Of a stretch of DNA of 39,036 nt, positions 1 to 39,036 are shown piece after piece. Made by a program: the position numbers and the translations under genes. The stretch is from a virus: positions 1 through 39,036 of IMG/VR virus record IMGVR_UViG_3300032242_002192. One strand, given 5' to 3'. Below the pieces are notes generated by a model. That model was not told the origin of the DNA. It saw nothing but the letters and a program-made list of their open reading frames with translations, and did not search any database. Numbering within the stretch: the first letter of the stretch is position 1; every line of letters begins with the position of its first letter.

Positions 1-114
1 AGAGTTATTGCGAAGTTCTTCCTCGTACTCCTCGATCGACTTGACTAGGCCCATTTTGGCCAACCTATTATGGGCCTCACGGTCCCAATGTTCAAATATT
101 TTAATGTATTTCAT
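1..114 (-). CDS. LRV-type tagged protein, truncated by window edge
   Basis: Only the first 38 codons are present: the start codon is at 114 and the frame runs off the left edge. The visible sequence begins MKYIKIFEHWDREAHNRL and is identical to the N-terminus of the next gene (120-491). It therefore has the short N-terminal tag and the RLxKMGL linker that precede the repeat region in this family. The repeats themselves are outside the window. Function unknown; I place it in the family by identity alone. Confidence 0.75.
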   Translation of the reverse strand, partial: MKYIKIFEHWDREAHNRLAKMGLVKSIEEYEEELRNNS

Positions 115-121
115 CTATTTC
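1..121. repeat. 121-bp exact direct repeat, copy 1
   Basis: Positions 1-121 are identical to 378-498; the two copies diverge at 122/499. Each copy covers the start codon, tag and first ~38 codons of an LRV-type gene on the minus strand. The match may continue left of the window. It reads as a recent tandem duplication of an LRV gene, or an assembly end that stopped in a repeat. Confidence 0.95.
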
Positions 122-491
122 ATTTATTTCTGAGATTTAGGTTATCAATTGCTGGCATGCTAACGATCGTTTCCTCGTCATTAGTGAGTCGAATAAGGAC
201 TCGAGTTGAGGTGTTTGGGTTCCAGGCAACGTTCGATCTAACTCCCCAATAATCGTCATTAGCAAGCATGTCAAGCGTCTCAACTGGAGTGTTTAGATTC
301 TTCGCAACTGCTCGTTTAATGTACGGGTCATCTACTTTGGCCAACTCGGCTAGGATCTCAGGAGGAATATCAGTATCAGAGTTATTGCGAAGTTCTTCCT
401 CGTACTCCTCGATCGACTTGACTAGGCCCATTTTGGCCAACCTATTATGGGCCTCACGGTCCCAATGTTCAAATATTTTAATGTATTTCAT
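120..491 (-). CDS. LRV/HEAT-like repeat protein with N-terminal tag
   Basis: A 123-residue protein. It has a tag (MKYIKIFEHW), a conserved linker with RLAKMGL, then a short helical repeat region. Repeat signatures are VAKNLNTPVETLDMLAND and VAWNPNTSTRVLIRLTND, about 26 residues apart. The pattern VRxxVAxNPNTSxETLxxLAxD resembles leucine-rich-variant (LRV) repeats, which form a right-handed helical solenoid. The C-terminus ends with the family's NLN-basic motif. It overlaps the next upstream gene by 4 nt, so the array is probably translated in a coupled way. The tag resembles T4 capsid-targeting peptides, so virion packaging is possible. No catalytic motif is visible. Confidence 0.8.
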   Translation of the reverse strand: MKYIKIFEHWDREAHNRLAKMGLVKSIEEYEEELRNNSDTDIPPEILAELAKVDDPYIKRAVAKNLNTPVETLDMLANDDYWGVRSNVAWNPNTSTRVLIRLTNDEETIVSMPAIDNLNLRNK

Positions 492-498
492 CTATTTC
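378..498. repeat. 121-bp exact direct repeat, copy 2
   Basis: Second copy of the repeat at 1-121. It spans the start of the LRV gene at 120-491 and the few bases between it and the neighbouring gene. The distance between copies, 377 nt, equals about one LRV gene, as expected for whole-gene tandem duplication. Confidence 0.95.
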
Positions 499-1018
499 TA
501 TTATTTAGGTTAGCAGCTGCTTCCCATCTAACGTGCATGCTTTTGTCTCCAGCAAGCATTTTAAGAGTCTCAGTTGAGGTGTTCGGGTTCCGGGCAATTG
601 TATCCCTAACCTGCCAGTCCTTATCCGTTGAAAGTCGGTCAAGCGTTTCAATTGAGGTGTTCGGATTCTCCGCCACAGTTATTCTAACTAACGTATCTAT
701 GTCACCAGCTAGTCTATCAAGAGTCTCAATTGAGGTGTTCGGATTTTCGGCAACCATCCATCTAACTGACGCTGTCTTGTCTACCGAAAGTCGGTCGAGA
801 GTCTTAACTGGAGTGTTTATATTCTTTGCAACTGACAATCTAATGTACGGTTGCTTGTCCTTGGCTAACTCGTCTAGGACCTCAGGAGGAATATTAGCTC
901 CGACTGGGTTATCTCGTAGTTCGTCCAAGTACTCTTCAGCTGACTTAGCTAGGCCCATTTTGACAAGTCGATTATAGGCCTCCTGATCCCAGTTTTCAAA
1001 AAGTTTAAGGTGCTTCAT
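488..1018 (-). CDS. LRV/HEAT-like repeat protein with N-terminal tag
   Basis: A 176-residue protein and the clearest member of the family. The tag MKHLKLFENWDQEAYNRL is followed by about four 26-residue repeats of the form VRxxVAENPNTSIETLDRLAGD. Repeats two and three are nearly identical to each other at the protein level (VAENPNTSIETLDRL twice). The regularity points to recent internal repeat duplication. It overlaps the neighbouring LRV genes by 4 nt on one side and 14 nt on the other. The repeats suggest a protein-binding solenoid. The target is unknown and there are no enzymatic residues. Confidence 0.82.
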   Translation of the reverse strand: MKHLKLFENWDQEAYNRLVKMGLAKSAEEYLDELRDNPVGANIPPEVLDELAKDKQPYIRLSVAKNINTPVKTLDRLSVDKTASVRWMVAENPNTSIETLDRLAGDIDTLVRITVAENPNTSIETLDRLSTDKDWQVRDTIARNPNTSTETLKMLAGDKSMHVRWEAAANLNNRNR

Positions 1019-1394
1019 TTGATTTAGTTCTACTATTTAGGTTATCAGTTGCTGCCCTTCTAATGTCCGGTGACTTGTCGCCAATCAACCGGTCAAGAGT
1101 CTCAACTGAAGTTTTTGGATTTTCGGCAACCGACCATCTAACGTACCTGTTACTGTCCCTAGCAAGACGTCCCAGAACCTTAGTTGAGGTGTTTTGATTC
1201 TCGGCAGCTGCCTGTCTAACTGCTGGCTGCTTGTCCTTAGCAAACCCATTTAGAATATCAGGTGGAATATTAGCCCCGACTCGATCAGCCATGAGTTCAG
1301 CTAAATACTCTTTAGTCGACCTGATTAAGCCCATTTTAATAAGCCGAGTATGGGCCTCCTGGTCCAATTCTTCAAATAGTTTAATGTATTTCAT
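1005..1394 (-). CDS. LRV/HEAT-like repeat protein with N-terminal tag, first gene of array
   Basis: A 129-residue protein beginning MKYIKLFEELDQEAHTRLIKMGL, then about three LRV-like repeats (VAENPKTSVETLDRL). It is the most upstream gene of the leftward LRV array. A perfect TATAAATA octamer lies 16 nt before the start codon, so the array is probably transcribed late. There is no Shine-Dalgarno sequence. Its divergent neighbour is the polymerase gene, and the ~100 nt between them holds no other gene. Confidence 0.82.
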   Translation of the reverse strand: MKYIKLFEELDQEAHTRLIKMGLIRSTKEYLAELMADRVGANIPPDILNGFAKDKQPAVRQAAAENQNTSTKVLGRLARDSNRYVRWSVAENPKTSVETLDRLIGDKSPDIRRAATDNLNSRTKSNEAP

Positions 1395-1409
1395 GCCAAT
1401 TACTTAGTA

Positions 1410-1417
1410 TATTTATA
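1410..1417 (-). promoter_or_regulatory. T4-type late promoter TATAAATA
   Basis: A perfect match to the T4 late-promoter octamer on the minus strand, 16 nt upstream of the LRV start at 1394. In T4 this element is read by the gp55 sigma factor and needs no -35 box. Predicted transcription would begin about 10 nt before the start codon. Confidence 0.65.
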
Positions 1418-1495
1418 CATGGGTAATGATCTCCTTCTCCGAGATTTTTCACAATTTAATTAAAACAAAGAACAGATCATTAGTACAAGAATCAC

Positions 1496-3655
1496 ATGAC
1501 GAATAATACATTAGAACAACAGATCAAGTCGTTAGACCTCAAGCAAAATGCAATAAAAATCTTAATCAACTCTTTTTACGGAGCATTTGGGAATGCCTAT
1601 TTTTATTTTCACAATAACGAGATAGCCCAGTCAATTACCCTACAGGGCCAGGACCTAATTAAATTCTCAATTCGAGCGGTAAATCATTACTTTTTAAATA
1701 AATGGCACCTTGATACCGAACTACATGAAAAGCTAGGCATCTCTGGGCATTCAATTTCCAAGGTTGAAAAGGAGGCCGCTGTCTACACCGACACCGACTC
1801 GGTTGCTGGCGATACTATTATCAACAGCCAAAAATACGGAAACGTAACGATTTCAGATTTGTATGATCTGTGTAAAATCAATGGGTCAGCTGGAAATACT
1901 GTAGCTGGCCATGAATCGGTTAATGCAAATGACCGATTTTTAAATTGGACAGAGACTAAGGGTTTACATTATTCTGAAGGAAAAAGGATAATTAGGCATA
2001 AAGTTACAAAGGAGCGTTGGAAATTAACAACTGAGTCAGGTAAAGAGGTGATAGTTACAGGAGACCATTCGTTAATTGTATTTAGAGATCAAATTCAATT
2101 GAAAATAAAAGCTCGAGATATTAATCCTGAGACTGATCTAGTTCTGATAGTTTGGCAAAACGACGACTTATTAAACAGACAAAACCAATTAATTAAAATA
2201 ACTATAATGAAATTATCACATCAATTTGAAAAAATATCAAAGGTCGAGAAGCTTTCCGATTTTGAAGATGAGTTTGTATATGATATAGAAATATCAGATG
2301 ACTCACATTCATTTATTGCTAATGAAATACTTGTACATAATTCGGTGTATGTCTGTTTTGATTACGCAATTCAATCCGTCGAAGGTTTAAACATGACAGA
2401 TACTGAAGCTCTTCAATTTTGCTTGGCAATAAATCGGCACAGGCTTAACGGTTACTTCGTGAGCGCTTTTGAGAAGTATGCAAGCGCTTTTAACACCGAC
2501 AATCGACAGACCTTTGAACTTGAAAACCTGTCCAGGTCAGGGTTCTGGCTTGCCAAAAAGAACTACGTTCTTAAGGTTTCCTACAAGGACAATAAGCACG
2601 AAAAATTACTTGACAAGGAATCCTTAATCATTAAGGGCCTTGAGGCGATTCAAGCTTCATACCCAATTTGGGCCAGGCAACATTTACAGACCCTATACTC
2701 TTACCTTCTTGACCTTGGTTATAACATGGATATTGAAAGGGATTTGATTCCAAAGTTAGCCGAGCTACGAAAGGAATGCGATAAGCTTTCAATTGACGAG
2801 GTTGCCTTCAACTTCTCAGTTAGGGTTTATGAGCAATACGTCAAGAGTCTAAATCCGCTTGTTCTTGAAACCGGTATGCCGATCTACGGCCGAGCCGCAG
2901 CCTATCACAACCATGTGATTAAAAAGACAAACAATCAAAAGTACGGACTAATTCGTGGAGGTTCAAAGATCAGATTCTATTACACCGCACCAAACGAGTA
3001 TAATTTCGACGTGTTCGCCTACTCGCCGAGCGCCTTTCCGCAGGAATTCGCTCTACCCATCGATCGGGAACAGCAATTCTTTAGGCTAATCGTCGAACCC
3101 ATCAATAAGCTGCTTGTCTCAATAGGTTTTCCGGAACTGACCCCAAGCCTTACTCGTCGAGTTGAGTTAATCAAGTCAAGAACTCGATCTAAACAATTCA
3201 CACAGGAGGAAACCTTTCCACTATATGCGGTCGATTCACAAACTCTCAGGTACTTTGAGATTCCAGCAAGCTGTCAAGAGTACGTCGGTAATCCTGATGC
3301 CAAGGTGCCGGCTGAAATCTTTCCGATCTATCTGTCGTCAATCTCCAGATTTGGACTGACTACCGTGATCGTGCCAAAGCACGAGCTTAAAAAATATCGT
3401 GATAGAGTTGCAAAGAAATTGGGAATTAATGTCGATGATCCATTTGCAATTCCAATCGAGACAATGCAATCGTACTTAAGAGAAAACGGCTGGTCTGAGA
3501 TCATTGGAAATTCGGACGGCGGAGTGTGGTTGCAAACTGAGAAATTAGAAAAGGCCATGAAGCAAGGCAAAGACTACTACAAAATGGGGTATAGCTTGGA
3601 GAAAGCTTACAAAAGTGCAACGAAACCTAAACCTGTAAAATTCTCTGCTGAATAA
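1496..3655 (+). CDS. Family B DNA polymerase, C-terminal half only, with an intein (gp43-like)
   Basis: A 719-residue ORF that is 538 residues after removal of its intein. Only the C-terminal part of a T4 gp43-type replicative polymerase is present. It opens almost directly at motif B (AIKILINSFYGAFGN, residues 19-33) and has motif C as YTDTDS (residues 97-102), followed by palm and thumb regions. The exonuclease domain and motif A (DxxSLYPS) are absent. An in-frame TAG five codons upstream confirms that the ORF cannot extend. By analogy with RB69, the break would lie between the two finger helices, so the missing half is presumably encoded elsewhere. The intein interrupts motif C, so splicing should be needed for activity. 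Naturally split gp43 genes are known in some T4-like phages. Confidence 0.9.
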   Translation: MTNNTLEQQIKSLDLKQNAIKILINSFYGAFGNAYFYFHNNEIAQSITLQGQDLIKFSIRAVNHYFLNKWHLDTELHEKLGISGHSISKVEKEAAVYTDTDSVAGDTIINSQKYGNVTISDLYDLCKINGSAGNTVAGHESVNANDRFLNWTETKGLHYSEGKRIIRHKVTKERWKLTTESGKEVIVTGDHSLIVFRDQIQLKIKARDINPETDLVLIVWQNDDLLNRQNQLIKITIMKLSHQFEKISKVEKLSDFEDEFVYDIEISDDSHSFIANEILVHNSVYVCFDYAIQSVEGLNMTDTEALQFCLAINRHRLNGYFVSAFEKYASAFNTDNRQTFELENLSRSGFWLAKKNYVLKVSYKDNKHEKLLDKESLIIKGLEAIQASYPIWARQHLQTLYSYLLDLGYNMDIERDLIPKLAELRKECDKLSIDEVAFNFSVRVYEQYVKSLNPLVLETGMPIYGRAAAYHNHVIKKTNNQKYGLIRGGSKIRFYYTAPNEYNFDVFAYSPSAFPQEFALPIDREQQFFRLIVEPINKLLVSIGFPELTPSLTRRVELIKSRTRSKQFTQEETFPLYAVDSQTLRYFEIPASCQEYVGNPDAKVPAEIFPIYLSSISRFGLTTVIVPKHELKKYRDRVAKKLGINVDDPFAIPIETMQSYLRENGWSEIIGNSDGGVWLQTEKLEKAMKQGKDYYKMGYSLEKAYKSATKPKPVKFSAE
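1799..2341 (+). other. Mini-intein inside polymerase motif C
   Basis: Residues 102-282 of the polymerase ORF (181 aa) form an intein without a homing endonuclease. Block A begins at Ser1 (SVAGDTII). Block B has the TxxH motif in VTGDHSLIV. Block F/G is VYDIEISDDSHSFI then NEILVHN, and the +1 extein residue is Ser. Splicing restores YTDTD-SVYVCFD, the metal-binding motif. Motif C is a classic intein site in family B polymerases. The insert is visibly more A+T-rich than the flanking exteins. Ser1 rather than Cys1 is uncommon but functional in known inteins. Confidence 0.92.
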
Positions 3656-3865
3656 ATGGTCGTTCAACTCAATCCAACCATACCATTAACTACTCCGTTA
3701 GGAGACGGATTTGCCGTAGCCTTAATAGATTACGGAGAGGACCACGATTTAAAATGGGTCGTTATTCAGAATGGGTCTGGCGAGATCTGGACTTGGAACA
3801 ACTCTAAGGTTCGTGGAATTAAAAATATAACAGCTGACCGAAAGAACATAAGCGAAATTAAATAA
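3656..3865 (+). CDS. Small conserved phage-type protein
   Basis: A 69-residue protein. It starts immediately after the polymerase stop codon and its stop overlaps the primase start by one base, so the three genes look like one translational unit. It contains TPLGDGFAVALIDYGEDHDLKWVV and ends with GEIWTWNNSKVRGIKNIT. This resembles a small, mostly beta protein seen in many tailed phages next to replication genes, whose role is not known to me. I assign no function. Confidence 0.7.
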   Translation: MVVQLNPTIPLTTPLGDGFAVALIDYGEDHDLKWVVIQNGSGEIWTWNNSKVRGIKNITADRKNISEIK

Positions 3866-4989
3866 TGAAGATTGAGGAAATAACCGCATTCATTGAAACC
3901 CTACTGCGTAAAAGATTCCACGATGTCCCGGAAAAACAAAAGATTGAGGTACATACCGATCGCAAGCTAAATTTCGCCTGCCCAGTTTGTGGCGATTCTG
4001 AGAAAAAGGTGAGTAAAAAGAGAGGTAATCTCTACTTGGACACCGGTGCCTATAAATGCTTTAATGACGGTTGCATGGCCTACATGCCAATGGGAGAGTT
4101 CGTTGCAAGAATGAGCAAGCAGCACGGCATCATGTTACCAAGCTTCTTTCTGGACGAGGAATTCGTTCCTAATAAACAGGTCAAACGAACCGAAAATCAG
4201 CTAGTTCGCTTCATCACATCGGACACGTCAGCCCTGATTAAGATAACTGATGTGATTAATCGTTTTTCACTAAAACGGCTTGATGATGTCTCTGAGGATT
4301 CAGAAGCATTCAAGTACATTAAGGGTCGTGACTTGGACCAAATAGAGGATTACGGAGACTGGTTGTACACCGATTCTAACGATAACAAGATCTACATCTT
4401 TAACTTCGACATCAGGTCAGGTAGGTTACTAGGGTTTGCAATTAGAAGCCTGGATCCAGAATCTGATCGTAAGTACATCATTAAATCGTACACCGATCTT
4501 TCACAGATCTTTTCACAGGGCGGATTGGCAAAGGACCTAATTGAGGACGCTAACTTTCTCAACAATTACTTTAACATTCTAAACGTCGATTTTACCCAAC
4601 CCATCATCATGACCGAGGGTCAGTTCGATTCCCTATTAATCCGTAATTGCATTGCAACCTCCGGGGCATCAAAGGCCCGTAGCATACTCTCCTCACTTGG
4701 CGCAAAGGGCGCCACCAAGGTGTTGTTCGATAGGGACAAGGCAGGCAAGACTGAGATGATGAATTTCATAAAACAGGGATACTCGGTCTTTTTATGGAAC
4801 AAGGCAATGGGCGATCTTAAACGCATGTTTAGCAGTCAGGAAGATCTGATTGCAATGTTACGGATTAAGGACGTTAATGACATATTTTCTTACATTAGGG
4901 CCAGGGACCCTGAGTACACACTTGATGATTTCAACGATTGGATCATGGATTATTTTAGCGAAACCGTGTTTGACATGGCGTACCTATAA
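3865..4989 (+). CDS. DNA primase (T4 gp61-like)
   Basis: A 374-residue primase that would make RNA primers for lagging-strand synthesis at the phage replisome. A zinc-binding site is visible as C39/C42 (CPVCGDS) and C65/C70 (CFNDGC). The TOPRIM catalytic core follows, with E251 (TEGQFDSL) and the metal-binding pair D289/D291 (LFDRDKAGK). Length is close to T4 gp61 (342 aa). It lies downstream of the polymerase half, as expected for a replication operon. The start ATG overlaps the stop of the preceding gene. Confidence 0.88.
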   Translation: MKIEEITAFIETLLRKRFHDVPEKQKIEVHTDRKLNFACPVCGDSEKKVSKKRGNLYLDTGAYKCFNDGCMAYMPMGEFVARMSKQHGIMLPSFFLDEEFVPNKQVKRTENQLVRFITSDTSALIKITDVINRFSLKRLDDVSEDSEAFKYIKGRDLDQIEDYGDWLYTDSNDNKIYIFNFDIRSGRLLGFAIRSLDPESDRKYIIKSYTDLSQIFSQGGLAKDLIEDANFLNNYFNILNVDFTQPIIMTEGQFDSLLIRNCIATSGASKARSILSSLGAKGATKVLFDRDKAGKTEMMNFIKQGYSVFLWNKAMGDLKRMFSSQEDLIAMLRIKDVNDIFSYIRARDPEYTLDDFNDWIMDYFSETVFDMAYL

Positions 4990-4992
4990 ATA
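4985..4992 (+). promoter_or_regulatory. T4-type late promoter TATAAATA
   Basis: A perfect octamer on the plus strand ending 5 nt before the start of the gp4-like gene. It overlaps the end of the primase gene. With T4 geometry transcription would start at or within a base or two of the ATG, giving a leaderless mRNA. It marks the switch from replication genes to late head genes. Confidence 0.7.
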
Positions 4993-4997
4993 ATAAC

Positions 4998-5504
4998 ATG
5001 AAACCGAAGGAAACTAAACGAATACAGGACTTCTTAAAACCTAGAGCAGGTAAGGTTCAGCAGGGTTACTTTAGGCCGGCCCGTCCGGAAAAGTACGTTG
5101 GGGACGTAAGCACGATCGTGTTTAGAAGCTCCTGGGAATTTAAGTTTCTTAAGTGGTGCGATTCTAGTCCAACCGTAATCAAGTACGCAAGCGAACCGGT
5201 TGGAATTCCATACATGAGCCCTCTTGATAAAAGGGGTCATACCTATTACGTTGACTTTTACGTTGTGACCAAGGATAATGAAGGTAATGAACAGGGCTGG
5301 CTAATTGAGGTCAAGCCGAATAAGTATACCAAACCTCCGGTTGCTCCGACCAGAATGACCGACAAACAAACCGCAAACTACGTTCATTCAGCAAAGCAGT
5401 ACATCGTCAATCGAGCAAAATTTGAAGCGGCAAAGGAGTTCGCAGCGGTTAGGGGGTTGAAATTTGGCATAATCACGGAAAACTTTCTGTTCAAGTCAAT
5501 ATAA
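4998..5504 (+). CDS. Head completion protein (T4 gp4/gp50-like, nuclease fold)
   Basis: A 168-residue protein resembling T4 gp4 (also called gp50), which is needed to finish DNA-filled heads before tail joining. Key stretches are GYFRPARPEKYVGD, then STIVFRSSWEFKFLKWCD, then HTYYVDFYVV and WLIEVKPNK. The E...D...ExK arrangement (E127 near SSWE, YVDF, IEVKP) matches a TnsA/PD-(D/E)xK-like endonuclease core. The start is set by the late promoter 5 nt upstream. It begins the late operon gp4-unknown-portal. Identity is judged from motif order and context, not alignment. Confidence 0.85.
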   Translation: MKPKETKRIQDFLKPRAGKVQQGYFRPARPEKYVGDVSTIVFRSSWEFKFLKWCDSSPTVIKYASEPVGIPYMSPLDKRGHTYYVDFYVVTKDNEGNEQGWLIEVKPNKYTKPPVAPTRMTDKQTANYVHSAKQYIVNRAKFEAAKEFAAVRGLKFGIITENFLFKSI

Positions 5505-5513
5505 AAGATAAAG

Positions 5514-6170
5514 ATGAATCAATTAGAGAGGCTTCAAGACTTTTACCGGAACGGAACGGATCCGGAATTCTCTCCGGACCCGAATCACAATTTTATCGTA
5601 TCACAACCCCCGGGTGGAGAACGGGTCTTTTTATTACCCGGTCATTTCTACACCTTTTTGGCTCTTAACCCGGTCGGACCAGATGACGTCCCCACTTGGG
5701 ATGAATACGAGATCATGAGAAATCCGTCAATCCGGGACTCAGAGACCATGAAGAAGTATCCACAACGTTTACCGTATTACGACAATCGACCGATCTTTTT
5801 GGCACTAAGTCAGGACGGTTGGGCAATTGACGTTAAGATCATGTCCCAAGCCCTAAGAAAAAAGTTCGTTAGAACCTACTTAATGAGGATGGAAAGACCT
5901 ATCGCTAACTGTTTCACCGATGGCGAGCTCTTACCGATAAGGCAACGTCAGCTAAACCCTTTTCTTGGAATCAATGCTCAAATGATTAAAACTATAACCG
6001 GTATTCCTGAAATTAAGTACGATCTCTTGATTAATAAATACAATAGAGACCAAATGCGAAATTTGACGCTCATCGATTGGCCTGACGTTCCAAAATTACA
6101 CCTGGCGAACTACTCAACCGATAAAACGATCTCAGCTCGCTCACAATTCTCACTTTTTGAAATAAAATAA
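5514..6170 (+). CDS. Unknown late structural-operon protein
   Basis: A 218-residue protein between the gp4-like gene and the portal. It is soluble, with no signal peptide and many aromatic and proline residues (FLLPGHFYTFLALNPVGPDDVPTWDEYEI). A possible winged or beta N-terminal part is followed by a charged helical C-terminal half. I recognise no family. Position between head-completion and portal genes suggests a head, neck or baseplate component, but this is context only. Upstream sequence is A-rich (AAGATAAAG) rather than a clear ribosome-binding site. Confidence 0.75.
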   Translation: MNQLERLQDFYRNGTDPEFSPDPNHNFIVSQPPGGERVFLLPGHFYTFLALNPVGPDDVPTWDEYEIMRNPSIRDSETMKKYPQRLPYYDNRPIFLALSQDGWAIDVKIMSQALRKKFVRTYLMRMERPIANCFTDGELLPIRQRQLNPFLGINAQMIKTITGIPEIKYDLLINKYNRDQMRNLTLIDWPDVPKLHLANYSTDKTISARSQFSLFEIK

Positions 6171-6179
6171 ACACGCATA

Positions 6180-7862
6180 ATGGCCGGCTTTTTAGATAGT
6201 AACCCAATGCGAGGCCTTAGGTCAGGTTTAACCTCACTAAGTCGCTTCGGTATGAAATACGATGACCTTTTAGTTAAGAACTCTCAAGCAATAGGATTCA
6301 TCGAAGGTCAAATGACCAGCTACAACAATTCGATCGGCGATGATCTGATGAAGGCTACGTTAGCTCTTTCGGACACAACGTCTTCCCTAAAGAACAAGTC
6401 GATTGCCTTCTTTCAATTGGATTACGTTGTAAAAAGAGAAAGACTACGTGATCTTGCCTCGAATGGTGAGATTGAATTCATCATTGAAACCATCACCGAT
6501 GATGCAATAGTATACGATGAAGATAATCGATTTTGTTACCCAAATGACCTAGTTGGACAATTGGCATATAGGGGTAAAAACAAGGACGAACGAGTTAACT
6601 ATCAGGAAAAGATCATCAATAAGTACCTTGACAATTTCGAAAAGATCTACAATGCATGGAGCTTTGATAAGGGAATTTCAGCATGGCAGTACTTCTACCA
6701 ATGGTTGATCGAAGGTCACCTTTCCTTTGAAATCATCTACGATAACTTAACCAATCCAAAGGAGATCATAGGCTTTAAGGAACTTGATCCTTCAACCCTA
6801 TACCCTGAGGTTAAAAAGGACGCTGGCGGAAAGATTTACCTACAGTGGGTTCAAAAGGACCCGTTAAATAAGATGAATCGAACATTAACCGATTCGCAAA
6901 TCATCTACATTTCTTACTCAAATGAGTTTAGGACCAAAAGAGTAAGTTTCGTCGAAAGACTATTACGTTCGTTTAACCTGCTCAGGTTAATAGAACACTC
7001 CAAGATAATATGGCACACCATGAATGCTCCGATTCGATTAAAGACGACCGTACCGGTTGGAACGAAATCGATGCAGAAGGCCAAGGAGGACGTTCGAGAA
7101 TTTACCAACACCTTAAAGGAGGATATTAGTTTTGACGGATCATCCGGTGAATTAATGGTTAACGGTAGTCCGAACATTCTATTTTACAAAAACTACGTTT
7201 TACCAAAGAACGATAGGGGCGAATCAATCGAGATTGAAGCACTAGAGTATCCCGGCCCTAACCTATCAGGTTCCGAGCTATTAAAGTACTTTCAAGATAA
7301 GTTAAAGCTTGATTCTAAATTACCTTACTCACGCTGGTCCGAAGGTCAGGGCGCTTACACAATGAACGCTGAGGGAATTTCTCGAGAGGAAATTCGATAC
7401 AATAAGTTCATTAAACGATTAAGATCCGCGTACAAGGAGCTTATTACTAAACCTCTATACCTACAAATGTGCTTGGACGTTAAGGAACTAAAAACCGATC
7501 ATAAATTTCCAAATGCGGTCGGCCTAACCTGGCACGATGACAACGTGTTTGAGGAAATCAAGAACCAAGAATTGCTTAATAAGCGTCTTGCAACCTTAAA
7601 TTCTCTGAAAGCTTTGGTGGATGATGACAATAAATCTTACTTCCCAACCGAATACTTGGTTAAGGAATACTTAAAATTAAGCGATGAGGACTTACAAAAG
7701 ATCCAAAGCTATAAAGCCCTAGCTAAAAACGAACCAGTTAAGGACTCTGGTTCTGGAGGAGGCCAGCCTTCTCCTGGTGGAGCTCCTGCAAATAGGCCTG
7801 CTCAACCCGAGGCGCCAAGCGGAGAAACTTCATCTGAGGTTGGTCAAAAAGGCCAACTCTAG
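6180..7862 (+). CDS. Portal vertex protein (T4 gp20-like)
   Basis: A 560-residue portal protein. Twelve copies would form the DNA-entry vertex of the prohead and nucleate its assembly. It resembles T4 gp20 (524 aa) in its central and C-terminal parts. These include the NAPIRLKTTVPVG segment, the stem-region pattern GELMVNGSP...NYVLPKNDRG, then IEALEYPGPNLSG and the YFQDKLKLDSKLPYSRW helix with ISREEIRYNKFIKRLR. The C-terminus is a Gly/Pro/Ser-rich disordered tail from about residue 515. It is the last plus-strand gene and converges on the gp25-like gene with only 25 nt between stops. Confidence 0.93.
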   Translation: MAGFLDSNPMRGLRSGLTSLSRFGMKYDDLLVKNSQAIGFIEGQMTSYNNSIGDDLMKATLALSDTTSSLKNKSIAFFQLDYVVKRERLRDLASNGEIEFIIETITDDAIVYDEDNRFCYPNDLVGQLAYRGKNKDERVNYQEKIINKYLDNFEKIYNAWSFDKGISAWQYFYQWLIEGHLSFEIIYDNLTNPKEIIGFKELDPSTLYPEVKKDAGGKIYLQWVQKDPLNKMNRTLTDSQIIYISYSNEFRTKRVSFVERLLRSFNLLRLIEHSKIIWHTMNAPIRLKTTVPVGTKSMQKAKEDVREFTNTLKEDISFDGSSGELMVNGSPNILFYKNYVLPKNDRGESIEIEALEYPGPNLSGSELLKYFQDKLKLDSKLPYSRWSEGQGAYTMNAEGISREEIRYNKFIKRLRSAYKELITKPLYLQMCLDVKELKTDHKFPNAVGLTWHDDNVFEEIKNQELLNKRLATLNSLKALVDDDNKSYFPTEYLVKEYLKLSDEDLQKIQSYKALAKNEPVKDSGSGGGQPSPGGAPANRPAQPEAPSGETSSEVGQKGQL

Positions 7863-7887
7863 CGATTAGCCATGACTTATAATTTGC

Positions 7888-8280
7888 TTAACTGTCGAAT
7901 ATTGCGGCCATTGCCGACTTCCCATCGACTTTGATGTTTAGGCCCAACCCTATCTTGTAGGGATCGGCTATGTCGTTTAAGACGAAAGCCTCGGCCTTAA
8001 TGTTGAAAGGCTTAGAGAGCAGAACGTATTCAGCGATTTGAGAATTAGCATCATTTTCAAGTATTGAGGTATCAATGCCTTCGAACTGAAACAGGTACTG
8101 TTCGGCATCGAACCCAATGTCCTCGCCCAGCACCTCGCCCTTTTTGGTTAACAGGGTCATTCTAGTTTGCTGTAGAGCATTCTCTATCGGATCGTTGGAC
8201 TCAAATATTCCGTCCGAGTAATTCGGATCTCCTGGTGCTCTTAGGTAAAAATCCTTTCCTACTGGTTGTTGAATTGCCAT
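7888..8280 (-). CDS. Baseplate wedge protein (T4 gp25-like)
   Basis: A 130-residue protein with the gp25/lysozyme-like baseplate wedge pattern. DPIENALQQTRMTLLTKKGEVLGEDIGFD is followed by YLF, then a helix and beta strands ending GLGLNIKVDGK. In T4, and in type VI secretion (TssE), this protein links the wedge to the tail tube/sheath start, so the phage probably has a contractile tail. Length matches T4 gp25 (132 aa). It sits next to a connector-like gene on the minus strand. Confidence 0.75.
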   Translation of the reverse strand: MAIQQPVGKDFYLRAPGDPNYSDGIFESNDPIENALQQTRMTLLTKKGEVLGEDIGFDAEQYLFQFEGIDTSILENDANSQIAEYVLLSKPFNIKAEAFVLNDIADPYKIGLGLNIKVDGKSAMAAIFDS

Positions 8281-8288
8281 GTGTTAAA

Positions 8289-9026
8289 TTACCACCTTGC
8301 GAAGAACATGAAGTCCGCAGTATTTTCATTTTTCATCATTTCTAGCACCTGATTAAGCTCATTTTCGGCCTTTGTGACTAGGTTTGTGTAATTCGGTTTG
8401 ATTCCTCCTGGTAGATTGTAGTCGAAAGTCGTCAACAGATCTCCCAACCTTAATTTTGCCTTTGCTCTGACGTACCTTTGGAATAGTTCATCGTTGTATA
8501 GGTACTGCGGTTCAATCTTTTTTGCAATTTCCAGAACCACAGGCCCGGTCGGATTTCTACCAAGCATCATTAACTGCCTGGTGTTCTTGTTGTAATCGTA
8601 TGCGTACGTATCAATCTTGAATCCCTTTAATATGTCAAGAAAACCGAATATGATCGTTCTATACATGATGGATTCTCCAATGAACGGTGTTAGGAACATT
8701 TCCGAACCTATGAACTTGCTGTCTGAGAAGTCTGGGTCCATTGTTCCGAACATTGTACCTGAATTTTTGCCCTCCTTAACGTCATGAACAAAACCGACGC
8801 ATTCAGGTAGTTGAATTAGTCTATTTGTCTTGAACAATTTGTGACTAAACACGGCAAGCGGAATCAGCATGTACTGTTCTTGCACGGCATGTCTCCAATT
8901 ATCGTAAAAGTACCGTTCGGCATTTGTGATTATACGTTTAATTTCTTCAACCGGTATCGTGTAAGGTAGTGCCTTCGCGAAAGTTAATTCGTTTTGCACG
9001 TCCAGAATTAGCTCATCTAGGGTCAT
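8289..9026 (-). CDS. Putative head-tail connector or neck protein
   Basis: A 245-residue protein placed between the gp25-like gene and two tagged/acidic genes. The N-terminal helix pair (LDELILDVQNEL...IPVEEIKRIITNAERYFYDNW) and the C-terminal helical run (FQRYVRAKAKLRLGDLL, LVTKAENELNQVLEMM) are typical of virion connector proteins. The middle is beta-rich (IQLPECVGFVHDV, YRTIIFGFLDIL). I cannot name the T4 counterpart, though gp13/gp14-type neck proteins are the obvious comparison. Gene spacing is 10 nt on both sides. Confidence 0.6.
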   Translation of the reverse strand: MTLDELILDVQNELTFAKALPYTIPVEEIKRIITNAERYFYDNWRHAVQEQYMLIPLAVFSHKLFKTNRLIQLPECVGFVHDVKEGKNSGTMFGTMDPDFSDSKFIGSEMFLTPFIGESIMYRTIIFGFLDILKGFKIDTYAYDYNKNTRQLMMLGRNPTGPVVLEIAKKIEPQYLYNDELFQRYVRAKAKLRLGDLLTTFDYNLPGGIKPNYTNLVTKAENELNQVLEMMKNENTADFMFFARW

Positions 9027-9036
9027 TTAACTATTG

Positions 9037-9408
9037 TTATTTTACTTTCGCAGTTGCAGCATTTTTTGCATCTTCGATTGCCTTAGTGAGAGTCGCGATT
9101 TGACTGTCAAGGTCCCTTTTCTTCTGGAGGTACCCTGGATCTTTCTGGTCTAGGTTTTTTAGCTGGATGTTTAGATCATCAATCTTTACTTGATTGTCTT
9201 CGACCGTCCCTTCCATCACTGGATTACTAACCGTTTTTGAGTAGTCTGGCTCATTAACGTCAAGCTTTCCAAGGTTTAACCTTTTGACCTGGTCAATTGA
9301 CTTCTCCATGTGAACTCCATCGGCCGGTTTTACCGATAGTGCCGTTTTTGGGTCGTTTAACTTTGGACCTTTAACGAACGCGTCAAAATTTAAAATTTTA
9401 TTACTCAT
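9037..9408 (-). CDS. Small tagged coiled-coil protein
   Basis: A 123-residue protein beginning MSNKILNFDAFVKGPKLN, a variant of the short hydrophobic-Phe tag shared by many proteins here. The C-terminal half is a predicted coiled coil with QVKIDDLNIQLKNLDQ and QKKRDLDSQIATLTKAIED. There are no cysteines or catalytic motifs. With the tag, its position beside structural genes and the acidic neighbour, a prohead core or internal head protein is plausible. No homologue is recognised. Confidence 0.65.
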   Translation of the reverse strand: MSNKILNFDAFVKGPKLNDPKTALSVKPADGVHMEKSIDQVKRLNLGKLDVNEPDYSKTVSNPVMEGTVEDNQVKIDDLNIQLKNLDQKDPGYLQKKRDLDSQIATLTKAIEDAKNAATAKVK

Positions 9409-9431
9409 TTAATTATTCTGTGATTTTAACC

Positions 9432-10040
9432 TTACTTAACCTGGATGTTAGTTGCTGCTTCCATCATGCATTCGGTCATGTACTGTCCGCACTCGTTCAA
9501 GTAGTTCTCATAGGTGTGCATTTCATCATGATCTTCATCGCACATTTGAGCCTCCTTAATTAAGATCTCCTCGCAAATCGTTTTGATGGCTCTTTTGGCC
9601 TCATCTGACAATGCAGGATTATAACCTTCATTCATTGGGGTCCAACATTCATTTATGAAGTTCTCAAAGGTCGGCATTGCTCCATGATGCTCCATTTGGT
9701 CATCATCGTCTTCGTGTTCTTCGTCGTCTTCTTCGTACTCTGATTCGTACTCATCAGTTTCGTCCGACATCATTTCAACCTCTACTGGAATAACGTATTC
9801 ATGTTCTCCATGGTGAGCTATTAACTGGCCCTCGCCATCGTAGTCGAACCTTAGCTCAAGTTCTTCGCCGTCAGCCGTCCTAATTAGGATGATTGCATGA
9901 TCGTCTCCGTGATTGACCATAGATACTATTTGCGGATGAATTTCTTCATCGAGGTGGGCCTCTGGTGTGCGAGTATTAGCATTATCTGCTTTGTCATTAG
10001 ACATGAATCTCGGTAAATTCCGACGTCCGTATTTTCCCAT
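9432..10040 (-). CDS. Acidic protein with two internal tag-like motifs
   Basis: A 202-residue, very acidic protein. Residues 1-90 form a small beta-rich part. Residues ~92-117 are mostly Asp/Glu. The C-terminal third carries two copies of a peptide resembling the T4 capsid-targeting sequence: PTFENFINEC and HTYENYLNEC. Each ends in a hydrophobic-x-Glu triplet like those cleaved by the T4 prohead protease gp21. A perfect TATAAATA lies 23 nt upstream of the start. Acidity, late expression and cleavage-like motifs fit a prohead core/scaffold component, but this is inference. Confidence 0.7.
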   Translation of the reverse strand: MGKYGRRNLPRFMSNDKADNANTRTPEAHLDEEIHPQIVSMVNHGDDHAIILIRTADGEELELRFDYDGEGQLIAHHGEHEYVIPVEVEMMSDETDEYESEYEEDDEEHEDDDDQMEHHGAMPTFENFINECWTPMNEGYNPALSDEAKRAIKTICEEILIKEAQMCDEDHDEMHTYENYLNECGQYMTECMMEAATNIQVK

Positions 10041-10062
10041 TATAAGTGTTAATCTTTTAGGT

Positions 10063-10070
10063 TATTTATA
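10063..10070 (-). promoter_or_regulatory. T4-type late promoter TATAAATA
   Basis: A perfect octamer on the minus strand, 23 nt upstream of the acidic protein start at 10040 and just past the ClpC terminator. It probably drives the leftward acidic-tagged-connector-gp25 structural operon. Confidence 0.65.
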
Positions 10071-10103
10071 CGGGAGATTTAACCGATACTTAATTTCAGG
10101 ATA

Positions 10104-10141
10104 AAACAAAAAATGGGCTCTTCCAATTAAGAAAGAGCCCA
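10104..10141 (-). terminator. Rho-independent terminator after ClpC
   Basis: Stem TGGGCTCTT (10114-10122) pairs with 10133-10141 around a 10-nt loop. On the minus strand it is followed by the run TTTTTTGTTTT. It lies about 40 nt past the ClpC stop at 10181. A second short hairpin GGGTC-GAAA-GACCC lies between them at 10153-10166, with a GNRA-type loop on the minus strand. Confidence 0.85.
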
Positions 10142-10180
10142 CAGGTGATCAAGGGTCTTTCGACCCAAATTAGGGTTTAG

Positions 10181-12313
10181 TTATTTTATTGTGAGCTTAT
10201 CGTCCTTTGCTTTGCAAGTTATTACAAGGTGATCACCTTCATTGATTTTTCCGTCAATGTACGCTTCGGCAATTAGGTCCTCAACGTAGGTCTGAATGGT
10301 TCTTTTTAAAGGTCTTGCTCCGTATTTTGGATCGTAACCCTTTAGGATTAAAAAGTCCTTTGCCGTTTTGGTCAATTCAACGGTGTACCCATTTTCCTTG
10401 ACTCTCTCGTAAAGATCGTTAAGTTCAACCTCAACTATTTGAGCAAGGTTGTCCTTACTTAAGGACTCAAATATGATGATGTCGTCCAACCTATTTATGA
10501 ATTCCGGTGCGAACTGTTTACTAACTGCCTTTCTTAAAATGCCAGCAGCTGCATCCTTTTTCTTTTCGAAATCCGAACCGGTTGAAAAACCAATACCCTC
10601 TCCGAAGTCCTGTAGTTCCCTAACTCCCAAGTTAGAGGTCATGATGATAACCGTGTTCTTAAAATCGACCTTTCTGCCCATACCGTCGGTCATGTGACCC
10701 TCGTCCAACACCTGTAATAGCGTGTGGAAAATATCCGGGTGAGCTTTTTCGATTTCATCAAGTAGAATTACGCAATACGGTCTGTGCTTAACCTTTTCAG
10801 TAAGCTGACCGCCTTCATTGTAGCCAACGTAACCGGGAGGAGCTCCAGCTAATTTACTAGCTGTGAACTTTTCACCGTATTCTGACATGTCAATTCGAAT
10901 TAGGGCATCGTCCGTGTCGAACATGAAATTTGCTAACTGTTTAGCTAGTTCCGTCTTACCTACACCGGTTGGCCCAAGAAACATGAAAGTTCCAATTGGT
11001 TTCTTTTTGGACTTAAGTCCGGCTCTTGATCTCTGTATTGCTTTCGTTAATTTAAGAACGGCTTGGTCCTGGCCAACGACTCTTTCCTTAAGCCATTTGC
11101 CCATGTTGGCTAACTTTTCAAGTTCTGAGCCCTTCAGCTTGGAAACTGGAATTCCAGTGATGCTTGCTACGACAATCGCGATATCATCCTCAGTTACTGG
11201 CATCTTATTAAGTTTGAGAGTTTTCTCCCATTCTATCTTCGCTTCAGCAATCTCGTCCATCACATGGAGAGCATCGTCCCTTAATTTAGCTGCAGCTTCG
11301 TACTGTTGAGAATCTACTGCTTCCTGTTTTTTGGCTGAGACCTCGATGAACTTGTCTTCGAGTATCTTAATTTCTTCAGGTACGACCACTCCGTTTATGT
11401 GAACCGCTGAGCCTGCCTCATCCATTAAGTCTATTGCCTTATCTGGTAGGAATCGGTTGGTGATGTATCGATCCGCGTAACTAACGCAAGCGTCCAGAGC
11501 TGAGGCATCGTACTTCACCGAATGGTGATCCTCGTACATTTGCTTAATATTTTCGATGATTTGACGAGACTGCGATGGAGTCGACGGTTCGACCATCACC
11601 TGTTGGAATCTACGACTTAGAGCACCGTCCTTTTCAATTGATTCTCGATACTCGTCCAGAGTCGTTGCTCCTATGCACTGAATCATTCCACGAGATAGCG
11701 CCGGTTTTAGAATGTTGGCTGCGTCCAAGGACCCGCTCGCCGAGCCAGCCCCAATTAAGGTGTGGATCTCGTCAATGAACAAGATTATTTCGGGGTTTTG
11801 CTGAACCTCCTCAATTATCATTTCCATTCTTTCCTCGAATTGACCTCTGTACTTTGTGCCGGCAACAAGATTAGCCAGTTCAAGTGAGAGTATCTTTTTA
11901 TCGAAAAGTACCCTTGGACACGTCTTTTTGATGATCATTTCAGCAAGTCCTTCGACTATTGCTGTATTATGTGAAAGTATATCTCCTGTGTAATATCTAT
12001 GGTCAGATCCATCTGGTAATTCTAGGTCATACATGGTTTCATATATTCCAGTTTTATGAATTAAGCATATTTCTGATGGCCCTAATTTAGTTTGAACTAA
12101 ATCTCCGATGATTAAATCTTGCACAAAAACTTCGTTGTAATTTGAATCAAACACGATATGCAAATCTGCGCATGATAATTGACAACCGTTTTTTGTGTGA
12201 ATTTCAATAATTTCATATTCAACCGTAGTGTGAATTTTTGAAACTTCGACCCAACCTGAGTCTGTGAGTACCTCAATATCGGATAACTCTTTAGAACTTA
12301 TAATTTTCTTCAT
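10181..12313 (-). CDS. Split-intein C-part fused to ClpC-type AAA+ ATPase body
   Basis: A 710-residue ORF. Residues 1-116 are the C-terminal part of an intein, ending [10 protein letters not shown]. The remaining 594 residues are a ClpC-type unfoldase continuing at [10 protein letters not shown]. They include the D1 Walker B ([14 protein letters not shown]), arginine-finger region, a UVR-like linker ([13 protein letters not shown]), the D2 Walker A ([12 protein letters not shown]) and Walker B ([10 protein letters not shown]), and the C-terminal D2-small domain. The protein would be active only after trans-splicing to the product of 12291-12590, which supplies the first half of the D1 P-loop. 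Two ATPase rings unfold substrates, usually for ClpP, and no ClpP is visible here. The start ATG lies inside the end of the upstream ORF in another frame. Confidence 0.88.
11966..12313 (-). other. C-terminal part of split intein (116 aa)
   Basis: Block B is seen as [10 protein letters not shown] with its His, followed by [14 protein letters not shown]. Block F is [17 protein letters not shown] and block G is ILSHN, with Thr as the +1 residue. Penultimate His and terminal Asn are both present, so C-terminal cleavage chemistry is intact. No homing endonuclease is inserted. Confidence 0.88.
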
Positions 12314-12590
12314 GTAGTAATTGATCTATTGTAATCGTTAATTCAGTTCCATCTGATTTACGCCTAATTGTAATTGGAGTTTTTCCTATTACGCATTTGC
12401 CGACTCCTGGTTCTCCTATTAATATTGGATTATTTTTCTTTCTTCTAGCCAGTATCTGACTACATCTCTTTATCTCCTTTTCTCTACCGACCACCGGGTC
12501 AAGCTTACCCTCAATTGCTAGTTGAGTTAGGTCCTTTCCGAACGAGTCCAGCATTGGAGTCTTTGAGGTCTTACCTTGTTGTTTTGCCAT
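12291..12590 (-). CDS. ClpC-type ATPase N-terminal segment fused to split-intein N-part
   Basis: A 99-residue ORF. Residues 1-65 are the start of a ClpC D1 domain ([23 protein letters not shown], then [12 protein letters not shown]). Residues 66-99 are an intein N-fragment starting with Cys1 ([13 protein letters not shown]) and ending at a TAA stop. The usual Clp N-domain that binds adaptors and substrates is missing; the protein begins right at the D1 domain. The intein sits between Lys and Thr of the Walker A motif (GEPGVGK-T), so without splicing D1 cannot bind ATP. It overlaps the following ORF by 23 nt. A natural split or a one-base assembly error are both possible. Confidence 0.85.
12294..12395 (-). 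other. N-terminal part of split intein (34 aa)
   Basis: Begins at Cys1 directly after the P-loop lysine; block A is [10 protein letters not shown]. At 34 residues it is much shorter than the ~100-residue N-part of DnaE-type split inteins. It resembles the atypically split class, in which the break is soon after block A. Confidence 0.85.
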
Positions 12591-12622
12591 TTACTTATCT
12601 TTATTCTGTTATTTTAAATTGG

Positions 12623-13192
12623 TCAATCCCACCAGCTTCTCATGTCGCTGCCGTCGAATTGTGAATCTTGGTCATTTTCCGGATCTAACGCTTTGCTGTC
12701 CTGACCTCTTATTATCCTCCAGAGCTCTGACCATTCGGCATCCTGGACTTCTTCCGCTCTGTTTAATACTTTGAGAGTGTGCTGTGTTTCTTCAGTGGAG
12801 GTTTTGTCCTCGAGAGTGAATCTTTCAGGAGTTCCTTCCAGTTTAACAAAGCTAATTGGAGTTCTAGTAATCTCTCCAAGCTCTGATTCAGCCATTTCAA
12901 GGTACCGGTCCAACTTAACGTTTTCAAGTATCTCAATTGAACGTCTCATTGCTTTGACCTTTTTATCAGAGCTTGATTTAAGCTCATTTCCCCTAAGTTC
13001 GATACCATCAGCGATGTCGATCAGGGCAGTTTGCAGAAGTTCAAGACCTCCCGAGTATTCCCACCAATGATGGTTCCATAAACCTTTACGAAACTTCCAA
13101 ACGTTTTTAATGAAGTTGGGCAAGCCCTTTCTAAAAAAGTCAACGGTGGTCTGACACATGTCAAGAAATGAGTCAATTAATTTTACTTTCAT
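12623..13192 (-). CDS. Unknown phage protein, helical
   Basis: A 189-residue protein upstream of the ClpC gene. The first 50 residues are amphipathic and Trp-rich (FRKGLWNHHWWEYSGGLELL). The middle is a long helix with basic and acidic residues (KKVKAMRRSIEILENVKLDRYLEMAESELGEI is split across two helices). The C-terminus is acidic and ends SWWD. I recognise it only as the kind of conserved protein found in large phages, and no function can be assigned. It abuts the next gene with one base between stop and start. Confidence 0.65.
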   Translation of the reverse strand: MKVKLIDSFLDMCQTTVDFFRKGLPNFIKNVWKFRKGLWNHHWWEYSGGLELLQTALIDIADGIELRGNELKSSSDKKVKAMRRSIEILENVKLDRYLEMAESELGEITRTPISFVKLEGTPERFTLEDKTSTEETQHTLKVLNRAEEVQDAEWSELWRIIRGQDSKALDPENDQDSQFDGSDMRSWWD

Positions 13193-13193
13193 G

Positions 13194-13649
13194 CTATTTA
13201 GTAGGCTCTGTCATTTCGTCGATCATTGAGTTGATCGAATTCTTAATGTTCTTTTTGAAACTTTCCTCCATTTCGGCTCTTCGTCTTTCGACCTCCAGCC
13301 TAAACGAATCGTACAGGTTCTTATGAGATCTCTGCGATACTCTAATGTTGTAACCAAACACGTGATTGATGATAACGACCTCGTTATGATTAAGTATGAT
13401 TAATAGGTTCTTTGCATCGTTTTTAACGTAGTACTTTTGGCTAATTGGGCTAATCAATAATTCGCTATCCGCTCTATTGAGCATCTTTTTGAATAACACG
13501 ATGATCTCCCTTTCCGATTGGCTATCCTCAATCCTTTCGTATTCAGTTATGTTCAGAGATCTGCTCACATTTATTGCAAATCGTTGCACGACTCTTTTTA
13601 AACGGTGAGAGGTTAGGTTGGTTCTGCTTAGTTTGGCTGTCTTTGACAT
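13194..13649 (-). CDS. Unknown protein, mixed alpha/beta
   Basis: A 151-residue basic protein. The N-terminus is Arg/Lys-rich (TSHRLKRVVQRFAINVSRSLN). A beta-hairpin core follows (NLLIILNHNEVVIINHVFGYNIRVS), then a charged C-terminal helix (LEVERRRAEMEESFKKNIK). No signal peptide and no known motif. It sits in a leftward run of small genes with spacings of 1-12 nt, which suggests a single transcript with the ClpC region. Confidence 0.6.
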   Translation of the reverse strand: MSKTAKLSRTNLTSHRLKRVVQRFAINVSRSLNITEYERIEDSQSEREIIVLFKKMLNRADSELLISPISQKYYVKNDAKNLLIILNHNEVVIINHVFGYNIRVSQRSHKNLYDSFRLEVERRRAEMEESFKKNIKNSINSMIDEMTEPTK

Positions 13650-13661
13650 GATAATAATGTA

Positions 13662-14060
13662 CTAAGATTGTCCTCTAGATAGCCTTCTAAACAGAGATAA
13701 GAATACTTCAGCGGCCTTATCGGATCCGTCCCTTTGAGGTAGTTCGTATTCGGTGAAGTCTATTGAAACTCTAATTTCCTCAACGTGCTTCCACAAGCTT
13801 GGAATGTCAAAGCAAATTGCATTATTTTGCTTGTCCCAGGCCCTTTTAACCTCGCCGGTAATTCCGACCCTTTCATAAATGAACCATGAAATCCATTCCT
13901 CACCGGTTGCTCCGTAATATGCTCTTAACGAAAGAGTTAGAGCCTCAATGTAACCTTCCTCGTACTCAAACAGGTCTATGCCAGCCTTGTACATTTCAAC
14001 CGACTTTGCCGTTTGAGATTGCATCAAGTTAATTATTCGTTCGAATACTTCCAGTTTCAT
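13662..14060 (-). CDS. Unknown conserved phage-type protein
   Basis: A 132-residue protein. Visible features are the segment YIEALTLSLRAYYGATGEEWISWFIYERV and a following GITGEVKRAWDKQNNAICFDIPSLWKHVEE. The aromatic-rich helix pair resembles small proteins found in many large phage genomes, but no function is known to me. Its start overlaps the end of the preceding gene (14029-14256) by 32 nt. Confidence 0.6.
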   Translation of the reverse strand: MKLEVFERIINLMQSQTAKSVEMYKAGIDLFEYEEGYIEALTLSLRAYYGATGEEWISWFIYERVGITGEVKRAWDKQNNAICFDIPSLWKHVEEIRVSIDFTEYELPQRDGSDKAAEVFLSLFRRLSRGQS

Positions 14061-14256
14061 CTAGTATTATCTTTGACGCATTTTCGATTTGGTTAACGTA
14101 CTCTTCAAGCACGGTTTCCATCGCAGTTTTGATCATCTCGGTGAGAGACGACTCATCCGTGACCATGCCCATTTTTTGGGCCATTGCTAGGGCCTGGACG
14201 GTCTGTTCGGCTCCTTCCCTTGCAATTTTTTGTAGTAATCCCTCCTGATTTTCCAT
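14029..14256 (-). CDS. Small helical protein of unknown function
   Basis: A 75-residue, mostly helical acidic protein (REGAEQTVQALAMAQKMGM, then LTEMIKTAMETVLEEYVNQI). No motifs. The long overlap with the next gene makes the C-terminal end less certain than the N-terminus. Confidence 0.5.
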   Translation of the reverse strand: MENQEGLLQKIAREGAEQTVQALAMAQKMGMVTDESSLTEMIKTAMETVLEEYVNQIENASKIILDETGSIRTNN

Positions 14257-14281
14257 TATTAAGTTTATTTTTTATACTGTT

Positions 14282-14539
14282 CTATTGAACGTTAATCTGA
14301 TTCTTCATTATTTCGATCAGATCCTGTGGAGCCGGTATCAACTCGTATTCCTCACCGACCAGCCCAAATTCCGGATCCTCTTCAAGTTCCCTTTTTAATT
14401 CTTCGTAGTCCATGACGCTTGGTTCCTCAAAGTACCCGCAAAAGTGTAGAACGTCAACCCTATCATTTTCAGCGTTTATTCGAATTGCGGCTATCCCGTG
14501 AGTGATGTTCTCAATGGACCTAGTGTCTTCAGTATTCAT
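14282..14539 (-). CDS. Small acidic protein of unknown function
   Basis: An 85-residue acidic protein. Predicted strands come first (GIAAIRINAENDRVDVLHFCGYF), then a Glu-rich helix (YEELKRELEEDPEF). It lies in the run of small leftward genes between ClpC and the lipoprotein. Nothing in it points to an enzyme or nucleic-acid binding. Confidence 0.55.
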   Translation of the reverse strand: MNTEDTRSIENITHGIAAIRINAENDRVDVLHFCGYFEEPSVMDYEELKRELEEDPEFGLVGEEYELIPAPQDLIEIMKNQINVQ

Positions 14540-14542
14540 AGT

Positions 14543-14746
14543 TTATTGCTTTTGTTCTTGAATTGCCCTGATTAAATCATTATACACATCAGCTGGCGAT
14601 TTCTTAACCATGTAAGCTGTGAGTAGCTTACCGGCCTTGTAATTAAGGTACCATACGACGTCCGAACCATCATGAATTTCTACATAGACTGATGCTTCTA
14701 GTCTAAGAGCGTCCAAGTAAAGTTCACGGTTGCTTTTGTATTTCAT
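14543..14746 (-). CDS. Small protein of unknown function
   Basis: A 67-residue basic protein (LRLEASVYVEIHDGSDVVWYLNYKAGKLL). Its start overlaps the lipoprotein gene end by 23 nt, indicating translational coupling. It has no recognisable motif. Confidence 0.5.
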   Translation of the reverse strand: MKYKSNRELYLDALRLEASVYVEIHDGSDVVWYLNYKAGKLLTAYMVKKSPADVYNDLIRAIQEQKQ

Positions 14747-14963
14747 AGTATATGTAGTTTATTGTATCTCCGATTTTAGAGTTTCTGCCCACCTGCAAGG
14801 TATCACCAGTCTCAATTATTGCGCATTCCTGTTCATGGTTTTTGAGAGTTAGGCTAACTCTCTTCTTGATTACATGGTGAACGCTTCTGACTGATTTGAT
14901 CCTTGACCTGGTACAGCTTATCAGCACTAAGCCGATTAGGATTAGCTTACAGTAAAGCTTCAT
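14724..14963 (-). CDS. Small predicted lipoprotein
   Basis: A 79-residue protein with a short signal peptide and lipobox (LILIGLVLISC, Cys17), so it should be lipid-anchored in a membrane after export. The mature part is basic (TRSRIKSVRSVHHVIKKRVS) then beta-rich. Phage lipoproteins of this size are often superinfection-exclusion or lysis (spanin-like) factors. I see no evidence to choose, and no partner inner-membrane spanin next to it. Confidence 0.6.
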   Translation of the reverse strand: MKLYCKLILIGLVLISCTRSRIKSVRSVHHVIKKRVSLTLKNHEQECAIIETGDTLQVGRNSKIGDTINYIYYEIQKQP

Positions 14964-15009
14964 GATCGTTTGTCATTTTTAGATTGGATCCTGTGCAGCA
15001 TTAGACCCA

Positions 15010-15453
15010 TTAGTCTATGAAACTCTCCTTGGTGATTTCGATTATTCTGGCCCTTTGTGCCTGAGTTAACGTTATTCGGTCTTTCCATAATTGAGCAAGG
15101 GCTCGACCAAAGTCGGCCTCCATGTAAGAACTTCCCTGGGCAAATAATTCTTCCGGAGAGTTAGGCCTCTCGAAATCGTCATCATCTAGCCCGCCATCTC
15201 CGAACTCTTCATCCAATTCGTCGTACAGTTGTTGTTTTTCACTTGTTGACATTTGCCAAAGGATCTCATCTAGGTCAATGTCATCGACCTCTGCATCGAT
15301 CTCATCAAACTTAAGATCCTCGTCCGATAGCTGAACGCTAAAGTCCTCCTCTGACAATTCTAGTCTAAGGTGATTAAGTAATCTTTGCTTATCCTTTAAT
15401 TTTAAGCTATCAACTAGCCTAATCACGTCAACCGTTGCTGATACTATCGTCAT
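15010..15453 (-). CDS. Acidic helical protein of unknown function
   Basis: A 147-residue protein with an Asp/Glu-rich middle (SDEDLKFDEIDAEVDDIDLD). Two similar helical phrases occur: LKLKDKQRLLNHLRLELSEED near the N-terminus and MSTSEKQQLYDELDEEFGD in the middle, an internal duplication. It starts 25 nt after a GGTATAAT promoter-like element that also lies just beyond a terminator. It may thus begin its own transcription unit. Confidence 0.6.
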   Translation of the reverse strand: MTIVSATVDVIRLVDSLKLKDKQRLLNHLRLELSEEDFSVQLSDEDLKFDEIDAEVDDIDLDEILWQMSTSEKQQLYDELDEEFGDGGLDDDDFERPNSPEELFAQGSSYMEADFGRALAQLWKDRITLTQAQRARIIEITKESFID

Positions 15454-15477
15454 TTTACTTGAATCTGTTTACCTGTT

Positions 15478-15485
15478 ATTATACC
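15478..15485 (-). promoter_or_regulatory. Promoter-like element GGTATAAT
   Basis: On the minus strand GGTATAATAAC lies between the terminator at 15495-15522 and the start at 15453. The same core occurs at 19223-19230 and 30748-30755, each upstream of a possible start. It is likely a -10 element of an early or middle promoter class; no clear -35 is seen. Confidence 0.5.
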
Positions 15486-15494
15486 ATTAAAACG

Positions 15495-15522
15495 AAAAAA
15501 GGTCCCGATTGGGACCTTTTTT
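15495..15522 (-). terminator. Rho-independent terminator
   Basis: Perfect stem GGTCCC-GATT-GGGACC flanked by A6 and T6, so it can work in both directions. On the minus strand it ends the transcript of the tagged acidic gene 15550-15822, about 30 nt past its stop. Confidence 0.9.
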
Positions 15523-15549
15523 GTTGAATTTGATAAAGACTTCTCCTTA

Positions 15550-15822
15550 CTAATTATCCTCAGTATGTGCATCAACGTCATCAGCGGATGCTTCAACGTT
15601 AACCTTAGCTTCTGGATTCTCCGAGTCCAAATCGGTTGGCTCATCCGTTGCGTCCATCATTCTTAGGGATAGCGAATGTTCAGGAGAACCTTCACCATCC
15701 GGGTCCTGAGCTGGCACTGGAGTACCTTCCGCTCCTGGCATTTCCATTCCAGAAGTTTCATCGGACATTTTCTGAGAAACGAATTCGTCAAAGCTTAAAA
15801 TTTTGCTTGCGCTTGATTCCAT
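15550..15822 (-). CDS. Tagged acidic disordered protein
   Basis: A 90-residue acidic protein beginning MESSASKILSFDEFVSQKM, a variant of the N-terminal tag (compare MSNKILNFDAFVKG at 9408). The rest is Asp/Glu/Pro-rich and looks disordered. The codon pattern and a dedicated terminator support it over the alternative frame in the same stretch. A late-promoter-like GATAAATA lies 31 nt upstream. It is a candidate internal head or core protein, by tag and acidity only. Confidence 0.65.
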   Translation of the reverse strand: MESSASKILSFDEFVSQKMSDETSGMEMPGAEGTPVPAQDPDGEGSPEHSLSLRMMDATDEPTDLDSENPEAKVNVEASADDVDAHTEDN

Positions 15823-15852
15823 TGTGTTGAGATTATTAATTTAATTTGGGTT

Positions 15853-15860
15853 TATTTATC
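15853..15860 (-). promoter_or_regulatory. Late-promoter-like GATAAATA
   Basis: One mismatch from the TATAAATA octamer, 31 nt upstream of the start at 15822. The same variant occurs before another tagged gene, at 20830-20837. Confidence 0.4.
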
Positions 15861-15901
15861 TTGATCTATTAGAACAATTAGAGCCTCGCTAGGTCTAATT
15901 A

Positions 15902-16720
15902 TTATTCCTGTATTTTAGTTCCGCAATTAGGACAGAACTTCCAGCTTGATTTTTTATTTCTGGTTCCGCACTGCGTGCAGTACGTTCGAATTTCGCTCAT
16001 TTCAACCGGCTTTTTACTCTCCGGTAGGATCTGCCATTCTGAGATTGAACACGTCCAATTGTTAAATTCTCCGTGCGTCTTGTTAAGTACTTGAGCTGAG
16101 GATTCTCCCTGTTCAACTCTGCCAGTTTCCATTGGTTGGGCCGCTGACGTTGTGTACGTGGTCGTACCGTTCAATGATGCAGATGTAGTTGAAGTCAAAA
16201 CGTTACTGGATAGATTTAGCGGAACGCTTTGACAGCTGTTGTAATAGCAAAAGGTCCCAGGTTGATAGACCCAGGTTGGGCTCGAGATTGGGCCAAAGGT
16301 GTTGAGCCTTGGATAATTAACCAGTTCGTCATAGAACTGCACCTGAACTTTACCGTTATTCACGATAGCGGAATTAGCTTCCGGTGAATCTTCAACCTCA
16401 TAGGTTTCAAACATGAACTTTTTAGGTTCATCGATGAACCTTTCAAGGTAAACTCTCTGTCCGGGCTTTAGCACGATACCTGAATCTGAAAGCAATTGGC
16501 CGTTGACGAGCACCTTTGCGATTACCTTTATTGGTTTTGGATTGAATAGTTCGATTTCAAAGTTCGAACCTGACTTTAGGTAAACTTTTGTCCCGTAGGT
16601 TTTAAGTCTACCTCTGCTCTTGGTAATGTGAGCCGTTGGTTGCGGACCGTTTCCGCTGAATACTGAGGTCCCGAAAGTTAGGGTACCCGTCGTTCCGATT
16701 GTTGATGTTTGTTGGTACAT
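15902..16720 (-). CDS. Beta-rich protein with C-terminal zinc ribbon
   Basis: A 272-residue protein. Residues ~40-120 look like a beta-sandwich (VYLKSGSNFEIELFNPKPIKVIAKVLVNGQLL). A Ser/Thr-rich linker (LTSTTSASLNGTTTYTTS) follows near residues 175-195. The C-terminus is a zinc ribbon with two CxxC pairs (YCTQCGTRNKK...FCPNCGTKI). The N-terminus is low-complexity and Thr/Gly-rich. This may be a virion-surface or assembly protein, but no family is recognised. About 125 nt upstream is free of genes. Confidence 0.65.
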   Translation of the reverse strand: MYQQTSTIGTTGTLTFGTSVFSGNGPQPTAHITKSRGRLKTYGTKVYLKSGSNFEIELFNPKPIKVIAKVLVNGQLLSDSGIVLKPGQRVYLERFIDEPKKFMFETYEVEDSPEANSAIVNNGKVQVQFYDELVNYPRLNTFGPISSPTWVYQPGTFCYYNSCQSVPLNLSSNVLTSTTSASLNGTTTYTTSAAQPMETGRVEQGESSAQVLNKTHGEFNNWTCSISEWQILPESKKPVEMSEIRTYCTQCGTRNKKSSWKFCPNCGTKIQE

Positions 16721-16846
16721 AGTAGTTTTGTTTTTTTGCGCATCTCATCGTAACCTTAACTGATTACTCAAGGGCTCGTAAACCCGAGACGGACAGAGCG
16801 AGGCTCCATGTTCCATTATTATTTAACTAAGAATTCTGAAAAGGTT

Positions 16847-17194
16847 TTAGTAGCTGACGATCTTTGTCCTGAGACCCATCGACTTTGCCAATTGTATCAT
16901 GTGACCGGTTCCCTTACTTTTACCGTCCCAGAAACAAACGCAGGCATCAGCGTTCTGAGCCATTTCCCTATTTCTGATGTATCCGGCTGACCTTCCGTGC
17001 CCTTCCCAATCCGGTCTGAACCTTATGATGTTTAGTCCATGTTCCTCGGCGAACCTTTCTCCGAGAAGATCAGCTCCCCTTGCACATCCTGAAACTATTT
17101 CAAGGTCCGGAACTCGGGCTAGGATCGGTAATGTGGCCTTTAATAGCAAGTCGTAATCTGTGAAATCTCTGCCGCCTGCGATTATCAATTTCAT
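16847..17194 (-). CDS. SLOG-superfamily protein (DUF2493/YAcAr-like)
   Basis: A 115-residue Rossmann-like protein of the SLOG superfamily. Diagnostic features are the N-terminal IIAGGRDFTDYDLL, the nucleotide-binding SGCARGADLLGERFAEEHGL, then FRPDWEGHGRSAGYIRNREMAQNADACVCFWDGKSKGTGHMI (split here into several strands). SLOG proteins are proposed to bind or process nucleotide-derived ligands, including signals of defence systems, and are common in phages. The stop is 126 nt from the next gene. The start lies 2 nt from the 3' end of tRNA-Arg. Confidence 0.82.
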   Translation of the reverse strand: MKLIIAGGRDFTDYDLLLKATLPILARVPDLEIVSGCARGADLLGERFAEEHGLNIIRFRPDWEGHGRSAGYIRNREMAQNADACVCFWDGKSKGTGHMIQLAKSMGLRTKIVSY

Positions 17195-17196
17195 TG

Positions 17197-17270
17197 TGAT
17201 TCCTAAAGGGTTCGAACCTTTAACCTGCTGATTCGAAGTCAGCTGCTCTATCCAATTGAGCTAAGGAACC
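17197..17270 (-). tRNA. tRNA-Arg(UCG)
   Basis: A cloverleaf can be folded on the minus strand: acceptor GGTTCCT/AGGAATC, anticodon stem GCTGA/TCAGC around CTTCGAA (anticodon TCG), T-loop TTCGAAC. CCA is not encoded. Confidence 0.9.
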
Positions 17271-17271
17271 A

Positions 17272-17356
17272 TGGTGACCTTATCCGGACTCGAACCGGAA
17301 CGTCTTTCAACACAGCGACCTCAACGCTGCGTGTCTACCAATTCCACCATAAGGCC
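17272..17356 (-). tRNA. tRNA-Leu(GAG)
   Basis: Class II tRNA with a long variable arm. Acceptor GGCCTTA/TAAGGTC, anticodon stem CAGCG/CGCTG around TTGAGGT (anticodon GAG). CCA is encoded. Confidence 0.9.
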
Positions 17357-17360
17357 ATTG

Positions 17361-17717
17361 TTAATCCTCCTTCCTGGAGGAATTTAGGAGCAACCTGATT
17401 TGAGCTCCCAACTCTACATCATTTGGATACTGCTTTGCCAAAGCCCTAACGTCAATTTCCTTGGCGAATAATTTATCCATGTATTCTATGGTTCCAGCCG
17501 ATAGCCCCTCAATTTCGGGTGAGTCCGCATCAAATGCGATTGCCCAACCCAGGTCCATTACTGCCATTAGAATGATCAGGGTCGGATGCACAGGTTGATT
17601 GGCCTCATCGAACTTTAACCTGTCATACTGGATCACCGAACCTTCCAATAACTTTAGCAATGCCTGTTCAGCTGTCATTTTGCTGGTAATGAAATCGTAG
17701 AATTCTTTTACTTTCAT
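17361..17717 (-). CDS. Unknown phage protein within the tRNA/LRV region
   Basis: A 118-residue protein beginning MKVKEFYDFITSKMTAEQALLKLL. A hydrophobic middle segment (LIILMAVMDLGWAIAF) could be a membrane helix or a buried helix; its flanks are charged. There is no signal peptide. The start MKVKEFYDFI is loosely like the N-terminal tag of neighbouring proteins, but without a following hydrophobic-x-Glu. Function unknown. Confidence 0.6.
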   Translation of the reverse strand: MKVKEFYDFITSKMTAEQALLKLLEGSVIQYDRLKFDEANQPVHPTLIILMAVMDLGWAIAFDADSPEIEGLSAGTIEYMDKLFAKEIDVRALAKQYPNDVELGAQIRLLLNSSRKED

Positions 17718-17723
17718 ATTATT

Positions 17724-18335
17724 TTATCTATTTTCGTACATGCTTGTTAATGAAGTTCTCGCCGCTGCCTGCGCAACGTCACCATTTACATCAAGTTTTA
17801 GCTTAGCTAGGACCTCATCTTGCACGTTTGGATTCATAGCGACGGCCTTTCTAATGCTAGCTGCTTTAGCTTGAGATAATTTAGCTAAAGTATCAGCAGA
17901 GCAGTTAGGGTTACCGGCAACCGCCACGTAAACCCATTCTCGTTGACCTTCGATTATCCGAGCTAGAGTAGTTGCTGGCGTGCTTGGATTTGAGGCGACT
18001 GCCATTCTAGCTCCTATTACGTCAGATTCGGCCAACCTATCCAAAATATCAATTGGACAGTTTGGATTTCCGGCAATCGCGTAAGTAACTGTGTCGTGTG
18101 AATTGCTACCTTCTAACCTTCTCAAAGTTTCAACTGGCGTGTTTTTGTGCGCGGCGACTCGTTGTCTAACTATTGTAAACATGCTATTTGCTAATTCATT
18201 CAGCACGTACTCTGGGACGTTCGGTGAGTAATATTCTCGTAGGTCGTCCTCCCATTCAAGGATTGACTTGATTAGCCCCATTTTTATTAGCCTATCATGA
18301 GTCTCGGAATCAATTTCTGTATGAGAATCTTTCAC
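17724..18335 (-). CDS. LRV/HEAT-like repeat protein lacking the usual tag
   Basis: About 203 residues if translation starts at GTG 18335. It has the family linker THDRLIKMGLIKSILEWEDDL and then five or more LRV-like repeats (VAAHKNTPVETLRRL, IAGNPNCPIDILDRL, VASNPSTPATTLARI). The usual MKHLKLFENW tag is absent. The open frame continues to an ATG at 18383, but that codon lies inside tRNA-Arg(ACG), so a start there is unlikely. The gene probably lost its 5' end by recombination with the tRNA region, or uses the GTG. Expression is uncertain. Confidence 0.65.
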   Translation of the reverse strand: MKDSHTEIDSETHDRLIKMGLIKSILEWEDDLREYYSPNVPEYVLNELANSMFTIVRQRVAAHKNTPVETLRRLEGSNSHDTVTYAIAGNPNCPIDILDRLAESDVIGARMAVASNPSTPATTLARIIEGQREWVYVAVAGNPNCSADTLAKLSQAKAASIRKAVAMNPNVQDEVLAKLKLDVNGDVAQAAARTSLTSMYENR

Positions 18336-18350
18336 TTGATTTGATCTTAG

Positions 18351-18422
18351 CGCTCCCACTACGACTCGAACGTAGATTACCAATTTCGTAGACTGACGTT
18401 CTATCCATTGAACTATGGGAGC
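18351..18422 (-). tRNA. tRNA-Arg(ACG)
   Basis: Acceptor GCTCCCA/TGGGAGC, D-stem GTTC/GAAC, anticodon loop CTACGAA (anticodon ACG), T-loop TTCGAGT. No encoded CCA. Its 3' part overlaps the longest reading of the LRV frame. Confidence 0.88.
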
Positions 18423-18464
18423 GAATTTTATCTTAAACCTATTGTACCAACTGGAGGTTAAATG

Positions 18465-18537
18465 TGACCGTGCTAGGACTCGAACCTAAACTAGGAATTT
18501 AGAAGATTCCTGTGCTGTCCAATTACACCACACGATC
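18465..18537 (-). tRNA. tRNA-Arg(UCU)
   Basis: Acceptor GATCGTG/CACGGTC, anticodon stem GGAAT/ATTCC around CTTCTAA (anticodon TCT), T-loop TTCGAGT. No encoded CCA. Confidence 0.9.
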
Positions 18538-18549
18538 AATTGTTCGCGG

Positions 18550-18634
18550 CGGAGAGCAGAGTACTCGAAACTCAACCAACTTAACGATCCGCTCGCTTAG
18601 CAGGCGGCGATGAATCCCATTCATTTTACTCTCC
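18550..18634 (-). tRNA. tRNA-Ser(GCU), structurally unusual
   Basis: Acceptor GGAGAGT/GCTCTCC with discriminator G, and a characteristic serine anticodon loop CTGCTAA (anticodon GCT). The D-arm is odd (ATGAAT-GGG-ATTCAT) and the anticodon stem has two mismatches. It may be a divergent functional tRNA or a decaying one. No exact CCA (CCG follows). Confidence 0.65.
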
Positions 18635-18642
18635 ATTTTAAG

Positions 18643-18728
18643 TATCTCGGGTGGGACTCGAACCCACACGACCATCACTGATCACCAGGGCTTAAACCTG
18701 GCGTGCCTACCAATTCCACCACCGAGAC
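18643..18728 (-). tRNA. tRNA-Leu(UAA)
   Basis: Class II. Acceptor GTCTCGG/CCGAGAT, anticodon stem CCAGG/CCTGG around TTTAAGC (anticodon TAA), long variable arm, T-loop TTCGAGT. No encoded CCA. Confidence 0.9.
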
Positions 18729-18731
18729 ATG

Positions 18732-18816
18732 TGGTACCCAAGACAGGACTCGAACCTGCATGACCGAAGTCACTCGCTCCTAAGGCGAGCGTGTCTACCA
18801 GTTCCACCACTTGGGC
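18732..18816 (-). tRNA. tRNA-Leu(UAG), copy 1
   Basis: Class II. Acceptor GCCCAAG/CTTGGGT, anticodon stem CTCGC/GCGAG around CTTAGGA (anticodon TAG). CCA is encoded. A second Leu(UAG) lies at 26742-26822. Confidence 0.9.
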
Positions 18817-18826
18817 ATTTTTATTG

Positions 18827-18899
18827 GGAGACAAACGAGAATCGAACTCGCATTAACAGATTCACAATCTGACGTGTTAACCCTTACACTATTGCCTCC
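18827..18899 (-). tRNA. tRNA-His(GUG)
   Basis: Acceptor GAGGCAA/TTGTCTC with an encoded extra G at -1 opposite discriminator C, the hallmark of tRNA-His. Anticodon loop TTGTGAA (anticodon GTG). No encoded CCA. Confidence 0.9.
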
Positions 18900-18915
18900 A
18901 TGTGCATTACTTAAC

Positions 18916-19000
18916 TGGCGGAGAGCTGAGGTATCGATCCCCATACGTGAGTACCACATGTTTTCAAGACAAGGTTGCAGGCCACTGCAATTAACTCTCC
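18916..19000 (-). tRNA. tRNA-Ser(UGA)
   Basis: Class II. Acceptor GGAGAGT/GCTCTCC, discriminator G, encoded CCA. Anticodon loop CTTGAAA (anticodon TGA). The D-arm TTGCA-GTGGCC-TGCAA has a short loop, as in the neighbouring Ser(GCU). Confidence 0.85.
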
Positions 19001-19007
19001 AATTCTG

Positions 19008-19078
19008 AGGCTGATGTAGGATTCGAACCTACGTAGGAGGTTTTGCAGACCTCCGCCTAGCCACTCGGCCAACCAGCC
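19008..19078 (-). tRNA. tRNA-Cys(GCA)
   Basis: Acceptor GGCTGGT/ATCAGCC, discriminator T, anticodon stem GAGGT/ACCTC around CTGCAAA (anticodon GCA), T-loop TTCGAAT. First tRNA of the cluster in transcription order. Confidence 0.9.
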
Positions 19079-19090
19079 AAAAATAAAAAA

Positions 19091-19114
19091 AGGCTTAAAC
19101 GTTAGTCTAAGCCT
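19091..19114 (-). terminator. Rho-independent terminator upstream of the tRNA cluster
   Basis: Stem AGGCTTA (19091-19097) pairs with TAAGCCT (19108-19114). On the minus strand it is followed by an eight-base T run, and on the plus strand by T5, so it may act in both directions. It separates the LRV region and the short transcript at 19.1-19.25 kb from the tRNAs. Confidence 0.85.
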
Positions 19115-19222
19115 TTTTGTTAAAGTTTTTATGATAACTTTACATCACGGCCTAGACTTATCAAGACTGAGTCTTGACGAACATAAACGTAGCGAATGTA
19201 AAGATAATGTTTTCATGTAACT

Positions 19223-19230
19223 ATTATACC
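19223..19230 (-). promoter_or_regulatory. Promoter-like element GGTATAAT
   Basis: Minus-strand GGTATAATAGTTACATG; the ATG begins the 23-codon frame at 19216. It matches GGTATAATAATAACATG before the HD hydrolase gene (30741) in both sequence and spacing. Confidence 0.45.
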
Positions 19231-19250
19231 TAATATTTCAATATTGGTTT

Positions 19251-19258
19251 TATTTATA
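19251..19258 (-). promoter_or_regulatory. T4-type late promoter TATAAATA
   Basis: A perfect minus-strand octamer between the LRV-GNAT stop and the terminator at 19091. It would drive the short transcript and, on read-through, the tRNA cluster. Confidence 0.5.
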
Positions 19259-19275
19259 TTTGACTTTTTTAAAAA

Positions 19276-19815
19276 TTATTGCAGGTCCATTATTGTGACG
19301 TACTCTTCTTCATTTTCGCCGATCACTCGACGTCCGAATCTAGTCCAATTGTCAATGTTATGAAGACCCTTAAGGTGTCTACCCCAAACGTAATCATACG
19401 GCATTGAAAGTGGAACGTCTCTCATTAATTTACCTATTCCAGCACCTCGATATTCCGGTAAAAGTGCAAGCCCAAGACCCTGTAATCCTCTTAGCCCATC
19501 GTATTTAGAATAATCTTCAAGAGCACAACTGCACTCGTCTAACATTGATGAAACTGGATCTTCATTGAATAGATAACAACTAATTACTTTGTTGCCGATC
19601 ATGCACTTTTTTGAAATGCTCCAATCGGTATTAGCTCCAAGGTATTCTCTAATTCCATCGGGCGTGTCAACGTCACTAAATACATCAACGCATATTTCAA
19701 TAATTTCAGGTATGTCTTCTTTCTCGATAGGCGAAATGATCGGTCTCTCTGAGTGAAAGTCCTCATTAATTGAACTATTGTTGACAAATTCTGTGAATCT
19801 AAGTAGTTTTATCAT
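19276..19815 (-). CDS. Tagged GNAT acetyltransferase, alternative internal start
   Basis: In-frame internal reading of the preceding ORF, starting at ATG 19815 (179 codons). The N-terminus MIKLLRFTEFVNNSSINED has the same form as other tags in this window (hydrophobic-Phe-x-x-Phe-Val-Asn, then I-N-E). A perfect TATAAATA lies 69 nt upstream inside the coding sequence. The product would be a stand-alone GNAT, transferring an acetyl group from acetyl-CoA to an unknown amine substrate. Whether this start is used is inferred. Confidence 0.5.
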   Translation of the reverse strand: MIKLLRFTEFVNNSSINEDFHSERPIISPIEKEDIPEIIEICVDVFSDVDTPDGIREYLGANTDWSISKKCMIGNKVISCYLFNEDPVSSMLDECSCALEDYSKYDGLRGLQGLGLALLPEYRGAGIGKLMRDVPLSMPYDYVWGRHLKGLHNIDNWTRFGRRVIGENEEEYVTIMDLQ

Positions 19816-20790
19816 TATATTTTCATTTACTTTTTCTAACGAAACGTAACCTTCTTTACCTTGGTCTTCGTTGAGTATGCGATTATTTATATTTGCTGCA
19901 GTTGCAAGTCTTTCACGAATTCCTCTAAGATCTCTAGCATCCTCGTCCTCGTCTTCGTCTTCCGGTGAATCCTCTCCGGCATCAACGATTCGGTCAATGA
20001 CTAGCGCAATCGCTTCAGTTGACTGATACCCGATGGTTATAGGACCGTCAGATATAAACGATTCAAGATAGGATACTAAGTGTTCACCGATTGCATCCGG
20101 TGAAACCAGCTCGCTTAGCTCGTGTTCGTCGATGTTAACGTCTAAGTACTCTGTTGTGTTTAAATTTATGTCACTATTTCTTACGGATACTTCATACGAG
20201 TCAGTCCCAGATTTTAGGTCAAGAGTAAGAGAAACTGTAAAGTGGTACTTGTCATAAGCTTTAATTCCAATCCCGACGAAAGAGTCTCCTCTTAACGTGT
20301 AATCGGTTTTTACCTTGAATACTAAATTAACCGGATCACATTTAACTAGATGTATCTCATCAAGAGACCTAGCAATTGCAGCCTTGATGCCAGCTTCGTA
20401 ATTTGGAACAATTCCCATCCTAGTCAATCGATTTATGTGATCGTCGTTCGTATTTTCAGTAATGATAATGGTGTCATCACTTGAGAGTCGATCTAACACA
20501 TCAGCTCGAATATTAGGATTTTGAGACACGGTACTTCTAATTGGAGGAGTTGATGTTGCTATTCTGTCTAATGCACCTGGGCTTGAGTTGGGATGTTTCG
20601 CAACAATCCATCTAACTAAAAAGTCTTCACTTTTTTCTAATTGATTCAGTACATGTGTTGGTACCTCAGTCTTTACGCCGGTCTCCGTTAGTTCCCTTTC
20701 CCAGTCTTTAAGCGACTTGGTTAGGCCCATTCTGACCAAGTTATCATGGACATCTTGATCCCAGTCTTCAAATATTTTCAGGTGTTTCAT
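19276..20790 (-). CDS. Tagged LRV protein fused to a tagged GNAT-type acetyltransferase
   Basis: A 504-residue ORF. Parts in order are: tag MKHLKIFEDWDQDVHDNL; two or three LRV-like repeats to residue ~110; a second linker-like copy (HINRLTRMGIVPNYEAGIK) and a beta-rich unknown domain to ~270; an acidic stretch (SPEDEDEDEDARD); then a second tag at residue 326 (MIKLLRFTEFVNN) followed by a GNAT domain. The GNAT acetyl-CoA loop is GLGLALLPEYRGAGIG. The second tag and a TATAAATA before it indicate that two genes were fused, or that the GNAT is also made alone. It overlaps the upstream LRV gene by 23 nt. Confidence 0.8.
   Translation of the reverse strand: MKHLKIFEDWDQDVHDNLVRMGLTKSLKDWERELTETGVKTEVPTHVLNQLEKSEDFLVRWIVAKHPNSSPGALDRIATSTPPIRSTVSQNPNIRADVLDRLSSDDTIIITENTNDDHINRLTRMGIVPNYEAGIKAAIARSLDEIHLVKCDPVNLVFKVKTDYTLRGDSFVGIGIKAYDKYHFTVSLTLDLKSGTDSYEVSVRNSDINLNTTEYLDVNIDEHELSELVSPDAIGEHLVSYLESFISDGPITIGYQSTEAIALVIDRIVDAGEDSPEDEDEDEDARDLRGIRERLATAANINNRILNEDQGKEGYVSLEKVNENIMIKLLRFTEFVNNSSINEDFHSERPIISPIEKEDIPEIIEICVDVFSDVDTPDGIREYLGANTDWSISKKCMIGNKVISCYLFNEDPVSSMLDECSCALEDYSKYDGLRGLQGLGLALLPEYRGAGIGKLMRDVPLSMPYDYVWGRHLKGLHNIDNWTRFGRRVIGENEEEYVTIMDLQ
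19884..19891 (-). promoter_or_regulatory. T4-type late promoter TATAAATA inside the LRV-GNAT frame
   Basis: A perfect octamer on the coding strand, 69 nt before the internal tagged GNAT start at 19815. Confidence 0.45.
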
Positions 20791-21301
20791 TCGGTTCTAC
20801 TGTTCTAGATATAAATCCTTTGTTAATGTTATTTATCATATCTTTAACCTCAGGACTTGTGTTCCGGTTTCTTTTAACCGCCATTCTAACGTAGATGCTT
20901 CTGTCGTTTGCTAACTTCGTCAAGACTTCGGTTGGTGTGTTTGGATTTAACGCGACCTGTTCTCTAACGTCCAAGATCCAATCCTTTGATAATATAATTA
21001 ATGATTCTATTGAGGTGTTGGGATTACTTGCAACTCGACTCCTAACTCCTCCATTATCAACTCCAAATCTAGCTAATTTGTCAAGCGTCTCAACTGACGT
21101 GTTTGGATGATTTGCTATAATTGAATTGTGTGCCACCGAATCTAGCTCGGTTAATTTATCGAGAACGTGACTCGGCACATCAGCAAAACAGTCCTCGATT
21201 AGATCTTGCGTCCAGTCGTCCAGTCGCCTGATTAATCCCATCTTGACCAATCGGTCATAGGCTTCATTTTCTGATAGTTCAAAATCGTTATTTGTGTTCA
21301 T
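20768..21301 (-). CDS. LRV/HEAT-like repeat protein with divergent N-terminus
   Basis: A 177-residue LRV protein. The N-terminus MNTNNDFELSENEAYDRLVKMGL keeps the family linker, but the usual tag is replaced by a polar sequence. About five repeats follow (IANHPNTSVETLDKL, VASNPNTSIESLIIL, VALNPNTPTEVLTKL, VKRNRNTSPEV). The gene overlaps its neighbours by 14 and 23 nt. Several repeats are close copies of those in the next upstream gene, suggesting gene conversion or duplication. Confidence 0.8.
   Translation of the reverse strand: MNTNNDFELSENEAYDRLVKMGLIRRLDDWTQDLIEDCFADVPSHVLDKLTELDSVAHNSIIANHPNTSVETLDKLARFGVDNGGVRSRVASNPNTSIESLIILSKDWILDVREQVALNPNTPTEVLTKLANDRSIYVRMAVKRNRNTSPEVKDMINNINKGFISRTVEPNETPENI
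20830..20837 (-). promoter_or_regulatory. Late-promoter-like GATAAATA
   Basis: One mismatch from TATAAATA, 40 nt upstream of the LRV-GNAT start (20790), inside the 3' end of the preceding LRV gene. Confidence 0.4.
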
Positions 21302-21902
21302 TGATGACTTTCATCCTACGTTGTATTGCTGCATACTTAACTTCATCTGCTGGATCTCCGCACAGCTTATTTATAATTCTAGCCGGCGTGCTAGGATTTT
21401 CTGCGACACTTCTTCTAAGATAAGTATCCCCCATTTTAGATAATGTACTTAAAGATTCTATTGAGGTGTTGGGATTACTTGCAACTCCTCGTCTAACATC
21501 AATGTCCTCGTCAATAGCAAGTCGGTCAAGGGTCTCAACTGGAGTGATCGGATTCTTGGCAACCGTCTCCCTAACCAGCCAGTTCTCATCGGTTGAAAGC
21601 CTATCTAGAGTTTCGACAGAGGAATTAAGATTACTAGCAACGCTAACTCTAATCCATTGATCGGGTTCGTCCGCTAATTTCGCTAACGTCTCAGCGCTAA
21701 CATTTGAATTCTTAGCAATTTGTGATTTAATTAAATTACCTGAGGTTTTGGCTAACTGATCAAGTATGTGGGTCGGTACGTCTGGATTGCTTTCTACGAA
21801 CAGATCATTTTCCCAGTCCCTAATGGATCTAGCTAGACCCATCTTAACCAATCGGTCATGAGCTTCTTGGTCCCAGTTTTCAAAGAGTTTAACGTGCTTC
21901 AT
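21288..21902 (-). CDS. LRV/HEAT-like repeat protein with N-terminal tag
   Basis: 204 residues from ATG 21902, chosen because it begins exactly with the tag MKHVKLFENWDQEAHDRL and lies just past the upstream stop at 21919. The longer frame to 21974 would add 24 residues overlapping the upstream gene. Five to six LRV-like repeats follow (VASNLNSSVETLDRL, VAKNPITPVETLDRL, VASNPNTSIESLSTL, VAENPSTPARIINKL). The tag is nearly identical to that of the LRV gene at 488-1018, about 21 kb away. Confidence 0.82.
   Translation of the reverse strand: MKHVKLFENWDQEAHDRLVKMGLARSIRDWENDLFVESNPDVPTHILDQLAKTSGNLIKSQIAKNSNVSAETLAKLADEPDQWIRVSVASNLNSSVETLDRLSTDENWLVRETVAKNPITPVETLDRLAIDEDIDVRRGVASNPNTSIESLSTLSKMGDTYLRRSVAENPSTPARIINKLCGDPADEVKYAAIQRRMKVINEHK
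21368..21375 (-). promoter_or_regulatory. T4-type late promoter TATAAATA
   Basis: A perfect minus-strand octamer 67 nt upstream of the LRV start at 21301, within the 3' end of the preceding LRV gene. Confidence 0.5.
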
Positions 21903-21918
21903 TAAAGGTCGGTAATGT

Positions 21919-22464
21919 TTAGCTTGGAAAATGAGCGTGTAAAACGTCAATTCTTTCTGAATAGCTAGGATCAACGGTCACCAACAGATCGGTCAATGAT
22001 GCGATCATTGTGACCAGTTCGGAATACTCATCGTATTCTCCGGTTGAATTATCGTTTTTGAACATCGACATCACCTCAATCGTGGTGTCCTGTAGGAAAT
22101 CGTACAGCTTTTCGGCGTCGATTTGTCCCTCAAGTTCTTCCGGTGTTTCAACGTACTCGCACTCGGTTCTTAGGTAATCGTAGTAATCTTGAGCGCTGCT
22201 TAATAATTTAGAGAGCTCGGATCGAGTGTTCCTAACTTTATGGGACCCAATCTCTGTAGAGCTAACCTTTGTCAACGAGGTCAAAGGTACCCTTGCCGTG
22301 TTTTGCTTTGAATTATGTAGTCTAACAGTAGCAATATCTCCAGTTATCTCAACTATCTCTCCAAGACCTCGGTACGAATTGACCGAGTCTCCGACCGATA
22401 GCTCATTAGCCGATCCACCGTCAAAATCAGGTTCAAATTCTTCAAATATCTTAATGTGTTTCAT
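21919..22464 (-). CDS. Tagged protein with small beta domain
   Basis: A 181-residue protein that begins with the tag MKHIKIFEEFEPDF. Residues ~25-70 look like an SH3/KOW-like small barrel (VGDSVNSYRGLGEIVEITGDIATVRL), then helical segments rich in Tyr, Asp and Glu. It carries the tag of the LRV family without any LRV repeat, which shows that the tag is modular. It overlaps the next upstream gene by 14 nt. No enzymatic motif. Confidence 0.7.
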   Translation of the reverse strand: MKHIKIFEEFEPDFDGGSANELSVGDSVNSYRGLGEIVEITGDIATVRLHNSKQNTARVPLTSLTKVSSTEIGSHKVRNTRSELSKLLSSAQDYYDYLRTECEYVETPEELEGQIDAEKLYDFLQDTTIEVMSMFKNDNSTGEYDEYSELVTMIASLTDLLVTVDPSYSERIDVLHAHFPS

Positions 22465-22813
22465 GGTACTTAATTATTAATTCGCCAATTACCTCAATCT
22501 TTCCCATCACCTTTTGAAATGAAATTTGGTCCTTTGCTTTAAATTTATCAAGGATCGAATGTAGTTCATTGTGCAAGCCCTTAAGCTCGACTGCTGATTC
22601 GTCAACTTTGAATTTGCCGGCAGCTGCTTTTTTATAGTAAGGCAATTTAACTTTGTAATGTTGGTACGTAAGTAGAGCATCTCCACCCTTTTTTCTGGAA
22701 TTATCTGTGATCTTGGTCGCGCCCGCTAGTCTATTGGCCGCGAATTCCTCGAATGTCTCAGTTGATCTTGCCTCATTCACCACGTACTGTTTAAAGGAAC
22801 TAATCTTGCTCAT
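22451..22813 (-). CDS. Tagged helical basic protein
   Basis: A 120-residue basic protein starting MSKISSFKQYVVNEARSTE. The tag ends in V-N-E followed by Ala, very close to the T4 internal-protein leader that gp21 cleaves after I-A-E. The mature part is Lys-rich (YKVKLPYYKKAAAGKFKVDE) with a C-terminal helix pair. Basic character fits a DNA-associated internal head protein. Starts and stops overlap the neighbours by 1-14 nt. Confidence 0.65.
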   Translation of the reverse strand: MSKISSFKQYVVNEARSTETFEEFAANRLAGATKITDNSRKKGGDALLTYQHYKVKLPYYKKAAAGKFKVDESAVELKGLHNELHSILDKFKAKDQISFQKVMGKIEVIGELIIKYHETH

Positions 22814-23091
22814 TACGCGTGAGTTGTTGTTGTTGTTGTCGCTCTAGTGGTCGTTGTTGTGGTCGCCGCTCTAGTTGTCGTTGTTGTCGTAGGTGCAGCG
22901 GTTGTCGTGCTAGTCGTTGTGGTCGTAGCACCTCCACCGCCTGATACTGCTGAGCTTGCTGACCTACTTGAGGCCTGTTTAGCCTCCATCATCATTTTAT
23001 TGATTGCGAATTCTCTGCAGTCTTCGTCAAATTTTCGTCTTTGTTCAAGCTGTTCCGGAGTTTCTTCACCCCAGTTAATAAATTGTTCCAT
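22813..23091 (-). CDS. Small protein with Thr-rich low-complexity tail
   Basis: A 92-residue protein. The first ~38 residues are a charged helix (GEETPEQLEQRRKFDEDCRE). After an AS-rich hinge the C-terminal half is almost only Thr and Ala with a few Arg (TTTTTTRAATTTTTTRAT), encoded by imperfect ACN triplet repeats. Such tails can vary in length by slippage. One-base overlaps with both neighbours show tight coupling with the tagged genes. Function unknown. Confidence 0.65.
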   Translation of the reverse strand: MEQFINWGEETPEQLEQRRKFDEDCREFAINKMMMEAKQASSRSASSAVSGGGGATTTTTSTTTAAPTTTTTTRAATTTTTTRATTTTTTHA

Positions 23092-24326
23092 TAGCTGATT
23101 AATTTGTTCTTTTTTGCGATCGTCTTGATCAGGTCAACCGTAAAGTTAGCTCTATCGCCTTTAGGCTTTGCTAAATCTTTTTGGTTTTCTGAGTCCACTA
23201 GTTTCTTTATGGTTTGGTCTAGGTCTAACTTTGAACCTCGAGCAGCATTATTGGCATCCATGAATAGACGTAGTCCACGTGAGGTAATTTCGGCCTGTTT
23301 GGCTTTTGTCGATTCAACAGGTTCCTCTGATTTTGAAATACTTTTTTCAGTATACTGATTACTCTTACTGTACTTAATTAGAGAGTATGTCGAAATGTAT
23401 TTGATATACTCATTTAAGTTTGCGTCATTTAATTTTGAGGTTATGTCATTGACTATTCCCTTTAACGTTGTTCCACCAATTACCATATCATCGACTATCA
23501 TGAAATGCGGTGGTTGTTGTTTAATAAAATTTCCTAGTCGGTTGTATGAGATACTACTGATTAAATCTCGATGGACTTTATCTGCTGATTTGAACGCATC
23601 AATTATATAATCGTCAACATGATGGCCGACGTTCAATAGACGCCTAGATCCTGATCTAAGGCCTGCTGATTTTTTGATGAATCCTGTCCAATCTGTATCT
23701 GGTGAAGTTTTAGCATTTTCTATACCTGGCCAATCTTGAACTGGTTTACCGGTTTGATTTGCCCAATTCATCGCAGCCGGTCCATTCCAGTAACCTACCA
23801 CATGATTTTTTAAATACGAATCTAGCTGCTTTCGTGTAGTCATGTCAGCTTTTGCATAAGCTTCCCAGTTAACTATTGACAGAGGATCAGCATAGAATCG
23901 CTTAACCACGTCTATTACTTTGGCATTTGGGTAGTAAATATTCTTGACCGCTTCTGCAATTCTTAGAGCCAATGGGGAAGACGATCCAGCTGGAATAATT
24001 ACATCGACTCTCTGGCTAATTAACTTATCAGGATAAGTTAATTTAATTAACTTAACTAGTTCGTCATCCGTGATCGTGTCTGGCTTTTTAAGGGCATCCA
24101 TTAACTGAACCTTTTGTGAACCTTCTGCATTCTCCATAGCGTATCCATGGTACATTTTAATAGTTGAACCTTCTACTTTATACGAATTTGAACCGGCAAT
24201 TGGTGCGCTTACTAATCTTATAAGATCGTCAGGCGAGTCCCTATTAAAATCAATTTCAGGTTTTTGATTTATCCCTAATCTTATTCCTTCGTTTACGAAT
24301 TGAGAGAAATCCATTACGTGTTTCAT
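23091..24326 (-). CDS. Tagged phosphoribosyltransferase-like protein
   Basis: A 411-residue protein with the tag MKHVMDFSQFVNEGIRLG (V-N-E followed by Gly). Residues ~106-130 (RVDVIIPAGSSSPLALRIAEAVK) and the PRPP-binding loop at 277-287 (IVDDMVIGGTTL) indicate a type I phosphoribosyltransferase fold. Insertions between them are large, and the C-terminal ~80 residues are Lys-rich. A perfect TATAAATA lies 6 nt before the start, so it is a late gene with a probably leaderless mRNA. A late, tagged PRPP-using enzyme could be carried in the virion. Its acceptor base is unknown. Confidence 0.72.
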   Translation of the reverse strand: MKHVMDFSQFVNEGIRLGINQKPEIDFNRDSPDDLIRLVSAPIAGSNSYKVEGSTIKMYHGYAMENAEGSQKVQLMDALKKPDTITDDELVKLIKLTYPDKLISQRVDVIIPAGSSSPLALRIAEAVKNIYYPNAKVIDVVKRFYADPLSIVNWEAYAKADMTTRKQLDSYLKNHVVGYWNGPAAMNWANQTGKPVQDWPGIENAKTSPDTDWTGFIKKSAGLRSGSRRLLNVGHHVDDYIIDAFKSADKVHRDLISSISYNRLGNFIKQQPPHFMIVDDMVIGGTTLKGIVNDITSKLNDANLNEYIKYISTYSLIKYSKSNQYTEKSISKSEEPVESTKAKQAEITSRGLRLFMDANNAARGSKLDLDQTIKKLVDSENQKDLAKPKGDRANFTVDLIKTIAKKNKLIS

Positions 24327-24331
24327 GAATT

Positions 24332-24339
24332 TATTTATA
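24332..24339 (-). promoter_or_regulatory. T4-type late promoter TATAAATA
   Basis: A perfect octamer ending 6 nt before the start at 24326. It heads the leftward operon PRTase-Thr-rich-tagged-tagged-LRV-LRV-LRV/GNAT. Confidence 0.7.
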
Positions 24340-24354
24340 CAAGTTGTAGTAACT

Positions 24355-26091
24355 CTACTTGTATACTACTCTAAGTCTTTCTCTAAAATTTGATCCGGTT
24401 AGTGTGGTTGGATCCCTTAGCACGTCAGCAAGGCATCCATCTAGAAAATAGGTTATTGCCCAATCGTCCGGCGTTCTAATGGATCGACCAACTCCTTGTT
24501 GTATTAGAATTTCAGTCTTCCAAGTGTACCATCGTTGGCTAAATTCAAGCTTGGCAGCTACGTACTTATCGCCAAGATGAGGATACGGAACCTTTAAAAA
24601 TATTTGAAATCGACTCTGATCGTCAATCATGTTTAAACCTTCTAATATAGATGGTCCCATGAGAACCTGACCCTTCTTTTTGGTCATTTTCTTTAGAGCT
24701 TGGCTCTTTTCTTCAGAACCTTTATACAGCACAATGCGTTTCTTGGCCTCTTTTGGAAGACCGTTAACTATCTTAGTAGTCAATTCATACGACCCTGAGT
24801 GAATGATGCCTGACTCCTCTGAATGATTTTGGAGTATTGTTGCAACTTTATCTATCGCCCATTGTATGTTGTCTGGTAGGAATCTCGCAGACATTTTTTT
24901 ACCGGGATAAAAAATAATCGGAGAACGTTCCCAATTAAATTGTGAGTCCATCTTAAAGTAGTTTGCGGTTTTTATTCCATGATTTTTCATGAAGTCCGAA
25001 ACATTTCCCATAGTAGCGGTCATTAGTAGTTTAAATCCAAACTTGCTGAAGAAGTGCTTTTGTAATAGGTAGTACTCGTCAATGCAGTTAAAAGTGATTG
25101 TGGTCTCTCCTGGATTCTTGATGATCTTTTGGAAGCCGACCTTATCAATGATTTCACAGTAGTCCTGTAACTTACAGTGAACGTCCTTACACCAGTCAGC
25201 CAAGTTAAAGACTGCGACCCATTCTGCTGGTACTGAATCATTCATGAACTCCTCCTGAGCTGATTCTCTGAGCTTTTCGGTAGAACCCACAACCTCACCC
25301 ATGATGCATACCACACCGTTGAGCAGCTTAAGTAGCGTCTCCCTGTCCTCGACCTCATAGATTCGGTTCACCAACTTTTCGAGTCGATTTACGTCAATGA
25401 TCGGCGCCCTTTGGCCGATATCTCCAAGGCTCTCAAGCAACTTCATCACCTTTTTCTCAATTTCATGAGAAACTATCGGGCTAAAGTGACTCTGTACTAT
25501 GTCAAGTAACTTATGAGCTTCATCACACACGACGAAGTCACGTTCCGGAAACGGAGTTCCCTTGCCATTTGACTGCTGTTGCTGTTCGACGTAATTTCTT
25601 TGGATTAGGGCATACGGGTAGGTTAAAAGGGCAACAGATGCCCTAATTGATTTCTTACGTGCAGTTAGGTATCCGCACTGCTTAAAGCACGGTAACGACT
25701 CGGCCGCTTCGTAACTTGTGCCCTTGACCTTACACTCACCTATTGAGAACTTTTCGTGATTGATGACGCACTCGTAATTGTCGACTCCCTTTACGTTGCC
25801 CCAATTCCACAATTGCATCTTACGAAAGTCCTTAACGTACTGTTCGTGTAGTGATAGGTCCGAGGCTAAGATGTAGCCTCGATTGCCCCTAAATGACAAA
25901 AAGTCCGCAAACAGCATCGCGATCATCGACTTCCCTCCACCGGTCGGGCAATCCAATAGGTAAATATCATTTGAATCGTTCTCGTAAGCTTCGATGATGT
26001 CCAGTATGACCTCCTTTTGCTGTGTTCTGAATTTTAATCCCGGATGTTTGTCCTTAACGAACTGTTCAAATTCTTGTTTTATCTTGGTCAT
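24355..26091 (-). CDS. SF2 helicase of the DinG/XPD type
   Basis: A 578-residue DNA helicase. Motif I is CPTGGGKS (residues ~47-54), the DEAH box is VCDEAHKL (~193), and motif VI is QQGVGRSIRTPDDWA. Four cysteines between motifs I and II (CVINHEKF, IGECKVKG, SLPCFKQCGY) are placed like the iron-sulfur cluster ligands of XPD/DinG helicases, which unwind 5'-to-3'. It probably acts on branched or R-loop structures in replication or recombination. Start choice is supported by the 2-nt gap to the methylglyoxal synthase stop. Confidence 0.87.
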   Translation of the reverse strand: MTKIKQEFEQFVKDKHPGLKFRTQQKEVILDIIEAYENDSNDIYLLDCPTGGGKSMIAMLFADFLSFRGNRGYILASDLSLHEQYVKDFRKMQLWNWGNVKGVDNYECVINHEKFSIGECKVKGTSYEAAESLPCFKQCGYLTARKKSIRASVALLTYPYALIQRNYVEQQQQSNGKGTPFPERDFVVCDEAHKLLDIVQSHFSPIVSHEIEKKVMKLLESLGDIGQRAPIIDVNRLEKLVNRIYEVEDRETLLKLLNGVVCIMGEVVGSTEKLRESAQEEFMNDSVPAEWVAVFNLADWCKDVHCKLQDYCEIIDKVGFQKIIKNPGETTITFNCIDEYYLLQKHFFSKFGFKLLMTATMGNVSDFMKNHGIKTANYFKMDSQFNWERSPIIFYPGKKMSARFLPDNIQWAIDKVATILQNHSEESGIIHSGSYELTTKIVNGLPKEAKKRIVLYKGSEEKSQALKKMTKKKGQVLMGPSILEGLNMIDDQSRFQIFLKVPYPHLGDKYVAAKLEFSQRWYTWKTEILIQQGVGRSIRTPDDWAITYFLDGCLADVLRDPTTLTGSNFRERLRVVYK

Positions 26092-26093
26092 TG

Positions 26094-26468
26094 TTATATT
26101 TTAGGGCTTGACTGCACGGCCTTTACCAACAAGCTAGCGGTCGCGTAATTGGTTGCGATCGGTATGTTGTAAACGTTGCATAGCCTTAGTAACATTTGGA
26201 CGTCAACCTCATGAGCATGAGATGTCAACGGATCGATGAAGAATATCACTCCATGTACGTTGCCATTCACTATTTCGGCCGCGATTTGAGCATCTCCGCC
26301 CAACGGGCCTGACTTTTTAAGTTGAACCTTAAGTCCAGCTTGCTCAATGTGGGACCCTGTGGTCCCGGTCGCTACGAGCTCGTGTTTCTTAAAGAATTCT
26401 AATCTCTTCATGATGAAGGCGACCATGTCAGCCTTTTTATTGTCATGCGCAATTACTGCTATTCTCAT
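26094..26468 (-). CDS. mgsA: Methylglyoxal synthase
   Basis: A 124-residue enzyme converting dihydroxyacetone phosphate to methylglyoxal and inorganic phosphate. Conserved features versus E. coli MgsA are the N-terminal AHD (His9), the phosphate loop ATGTTG (34-38), SGPLGGD with the catalytic Asp59, and the HEVD motif with His86 and Asp89. The length is slightly short because the C-terminal tail is trimmed. All key residues are intact, so it should be active. It lies between the helicase and a small unknown gene, with 2-nt spacings. Confidence 0.92.
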   Translation of the reverse strand: MRIAVIAHDNKKADMVAFIMKRLEFFKKHELVATGTTGSHIEQAGLKVQLKKSGPLGGDAQIAAEIVNGNVHGVIFFIDPLTSHAHEVDVQMLLRLCNVYNIPIATNYATASLLVKAVQSSPKI

Positions 26469-26470
26469 GG

Positions 26471-26725
26471 TTAGTTAATGACGTCTATTCCGTCTATTAA
26501 GTAATCGTCCAGGTGAGACCTCTCATTACTTAATCGCTGCCTTAGGATGATTGCTGACCTGATTAATAAGGATGAGGCAAATGCTCTTTCAAATGAAGCC
26601 TTAGCCTCATCTTCGGTTTTTTCGCTAACGAAGATTCTTTGATCTTTGAGAATTAGGCACCAGTTGTGATTTCCGTCCTCCTCATCGACCCATTTCTCAA
26701 TTTCTAAATTTTCGGGTGTTTCCAT
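26471..26725 (-). CDS. Small acidic protein of unknown function
   Basis: An 84-residue protein with a beta-rich N-terminal half (EKWVDEEDGNHNWCLILK, QRIFVSEK), then a helix (EDEAKASFERAFASSLL). It resembles small single-domain phage proteins but I can name no family. First gene after tRNA-Leu, 2 nt upstream of mgsA, so probably co-transcribed with it. Confidence 0.55.
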   Translation of the reverse strand: METPENLEIEKWVDEEDGNHNWCLILKDQRIFVSEKTEDEAKASFERAFASSLLIRSAIILRQRLSNERSHLDDYLIDGIDVIN

Positions 26726-26741
26726 GACTTTAAATTTTTAG

Positions 26742-26822
26742 TACGGATGGAGAGACTCGAACTCTCACATCTTACGATACTAGCTCCTAAGGCTAGCGTG
26801 TCTACCATTTCACCACATCCGC
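26742..26822 (-). tRNA. tRNA-Leu(UAG), copy 2
   Basis: Class II. Acceptor GCGGATG/CATCCGT, anticodon stem CTAGC/GCTAG around CTTAGGA (anticodon TAG), T-loop TTCGAGT. It differs in sequence from the Leu(UAG) at 18732, so it is not a recent duplicate. No encoded CCA. Confidence 0.88.
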
Positions 26823-26826
26823 ATTG

Positions 26827-26949
26827 TACGGCTTCCGTAAGGCTACCCCTCAAATCCACTTACTCTTGGGTAGCGTGACCTAATTGCAATGTGTCGTAGG
26901 ATTATCCACCATTGCTAAGCGCCCGAGCTACCGGCATTTACGGTCGCCG
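26827..26949 (-). ncRNA. Candidate structured RNA beside tRNA-Leu
   Basis: The gene-free stretch between tRNA-Leu and the cREC gene contains four hairpins. TACGG/CCGTA is at 26827-26839. GCTACCC/GGGTAGC is at 26842-26848 and 26868-26874. GCAAT+GTG pairs with CAC+ATTGC at 26886-26893 and 26907-26915, with a one-base bulge. CGGC/GCCG is at 26932-26935 and 26946-26949. No standard cloverleaf can be built. Strand is assumed from the flanking genes. It could be a small RNA, a tRNA-like element or a processing signal. Confidence 0.4.
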
Positions 26950-26974
26950 TTTTTATTATTGATATTGTACCCAA

Positions 26975-27424
26975 TTAAACCGTATGCGGAATCATAACTC
27001 TCACGCAGGTTTGAGGTTTGTTTTCATTCATTAAGAAATTATTGATGTAGCCCATGATGTTTGCCGAACCAATTGGATTGGCTGAATGGGTGTACACCAA
27101 CGGAAATGAAACTTCCGCATTGGACTCCTGAATTTCGTAAAAATGGTTCACCAACCACTTAGCACAGTCCATCCCAGTTCGCTCGGTGATGTTAGAGTAG
27201 TCTAATGCGTAATTTGGGCTCACGTTATTGAAGTACTCGGACATCGCCGAATCACCCAGGTCGTGATCCAATGAGATCATTTGGATATTATTTAGCCCGA
27301 CCTCCATCACCTTGTCGACTAGCTCCTGGTAATCTCTGACGATCACCCAATTGCTTGGCGGCTGTATTGGAGTTCTGACATCGTCCAAGTAGATGCAAAT
27401 AGGTTCCTTACTCTTCATTCTCAA
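26975..27424 (-). CDS. cREC-type (cyclic-phosphate processing receiver-like) protein
   Basis: A 149-residue receiver-like domain. Signatures are the N-terminal CIYLDDVRTP with its acidic pair, then MISLDHDLG, TGMDCAKWLVNHF and the C-terminal VYTHSANPIGSANIMGYI. This matches the family proposed, from comparative genomics, to process cyclic phosphate ends of RNA in repair systems. It overlaps the RNA ligase gene by 17 nt, so the two are coupled. That supports a joint role in sealing cleaved tRNA or other RNA. The enzymatic role is a prediction for the family. Confidence 0.75.
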   Translation of the reverse strand: MRMKSKEPICIYLDDVRTPIQPPSNWVIVRDYQELVDKVMEVGLNNIQMISLDHDLGDSAMSEYFNNVSPNYALDYSNITERTGMDCAKWLVNHFYEIQESNAEVSFPLVYTHSANPIGSANIMGYINNFLMNENKPQTCVRVMIPHTV

Positions 27425-28499
27425 TTAAAAATTTATTCGAGATCACCTTAAACGAAATGCTTGAGTCGTGGCTTCTAATCACCAGACCCTCCCTATTAAC
27501 CGTATTATTTAACTCAGATTTTCCGTCGGCTACTTTCAACAGCTCTTCAATCGTTTCAGGTAGTAAAAATTCAACGTCTATGATCGGTACCGTTTGGATT
27601 TCAAGAACGGAACTAACGAATTCGCACAGTTGAGACGGTCCAGCATAGGACTGATCATCTATCATGAACACGTTAAAAACCCTTAGCTCTTGGCCCGTAA
27701 TTCCGTACCTGTTTTCCCTGATACCCTCGCCTATTAGCTCGCCCTGAACGGCAATGTTAAGACCTGTTGCAATCAATTTTCTCTCCAGGTCAAGTTCATT
27801 AGCGACCTTCCAAAATAGGTTCTGTTTTTTTGGTCTTTTAATTCCATCATCGCACATTTCCATCCCAGGAACGAATTCTCCGGGATCCTCAAGCTCGTAA
27901 TTTCTTTGGCAAACTCCAAACTGACCGTCCCTTACGTAGTATGTAGCGGATGAACCGTCAAGCTTTTCGGTCGCGTAGAACTTGTGCTTAGACTGAAGTC
28001 CCAAACCTGAGTATTTCTTTGCTATGTTTTGAACTCGATCCTCCGATGTTTTTGGAATGAATGACGGAAAGTTACCCTTTGCAACTCCGCCTAGCTCTGC
28101 CGGCAACGGTGGATCGTACTTCACGATGCCTAAAACCTCGGTGACATCAAGATCCTCCTCCAGCTGGCCAATTTCTGCTAAACTGGCGGTCAGCACCGAT
28201 TTCGGTAGGACCAGACCCTGTGAAATTTCACCTTTCAACTTAATGGTCTTAAGCCTAAAACCTTCAGTTCCGCCCTTTAGCTTTTTATACGAACTTTTAC
28301 GTAGGAACTCAAATTCATCTCGGATCGGCAAGAATGAATCGATCTCACAGTACACCACCAGATCTCCGACCTGGTGACCTACGTTCTTTGCGACCACCAC
28401 CTGCCATCCGTTAATTATCGCAAGCTCGATTAGGTCAGCTCCGTTGATCGGCCTAAGTTCATTTACTCTCTGTATTGATGCAAGCTTTCTTTCTGTCAT
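27408..28499 (-). CDS. RNA ligase (DraRnl/DRB0094-type)
   Basis: A 363-residue ATP-dependent RNA ligase. The nucleotidyl-acceptor lysine is K179 in EKLDGSS (motif I). The order is unusual, with an OB-like N-terminal region (residues ~1-130, VVVAKNVGHQVGDLVVYCEID) preceding the transferase domain. This is the arrangement of the Deinococcus RNA ligase family. Later motifs include VQGELIGEGI (motif IIIa-like) and REGLVIRSHD (motif IV). These ligases join 3'-OH and 5'-phosphate RNA ends. Paired with the cREC gene it forms an RNA-repair module. Confidence 0.87.
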   Translation of the reverse strand: MTERKLASIQRVNELRPINGADLIELAIINGWQVVVAKNVGHQVGDLVVYCEIDSFLPIRDEFEFLRKSSYKKLKGGTEGFRLKTIKLKGEISQGLVLPKSVLTASLAEIGQLEEDLDVTEVLGIVKYDPPLPAELGGVAKGNFPSFIPKTSEDRVQNIAKKYSGLGLQSKHKFYATEKLDGSSATYYVRDGQFGVCQRNYELEDPGEFVPGMEMCDDGIKRPKKQNLFWKVANELDLERKLIATGLNIAVQGELIGEGIRENRYGITGQELRVFNVFMIDDQSYAGPSQLCEFVSSVLEIQTVPIIDVEFLLPETIEELLKVADGKSELNNTVNREGLVIRSHDSSISFKVISNKFLIENEE

Positions 28500-28942
28500 A
28501 ATTTTTCAATGTTGTGATTTATTTTAATTCCCTTACGTGGGTCGGGCTCGGTGCTGACCTTGCCCTCGTAGTTCTTACGCTCTTGGCTGTGTTGGGTCGT
28601 TTTTACCGAATCAGCTCTTTTCTTTTCTTGGTGCTGTGAATCACGATCAACCGATCGTTTTCCATCTTGCATGGGTCTTCCCCTTGGCATATCTGTGTAA
28701 ATTTTTTTGCATTGTTCTATCGGGTACCAGGATTCCTGGTCCACGCAATGGGTTCCACCGCTCCAGTCACCACGTAGGTGGAGTTCGGTTCTCTTGATGC
28801 CGGTCACCACGAAAATCTCGTTCTCGTAGTACTCGGTTAAGATTCGATCTCCGATTCTAACGTCGGCCCAGTGAAGCTTGCCGATTAGATGAGGCTCACC
28901 TCCGATGTGCTCAAACTCCCTGATCATTTCATCGGTTCTCAT
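28496..28942 (-). CDS. Unknown protein with SH3-like N-terminus and charged tail
   Basis: A 148-residue protein. Residues ~20-70 look like a small beta barrel (WADVRIGDRILTEYYENEIFVVTGIKR). The C-terminal half is very polar and basic (MQDGKRSVDRDSQHQEKKRAD) and probably disordered. It overlaps the RNA ligase start by 4 nt. A nucleic-acid-binding role would fit the charged tail and the context, but no family is recognised. Confidence 0.6.
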   Translation of the reverse strand: MRTDEMIREFEHIGGEPHLIGKLHWADVRIGDRILTEYYENEIFVVTGIKRTELHLRGDWSGGTHCVDQESWYPIEQCKKIYTDMPRGRPMQDGKRSVDRDSQHQEKKRADSVKTTQHSQERKNYEGKVSTEPDPRKGIKINHNIEKL

Positions 28943-29195
28943 CTTTTTTGTATATTACGTTTAATTTACCCAAGCTCTTGACTCCAGGTAGGTTTCTAAA
29001 TCCATTAGCCGCATGTTCGCGGTAAACATCATCGGTTCTACAGAGGTAGGCTAACGTTCCATCGTAAACCTTTTTCCAATCCCTAATTTGAAACATGTGA
29101 GGCATTCTAGTCCCCAATGGATCCTGAGTGGTCATTTCTGTCGCTAGCTCAATGAGCTTAGCATGCATTTCATCGCTAATTTCTATCGTTTTCAT
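28929..29195 (-). CDS. Small protein of unknown function
   Basis: 88 residues from ATG 29195 (MKTIEISDEMHAKLIELATEM), preferred to the longer frame from 29243, which would overlap the upstream gene by 68 nt. The N-terminal strand-helix pattern resembles small ribbon-helix-helix or phage-regulator-like proteins. The remainder contains RDWKKVYDGTLAYLC. I assign no function. It overlaps neighbours at both ends. Confidence 0.55.
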   Translation of the reverse strand: MKTIEISDEMHAKLIELATEMTTQDPLGTRMPHMFQIRDWKKVYDGTLAYLCRTDDVYREHAANGFRNLPGVKSLGKLNVIYKKDENR

Positions 29196-29598
29196 TTGGT
29201 CTAATTTCGTTCCAGAATTTTTGAGGTAGGTGTACGTTCTCAATCGATTCAGCCTCCTTAAATAGTGGAGCTATTTGTTCAGGTTCGTACCCGGCTAGCC
29301 CACACCCGATTTCGGTGACCAAAAAGGTAAGGTCAGGTCTTGACCTTGCAAATTCGATGAATCTGTCAACGTAATGTTTGATTTCATCGACTGTTAGGAC
29401 TCGCCGGACTGACTCGTCCTTGGTCGGTATTCCGTAAGTTCTACCCTGTAGACCCTCAGCGATACCCCATACCGCTCCCCAGCTTAATGCGTCCCTTGCC
29501 GCTCCAGCTCCATGTCGACCGGCCTCGTTTGAACCGAAGACGAACACTTGATCGTCCGATGGATTGGTGATTTTATCGTTAGTTACTCGGGTTTTCAA
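29176..29598 (-). CDS. Macro-domain-like protein
   Basis: A 140-residue protein of the phage-widespread macro-like type. Diagnostic segments are VFVFGSNEAGRHGAGAARDAL near the N-terminus, then GRTYGIPTKD, a helix ending FIEFARSRPDLTFLVTEIGCGLAGY, and IAPLFKEA. The GxHGxGxA and GCGLAG loops resemble the ADP-ribose-binding loops of macro domains. Binding or removal of ADP-ribose-type groups is possible. No biochemical assignment can be made from sequence alone. Confidence 0.7.
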   Translation of the reverse strand: MKTRVTNDKITNPSDDQVFVFGSNEAGRHGAGAARDALSWGAVWGIAEGLQGRTYGIPTKDESVRRVLTVDEIKHYVDRFIEFARSRPDLTFLVTEIGCGLAGYEPEQIAPLFKEAESIENVHLPQKFWNEIRPNENDRN

Positions 29599-29905
29599 AC
29601 TCTTGCTTTAACTTTAGGTAAGATTTCTCACGAAGTTGTTTGGCCCACTTCTCTTGAATCTCTATTTCCGATTGTCTTTTCTCAAACTGTTCGTCAGTTT
29701 CCTCAACCTTTCTGGTAATTCTAGCGTACCAGTGAGAGTCCATTGAGTTATCCGTGTAGTTAAAGCCCTCGTCCCAACCCATTTGGATCATATCGTCATC
29801 CTGTAGGTCAATGTGCTTGATGCTCTTCCATGTAAACGGTTCGTTCATGGAAATTTCGTTAAATAGGTCAACTTCGACCTTTATCTTATTCGTTGATTTA
29901 TTCAT
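29579..29905 (-). CDS. Small charged protein of unknown function
   Basis: A 108-residue acidic/charged protein. The middle is beta-rich (FNYTDNSMDSHWYARITRK) and the C-terminus a long charged helix (QFEKRQSEIEIQEKWAKQL). It overlaps the macro-like gene by 20 nt and the upstream gene by 8 nt, so it belongs to the same translational chain. Confidence 0.55.
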   Translation of the reverse strand: MNKSTNKIKVEVDLFNEISMNEPFTWKSIKHIDLQDDDMIQMGWDEGFNYTDNSMDSHWYARITRKVEETDEQFEKRQSEIEIQEKWAKQLREKSYLKLKQEFENPSN

Positions 29906-30191
29906 TGTCTATTTGTAATTTTAACGGTCTCCATGCCAGATCGATCCAGCAATTTGCCCAAATTAAGTTCAATCCAATCATTATTTTTGGAGAATGAGAG
30001 TCCTTCCACAACCACTTAGGCAGTCCACGAGTTGAACCGACAACTCTATAAGTCTTCCACCATACTCCCAATTTTCGGTCCATCCACATCCACTCATCTA
30101 AGTGATCCTTAGAATCTCCCTGGTACCTAAGAACCGTGCTAATTCTAATCGGTCCAATGCTAAAGTGAACTCCGTGCTTACTAAGCCTCAT
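29898..30191 (-). CDS. Trp-rich small protein of unknown function
   Basis: A 97-residue protein with ten or more tryptophans (DEWMWMDRKLGVWWKTYR; LPKWLWKDSH). Basic overall. The C-terminal hydrophobic stretch IMIGLNLIWANCWIDLAW could be a membrane-interacting helix. Its start overlaps the HD gene stop by 11 nt. Function unknown. Confidence 0.55.
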   Translation of the reverse strand: MRLSKHGVHFSIGPIRISTVLRYQGDSKDHLDEWMWMDRKLGVWWKTYRVVGSTRGLPKWLWKDSHSPKIMIGLNLIWANCWIDLAWRPLKLQIDNE

Positions 30192-30717
30192 TGAATAGGG
30201 ATACTAGGTAGTCGAACATTTCTTGGTACTCATGACCCTCATGGTAACCTAGAGAGATCATGAACGCAGCATTCTCCTCCTTGTACATCGAGTGTTGGCG
30301 GCTGCCTGACATCTTCGAGTACTGAGCATTTGCGATTCGGTCACATAATTTAACGAAGACTGCATACGGAGTGGTTCTAATTCCATCGTAATACTTCTCG
30401 TTAGCTCGTTCCTTACGGTTCTTACCCTTTTCGTTGGTTAATGCGTACACGATATCGGCTGCCTGTTCTCCTAAGTGCTGTTTAACGTCATTGTACGAAC
30501 ATCTGGTGTCCTCAATTAGATCATGACCCCAAGCTCCAAGTTGTGCTGCTGGCAAATCATTTTCGTAGGTGATTAGATGACTGAACTTTTTAAATACCTC
30601 AACCACCATTCTAAGGTGAAACTCGTACGGTAGATACTTATCGTACATGTGATTGGTGTCCGTGTGCTGCTTAAGTATCCACTCAATTTGAGGTTGACAG
30701 TTATAGCTAGTTTTCAT
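30181..30717 (-). CDS. HD-domain phosphohydrolase (MESH1/SpoT-hydrolase-like)
   Basis: 178 residues from ATG 30717, chosen because an AAAGGA sequence precedes it; an upstream ATG at 30741 lies 6 nt from a GGTATAAT element. The HD metal site is visible as H34 (EFHLRMV), H65-D66 followed by E69-D70 (WGHDLIED), and D126 (VKLCDRIAN). YALTNEKGKNRKERANEKYY and KLCDRIANAQYSK resemble MESH1/SpoT-type (p)ppGpp hydrolases. Degrading an alarmone or a related nucleotide signal is therefore likely. The precise substrate is not proven. Confidence 0.78.
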   Translation of the reverse strand: MKTSYNCQPQIEWILKQHTDTNHMYDKYLPYEFHLRMVVEVFKKFSHLITYENDLPAAQLGAWGHDLIEDTRCSYNDVKQHLGEQAADIVYALTNEKGKNRKERANEKYYDGIRTTPYAVFVKLCDRIANAQYSKMSGSRQHSMYKEENAAFMISLGYHEGHEYQEMFDYLVSLFNEA

Positions 30718-30747
30718 TATTTTTGATCCTTTAATTTCCATGTTATT

Positions 30748-30755
30748 ATTATACC
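30748..30755 (-). promoter_or_regulatory. Promoter-like element GGTATAAT
   Basis: Minus-strand GGTATAATAATAACATG just upstream of the HD gene. Together with 15478 and 19223 it defines a recurring core distinct from the late octamer. Confidence 0.5.
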
Positions 30756-30766
30756 ATATTCAATCG

Positions 30767-30991
30767 CTATTTTTTAGGAATCTTAGCTTCAATGTAAGCT
30801 TTATCAATTTCAATTAAAACCTCAGGGTGATTTTTAAAAGTTTCGCGCCAAATGTGATAATTTCCATCTAGTGAAGTAATTCCTACTTGCTTTGCCATGA
30901 TTGGATGTGGGAATTTAATCCAATTGTCGTAGCTTTGCTTCGCTATATCTAGAGATTGGCTATATGGCCAGTTTAAATTAACTTCATTCAT
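30767..30991 (-). CDS. Small protein of unknown function
   Basis: A 74-residue protein (NLNWPYSQSLDIAKQSYDNW; LDGNYHIWRETFKNHPEVLIEI). The Trp/Tyr pattern and single small domain offer no known family. It lies between the lipoprotein gene and the HD gene's promoter-like element, 23 nt past the lipoprotein stop. Confidence 0.55.
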   Translation of the reverse strand: MNEVNLNWPYSQSLDIAKQSYDNWIKFPHPIMAKQVGITSLDGNYHIWRETFKNHPEVLIEIDKAYIEAKIPKK

Positions 30992-31014
30992 GTATCTGTA
31001 GCAATTTAGGTGGC

Positions 31015-31365
31015 TTAGGAACTGACAGTATGTCCGCTGCTACCGAATCCTCCCCTTGAAACTGACACGCTACCTCGACCCGAAACGTTTGCCCTGCTAA
31101 CTCGGCCTCCCGATGTCGCATGATACCCAGTTCTGGTTCTATAAATTACGGCAGTCGTGTTGGAAATGTGACCGTTTGAGTAACTGTAAGATGGATAAAA
31201 CCATATTGGGTAATAGTACAGCATTGGATTGTACCCGTATCCGGAATTGACGTAACATTCGTCGTCCTGGCCGTAGACTCTACGCTTGTGATGTGGCTGT
31301 TGAGAACATGCTGCAATCGAGGCAGCTAGAAGTCCCAATGTGATTACTTTAGTACTTTTACGCAT
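31015..31365 (-). CDS. Predicted lipoprotein, Gly/Ser/Tyr-rich
   Basis: A 116-residue exported protein. The signal peptide has a lipobox (LGLLAASIAAC, Cys20), so it should be lipidated and membrane-anchored. The mature part is Tyr/Pro-rich (GYGYNPMLYYYPIWFYPSYS) and then Gly/Ser/Arg-rich to the end. It may act at the envelope, for example in superinfection exclusion or lysis. Nothing further can be concluded. It abuts the nucleotidyltransferase-like gene by one base. Confidence 0.72.
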   Translation of the reverse strand: MRKSTKVITLGLLAASIAACSQQPHHKRRVYGQDDECYVNSGYGYNPMLYYYPIWFYPSYSYSNGHISNTTAVIYRTRTGYHATSGGRVSRANVSGRGSVSVSRGGFGSSGHTVSS

Positions 31366-31366
31366 G

Positions 31367-31828
31367 TTAGTTCTTTGATACTGTTATGAAAAGCTGGTAA
31401 GGTTGAACGTGTCGATACACAGTGTCCTTGTAGTAAGAGTTACCGTCCTCGTCCTTGGCCAGGGCATTTAGCGTGAAGTCCCTTCTCTGTAGGTCATCAA
31501 ACAAAGTTCCAGGTTTAATGATTGGAGTTCTGGTTCCCGGCAGGTACCCAACTTCCTTTCTTGCCATCACAAAGTCCGCAACTCCCTGATACGCATGGTC
31601 GCTTGGAAACTTGGCTCTAATTGTGTAACAACTCTCCGTTACCAGAAATATTTGAAACTTCTTACTGGTTAAGTAATCGTGCAATATCTTGAACAGGTCA
31701 GCTGCCTCGCTAAACTCCTCAATTAAGGATTCTTTTGGAACGGCAACGTAATCAACGTCCTTTGACTGAAGTCCAAGAATCTCGTCTCGTACCTTGCCTC
31801 CAACCTCGTAAAATTTAAAGGGTTCCAT
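31367..31828 (-). CDS. CCA-adding/poly(A) polymerase-type nucleotidyltransferase head domain
   Basis: 153 residues from ATG 31828 (MEPFKFYEVGGKVRDEILG), preferred because it lies 4 nt past the upstream stop; the frame is open further but overlaps that gene. The nucleotidyltransferase pattern GGKVRDEILG...KDVDYVAV and the RRDFTLNALAKDEDG motif are typical of tRNA CCA-adding enzymes and poly(A) polymerases. Only the head domain is present; the neck, body and tail that bind tRNA are missing. It may extend RNA ends with help from a partner, or have another substrate. Several phage tRNAs here lack an encoded CCA. Confidence 0.75.
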   Translation of the reverse strand: MEPFKFYEVGGKVRDEILGLQSKDVDYVAVPKESLIEEFSEAADLFKILHDYLTSKKFQIFLVTESCYTIRAKFPSDHAYQGVADFVMARKEVGYLPGTRTPIIKPGTLFDDLQRRDFTLNALAKDEDGNSYYKDTVYRHVQPYQLFITVSKN

Positions 31829-31832
31829 CGTA

Positions 31833-32312
31833 TTATCTGAAATTAAATAGTGCCTTGTAATGAGCTTTGACCTTTGTGAATATCTCGTCAGCTTCCTTTT
31901 TGCTCTCGTAGGTTCTAATGAACGATTCAAGCGACTCGACCAGGGAAACTGAGAAGTAGGTGCAAGTAGCAAACGACCCCTCCAAAATCCTGTCGAACTT
32001 CACCTCGTGGATGAAGTGTTCAGGTTTATTGGTCGACGTGAATATCACTCCATAAACGGTATCCTGTTCAACTCTGTGAACCAGAAAGTAATGAGGGACT
32101 CCTACTGTCGGTAGGTAAAGCACATCGTACTTTCTTACGATCTTAACCTTGGCCTTTTTGCTTGTTCCGGTGAAGTTGACCAGCTTACCCTCGGTGGATA
32201 GCTGATTCTCAATGCTCTGGGCCATTGCTTGCACCTTTGGCACAAGCTCCTTTGATCCCCAACTTGGTTTTGTATTTATTTCCTTTATTAGAGTGTCTAC
32301 CTGCTGAATCAT
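31833..32312 (-). CDS. Unknown protein, mixed alpha/beta
   Basis: A 159-residue basic protein. An N-terminal helical region is followed by a beta-rich core (VKIVRKYDVLYLPTVGVPHYFLVHRV, VYGVIFTST), then a C-terminal helix (SKKEADEIFTKVKAHYKALF is close to the visible sequence). The PHYFLVH segment recalls toxin/endoribonuclease-like small barrels (MazF/PemK-like folds), but key residues cannot be confirmed. Treat as unknown. Confidence 0.55.
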   Translation of the reverse strand: MIQQVDTLIKEINTKPSWGSKELVPKVQAMAQSIENQLSTEGKLVNFTGTSKKAKVKIVRKYDVLYLPTVGVPHYFLVHRVEQDTVYGVIFTSTNKPEHFIHEVKFDRILEGSFATCTYFSVSLVESLESFIRTYESKKEADEIFTKVKAHYKALFNFR

Positions 32313-32336
32313 TATTTTATTTTTGCTATAGTACCA

Positions 32337-33005
32337 CTATTGACCGCCGTTAGTTTCATGGTGGTCGTTTGGAAGTTCAATGCACCTAACCGGTCGATCT
32401 CTCATTATCTGCGAAATCTCCTGTAGGGAATACGGATTCATCGAATTACCGTCCATTCCAACGTCCATTGCCTTACCTGCATGCAACTTGTGCTCATCGC
32501 TCAGGTGAACGTGTCCGTGTAGGTGAATGACTCCTCGGTTCATGTCGTGCCAGCTTGCGATGGGATAATGACATAGCACAAAGGTCTTACGAATCTGGGT
32601 TCTTTGGTTTTCCGAGCTGGGCTGGTTCGGAATCACTATCTCAACCTTTAGGTAATTGTGAACCGAGTTAAACAACCTTTGGATTCCTCCAGCATTCCTC
32701 TCTATGTGATGGTCGTGATTTCCGAGAAGTAGATGAATGTTTTTACACCTAATCTGTTGCCTAAATTCTGAGATGTTGTCGTATCCTCCAAATGACCAGT
32801 CTCCCAGGTGGAATAGCACATCGTCCTCCCTAACCAGGCAGTTAATGTTCTTGATCATGGTCTCATTCATTTCGGATAGGGTTTCAAAATCTCTAGTCTT
32901 GCTACCGCTTCCCCATTTTGACGTACCCCTACAGATGTTAGCATGCTGATAGTGGGTGTCGGACGTAAAAAATACGCGTTGATGAGGTAATAAAGTTAAC
33001 TTCAT
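32337..33005 (-). CDS. Calcineurin-like metallophosphoesterase
   Basis: A 222-residue phosphoesterase with all five metal-site motifs: SDTHYQHAN (motif I), GDWSFGG (II), GNHDHH (III), CHYP (IV) and HGHVH (V). Such proteins hydrolyse phosphomono- or diesters with a dimetal centre. The DTHYQHANI start is common to phage and bacterial YfcE-like enzymes of unknown substrate. It lies 9 nt from the deoxyribosyltransferase-like gene. Confidence 0.85.
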   Translation of the reverse strand: MKLTLLPHQRVFFTSDTHYQHANICRGTSKWGSGSKTRDFETLSEMNETMIKNINCLVREDDVLFHLGDWSFGGYDNISEFRQQIRCKNIHLLLGNHDHHIERNAGGIQRLFNSVHNYLKVEIVIPNQPSSENQRTQIRKTFVLCHYPIASWHDMNRGVIHLHGHVHLSDEHKLHAGKAMDVGMDGNSMNPYSLQEISQIMRDRPVRCIELPNDHHETNGGQ

Positions 33006-33014
33006 GGTTCTAAT

Positions 33015-33443
33015 TTACCAATGTAAGCCCAACTCTTGCATAACCTTGGTAAGTAAGGCTCCGGTAGCTTCTTGGGCATCAGCATAGCACGGAATGTTAT
33101 GTCGTGCGCAAACGATATCGACGTTACCCTTTCGCCAAAAACCTTCTGGGCAACAGACTATGATGTTGTGATGGTTCGCATGCATTCCAAGTTCCAACAG
33201 CGATACTGGGCTCTTGGTGTTAGGCAGTATGTTCATGAATATGATGCTCGCTTCTAACATACGATTCATTTCCCAGTTGACTTGGCGGTTGAACTGTGGG
33301 TTGTGCTGCTGCTGTTTCCAACTTGAATCCCAATCGTCACGACGTGGATTGAAAATGGTGATGAGTTCGTCCTTCAGTAGTTCAACTACCGCGCTCTGCC
33401 AGTCGACCGCCTTGCCCATTTCAATTGAGCCAGCTAGGAACAC
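33015..33443 (-). CDS. Nucleoside 2-deoxyribosyltransferase-like protein
   Basis: A 142-residue protein. The N-terminal FLAGSIEMGKAVDWQ, the NPRRDDWDSSW segment and the catalytic-type SPVSLLELGMHA (Glu) match the nucleoside 2-deoxyribosyltransferase-like family. Family members move deoxyribose between bases, or hydrolyse the N-glycosidic bond. The start used is GTG 33443. The frame stays open upstream to the terminator at 33550 without an ATG, so the true start is uncertain. Known relatives act in nucleotide salvage or DNA-base modification. Confidence 0.77.
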   Translation of the reverse strand: MFLAGSIEMGKAVDWQSAVVELLKDELITIFNPRRDDWDSSWKQQQHNPQFNRQVNWEMNRMLEASIIFMNILPNTKSPVSLLELGMHANHHNIIVCCPEGFWRKGNVDIVCARHNIPCYADAQEATGALLTKVMQELGLHW

Positions 33444-33524
33444 CGAGGTCGTGTGCTCGGTCTTTTGATTTGCTGAATGTGGTTTAATTAATTGCAGCTT
33501 TGTTCGAGTTATTTTAACGAGAAA

Positions 33525-33550
33525 AAGGGAACCGATTGCCCGGTTCCCTT
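33525..33550 (-). terminator. Rho-independent terminator after the SPFH gene
   Basis: Stem AAGGGAACCG (33525-33534) pairs with CGGTTCCCTT (33541-33550), loop ATTGCC. On the minus strand it runs into CTTTTTCTC. It lies 22 nt past the SPFH stop at 33572. Confidence 0.85.
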
Positions 33551-33571
33551 CAGCTTCTATTGTTGTTTTAC

Positions 33572-35443
33572 TTACTTGTCAGTTGAAGTTTTAAAAGATT
33601 CAGTTGACTTTAAGGATTTCTTTTCGGAAATTTGATTTAGCAATTCCATTCCAAGCAATCCGGATATTGGACCGTTTCCTCCATCATTTCCCGAGATGAG
33701 AACCTCAGGAATAATTTTGATTCGGTTAAGTCCTATCATTTCGGTAACCTTAAACTTGGCAAAGTTATCAGAGCCCATCGCGTTGACCTGTTGTTGGTAG
33801 GCCTCGGCAGTTGACTTACCTATCGCTGCGATCTTTGCAGCTTCAGCAGTACCTGTTAGCTCTATCTGTTTTGCATCAGCCTCAGCAGTTAACACCTTGG
33901 CCTTTGCATTGGCAGCGGCCTTTAGCTCTATCGCCTTAGCCTCACCCTCGGATCTTTTAACCTCGGCCTCAGCTTCACGTTGGGAAATTTCAACCGATTG
34001 TTGAGCTGCTACCATTTTACCCTGCATCTCAGCAAGAGCCTTTGACGATTCTAGGGTCTTACGTTGATCCTGAGCTTCTTTTTGTACGTTAAAGGTTTCC
34101 TTTTCTTCCTGTGCGATCTTACGGTCGGTCAAAGTCTTCATTAGCGACTCAGGCGGAGTAATGTCCCCAATTAAGGTATCAACCGCATGCACGTTGTACT
34201 GGTCCAATACGGCCTTAATGTTTTCCTTAGCCGAATCTTGCCGAGCTTGACGATCGTTAAGGAACGAAATTACGTCAGAATTCTGTGCGGAGTTACGGAA
34301 GTAGTTACCGATTGTTGGTTCAAGCACTTGGCTTACCAAGTTTTGCATTGACCCGAATCGCGCAATCACCTTTGGCGCTTCCGGTGCCGGAATGTGAATG
34401 ATCTGGGACACGTCCAAATTGAATGGGAAACCGTCCTTTGATCTTACTGTTATTGTGCTTAAGCCCTTATCTAAATTATGAGATTCTGTTCGAGCGTTCG
34501 CCCAGTTCAACACAAGGTTCGTGGTCGGAACAGTCTCTATCTTGGTGGTGTAAGGGTTAATTGCGTACTTACCCGGATCTAAAGGTGTGATGCAGACTCC
34601 CTTTTGACCCTTTTCAACGATGTTACCGTGCTTGAAACCTTCTCCAGTTACGTCCTTTCCTTCCGGTCCAACGTACGAGATTACGACTCCGACATGACCT
34701 ATTGGAATTTGAGTCATGGCAACGACCTCAACTTGAACGGCCCATGGATTAACTGAATAGTTACCCGCCTGGATGACCTGTTCCTGCAAACCTCTCTGTC
34801 CGCCGTTAGCAAGAAAGGCATCGAAATTCTGAAAATTATTATGTCCATCAATTACCGAACCTGCAATGCTGCTCTGGTCAAGAGGTCTACCGTCAAGTGC
34901 CGTGATTATTCCAATCTTACCGTCCTCGATGTACGTAATGTCCGAGCCGAACACCTCAAATAGTAGAGTGTTGATACGATACACACCGTTATTTAGGTAA
35001 CCGACCTGCTTACCACGTTGACCTCCGTTAGCCAAAAAGGCTCTTGCATTTTGGTAATTATCGGATTCCACGTGACGAGCTAGGATTGCTCCAGTAGGTA
35101 ATGATGCTCCGTCCTTCGCCGTGACCAGTCCGATCTTTCCCTTAGGAATGACCGTTAGCTCAGCTCGGTGGATTGAGTACTGCCAAATCCAGTATCCCCA
35201 ATAGAGACCTGGTGCTAGAGTGTCTGCTTGATAACCGGGTTCGCCGTTTAGTGCAATGATCTTACCATCAGGTAAGGACTTGTTTTCGCCGAATAGAACG
35301 AATTTTTTGGTGACCAAACCAATTTTGTCCTCAGGAATGATAATCATTCCTAGAAAAACTCGGAATACGAACTTGTAACCGATGATTGCAAGGATGGGAA
35401 TGAGTACCCACCAGTATTGAATTAAATTATACATATTTGTCAT
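33572..35443 (-). CDS. SPFH/band-7 (flotillin-like) membrane protein
   Basis: A 623-residue protein. An N-terminal membrane helix is near residues 10-32 (YWWVLIPILAIIGYKFVF). Then come four related beta modules, roughly 38-95, 98-165, 168-240 and 245-312; the second and third share AFLANGGQRG. An SPFH/band-7 domain follows (~315-440), then a long Ala/Glu/Lys coiled coil (~445-560) typical of flotillins. It should form large membrane-associated ring or scaffold assemblies in the host envelope. Its ATG overlaps the NAMPT stop by one base, so both are made together. Confidence 0.85.
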   Translation of the reverse strand: MTNMYNLIQYWWVLIPILAIIGYKFVFRVFLGMIIIPEDKIGLVTKKFVLFGENKSLPDGKIIALNGEPGYQADTLAPGLYWGYWIWQYSIHRAELTVIPKGKIGLVTAKDGASLPTGAILARHVESDNYQNARAFLANGGQRGKQVGYLNNGVYRINTLLFEVFGSDITYIEDGKIGIITALDGRPLDQSSIAGSVIDGHNNFQNFDAFLANGGQRGLQEQVIQAGNYSVNPWAVQVEVVAMTQIPIGHVGVVISYVGPEGKDVTGEGFKHGNIVEKGQKGVCITPLDPGKYAINPYTTKIETVPTTNLVLNWANARTESHNLDKGLSTITVRSKDGFPFNLDVSQIIHIPAPEAPKVIARFGSMQNLVSQVLEPTIGNYFRNSAQNSDVISFLNDRQARQDSAKENIKAVLDQYNVHAVDTLIGDITPPESLMKTLTDRKIAQEEKETFNVQKEAQDQRKTLESSKALAEMQGKMVAAQQSVEISQREAEAEVKRSEGEAKAIELKAAANAKAKVLTAEADAKQIELTGTAEAAKIAAIGKSTAEAYQQQVNAMGSDNFAKFKVTEMIGLNRIKIIPEVLISGNDGGNGPISGLLGMELLNQISEKKSLKSTESFKTSTDK

Positions 35444-37047
35444 TATACTATTGAATTAAGGTTTTCACGAATTTTAGTTAGGGTCGTTTGATTTTGGAAT
35501 TCTCCGTCCAGGTAAATGGTCCTTAATACTCCAGTTTCTTCCTGTTCCTTGGTGCACTGAGTGTGAACAGTTAGGTTCTCGTCCACCATGATTAGGCCCT
35601 TAAGTGACTTTTTAGTTCCATCATCTGTGATTGGGTCCTTGTAAATATCGTATCCCTTTTTGAATGATTCTAACCATTCAGCTGACCTCGTATTTGCGTC
35701 TTGATAGGTTGCCTTATTGTACTCATCTAGTTTGAATACCTCAAACCATGCGCCCTTTGCCGCAAAACCTAAGGTGTCCCTAGTGTTCATTTGATACGTG
35801 AATGATCCTATTCCCAACACAATATTGGTAGAAGCGAATCCCTTTGCTGCAAGCCTCTCATAGATTTCAATTTGACGATCCAACGTAATTGAATCTCCGT
35901 AAATTGCACCAATGTGAGGGTCCAATACTTTATAGCCTTGAGCATTAATCGTACCTCCGAAAATATCCCAAAGTAATTCAATTACACCTTTAACATCAGG
36001 CCTGTTTAAATATTCGACAGCAGGATTAACTTCAGTTAATCCACCTAAATATGCAACTACATCATTATCGTTGTGAACGTTTGTTTTGATAATATTAGCA
36101 CCGCAAATAATATCTACTGGATCTCCTGAATCCGGACGAATGACCAATTTACCGTCTCTGGCCATGATTGCTTTCTTGTTTGCCGGTAAGTACTCGGTGA
36201 TTAATTTCCAAAGGTCGAACGTATCACTAACAATGGACAGGATACCTTTTGGAAAATCGGTTAACCAGTCAGCTATCATTTGTTGTTCTCCGACCGTGAA
36301 GATTTTTGTTGTTGATACCGAATGTTCGCTAGCGTTCACCGAATAGATCGCAACCTGATCCTTTGGTTCGTCGTAGAAGTGACGAGCTCCTGGAATGCAA
36401 ATGATGGTGTCCGATCCTAAGAAAGAGCTTGCATGACCTAGGCCGCTTGACAGCATGTCCCATGGACTTAGACCACGAGCCGAGAAGTCATGACATAGAA
36501 ATGGAATTAGAAAAGCGCTTGCAGGATCAGTCTTCATCACCCATTCAACCACATTGCGTTTGTACTGCAATGCAATCGTCGCTGATGTTGAAGGTTTCCA
36601 TGCCAAGCTTGAAATGATTGTCTCCAAGTAAAGGGTCAACCAGGCGAACCCATCGACCGTGTTAATGAAGGTCATGTGAGGCACGTTAGGCAAGGTTTCG
36701 ATTCCCTCAGGCAATGCCTTTACCTTAATAGGTAAGTATCCCAGCTTATGAAGTTCAACGAAGTGACTTGCATCGTATTCCATTCCAAGGTACATTGACA
36801 TGTCCTTGCCGAATTGTATGGCTTCATCCTCAGGAAGAGCAAAGAAGTTTTCCTTAAACTCGCCGTGTAGCCATCTAACGACCAATTGCTGGCCGAACGA
36901 TACTATTTTGGTGACGCCCTTTGGGGCATATTTCGTGCTACGTGGAATCCATGTGCCGTAAAGCTTCGTGGTTCCCGGAGCTAACATCTTACGATGGCCT
37001 ATCTTATAGCCGTCCGTGTAGAATAAACTATTGGGTCTGAATGACAT
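35443..37047 (-). CDS. nampt: Nicotinamide phosphoribosyltransferase
   Basis: A 534-residue enzyme making NMN from nicotinamide and PRPP, the salvage step towards NAD+. It has the N-terminal LFYTDGYKIGHRKM, the active-site His242 in ASEHSVSTTK, and the ribose/PRPP loop IRPDSGDPVDI (D306, D309). Other conserved features are FSARGLSPWD and GSFTYQMNTRDTLGFAAK. Length is slightly above the human enzyme (491). T4-like phages such as KVP40 carry a homologue. With the NADAR and macro-like genes it points to NAD/ADP-ribose metabolism. No NMN adenylyltransferase is visible in the window. Confidence 0.93.
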   Translation of the reverse strand: MSFRPNSLFYTDGYKIGHRKMLAPGTTKLYGTWIPRSTKYAPKGVTKIVSFGQQLVVRWLHGEFKENFFALPEDEAIQFGKDMSMYLGMEYDASHFVELHKLGYLPIKVKALPEGIETLPNVPHMTFINTVDGFAWLTLYLETIISSLAWKPSTSATIALQYKRNVVEWVMKTDPASAFLIPFLCHDFSARGLSPWDMLSSGLGHASSFLGSDTIICIPGARHFYDEPKDQVAIYSVNASEHSVSTTKIFTVGEQQMIADWLTDFPKGILSIVSDTFDLWKLITEYLPANKKAIMARDGKLVIRPDSGDPVDIICGANIIKTNVHNDNDVVAYLGGLTEVNPAVEYLNRPDVKGVIELLWDIFGGTINAQGYKVLDPHIGAIYGDSITLDRQIEIYERLAAKGFASTNIVLGIGSFTYQMNTRDTLGFAAKGAWFEVFKLDEYNKATYQDANTRSAEWLESFKKGYDIYKDPITDDGTKKSLKGLIMVDENLTVHTQCTKEQEETGVLRTIYLDGEFQNQTTLTKIRENLNSIV

Positions 37048-37097
37048 TGTTAATTATGAATTATTGGATTAATGTACTACTTAATTTACGGTTTTGA

Positions 37098-37622
37098 TTA
37101 AAAATCCGATGAGCTTGTAGAATCGCTGCTTGAACCCCAATCGCTTGAGCTAGAATCGCTGCTTGAACCCCAATCGCTTGAGCTAGAATCGCTTGGGCTC
37201 CAGTCATTTGAACTAGAGTCGCTTGGGCTCCAGTCGTTGCTGGGAGTCTCATAGTTCGAATGAGAGTCATTATTTGATTCGAGCATTGTCGCACCAAGAA
37301 TGGCTCCGTTCATGTCTCCGCCTGTTAGCATGCCGATCATCGCCGAATCCGTTGATTGAGCTAGAAGGAATGACATTGCGAAATCAGAGTCATCTCTTGA
37401 ACTTTCGTCAGCTTTTGTTGGCTTGGTCGATTCTCCATTGTGAGAGTGCATTGCGCTGGCTATGGACACGTTATTTCTTCCAGCTTCCTTACGTAATTCG
37501 CTTAGTTGTTTACGAGCCTTTTCTTGATTTGACTCAGCTCGTTGTTTAGTTTCAACAACCGGTTCAAGCCACATGATCGGTTCGGATTTCTTACCGAACC
37601 ATTTTTTGAATAATTTAAACAT
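37098..37622 (-). CDS. Protein with basic N-terminus and SSDW-repeat tail
   Basis: A 174-residue protein. The N-terminus is basic and amphipathic (MFKLFKKWFGKKSEP), possibly membrane-associating. A helical linker (QEKARKQLSELRKEAGRN) and a hydrophobic Gly/Met-rich stretch (AMIGMLTGGDMNGAILGATM) follow. The last ~45 residues are Ser/Asp/Trp repeats (SSDWGSSSD units). This resembles small bacterial and phage membrane-linked proteins with low-complexity tails. No function assigned. Confidence 0.65.
   Translation of the reverse strand: MFKLFKKWFGKKSEPIMWLEPVVETKQRAESNQEKARKQLSELRKEAGRNNVSIASAMHSHNGESTKPTKADESSRDDSDFAMSFLLAQSTDSAMIGMLTGGDMNGAILGATMLESNNDSHSNYETPSNDWSPSDSSSNDWSPSDSSSSDWGSSSDSSSSDWGSSSDSTSSSDF
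37119..37184. repeat. Two exact 33-bp tandem repeats in a Ser-rich gene
   Basis: Positions 37119-37151 and 37152-37184 are identical; 30-bp degenerate relatives follow to about 37235. They encode the 11-residue Ser/Asp/Trp units at the C-terminus of the gene 37098-37622. Copy number may vary. Confidence 0.9.
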
Positions 37623-37625
37623 CTT

Positions 37626-38126
37626 TTATTTTGTTATTTTTAAAGTTGAAATGATGGTGTCTCTTAGATCGGTAAGGATCTCTCCCAACCAATTGGTTCC
37701 CTCCCAGTTTCGAGGATCGTTAATTCTTGGATCTTCCTCGCTCAACCCAATTCCCCAAATTTTATCGTATGGTGAAGCTTCAACCAGTAAGGTTTCTCTG
37801 GTCTCCAATAGCCTTCTAAGAAGTCCAGGATTCTGTTCGAATTTTAGCTTACATCCCTCATAAACTATGTCCCTGGCATTCTTTTCCCAGACCTGCTCGT
37901 CGAATCCCCTAATCTTACGGCCTAACAATTTTTGTTGCTTTGGATTAGGTTCCCTTAGTATCAGTTCAGCGACCTCAAAGTCCTCAAATAGTAAAGCCTT
38001 TTGGTGCATCATGTACTGTTCGGAGCTTGTGTATACGGTTCCGGTTGAGTCCGTGAAGTTCGCATCGTGATGATTTGAAAATGGACTACTCGCTCTGTAA
38101 AAAAAGGTGTATTTATCGTACTGCAT
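37626..38126 (-). CDS. NADAR/YbiA-like domain protein
   Basis: A 166-residue NADAR-family (YbiA/DUF1768) protein. Signatures are FFYRASSPFSNHH, then YTSSEQYMMHQKALLFED, NPKQQKLLGRKIRGF, WEKNARDIVYEGCKLKFEQNP, LLVEASPYDKIWGIGL and WEGTNWLGEILTDLR. Family members act on N-glycosidic bonds in riboflavin intermediates or ADP-ribosylated guanine. The latter role is an antitoxin for DarT-type toxins. In a phage it could reverse DNA ADP-ribosylation. It lies between the SSDW protein and the HAD gene with 1-3 nt gaps. Confidence 0.87.
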   Translation of the reverse strand: MQYDKYTFFYRASSPFSNHHDANFTDSTGTVYTSSEQYMMHQKALLFEDFEVAELILREPNPKQQKLLGRKIRGFDEQVWEKNARDIVYEGCKLKFEQNPGLLRRLLETRETLLVEASPYDKIWGIGLSEEDPRINDPRNWEGTNWLGEILTDLRDTIISTLKITK

Positions 38127-38127
38127 G

Positions 38128-38568
38128 TTAAATGTCTAGGGTTGATTGTTTGATTTGATTTCCACGAAGTCGGTACATCGCGAATTCGAGAATGTTTAGG
38201 GCCTCGTTAAGCCCAGCTCTATCGTCTATGAAGACGTTAGCGTATACCTTTCCTCCGTTTCCGTAAGGTAGATTGATCGGTGTCTTATTGATTGAGTCTA
38301 TTTCGAGCCCCTTGGACTTGCAGTACTCGGTGATTTCTGCGTAACGTTCCTCGTTGCATGCTGTGAATATCGTGATGTACGCTCCAGTCTGTTTAGCAGT
38401 CTTTAAAACCTCAATCACTCGAGTTGGGTCGAATCCCTTTAATTTCCAGGGTGAAATTGTATCGTCATAATCGCAGGCAATTATTATTTTACCGTACTGC
38501 GACCATTCCTGTTCGAGCCTTTCAAGGTAAGGAATCGATTCAGGATTCCTTTCGAAATACTCGTTCAT
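38128..38568 (-). CDS. HAD-superfamily phosphatase
   Basis: A 146-residue HAD-like hydrolase. The catalytic DxD is IIACDYDDTISPW. Motif II Thr/Ser follows in IFTACNEERY. The lysine-containing stretch is KTPINLPYGNGGK, and the C-terminal acidic motif is VFIDDRAG. No cap domain is visible, so it may act on macromolecular or small phosphorylated substrates; many phages carry such proteins. The stop is 1 nt from the NADAR start, and its ATG overlaps the membrane protein stop by one base. Confidence 0.8.
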   Translation of the reverse strand: MNEYFERNPESIPYLERLEQEWSQYGKIIIACDYDDTISPWKLKGFDPTRVIEVLKTAKQTGAYITIFTACNEERYAEITEYCKSKGLEIDSINKTPINLPYGNGGKVYANVFIDDRAGLNEALNILEFAMYRLRGNQIKQSTLDI

Positions 38569-39020
38569 TATTGTTTTAGGATTAGTTGAGCGAAATTTGT
38601 GTCGACCTTCATACGATCGAGCAGCTCAGTAGCGGTCATGCCCTTGGCCTCTTTGATTATCTTGGCCTTTTGTTCATTGACCTCAAGCTGAACGTTTGCG
38701 TCCTGAGCAAGGTTAAGTAGGTTGACCCTTGTGAATTCCAAAAGTTCATGAGGAATCTGCTTAGCCGTTGAATCCTGAGCTAGGTAGTTAACGACCCCTC
38801 CTCCGGCAACTATGAATAACGAATCCCTTTTGGAAGGAGTGAATATCCATAGCAACCAAAACACGATTAAAATCGGCCACGTAAAAAAGGTCCATTTACG
38901 GGCAGCTGATATGACATTAACGTCACCACCGAACATCCCCAAAAATGAAATGATTCCTATGATTGACATTACTATTGCAACTCCCTGGAAGAAGGCTCTT
39001 GCCTGATCGGCGACCGTCAT
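38568..39020 (-). CDS. Two-helix membrane protein of unknown function
   Basis: A 150-residue protein. Two membrane helices are predicted at about residues 11-30 (FFQGVAIVMSIIGIISFLGMF) and 44-62 (FFTWPILIVFWLLWIF). A cytoplasmic or periplasmic C-terminal domain follows, with helices (LLEFTRVNLLNLAQDAN; EQKAKIIKEAKGMTATELLDRM). This may be a complete gene: the start is 16 nt from the right edge, and an earlier start outside the window cannot be excluded. First visible gene of the NAD/ADP-ribose operon; function unknown. Confidence 0.65.
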   Translation of the reverse strand: MTVADQARAFFQGVAIVMSIIGIISFLGMFGGDVNVISAARKWTFFTWPILIVFWLLWIFTPSKRDSLFIVAGGGVVNYLAQDSTAKQIPHELLEFTRVNLLNLAQDANVQLEVNEQKAKIIKEAKGMTATELLDRMKVDTNFAQLILKQ

Positions 39021-39036
39021 CCAATAAAAAAGTGTC

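What the first reader, a model, noticed from the sequence alone, without database searches (positions are those of the whole stretch)
1496..3655. DNA polymerase gene begins at motif B; the exonuclease and motif A are missing
The ORF starts about 18 codons before KILINSFYGAFGN, with an in-frame stop five codons upstream. By analogy with RB69, the cut would fall between the two long finger helices, a structurally tolerant point. The expected position of the missing half is instead filled by minus-strand LRV genes. This implies a two-subunit polymerase whose other half is outside the window. Split gp43 genes exist in some T4-like phages, but the break point here should be compared.
Basis: partly seen in the sequence, partly recalled or inferred. 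Interest (0 to 1): 0.72.

Follow-up and report, generated by a model that had tools for sequence, protein, structure and literature searches.

The report
Phage DNA polymerase in two genes
This virus builds its DNA-copying enzyme from two proteins whose genes, in its relatives, lie about 40 kilobases apart; only the back half is in this fragment, and a self-removing protein insert interrupts its active site.

Summary
ORF 1496-3655 is the C-terminal half of a T4-type family B DNA polymerase. It starts 20 codons before motif B, with an in-frame TAG five codons upstream. The window is a 39-kb fragment, so its own N-half cannot be seen. In relatives, however, a separate ~456-473-aa protein carries all exonuclease residues, motif A and finger helix N. 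It ends in a stop codon before motif B in all 47 copies found. In ten contigs with both halves, N lies about 38-49 kb upstream on the same strand, among gp41/gp46/gp47/UvsX-like genes; C sits beside primase and portal. No second polymerase was found. The break maps to RB69 residues ~502-541, the often disordered finger tip between helices N and P. The catalytic triad is divided between subunits (D411 | D621, D623). Finger-tip splitting is known from Aeromonas phages, where 43A and 43B co-purify and are active. A tree puts this split in a separate huge-phage clade (Lak, PTm1, MA9V-2), all 15 rows split. Best reading: an obligate two-subunit polymerase assembling non-covalently after intein removal. 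New variant of a known kind; no biochemistry was done.

The parts
1496..3655 (+). PolB C-half gene (gp43B-type): helix P/motif B, palm with motif C, thumb, C-terminal extension; interrupted by an intein
1481..1483 (+). in-frame TAG five codons upstream of the start, closing the frame
1556..1594 (+). motif B KILINSFYGAFGN (RB69 K560, N564, Y567 conserved)
1784..1798 (+). motif C, first part: YTDTD (RB69 D621, D623)
1799..2341 (+). contiguous 181-aa mini-intein S102-N282: Ser1, TGDH block B, terminal His-Asn, +1 Ser; no room for a homing endonuclease domain
2342..3652 (+). C-extein: S283VY..., KKxY (K354-Y357), thumb to about residue 545, then a ~175-aa extension not matched by polymerase profiles
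120..491 (-). LRV-repeat gene, upstream neighbour, not part of the polymerase
488..1018 (-). LRV-repeat gene
1005..1394 (-). LRV-repeat gene, divergent from the polymerase gene
3865..4989 (+). DNA primase-like neighbour (phrog_47 E=3.8e-30)
4998..5504 (+). head-closure / TnsA-like nuclease neighbour (phrog_218, PF08722)
6180..7862 (+). T4-type portal gp20 neighbour (PF07230 E=1.2e-64)

Best explanation
The ORF encodes the C-terminal subunit of an obligate two-subunit family B replicative polymerase. The N-terminal subunit (N-domain, 3'-5' exonuclease, palm strand with motif A, finger helix N) is a separate gene, in relatives about 38-49 kb upstream in the replication cluster. Shown by sequence: the two ORFs are complementary, non-overlapping, single-copy, co-inherited and (in relatives) under purifying selection, and every RB69 catalytic residue checked is present in one half or the other. 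Inferred: after the intein splices out and restores YTDTDSVY, the two proteins dock non-covalently through the divided palm and the paired helices N and P, giving one active site with D411 from one chain and D621/D623 from the other. No split intein or Rfam intron was found at the finger junction, so the halves should stay separate polypeptides, as reported for gp43A/gp43B of Aeromonas phage 25.
For: N-half ORFs in 13 of 20 relative records and 47 loci from a scan, all stopping before motif B. Two complementary PF00136 pieces in each of the larger contigs and no PF00476. RB69 alignment: D114, E116, D222, D327, D411, R482, K486 in N; K560, N564, Y567, D621, D623, K706 in C, intact in the window clade. 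Break at RB69 ~502/541 is the tip found disordered in crystals (PMC3792054); helices N/P residues from PMC3564110. dN/dS 0.02-0.09 in both halves among relatives where dS could be computed. N and C distance matrices correlate, r=0.97. Same arrangement in Lak, PTm1, MA9V-2 and LR7565xx huge phages. Phage 25 43A/43B co-purify with polymerase activity (PMC2988022).
Against: The window's own N-half is not seen (fragment). dS against the window itself was saturated, so purifying selection there is inferred from relatives. AlphaFold2 models of each half alone were poor (mean pLDDT 54 and 52), with shallow alignments, so there is no structural proof of docking. The N/C correlation could reflect shared genome history alone. 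Intein splicing is inferred from residues.
Confidence: 0.88

Rival explanations
1. The ORF is a decaying remnant and the phage uses another polymerase.
For: The window has only the C-half.
Against: All active-site residues kept, dN/dS 0.02-0.09 in relatives, same form in all sampled relatives, no other PolB or PolA found in large relatives.
Confidence: 0.03
2. Assembly or sequencing error cut a normal full-length gene at ~1490.
For: The contig end lies in near-identical LRV repeats (1-129 versus 378-506, 98%), a typical assembly break.
Against: Dozens of contigs show the same start, and N-half ORFs always stop at the complementary point; N is 38-49 kb away, not adjacent.
Confidence: 0.02
3. 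The halves are joined covalently: by trans-splicing RNA, or by a diverged split intein at the finger tip.
For: Split inteins join PolB pieces at motif C in PTm1, Aes516 and Lak relatives.
Against: Neither half carries Hint sequence at the finger junction; both have their own start and stop codons; no Rfam intron near either gene in the stretches searched.
Confidence: 0.05
4. The N-half also acts on its own, for example as a free proofreading exonuclease, so the split is regulatory.
For: The two genes lie in different gene neighbourhoods and the C-half has its own upstream region.
Against: N keeps motif A and R482/K486, useless without the C-half.
Confidence: 0.08

Closest known systems
gp43A/gp43B of Aeromonas phages 25 and 44RR, and Aes516 (Petrov, Ratnayaka and Karam 2010, as cited in PMC2988022)
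   Same: PolB cut at the finger tip (Aes516, tested here); two separate genes; 43A/43B of phage 25 co-purify and are active; Aes516 also has an intein at motif C
   Different: Genes adjacent there; Aes516 is cut cleanly (RB69 512|514) whereas the window clade lacks ~38 tip residues; separate origin on the tree
Tenacibaculum phage PTm1, Chryseobacterium phage MA9V-2, Prevotella Lak phages, LR745206/LR7565xx huge phages
   Same: Same finger-tip split, same clade with 100/100 support; in Lak-C1 and some LR records the halves are 100 kb or more apart
   Different: PTm1, Lak and LR756500 have split inteins at motif C; the window has a contiguous one; identity only ~25-36%
Aes516-type PolB intein (PDB 9hth) and Campylobacter phage CC_R7 PolB intein
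   Same: Same insertion site, DTD|S, Ser1 and +1 Ser
   Different: The window intein is contiguous like CC_R7's but only 37% identical to it; nearest match is the LR756500 N-intein, 53% over 106 aa
PHROG families phrog_2062 (502 positions) and phrog_1918 (382 positions), 'DNA polymerase'
   Same: Profile families of N-half and C-half size that match these proteins
   Different: Not labelled there as two halves of one enzyme

Membership tests
T4-type family B DNA polymerase (gp43) | Exo residues D114, E116, D222, D327 | tested here: met
   In the N-half of relatives; not seen for the window's own N-half
T4-type family B DNA polymerase (gp43) | Motif A D411 and helix N R482/K486 | tested here: met
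   In the N-half of relatives
T4-type family B DNA polymerase (gp43) | Motif B K560/N564/Y567, motif C D621/D623, K706 of KKxY | tested here: met
   In the window C-half with intein removed
T4-type family B DNA polymerase (gp43) | C-terminal clamp-binding tail (SLFDMF type) | tested here: inconclusive
   The window C-half ends in a different ~175-aa extension; no such tail visible
Split gp43A/gp43B (Aeromonas phages) | Two ORFs with the break at the finger tip between helices N and P | tested here: met
Split gp43A/gp43B (Aeromonas phages) | Halves associate and polymerise DNA | not testable with these tools
   Reported for phage 25 in PMC2988022
Split gp43A/gp43B (Aeromonas phages) | Common descent with the Aeromonas split | tested here: not met
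   Tree: Aes516 groups with unsplit Metamorpho 100/100; split label needs two changes
PolB motif C intein | Ser1, block B TxxH, C-terminal HN, +1 Ser, insertion after DTD | tested here: met
Fractured gene rejoined by a split intein | Int-N and Int-C at the gene break | tested here: not met
   No Hint sequence at the finger break

The most novel reading that the evidence does not exclude
A single ancient split at the finger tip made the replicative PolB of a whole huge-phage clade (this group, Lak, PTm1, MA9V-2 and others) an obligate heterodimer, after which the two genes drifted into separate neighbourhoods, up to hundreds of kilobases apart and sometimes on opposite strands.
Probability: 0.65. 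Interest if true: 0.62.

Novelty: new variant of a known kind. Interest (0 to 1): 0.52.

Why it matters
Replicative polymerases are normally one chain, and separating the gene should be risky for an essential enzyme. Here the active site itself is divided between two unlinked genes and is conserved in that state across a clade. The same break evolved on a separate branch in Aeromonas phages, marking the finger tip as a natural cut site and a guide for designing split polymerases. Genome annotation that looks for one long gene will miss or misname both halves.

Tried and rejected
Structure models of each half alone were poor, so no fold search was run on them; the folding tool takes one chain, so the halves were not modelled together. 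A scan of viral contigs for close copies of the intein found nothing (window-like records may be left out). No Rfam intron in the window or the two G001 stretches searched. Alternative code TAG=Q to open the frame upstream was considered: 7 of 46 listed window ORFs end in TAG and the upstream sequence is not polymerase, so rejected. No description of unlinked PolB halves was found in the papers searched: Iyer 2021 (PMC7824862), which describes a split Pol III, Devoto 2019, Al-Shayeb 2020 and a Lak paper; the library is open-access only.

Full report
What is there. ORF 1496-3655 (+) encodes 719 aa beginning MTNNTLEQQIKSLDLKQNAIKILINSFYGAFGN. The frame is closed by TAG at 1481. Pfam gives DNA_pol_B (profile 140-233) and Intein_splicing (residues 117-282). 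Aligned with 19 relatives that lack it, the intein is residues 102-282 (DNA 1799-2341), inserted exactly between D101 and S283 of motif C. It has Ser1, TGDH, terminal HN and +1 Ser, and is homologous to an Aes516-type PolB intein of known structure (9hth). Nearest sequences by BLAST are the split inteins of LR756500 (53% over 106 aa) and PTm1 (41% N, 56% C) at the same site.

The missing half. The window is a 39,036-bp virus fragment. A scan found 23 C-half relatives, and translation of other fetched loci added more, all starting at the same point. Searching 20 relative records with the PTm1 N-half found a match in 13; PF00136 gave two complementary pieces, profile about 16-155 and 128-451, in most records over 59 kb. 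A scan with one N-half returned 47 loci; all end in a stop after helix N (LYNGRVDTKxEMKKLEEQL or similar) and none reaches motif B. From the contig coordinates, N lies about 38-49 kb upstream of C on the same strand in contigs holding both. Records G001-G004 have nearly equal lengths (270-271 kb) but different start points, with the same ~43 kb spacing when read as circles (checked for G001-G003), which suggests complete circularly permuted genomes (inference). N sits with gp41, gp46, gp47 and UvsX-like genes (my reading of the proteins); C sits with primase and portal. PF00476 finds no family A polymerase in 10 large relatives.

Where the cut falls. In a MAFFT alignment with RB69 gp43, window-clade N-halves end at RB69 ~498-502 and C-halves start at ~539-541. 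Alignment near the ends is less certain for the distant phages. RB69 residues 497-545, 504-530 or 504-534 are disordered in crystals of a mutant enzyme (PMC3792054). R482/K486 lie on helix N and K560/N564 on helix P (PMC3564110). D411 is in N; D621 and D623 are in C.

Evolution. A tree of 20 polymerases gives 15 huge-phage rows, all split, on one side of a 100/100 branch; Aes516 pairs with the unsplit Klebsiella phage Metamorpho at 100/100. The split label needs two changes. Unsplit rows are only four and some branches are long, so a single origin within the huge-phage clade is likely but not proven; the root is unknown. In PTm1 and MA9V-2 the halves are 2-4 kb apart; in LR756500 about 10 kb; in Lak-C1 about 227 kb and on opposite strands; in LR756504 about 281 kb in record coordinates.

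How it works. dN/dS is 0.02-0.09 for both halves among relatives; comparisons with the window itself had saturated dS. N and C distances correlate at r=0.97 over ten genomes, which shows joint inheritance but not contact. The most likely mechanism is splicing of the intein, then non-covalent docking of the two chains. The precedent is phage 25, whose 43A and 43B co-purify with polymerase activity (PMC2988022). Direct tests remain to be done.

Novelty. Split gp43 is known. What is added here is a separate lineage, unlinked gene halves, lack of ~38 tip residues, and a contiguous motif C intein in the C-half gene, seen in the window and in none of the near relatives aligned. PHROGs already holds families of half size, and annotators of PTm1 and Aes516 named split polymerases. 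I found no paper describing unlinked PolB halves, within an open-access library.

Noticed in passing
10181-12590 (-): ClpB-like chaperone gene cut at Walker A by a split intein with a very short N part: 12291-12590 ends [20 protein letters not shown]...NYKF stop; 10181-12313 begins [12 protein letters not shown] and ends its intein at [11 protein letters not shown]. In five relatives the match starts right after the intein and lies in one open frame of 657-681 aa, so ClpB looks uninterrupted there. Resembles AceL-TerL type split inteins (own knowledge).
   Followed up: partly
120-1394, 19276-24326 (-): Many ORFs begin MKHxKxFExWD or similar (also FSQFVNEG, FKQYVVNEA), like T4 head-targeting N-termini (own knowledge); several carry LRV repeats and could be internal head proteins.
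   Followed up: no
1-1409: LRV genes look like tandem duplicates: 1-129 and 378-506 are 98% identical, so the contig ends inside a repeat.
   Followed up: partly
window, 7 sites such as 1410-1417 (-): TATAAATA, the T4 late promoter core (own knowledge), occurs 7 times against about 2 expected; one is 15 bp before the LRV gene that starts at 1394.
   Followed up: partly
residues ~545-719 of 1496-3655: Extra C-terminal extension in place of the usual clamp-binding tail; shorter in L024, L026 and L093 relatives.
   Followed up: no
17196-19078, 26741-26822 (-): Nine tRNA genes, mostly Arg and Leu.
   Followed up: no

Follow-up and report, generated by a model that had tools for sequence, protein, structure and literature searches.

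A putative T4-type capsid-targeting tag shared by unrelated proteins of large T4-superfamily phages

Analysis of a 39,036-nucleotide stretch of viral DNA (the window; IMG/VR record IMGVR_UViG_3300032242_002192) together with related phages revealed a short N-terminal tag with the consensus [FY]-x-x-[FWY]-[ILV]-x-E, after which the next residue is as a rule S, N, A or G. The tag occurs far more often than chance would allow, and approximately 5-15% of the genes in relatives of the window begin with it. Sequence comparisons strongly support its interpretation as a T4-type capsid-targeting sequence on unrelated bodies. It probably serves to load cargo onto a prohead core made of a scaffold-protease, and by analogy with T4 the cargo would then be injected with the DNA. 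The window itself covers part of the genome of a large phage of the T4 superfamily.

The tag and its T4 counterpart

Tags scoring above 10 are found at 8 of 62 starts in the window as against 3 of 124 internal methionines, and composition-shuffled N-termini of the window give a mean of 0.5 tags where 8 are observed. A comparable enrichment at starts was recovered in the held-out genomes G001 (score above 10; 34/328 starts versus 1/866 internal methionines), LR756500 (portal 42% identical; score above 12; 36/646 versus 1/1198) and G016 (14/208 versus 4/741).

Conservation within the tag is position-specific. In 120 families selected solely by the columns up to the second aromatic residue, position +6 is E in 50% and position +4 is I, L or V in 59%, E occurring in 6-14% at the other positions from +4 to +12. 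The emergence of the [ILV]-x-E half upon selection by the aromatic half alone supports the T4-type capsid-targeting interpretation. The residue after the E is S, A, N or G in 41 of 56 full-tag families, against a background of 26%. About 56 of the 100 body families have a processing site of the form [L/I]-x-E (T4 positions 8-10), and at least about one-third of the tags, including those of the LRV proteins of the window, are without the standard [ILV]-x-E site. A motif following the tag, LxxLG[LFMI], is enriched (22/203 versus 17/1773) but not general.

When 83 T4 proteins were ranked with a profile trained on one large relative, ipII, ipIII and ipI emerged in first, second and fourth place, and the same profile matched 0/55 in Tenacibaculum phage PTm1. 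In T4 IPIII, residues 4 and 7 control targeting and residues 8 and 10 control processing, and the T4 gp21 cleavage motif is L/I-X-E (PMC9026906). The conserved tag columns coincide with these targeting and processing positions, and across the fetched phages the tag is short, N-terminal and has aromatics at T4 positions 4 and 7.

Tagged genes of the window

Of at least nine tagged proteins claimed in the preliminary description, eight are complete, all on the minus strand, the ninth is cut off by the contig end, and three further cases are weaker (Table 1). Its statement that the bodies differ wholly overstated the diversity of the window, because five of the complete tagged genes and the partial one are LRV paralogues, but is borne out across the fetched phages, where 177 strictly tagged proteins comprise 100 body families without detectable mutual similarity. 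Among the domains of these bodies are LRV, PRTase-like, GNAT-like, NUDIX, ATP-grasp, MoxR ATPase, deoxyribonucleotidase and peptidase domains, and one kind of body is 2H phosphoesterase-like. A few tagged proteins resemble cell-wall enzymes (VanY/CHAP), for which a tail or lysis role is possible instead.

Table 1. Features of the window, with their tags where present
Coordinates	Strand	Feature	Tagged set	Tag or remarks
1..113	-	Further tagged LRV gene, start only, cut by contig end	Partial	
120..491	-	Tagged LRV protein	Complete	MKYIKIFEHWDREA
488..1018	-	Tagged LRV protein	Complete	MKHLKLFENWDQEA
1005..1394	-	Tagged LRV protein	Complete	MKYIKLFEELDQEA
6180..7862	+	T4-type portal (phrog_213)		Connects this DNA with the T4 superfamily and its large relatives
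9037..9408	-	Conserved protein	Weaker	MSNKILNFDAFVKG
9432..10040	-	Acidic protein, conserved in relatives		Two internal tag-like sites, FENFINE and YENYLNE
15550..15822	-	Weakly tagged protein	Weaker	MESSASKILSFDEFVSQ; orthologues in G001 and G009
17361..17717		Weakly tagged protein	Weaker	
17724..18383	-	LRV paralogue, no recognisable tag		Listed start overlaps a tRNA-Arg gene
19276..20790	-	504-aa fusion	Complete	Tag and LRV (about residues 1-107), middle domain, scaffold-derived segment (284-323), GNAT-like domain with internal tag (326-504)
19823..19942	-	Scaffold-derived 120-bp segment		In frame; LNE/D and VNE/N sites
20768..21301	-	LRV paralogue, F..W tag absent		Retains the following motif DRLVKMGL
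21288..21902	-	Tagged LRV protein	Complete	MKHVKLFENWDQE/A
21919..22464	-	Tagged acidic protein	Complete	MKHIKIFEEF; FEEFEPD, no [ILV]xE site
22451..22813	-	Tagged small basic protein	Complete	Full tag MSKISSFKQYVVNE/A, one-residue shift
22813..23091	-	Untagged operon member		Short conserved N-terminus MEQFINWGEETPEQ; Thr-rich repetitive tail
23091..24326	-	Tagged protein, 411 aa; heads the tagged operon	Complete	MKHVMDFSQFVNE/G; targeting and processing halves

The LRV proteins, earlier singled out as duplicating, form a lineage-specific expansion: none was detected in 15 relatives, and the partial gene at the contig end repeats without change the opening 113-114 nt of its neighbor at 120-491. 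Matches to PF01816 exceed the Pfam cut-off for the genes at 120, 488, 1005, 17724, 20768 and 21288, and that at 19276 falls just under it (20.1 versus 21.6 bits). The ORF spanning 21288-21974 probably has its true start at the internal ATG at 21902. IMG/VR searches with the LRV, PRTase-like and fusion proteins returned few or no relatives. The V-N-E or I-N-E endings before a small residue noted earlier are seen in the proteins at 22451 (VVNE/A) and 23091 (FVNE/G), but not in that at 21919 or in the LRV tags, which keep the targeting half and read DQE/A in the processing half, with Asp at P3. The LRV tags are accordingly predicted to remain uncut or to be cut in part.

The repeats and motifs behind the initial LRV, PRTase and GNAT assignments can be seen in the sequences, the Pfam matches being weak for the latter two. 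The 411-aa protein contains a PRPP-binding motif, VDDMVIGGTTL (Pfam PRTase match E 0.011); its AlphaFold model is uninformative (pLDDT 41), and its orthologues, on 2 IMG/VR contigs at 65% identity, keep the tag. The C-terminus of the 504-aa fusion shows the GNAT motif RGAGIGKL (Pfam E 0.21; PHROG acetyltransferase E 0.014). Among the remaining members of the operon, the small basic protein has orthologues with 57-66% identity in G004, G006, G007 and G009, the targeting half starts all orthologues of the acidic protein at 21919 in six fetched relatives, and an N-terminus like that of the untagged member adjoins the portal gene in many relatives.

Tagged genes are predicted to be expressed late, as judged by a T4-like promoter proxy. 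The late octamers described before many of them are found upstream of 63 of 140 tagged genes versus 177 of 1178 untagged ones (Fisher p 5e-15). In the window, [AGT]ATAAATA precedes six genes: those at 23091 (13 nt upstream), 1005 (-23), 9432 (-30), 15550 (-38), 19276 and 20768.

Scaffold-protease repeats and a model for cargo loading

The preliminary description had suggested searching for a gp21-like prohead protease. None was seen within the 39-kb window, and close relatives, including the near-identical G017, encode a gp21-type protease fused to the scaffold. The gp21-type protease PF03420 was detected in 12 of 15 portal relatives and in 23 of 27 large contigs picked by the tag alone; contigs picked by an unrelated 15-mer, mostly short, gave 0/8. 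A random 68-kb contig had the tag at 13 of 61 starts, the protease being absent from that fragment. The ability of the tag to predict the protease in other contigs, together with the retrieval of the T4 internal proteins (IPs) by its profile, upholds the modular capsid-targeting tag originally proposed.

The scaffold-protease contains 14-residue repeats bearing the tag core in the form Y-x-x-[YH]-[ILV]-[AG]-E. In 20 of 20 further phages it holds 3-15 copies of the core motif, and wherever a fetched relative has it in full, no other protein contains as many internal core motifs. Other sequences outrank the scaffold repeats when the exact tag profile is applied, and the resemblance is thus one of residue classes; the scaffolds being all homologous, the repeat match counts as a single evolutionary observation. 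Tags are mostly F-x-x-F, and the scaffold repeats Y-x-x-Y/H. The AlphaFold model of the scaffold is poor (pLDDT 51). The conserved acidic protein at 9432, with its two internal tag-like sites, is a candidate component of the prohead core.

Scaffold-gene sequence is also present in the 504-aa fusion, in which a segment between the LRV and GNAT parts is identical at 118 of 120 positions to G017 64227-64346, in the 3' portion of the scaffold-protease gene. The internal tag of the fusion is MIKLLRFTEFVNNSSINE/D, reading SSINE/D. The window and G017 are separate contigs; a 111-bp match at their ends was rejected as proof of adjacency, as it falls in the repeated LRV start.

These observations are best explained by a model in which tagged proteins, expressed late, would bind the prohead core through the two aromatics (F/Y-x-x-F/W/Y), the head shell closing around core, consisting of the scaffold fused to the gp21-type protease, and bound cargo. 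The protease would then cleave after [ILV]-x-E in full tags and release the bodies within the head; a tag with no suitable site would remain attached. DNA would be packaged onto the cargo, which, by analogy with T4, would enter the next host with it. Given that the tag core resembles one 14-residue scaffold repeat, the tag probably docks by imitating such a repeat. On this model, recent cargo in the window would comprise the LRV family, which arose through gene duplication, and the 504-aa fusion, which arose through the insertion of scaffold sequence. More tentatively, the tag may be a one-unit copy of the scaffold repeat that acts, in large T4-like environmental phages, as a general docking code, the gain of approximately 13 codons turning the product of any gene into head cargo, with scaffold DNA recombining into cargo genes to yield cleavable cargo of several domains, of which the 504-aa LRV/GNAT protein would be an example.

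Alternative interpretations and known systems

Among the alternatives, retention of the tagged proteins in the head as structural or DNA-condensing internal proteins, rather than injection as effectors, is unlikely, though less so than the others: small lysine-rich proteins of repetitive sequence are encoded by some tagged genes located between those for the MCP and the tail tube, but many bodies look like enzymes and are specific to a strain, as effectors would be, and IP1-3 of T4, which are injected, inhibit variants of GmrSD (PMC12373910). Docking or sorting to another structure, such as the tail, baseplate or a replication compartment, is improbable. The few peptidoglycan enzymes (VanY/CHAP) among the bodies and the tail-family matches among weakly scoring tags would agree with it, but the gp15-like and tail-collar matches are weak or chance tags, the former without an aromatic at position 0 and the latter with a motif belonging to the domain itself. 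Furthermore, the prohead scaffold and acidic core-like proteins contain the tag core together with a protease-type site, and the tag fits the experimentally defined T4 head signal. Common descent alone, with the N-terminus merely the best-conserved part of one family of paralogues, is very improbable: the tagged genes of the window are mostly LRV paralogues with similar N-termini, but the varied domains of the 100 dissimilar body families already contradict it, and the T4 IPs fit the same profile. Least probable of all is a translation or mRNA element in the late leader codons with an incidental peptide, since, despite the richness of tagged genes in late promoters and the many AT-rich starts, amino acids are what is conserved, at spaced positions as far as 13 residues from the start, E at +6 and a small residue at +7 fit a protease site, and codons at identical residues in LR756500 resemble one another no more than expected from codon usage.

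Tags of 36 nt in LR756500 are up to 100% identical, yet the codon identity at shared tag residues (0.689 observed versus 0.780 predicted by codon usage) is below expectation, and recent DNA-level shuffling of tags there is hence without support. In G004 and G006 the identity slightly exceeds expectation.

If the capsid-targeting interpretation is correct, a trait represented by a handful of T4 IPs becomes a signature readable from sequence, which in uncultured large phages would flag tens of head-cargo candidates per genome, most of them functionally uncharacterised and including nucleotide-processing and cell-wall enzymes. IP1-3 of T4 are all anti-restriction proteins, and the list of tagged proteins might thus be a ranked source of candidate counter-defence or takeover proteins. 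The resemblance to scaffold repeats also suggests a testable mechanism by which the prohead core could recognise the T4 tag, and tag-directed loading of chosen proteins into phage heads is a possible use.

The closest known parallel is provided by IPI, IPII and IPIII of T4 (MKTYQEFIAEA), which likewise combine a short N-terminal tag on unrelated bodies with a gp21-type protease and late promoters, and show equal spacing of both aromatics, the aliphatic residue and the Glu. The tags described here differ in having about 3 extra residues before the first aromatic and, in many cases, no processing half. They also differ in number: T4 has 3 IPs, whereas about 30-45 tagged genes are found per 250-460 kb genome. 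T-even phages reportedly have at least ten IPs. The T4 gp22/gp21/gp23 system is similar in that the prohead core is cleaved after [IL]-x-E, and the gp23 site FGSFLTE/A contains the tag core; however, protease and scaffold are here a single protein of 575-750 aa with tag-core 14-residue repeats, and gp22 has no such repeats.

In phiKZ and SPN3US, a gp21-like protease processes many head proteins by cutting behind Glu, and these proteins are ejected (PMC5694885), but most known propeptides are long and protein-specific, with the motif A-X-E and no shared short tag. The N-terminal 30 residues of P1 DarB direct a foreign protein to the head (PMC9024508), although the Dar proteins have no common consensus tag. 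The window probably belongs near the Moraphages and bS21 phages, large freshwater phages of similar gene content, with a prohead core protease, ClpA, a T4-type portal and MCP (PMC12619734, PMC9723584); the literature passages searched mentioned neither a targeting tag nor a cargo repertoire for them. The sequence data as a whole suggest that large freshwater T4-related phages package a large, changeable protein cargo with their DNA. The mechanism as such is known from T4; what looks new is the scale, the match to scaffold repeats and the scaffold transplant.

A T4-like tag on unrelated proteins

The window, an IMG/VR fragment of 39 kb, comes from a large phage of the T4 superfamily; it encodes a T4-type portal (phrog_213), a gp4-like head closure protein and an Ad2-like neck protein. 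Among named records, huge-phage genomes come nearest (LR756500, of 462 kb, has a portal identity of 42%), followed by Lak phages (34%). Its IMG/VR relatives, with portals 84-86% identical, lie on contigs of up to 271 kb. The sequences sampled comprised six relatives, whole or nearly so, two more of 170 kb and 90 kb, and 450 of the 462 kb of LR756500. The shared N-terminal tag of the preliminary description is present on eight window genes and a truncated ninth. A weight matrix trained solely on the relative G004 and tested on other genomes was controlled by scoring internal methionines and composition-shuffled N-termini. In the relative G001, 34 of 328 starts exceeded the threshold versus 1 of 866 internal methionines, and 35 starts stood against a mean of 3.1 among shuffled N-termini; in LR756500, where the tag reads MKYIK-x-Y-E-[ED]-F-[IL]-x-E, the corresponding figures were 36/646 and 1/1198. 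The strictly tagged proteins (n=177) of ten sequences comprise 100 unrelated body families, although the set within the window is more uniform than first described, being dominated by paralogues of the LRV repeat family (PF01816). A 68-kb contig, G049 (L480-L483), picked through an unrelated 15-mer, carries the tag on 13 of 61 starts; going by this random pick, such tags may be a very common feature of environmental phages.

The tag has the core [FY]-x-x-[FWY]-[ILV]-x-E, with S, N, A or G as the next residue. In the T4 internal protein IPIII (MKTYQEFIAEA), head targeting is reported to depend on residues 4 and 7, and processing by the prohead protease gp21 (motif L/I-X-E) on residues 8 and 10 (PMC9026906); the positions conserved here are the same. 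The megaphage-trained matrix, applied to 83 T4 proteins, put ipII and ipIII, in that order, in the top two places and ipI in fourth, and gave no match among 55 proteins of the Tenacibaculum phage PTm1. When 120 families were selected by the aromatic half alone, the processing half emerged nonetheless: 59% of them have I/L/V at +4, and 50% have Glu at +6, as against 6-14% for Glu elsewhere in the +4 to +12 range. The T4 ranking and the aromatic-half test support the earlier suggestion that the tag is of the same kind as the T4 capsid targeting sequence. A further motif, LxxLG[LFMI], comes after the tag in 22/203 tagged proteins (e.g. window LRV genes, G004 137990 and G006 125932), versus 17/1773 untagged ones.

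The protease and its repetitive scaffold

The search for a gp21-like protease proposed earlier recovered Peptidase S77 (PF03420, the gp21 family) in 12 of 15 portal relatives. Among 27 contigs of at least 100 kb, selected solely by a tag-encoding DNA pattern, 23 contained it, nearly always within an ORF of 575-750 aa; none of eight contigs, most of them short, selected through an unrelated 15-mer contained it. The remainder of the ORF encodes a scaffold whose 14-residue repeats read [IV]-x-Y-x-x-[YH]-[ILV]-[AG]-E-[NK]. By count of [FY]-x-x-[FYW]-[ILV]-x-E past residue 20 (H allowed in LR756500), the scaffold-protease ranks first in every fetched relative with a complete copy, and all 20 further scaffolds read hold 3-15 core copies, though being homologous they are not independent observations. 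Since the repeats hold the tag core, we propose that the tag docks by imitating a single scaffold repeat. The match is imperfect: F is favoured in tags and Y in repeats, and the scaffold repeats do not stand out when the full tag profile is applied. Internal core copies also occur in two acidic, prohead-core-protein-like proteins, one of them in the window, and the N-terminus of the major capsid protein has a matching site, GSINE/S or GAINE/S.

The scaffold-protease is also the source, through its C-terminal part, of a 40-residue segment within a 504-aa cargo ORF. This segment is identical at 118 of 120 bp to the scaffold gene of the close-relative contig G017, with sharp borders, and is in frame on both sides. 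It supplies LNE/D and VNE/N sites, and hence the ORF may be processed into separate proteins.

Features of the window and of related contigs
Feature	Sequence	Position (strand)	Description
Truncated tagged gene	window	1-113	start an exact copy of the 120-491 start
Family B DNA polymerase, C-terminal part	window	1496-3655 (+)	intein-like interruption directly after YTDTDS
Acidic prohead-core-protein-like protein	window	9432-10040	internal core copies
ClpA/B-type ATPase	window	10181-12590 (-)	two overlapping ORFs split at Walker A (GEPGVGK/C...HN/TAIVEG), intein-like sequence flanking the split; candidate split intein
SLOG-family protein	window	16847-17194 (-)	YspA type, PF10686
tRNA cluster	window	17196-19078 (-)	eight genes
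tRNA-Arg(acg)	window	18350-18422	overlaps listed start of untagged LRV ORF 17724-18383
504-aa fusion ORF	window	19276-20790	tagged LRV domain, middle domain without relatives, 40 scaffold-protease residues, second tag with GNAT-like domain
Thr-rich-tailed protein	window	22813-23091 (-)	N-terminus MEQFINWGEETPEQ resembles portal-near gene in many relatives; possible duplicated gene piece inside the tagged operon
2H-phosphoesterase-like protein	G001	207120-207671	tagged; weak likeness to anti-CBASS Acb1 (24 bits; Pfam cut-off 27)
Annexin-like protein	G001	220818-221663	tagged; GLGTDEE-like repeats; no Pfam match at 1e-4
Annexin-like protein	G004	171610-172434	as preceding
Annexin-like protein	G009	3749-4594	as preceding

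Late-type promoters and the LRV family

The late-promoter octamers noted earlier proved to be associated with the tag: 63/140 tagged versus 177/1178 untagged genes (Fisher p 5e-15), and about 1.6% of random stretches, have [AGT]ATAAATA, which resembles the T4 late promoter TATAAATA, in the 90 nt upstream. Another upstream motif, TAGTATAA, precedes 1/140 tagged versus 74/1178 untagged genes. The window genes from 24326 down to 19276 abut or overlap in an operon-like manner, with an octamer at the head.

LRV repeats occur in seven window genes and one partial gene, and in three genes at one end of G017; none were found in 15 relatives. The paralogues are about 67-88% identical in DNA, with one exact 113-bp copy. 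Their tags retain F-x-x-W; the V-N-E- or I-N-E-type sites before a small residue described for several tags do not extend to them, as they read DQE/A. With Asp three residues before the cleavage point, cutting by a gp21-like protease is doubtful. In T4, targeting is separable from processing (PMC9026906).

Proposed packaging scheme and comparison with T4

In the scheme that the sequences make most likely, tagged cargo would be produced from late genes and attach to the scaffold core through the aromatic half of the tag; after head closure the fused protease would cleave scaffold, major capsid protein and full tags, DNA packaging would follow, and the cargo would be injected along with the DNA. 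The tagged bodies include NUDIX, ATP-grasp, MoxR-type ATPase, deoxyribonucleotidase, VanY/CHAP and others. T4 IP1-3 have only the leader in common and inhibit different GmrSD enzymes (PMC12373910); by analogy, it is reasonable to take counter-defence as the default role of part of the cargo.

A literature search found no paper connecting such tags with huge or metagenomic phages. The scale and spread of tags in large environmental phages, the frequent split between their targeting and processing halves, the tag/scaffold-repeat match, and the scaffold segment within a cargo ORF are, as far as we found, new. T4-type targeting tags themselves are already known, and the discovery of internal-protein genes through their leader is established in T-even phages.
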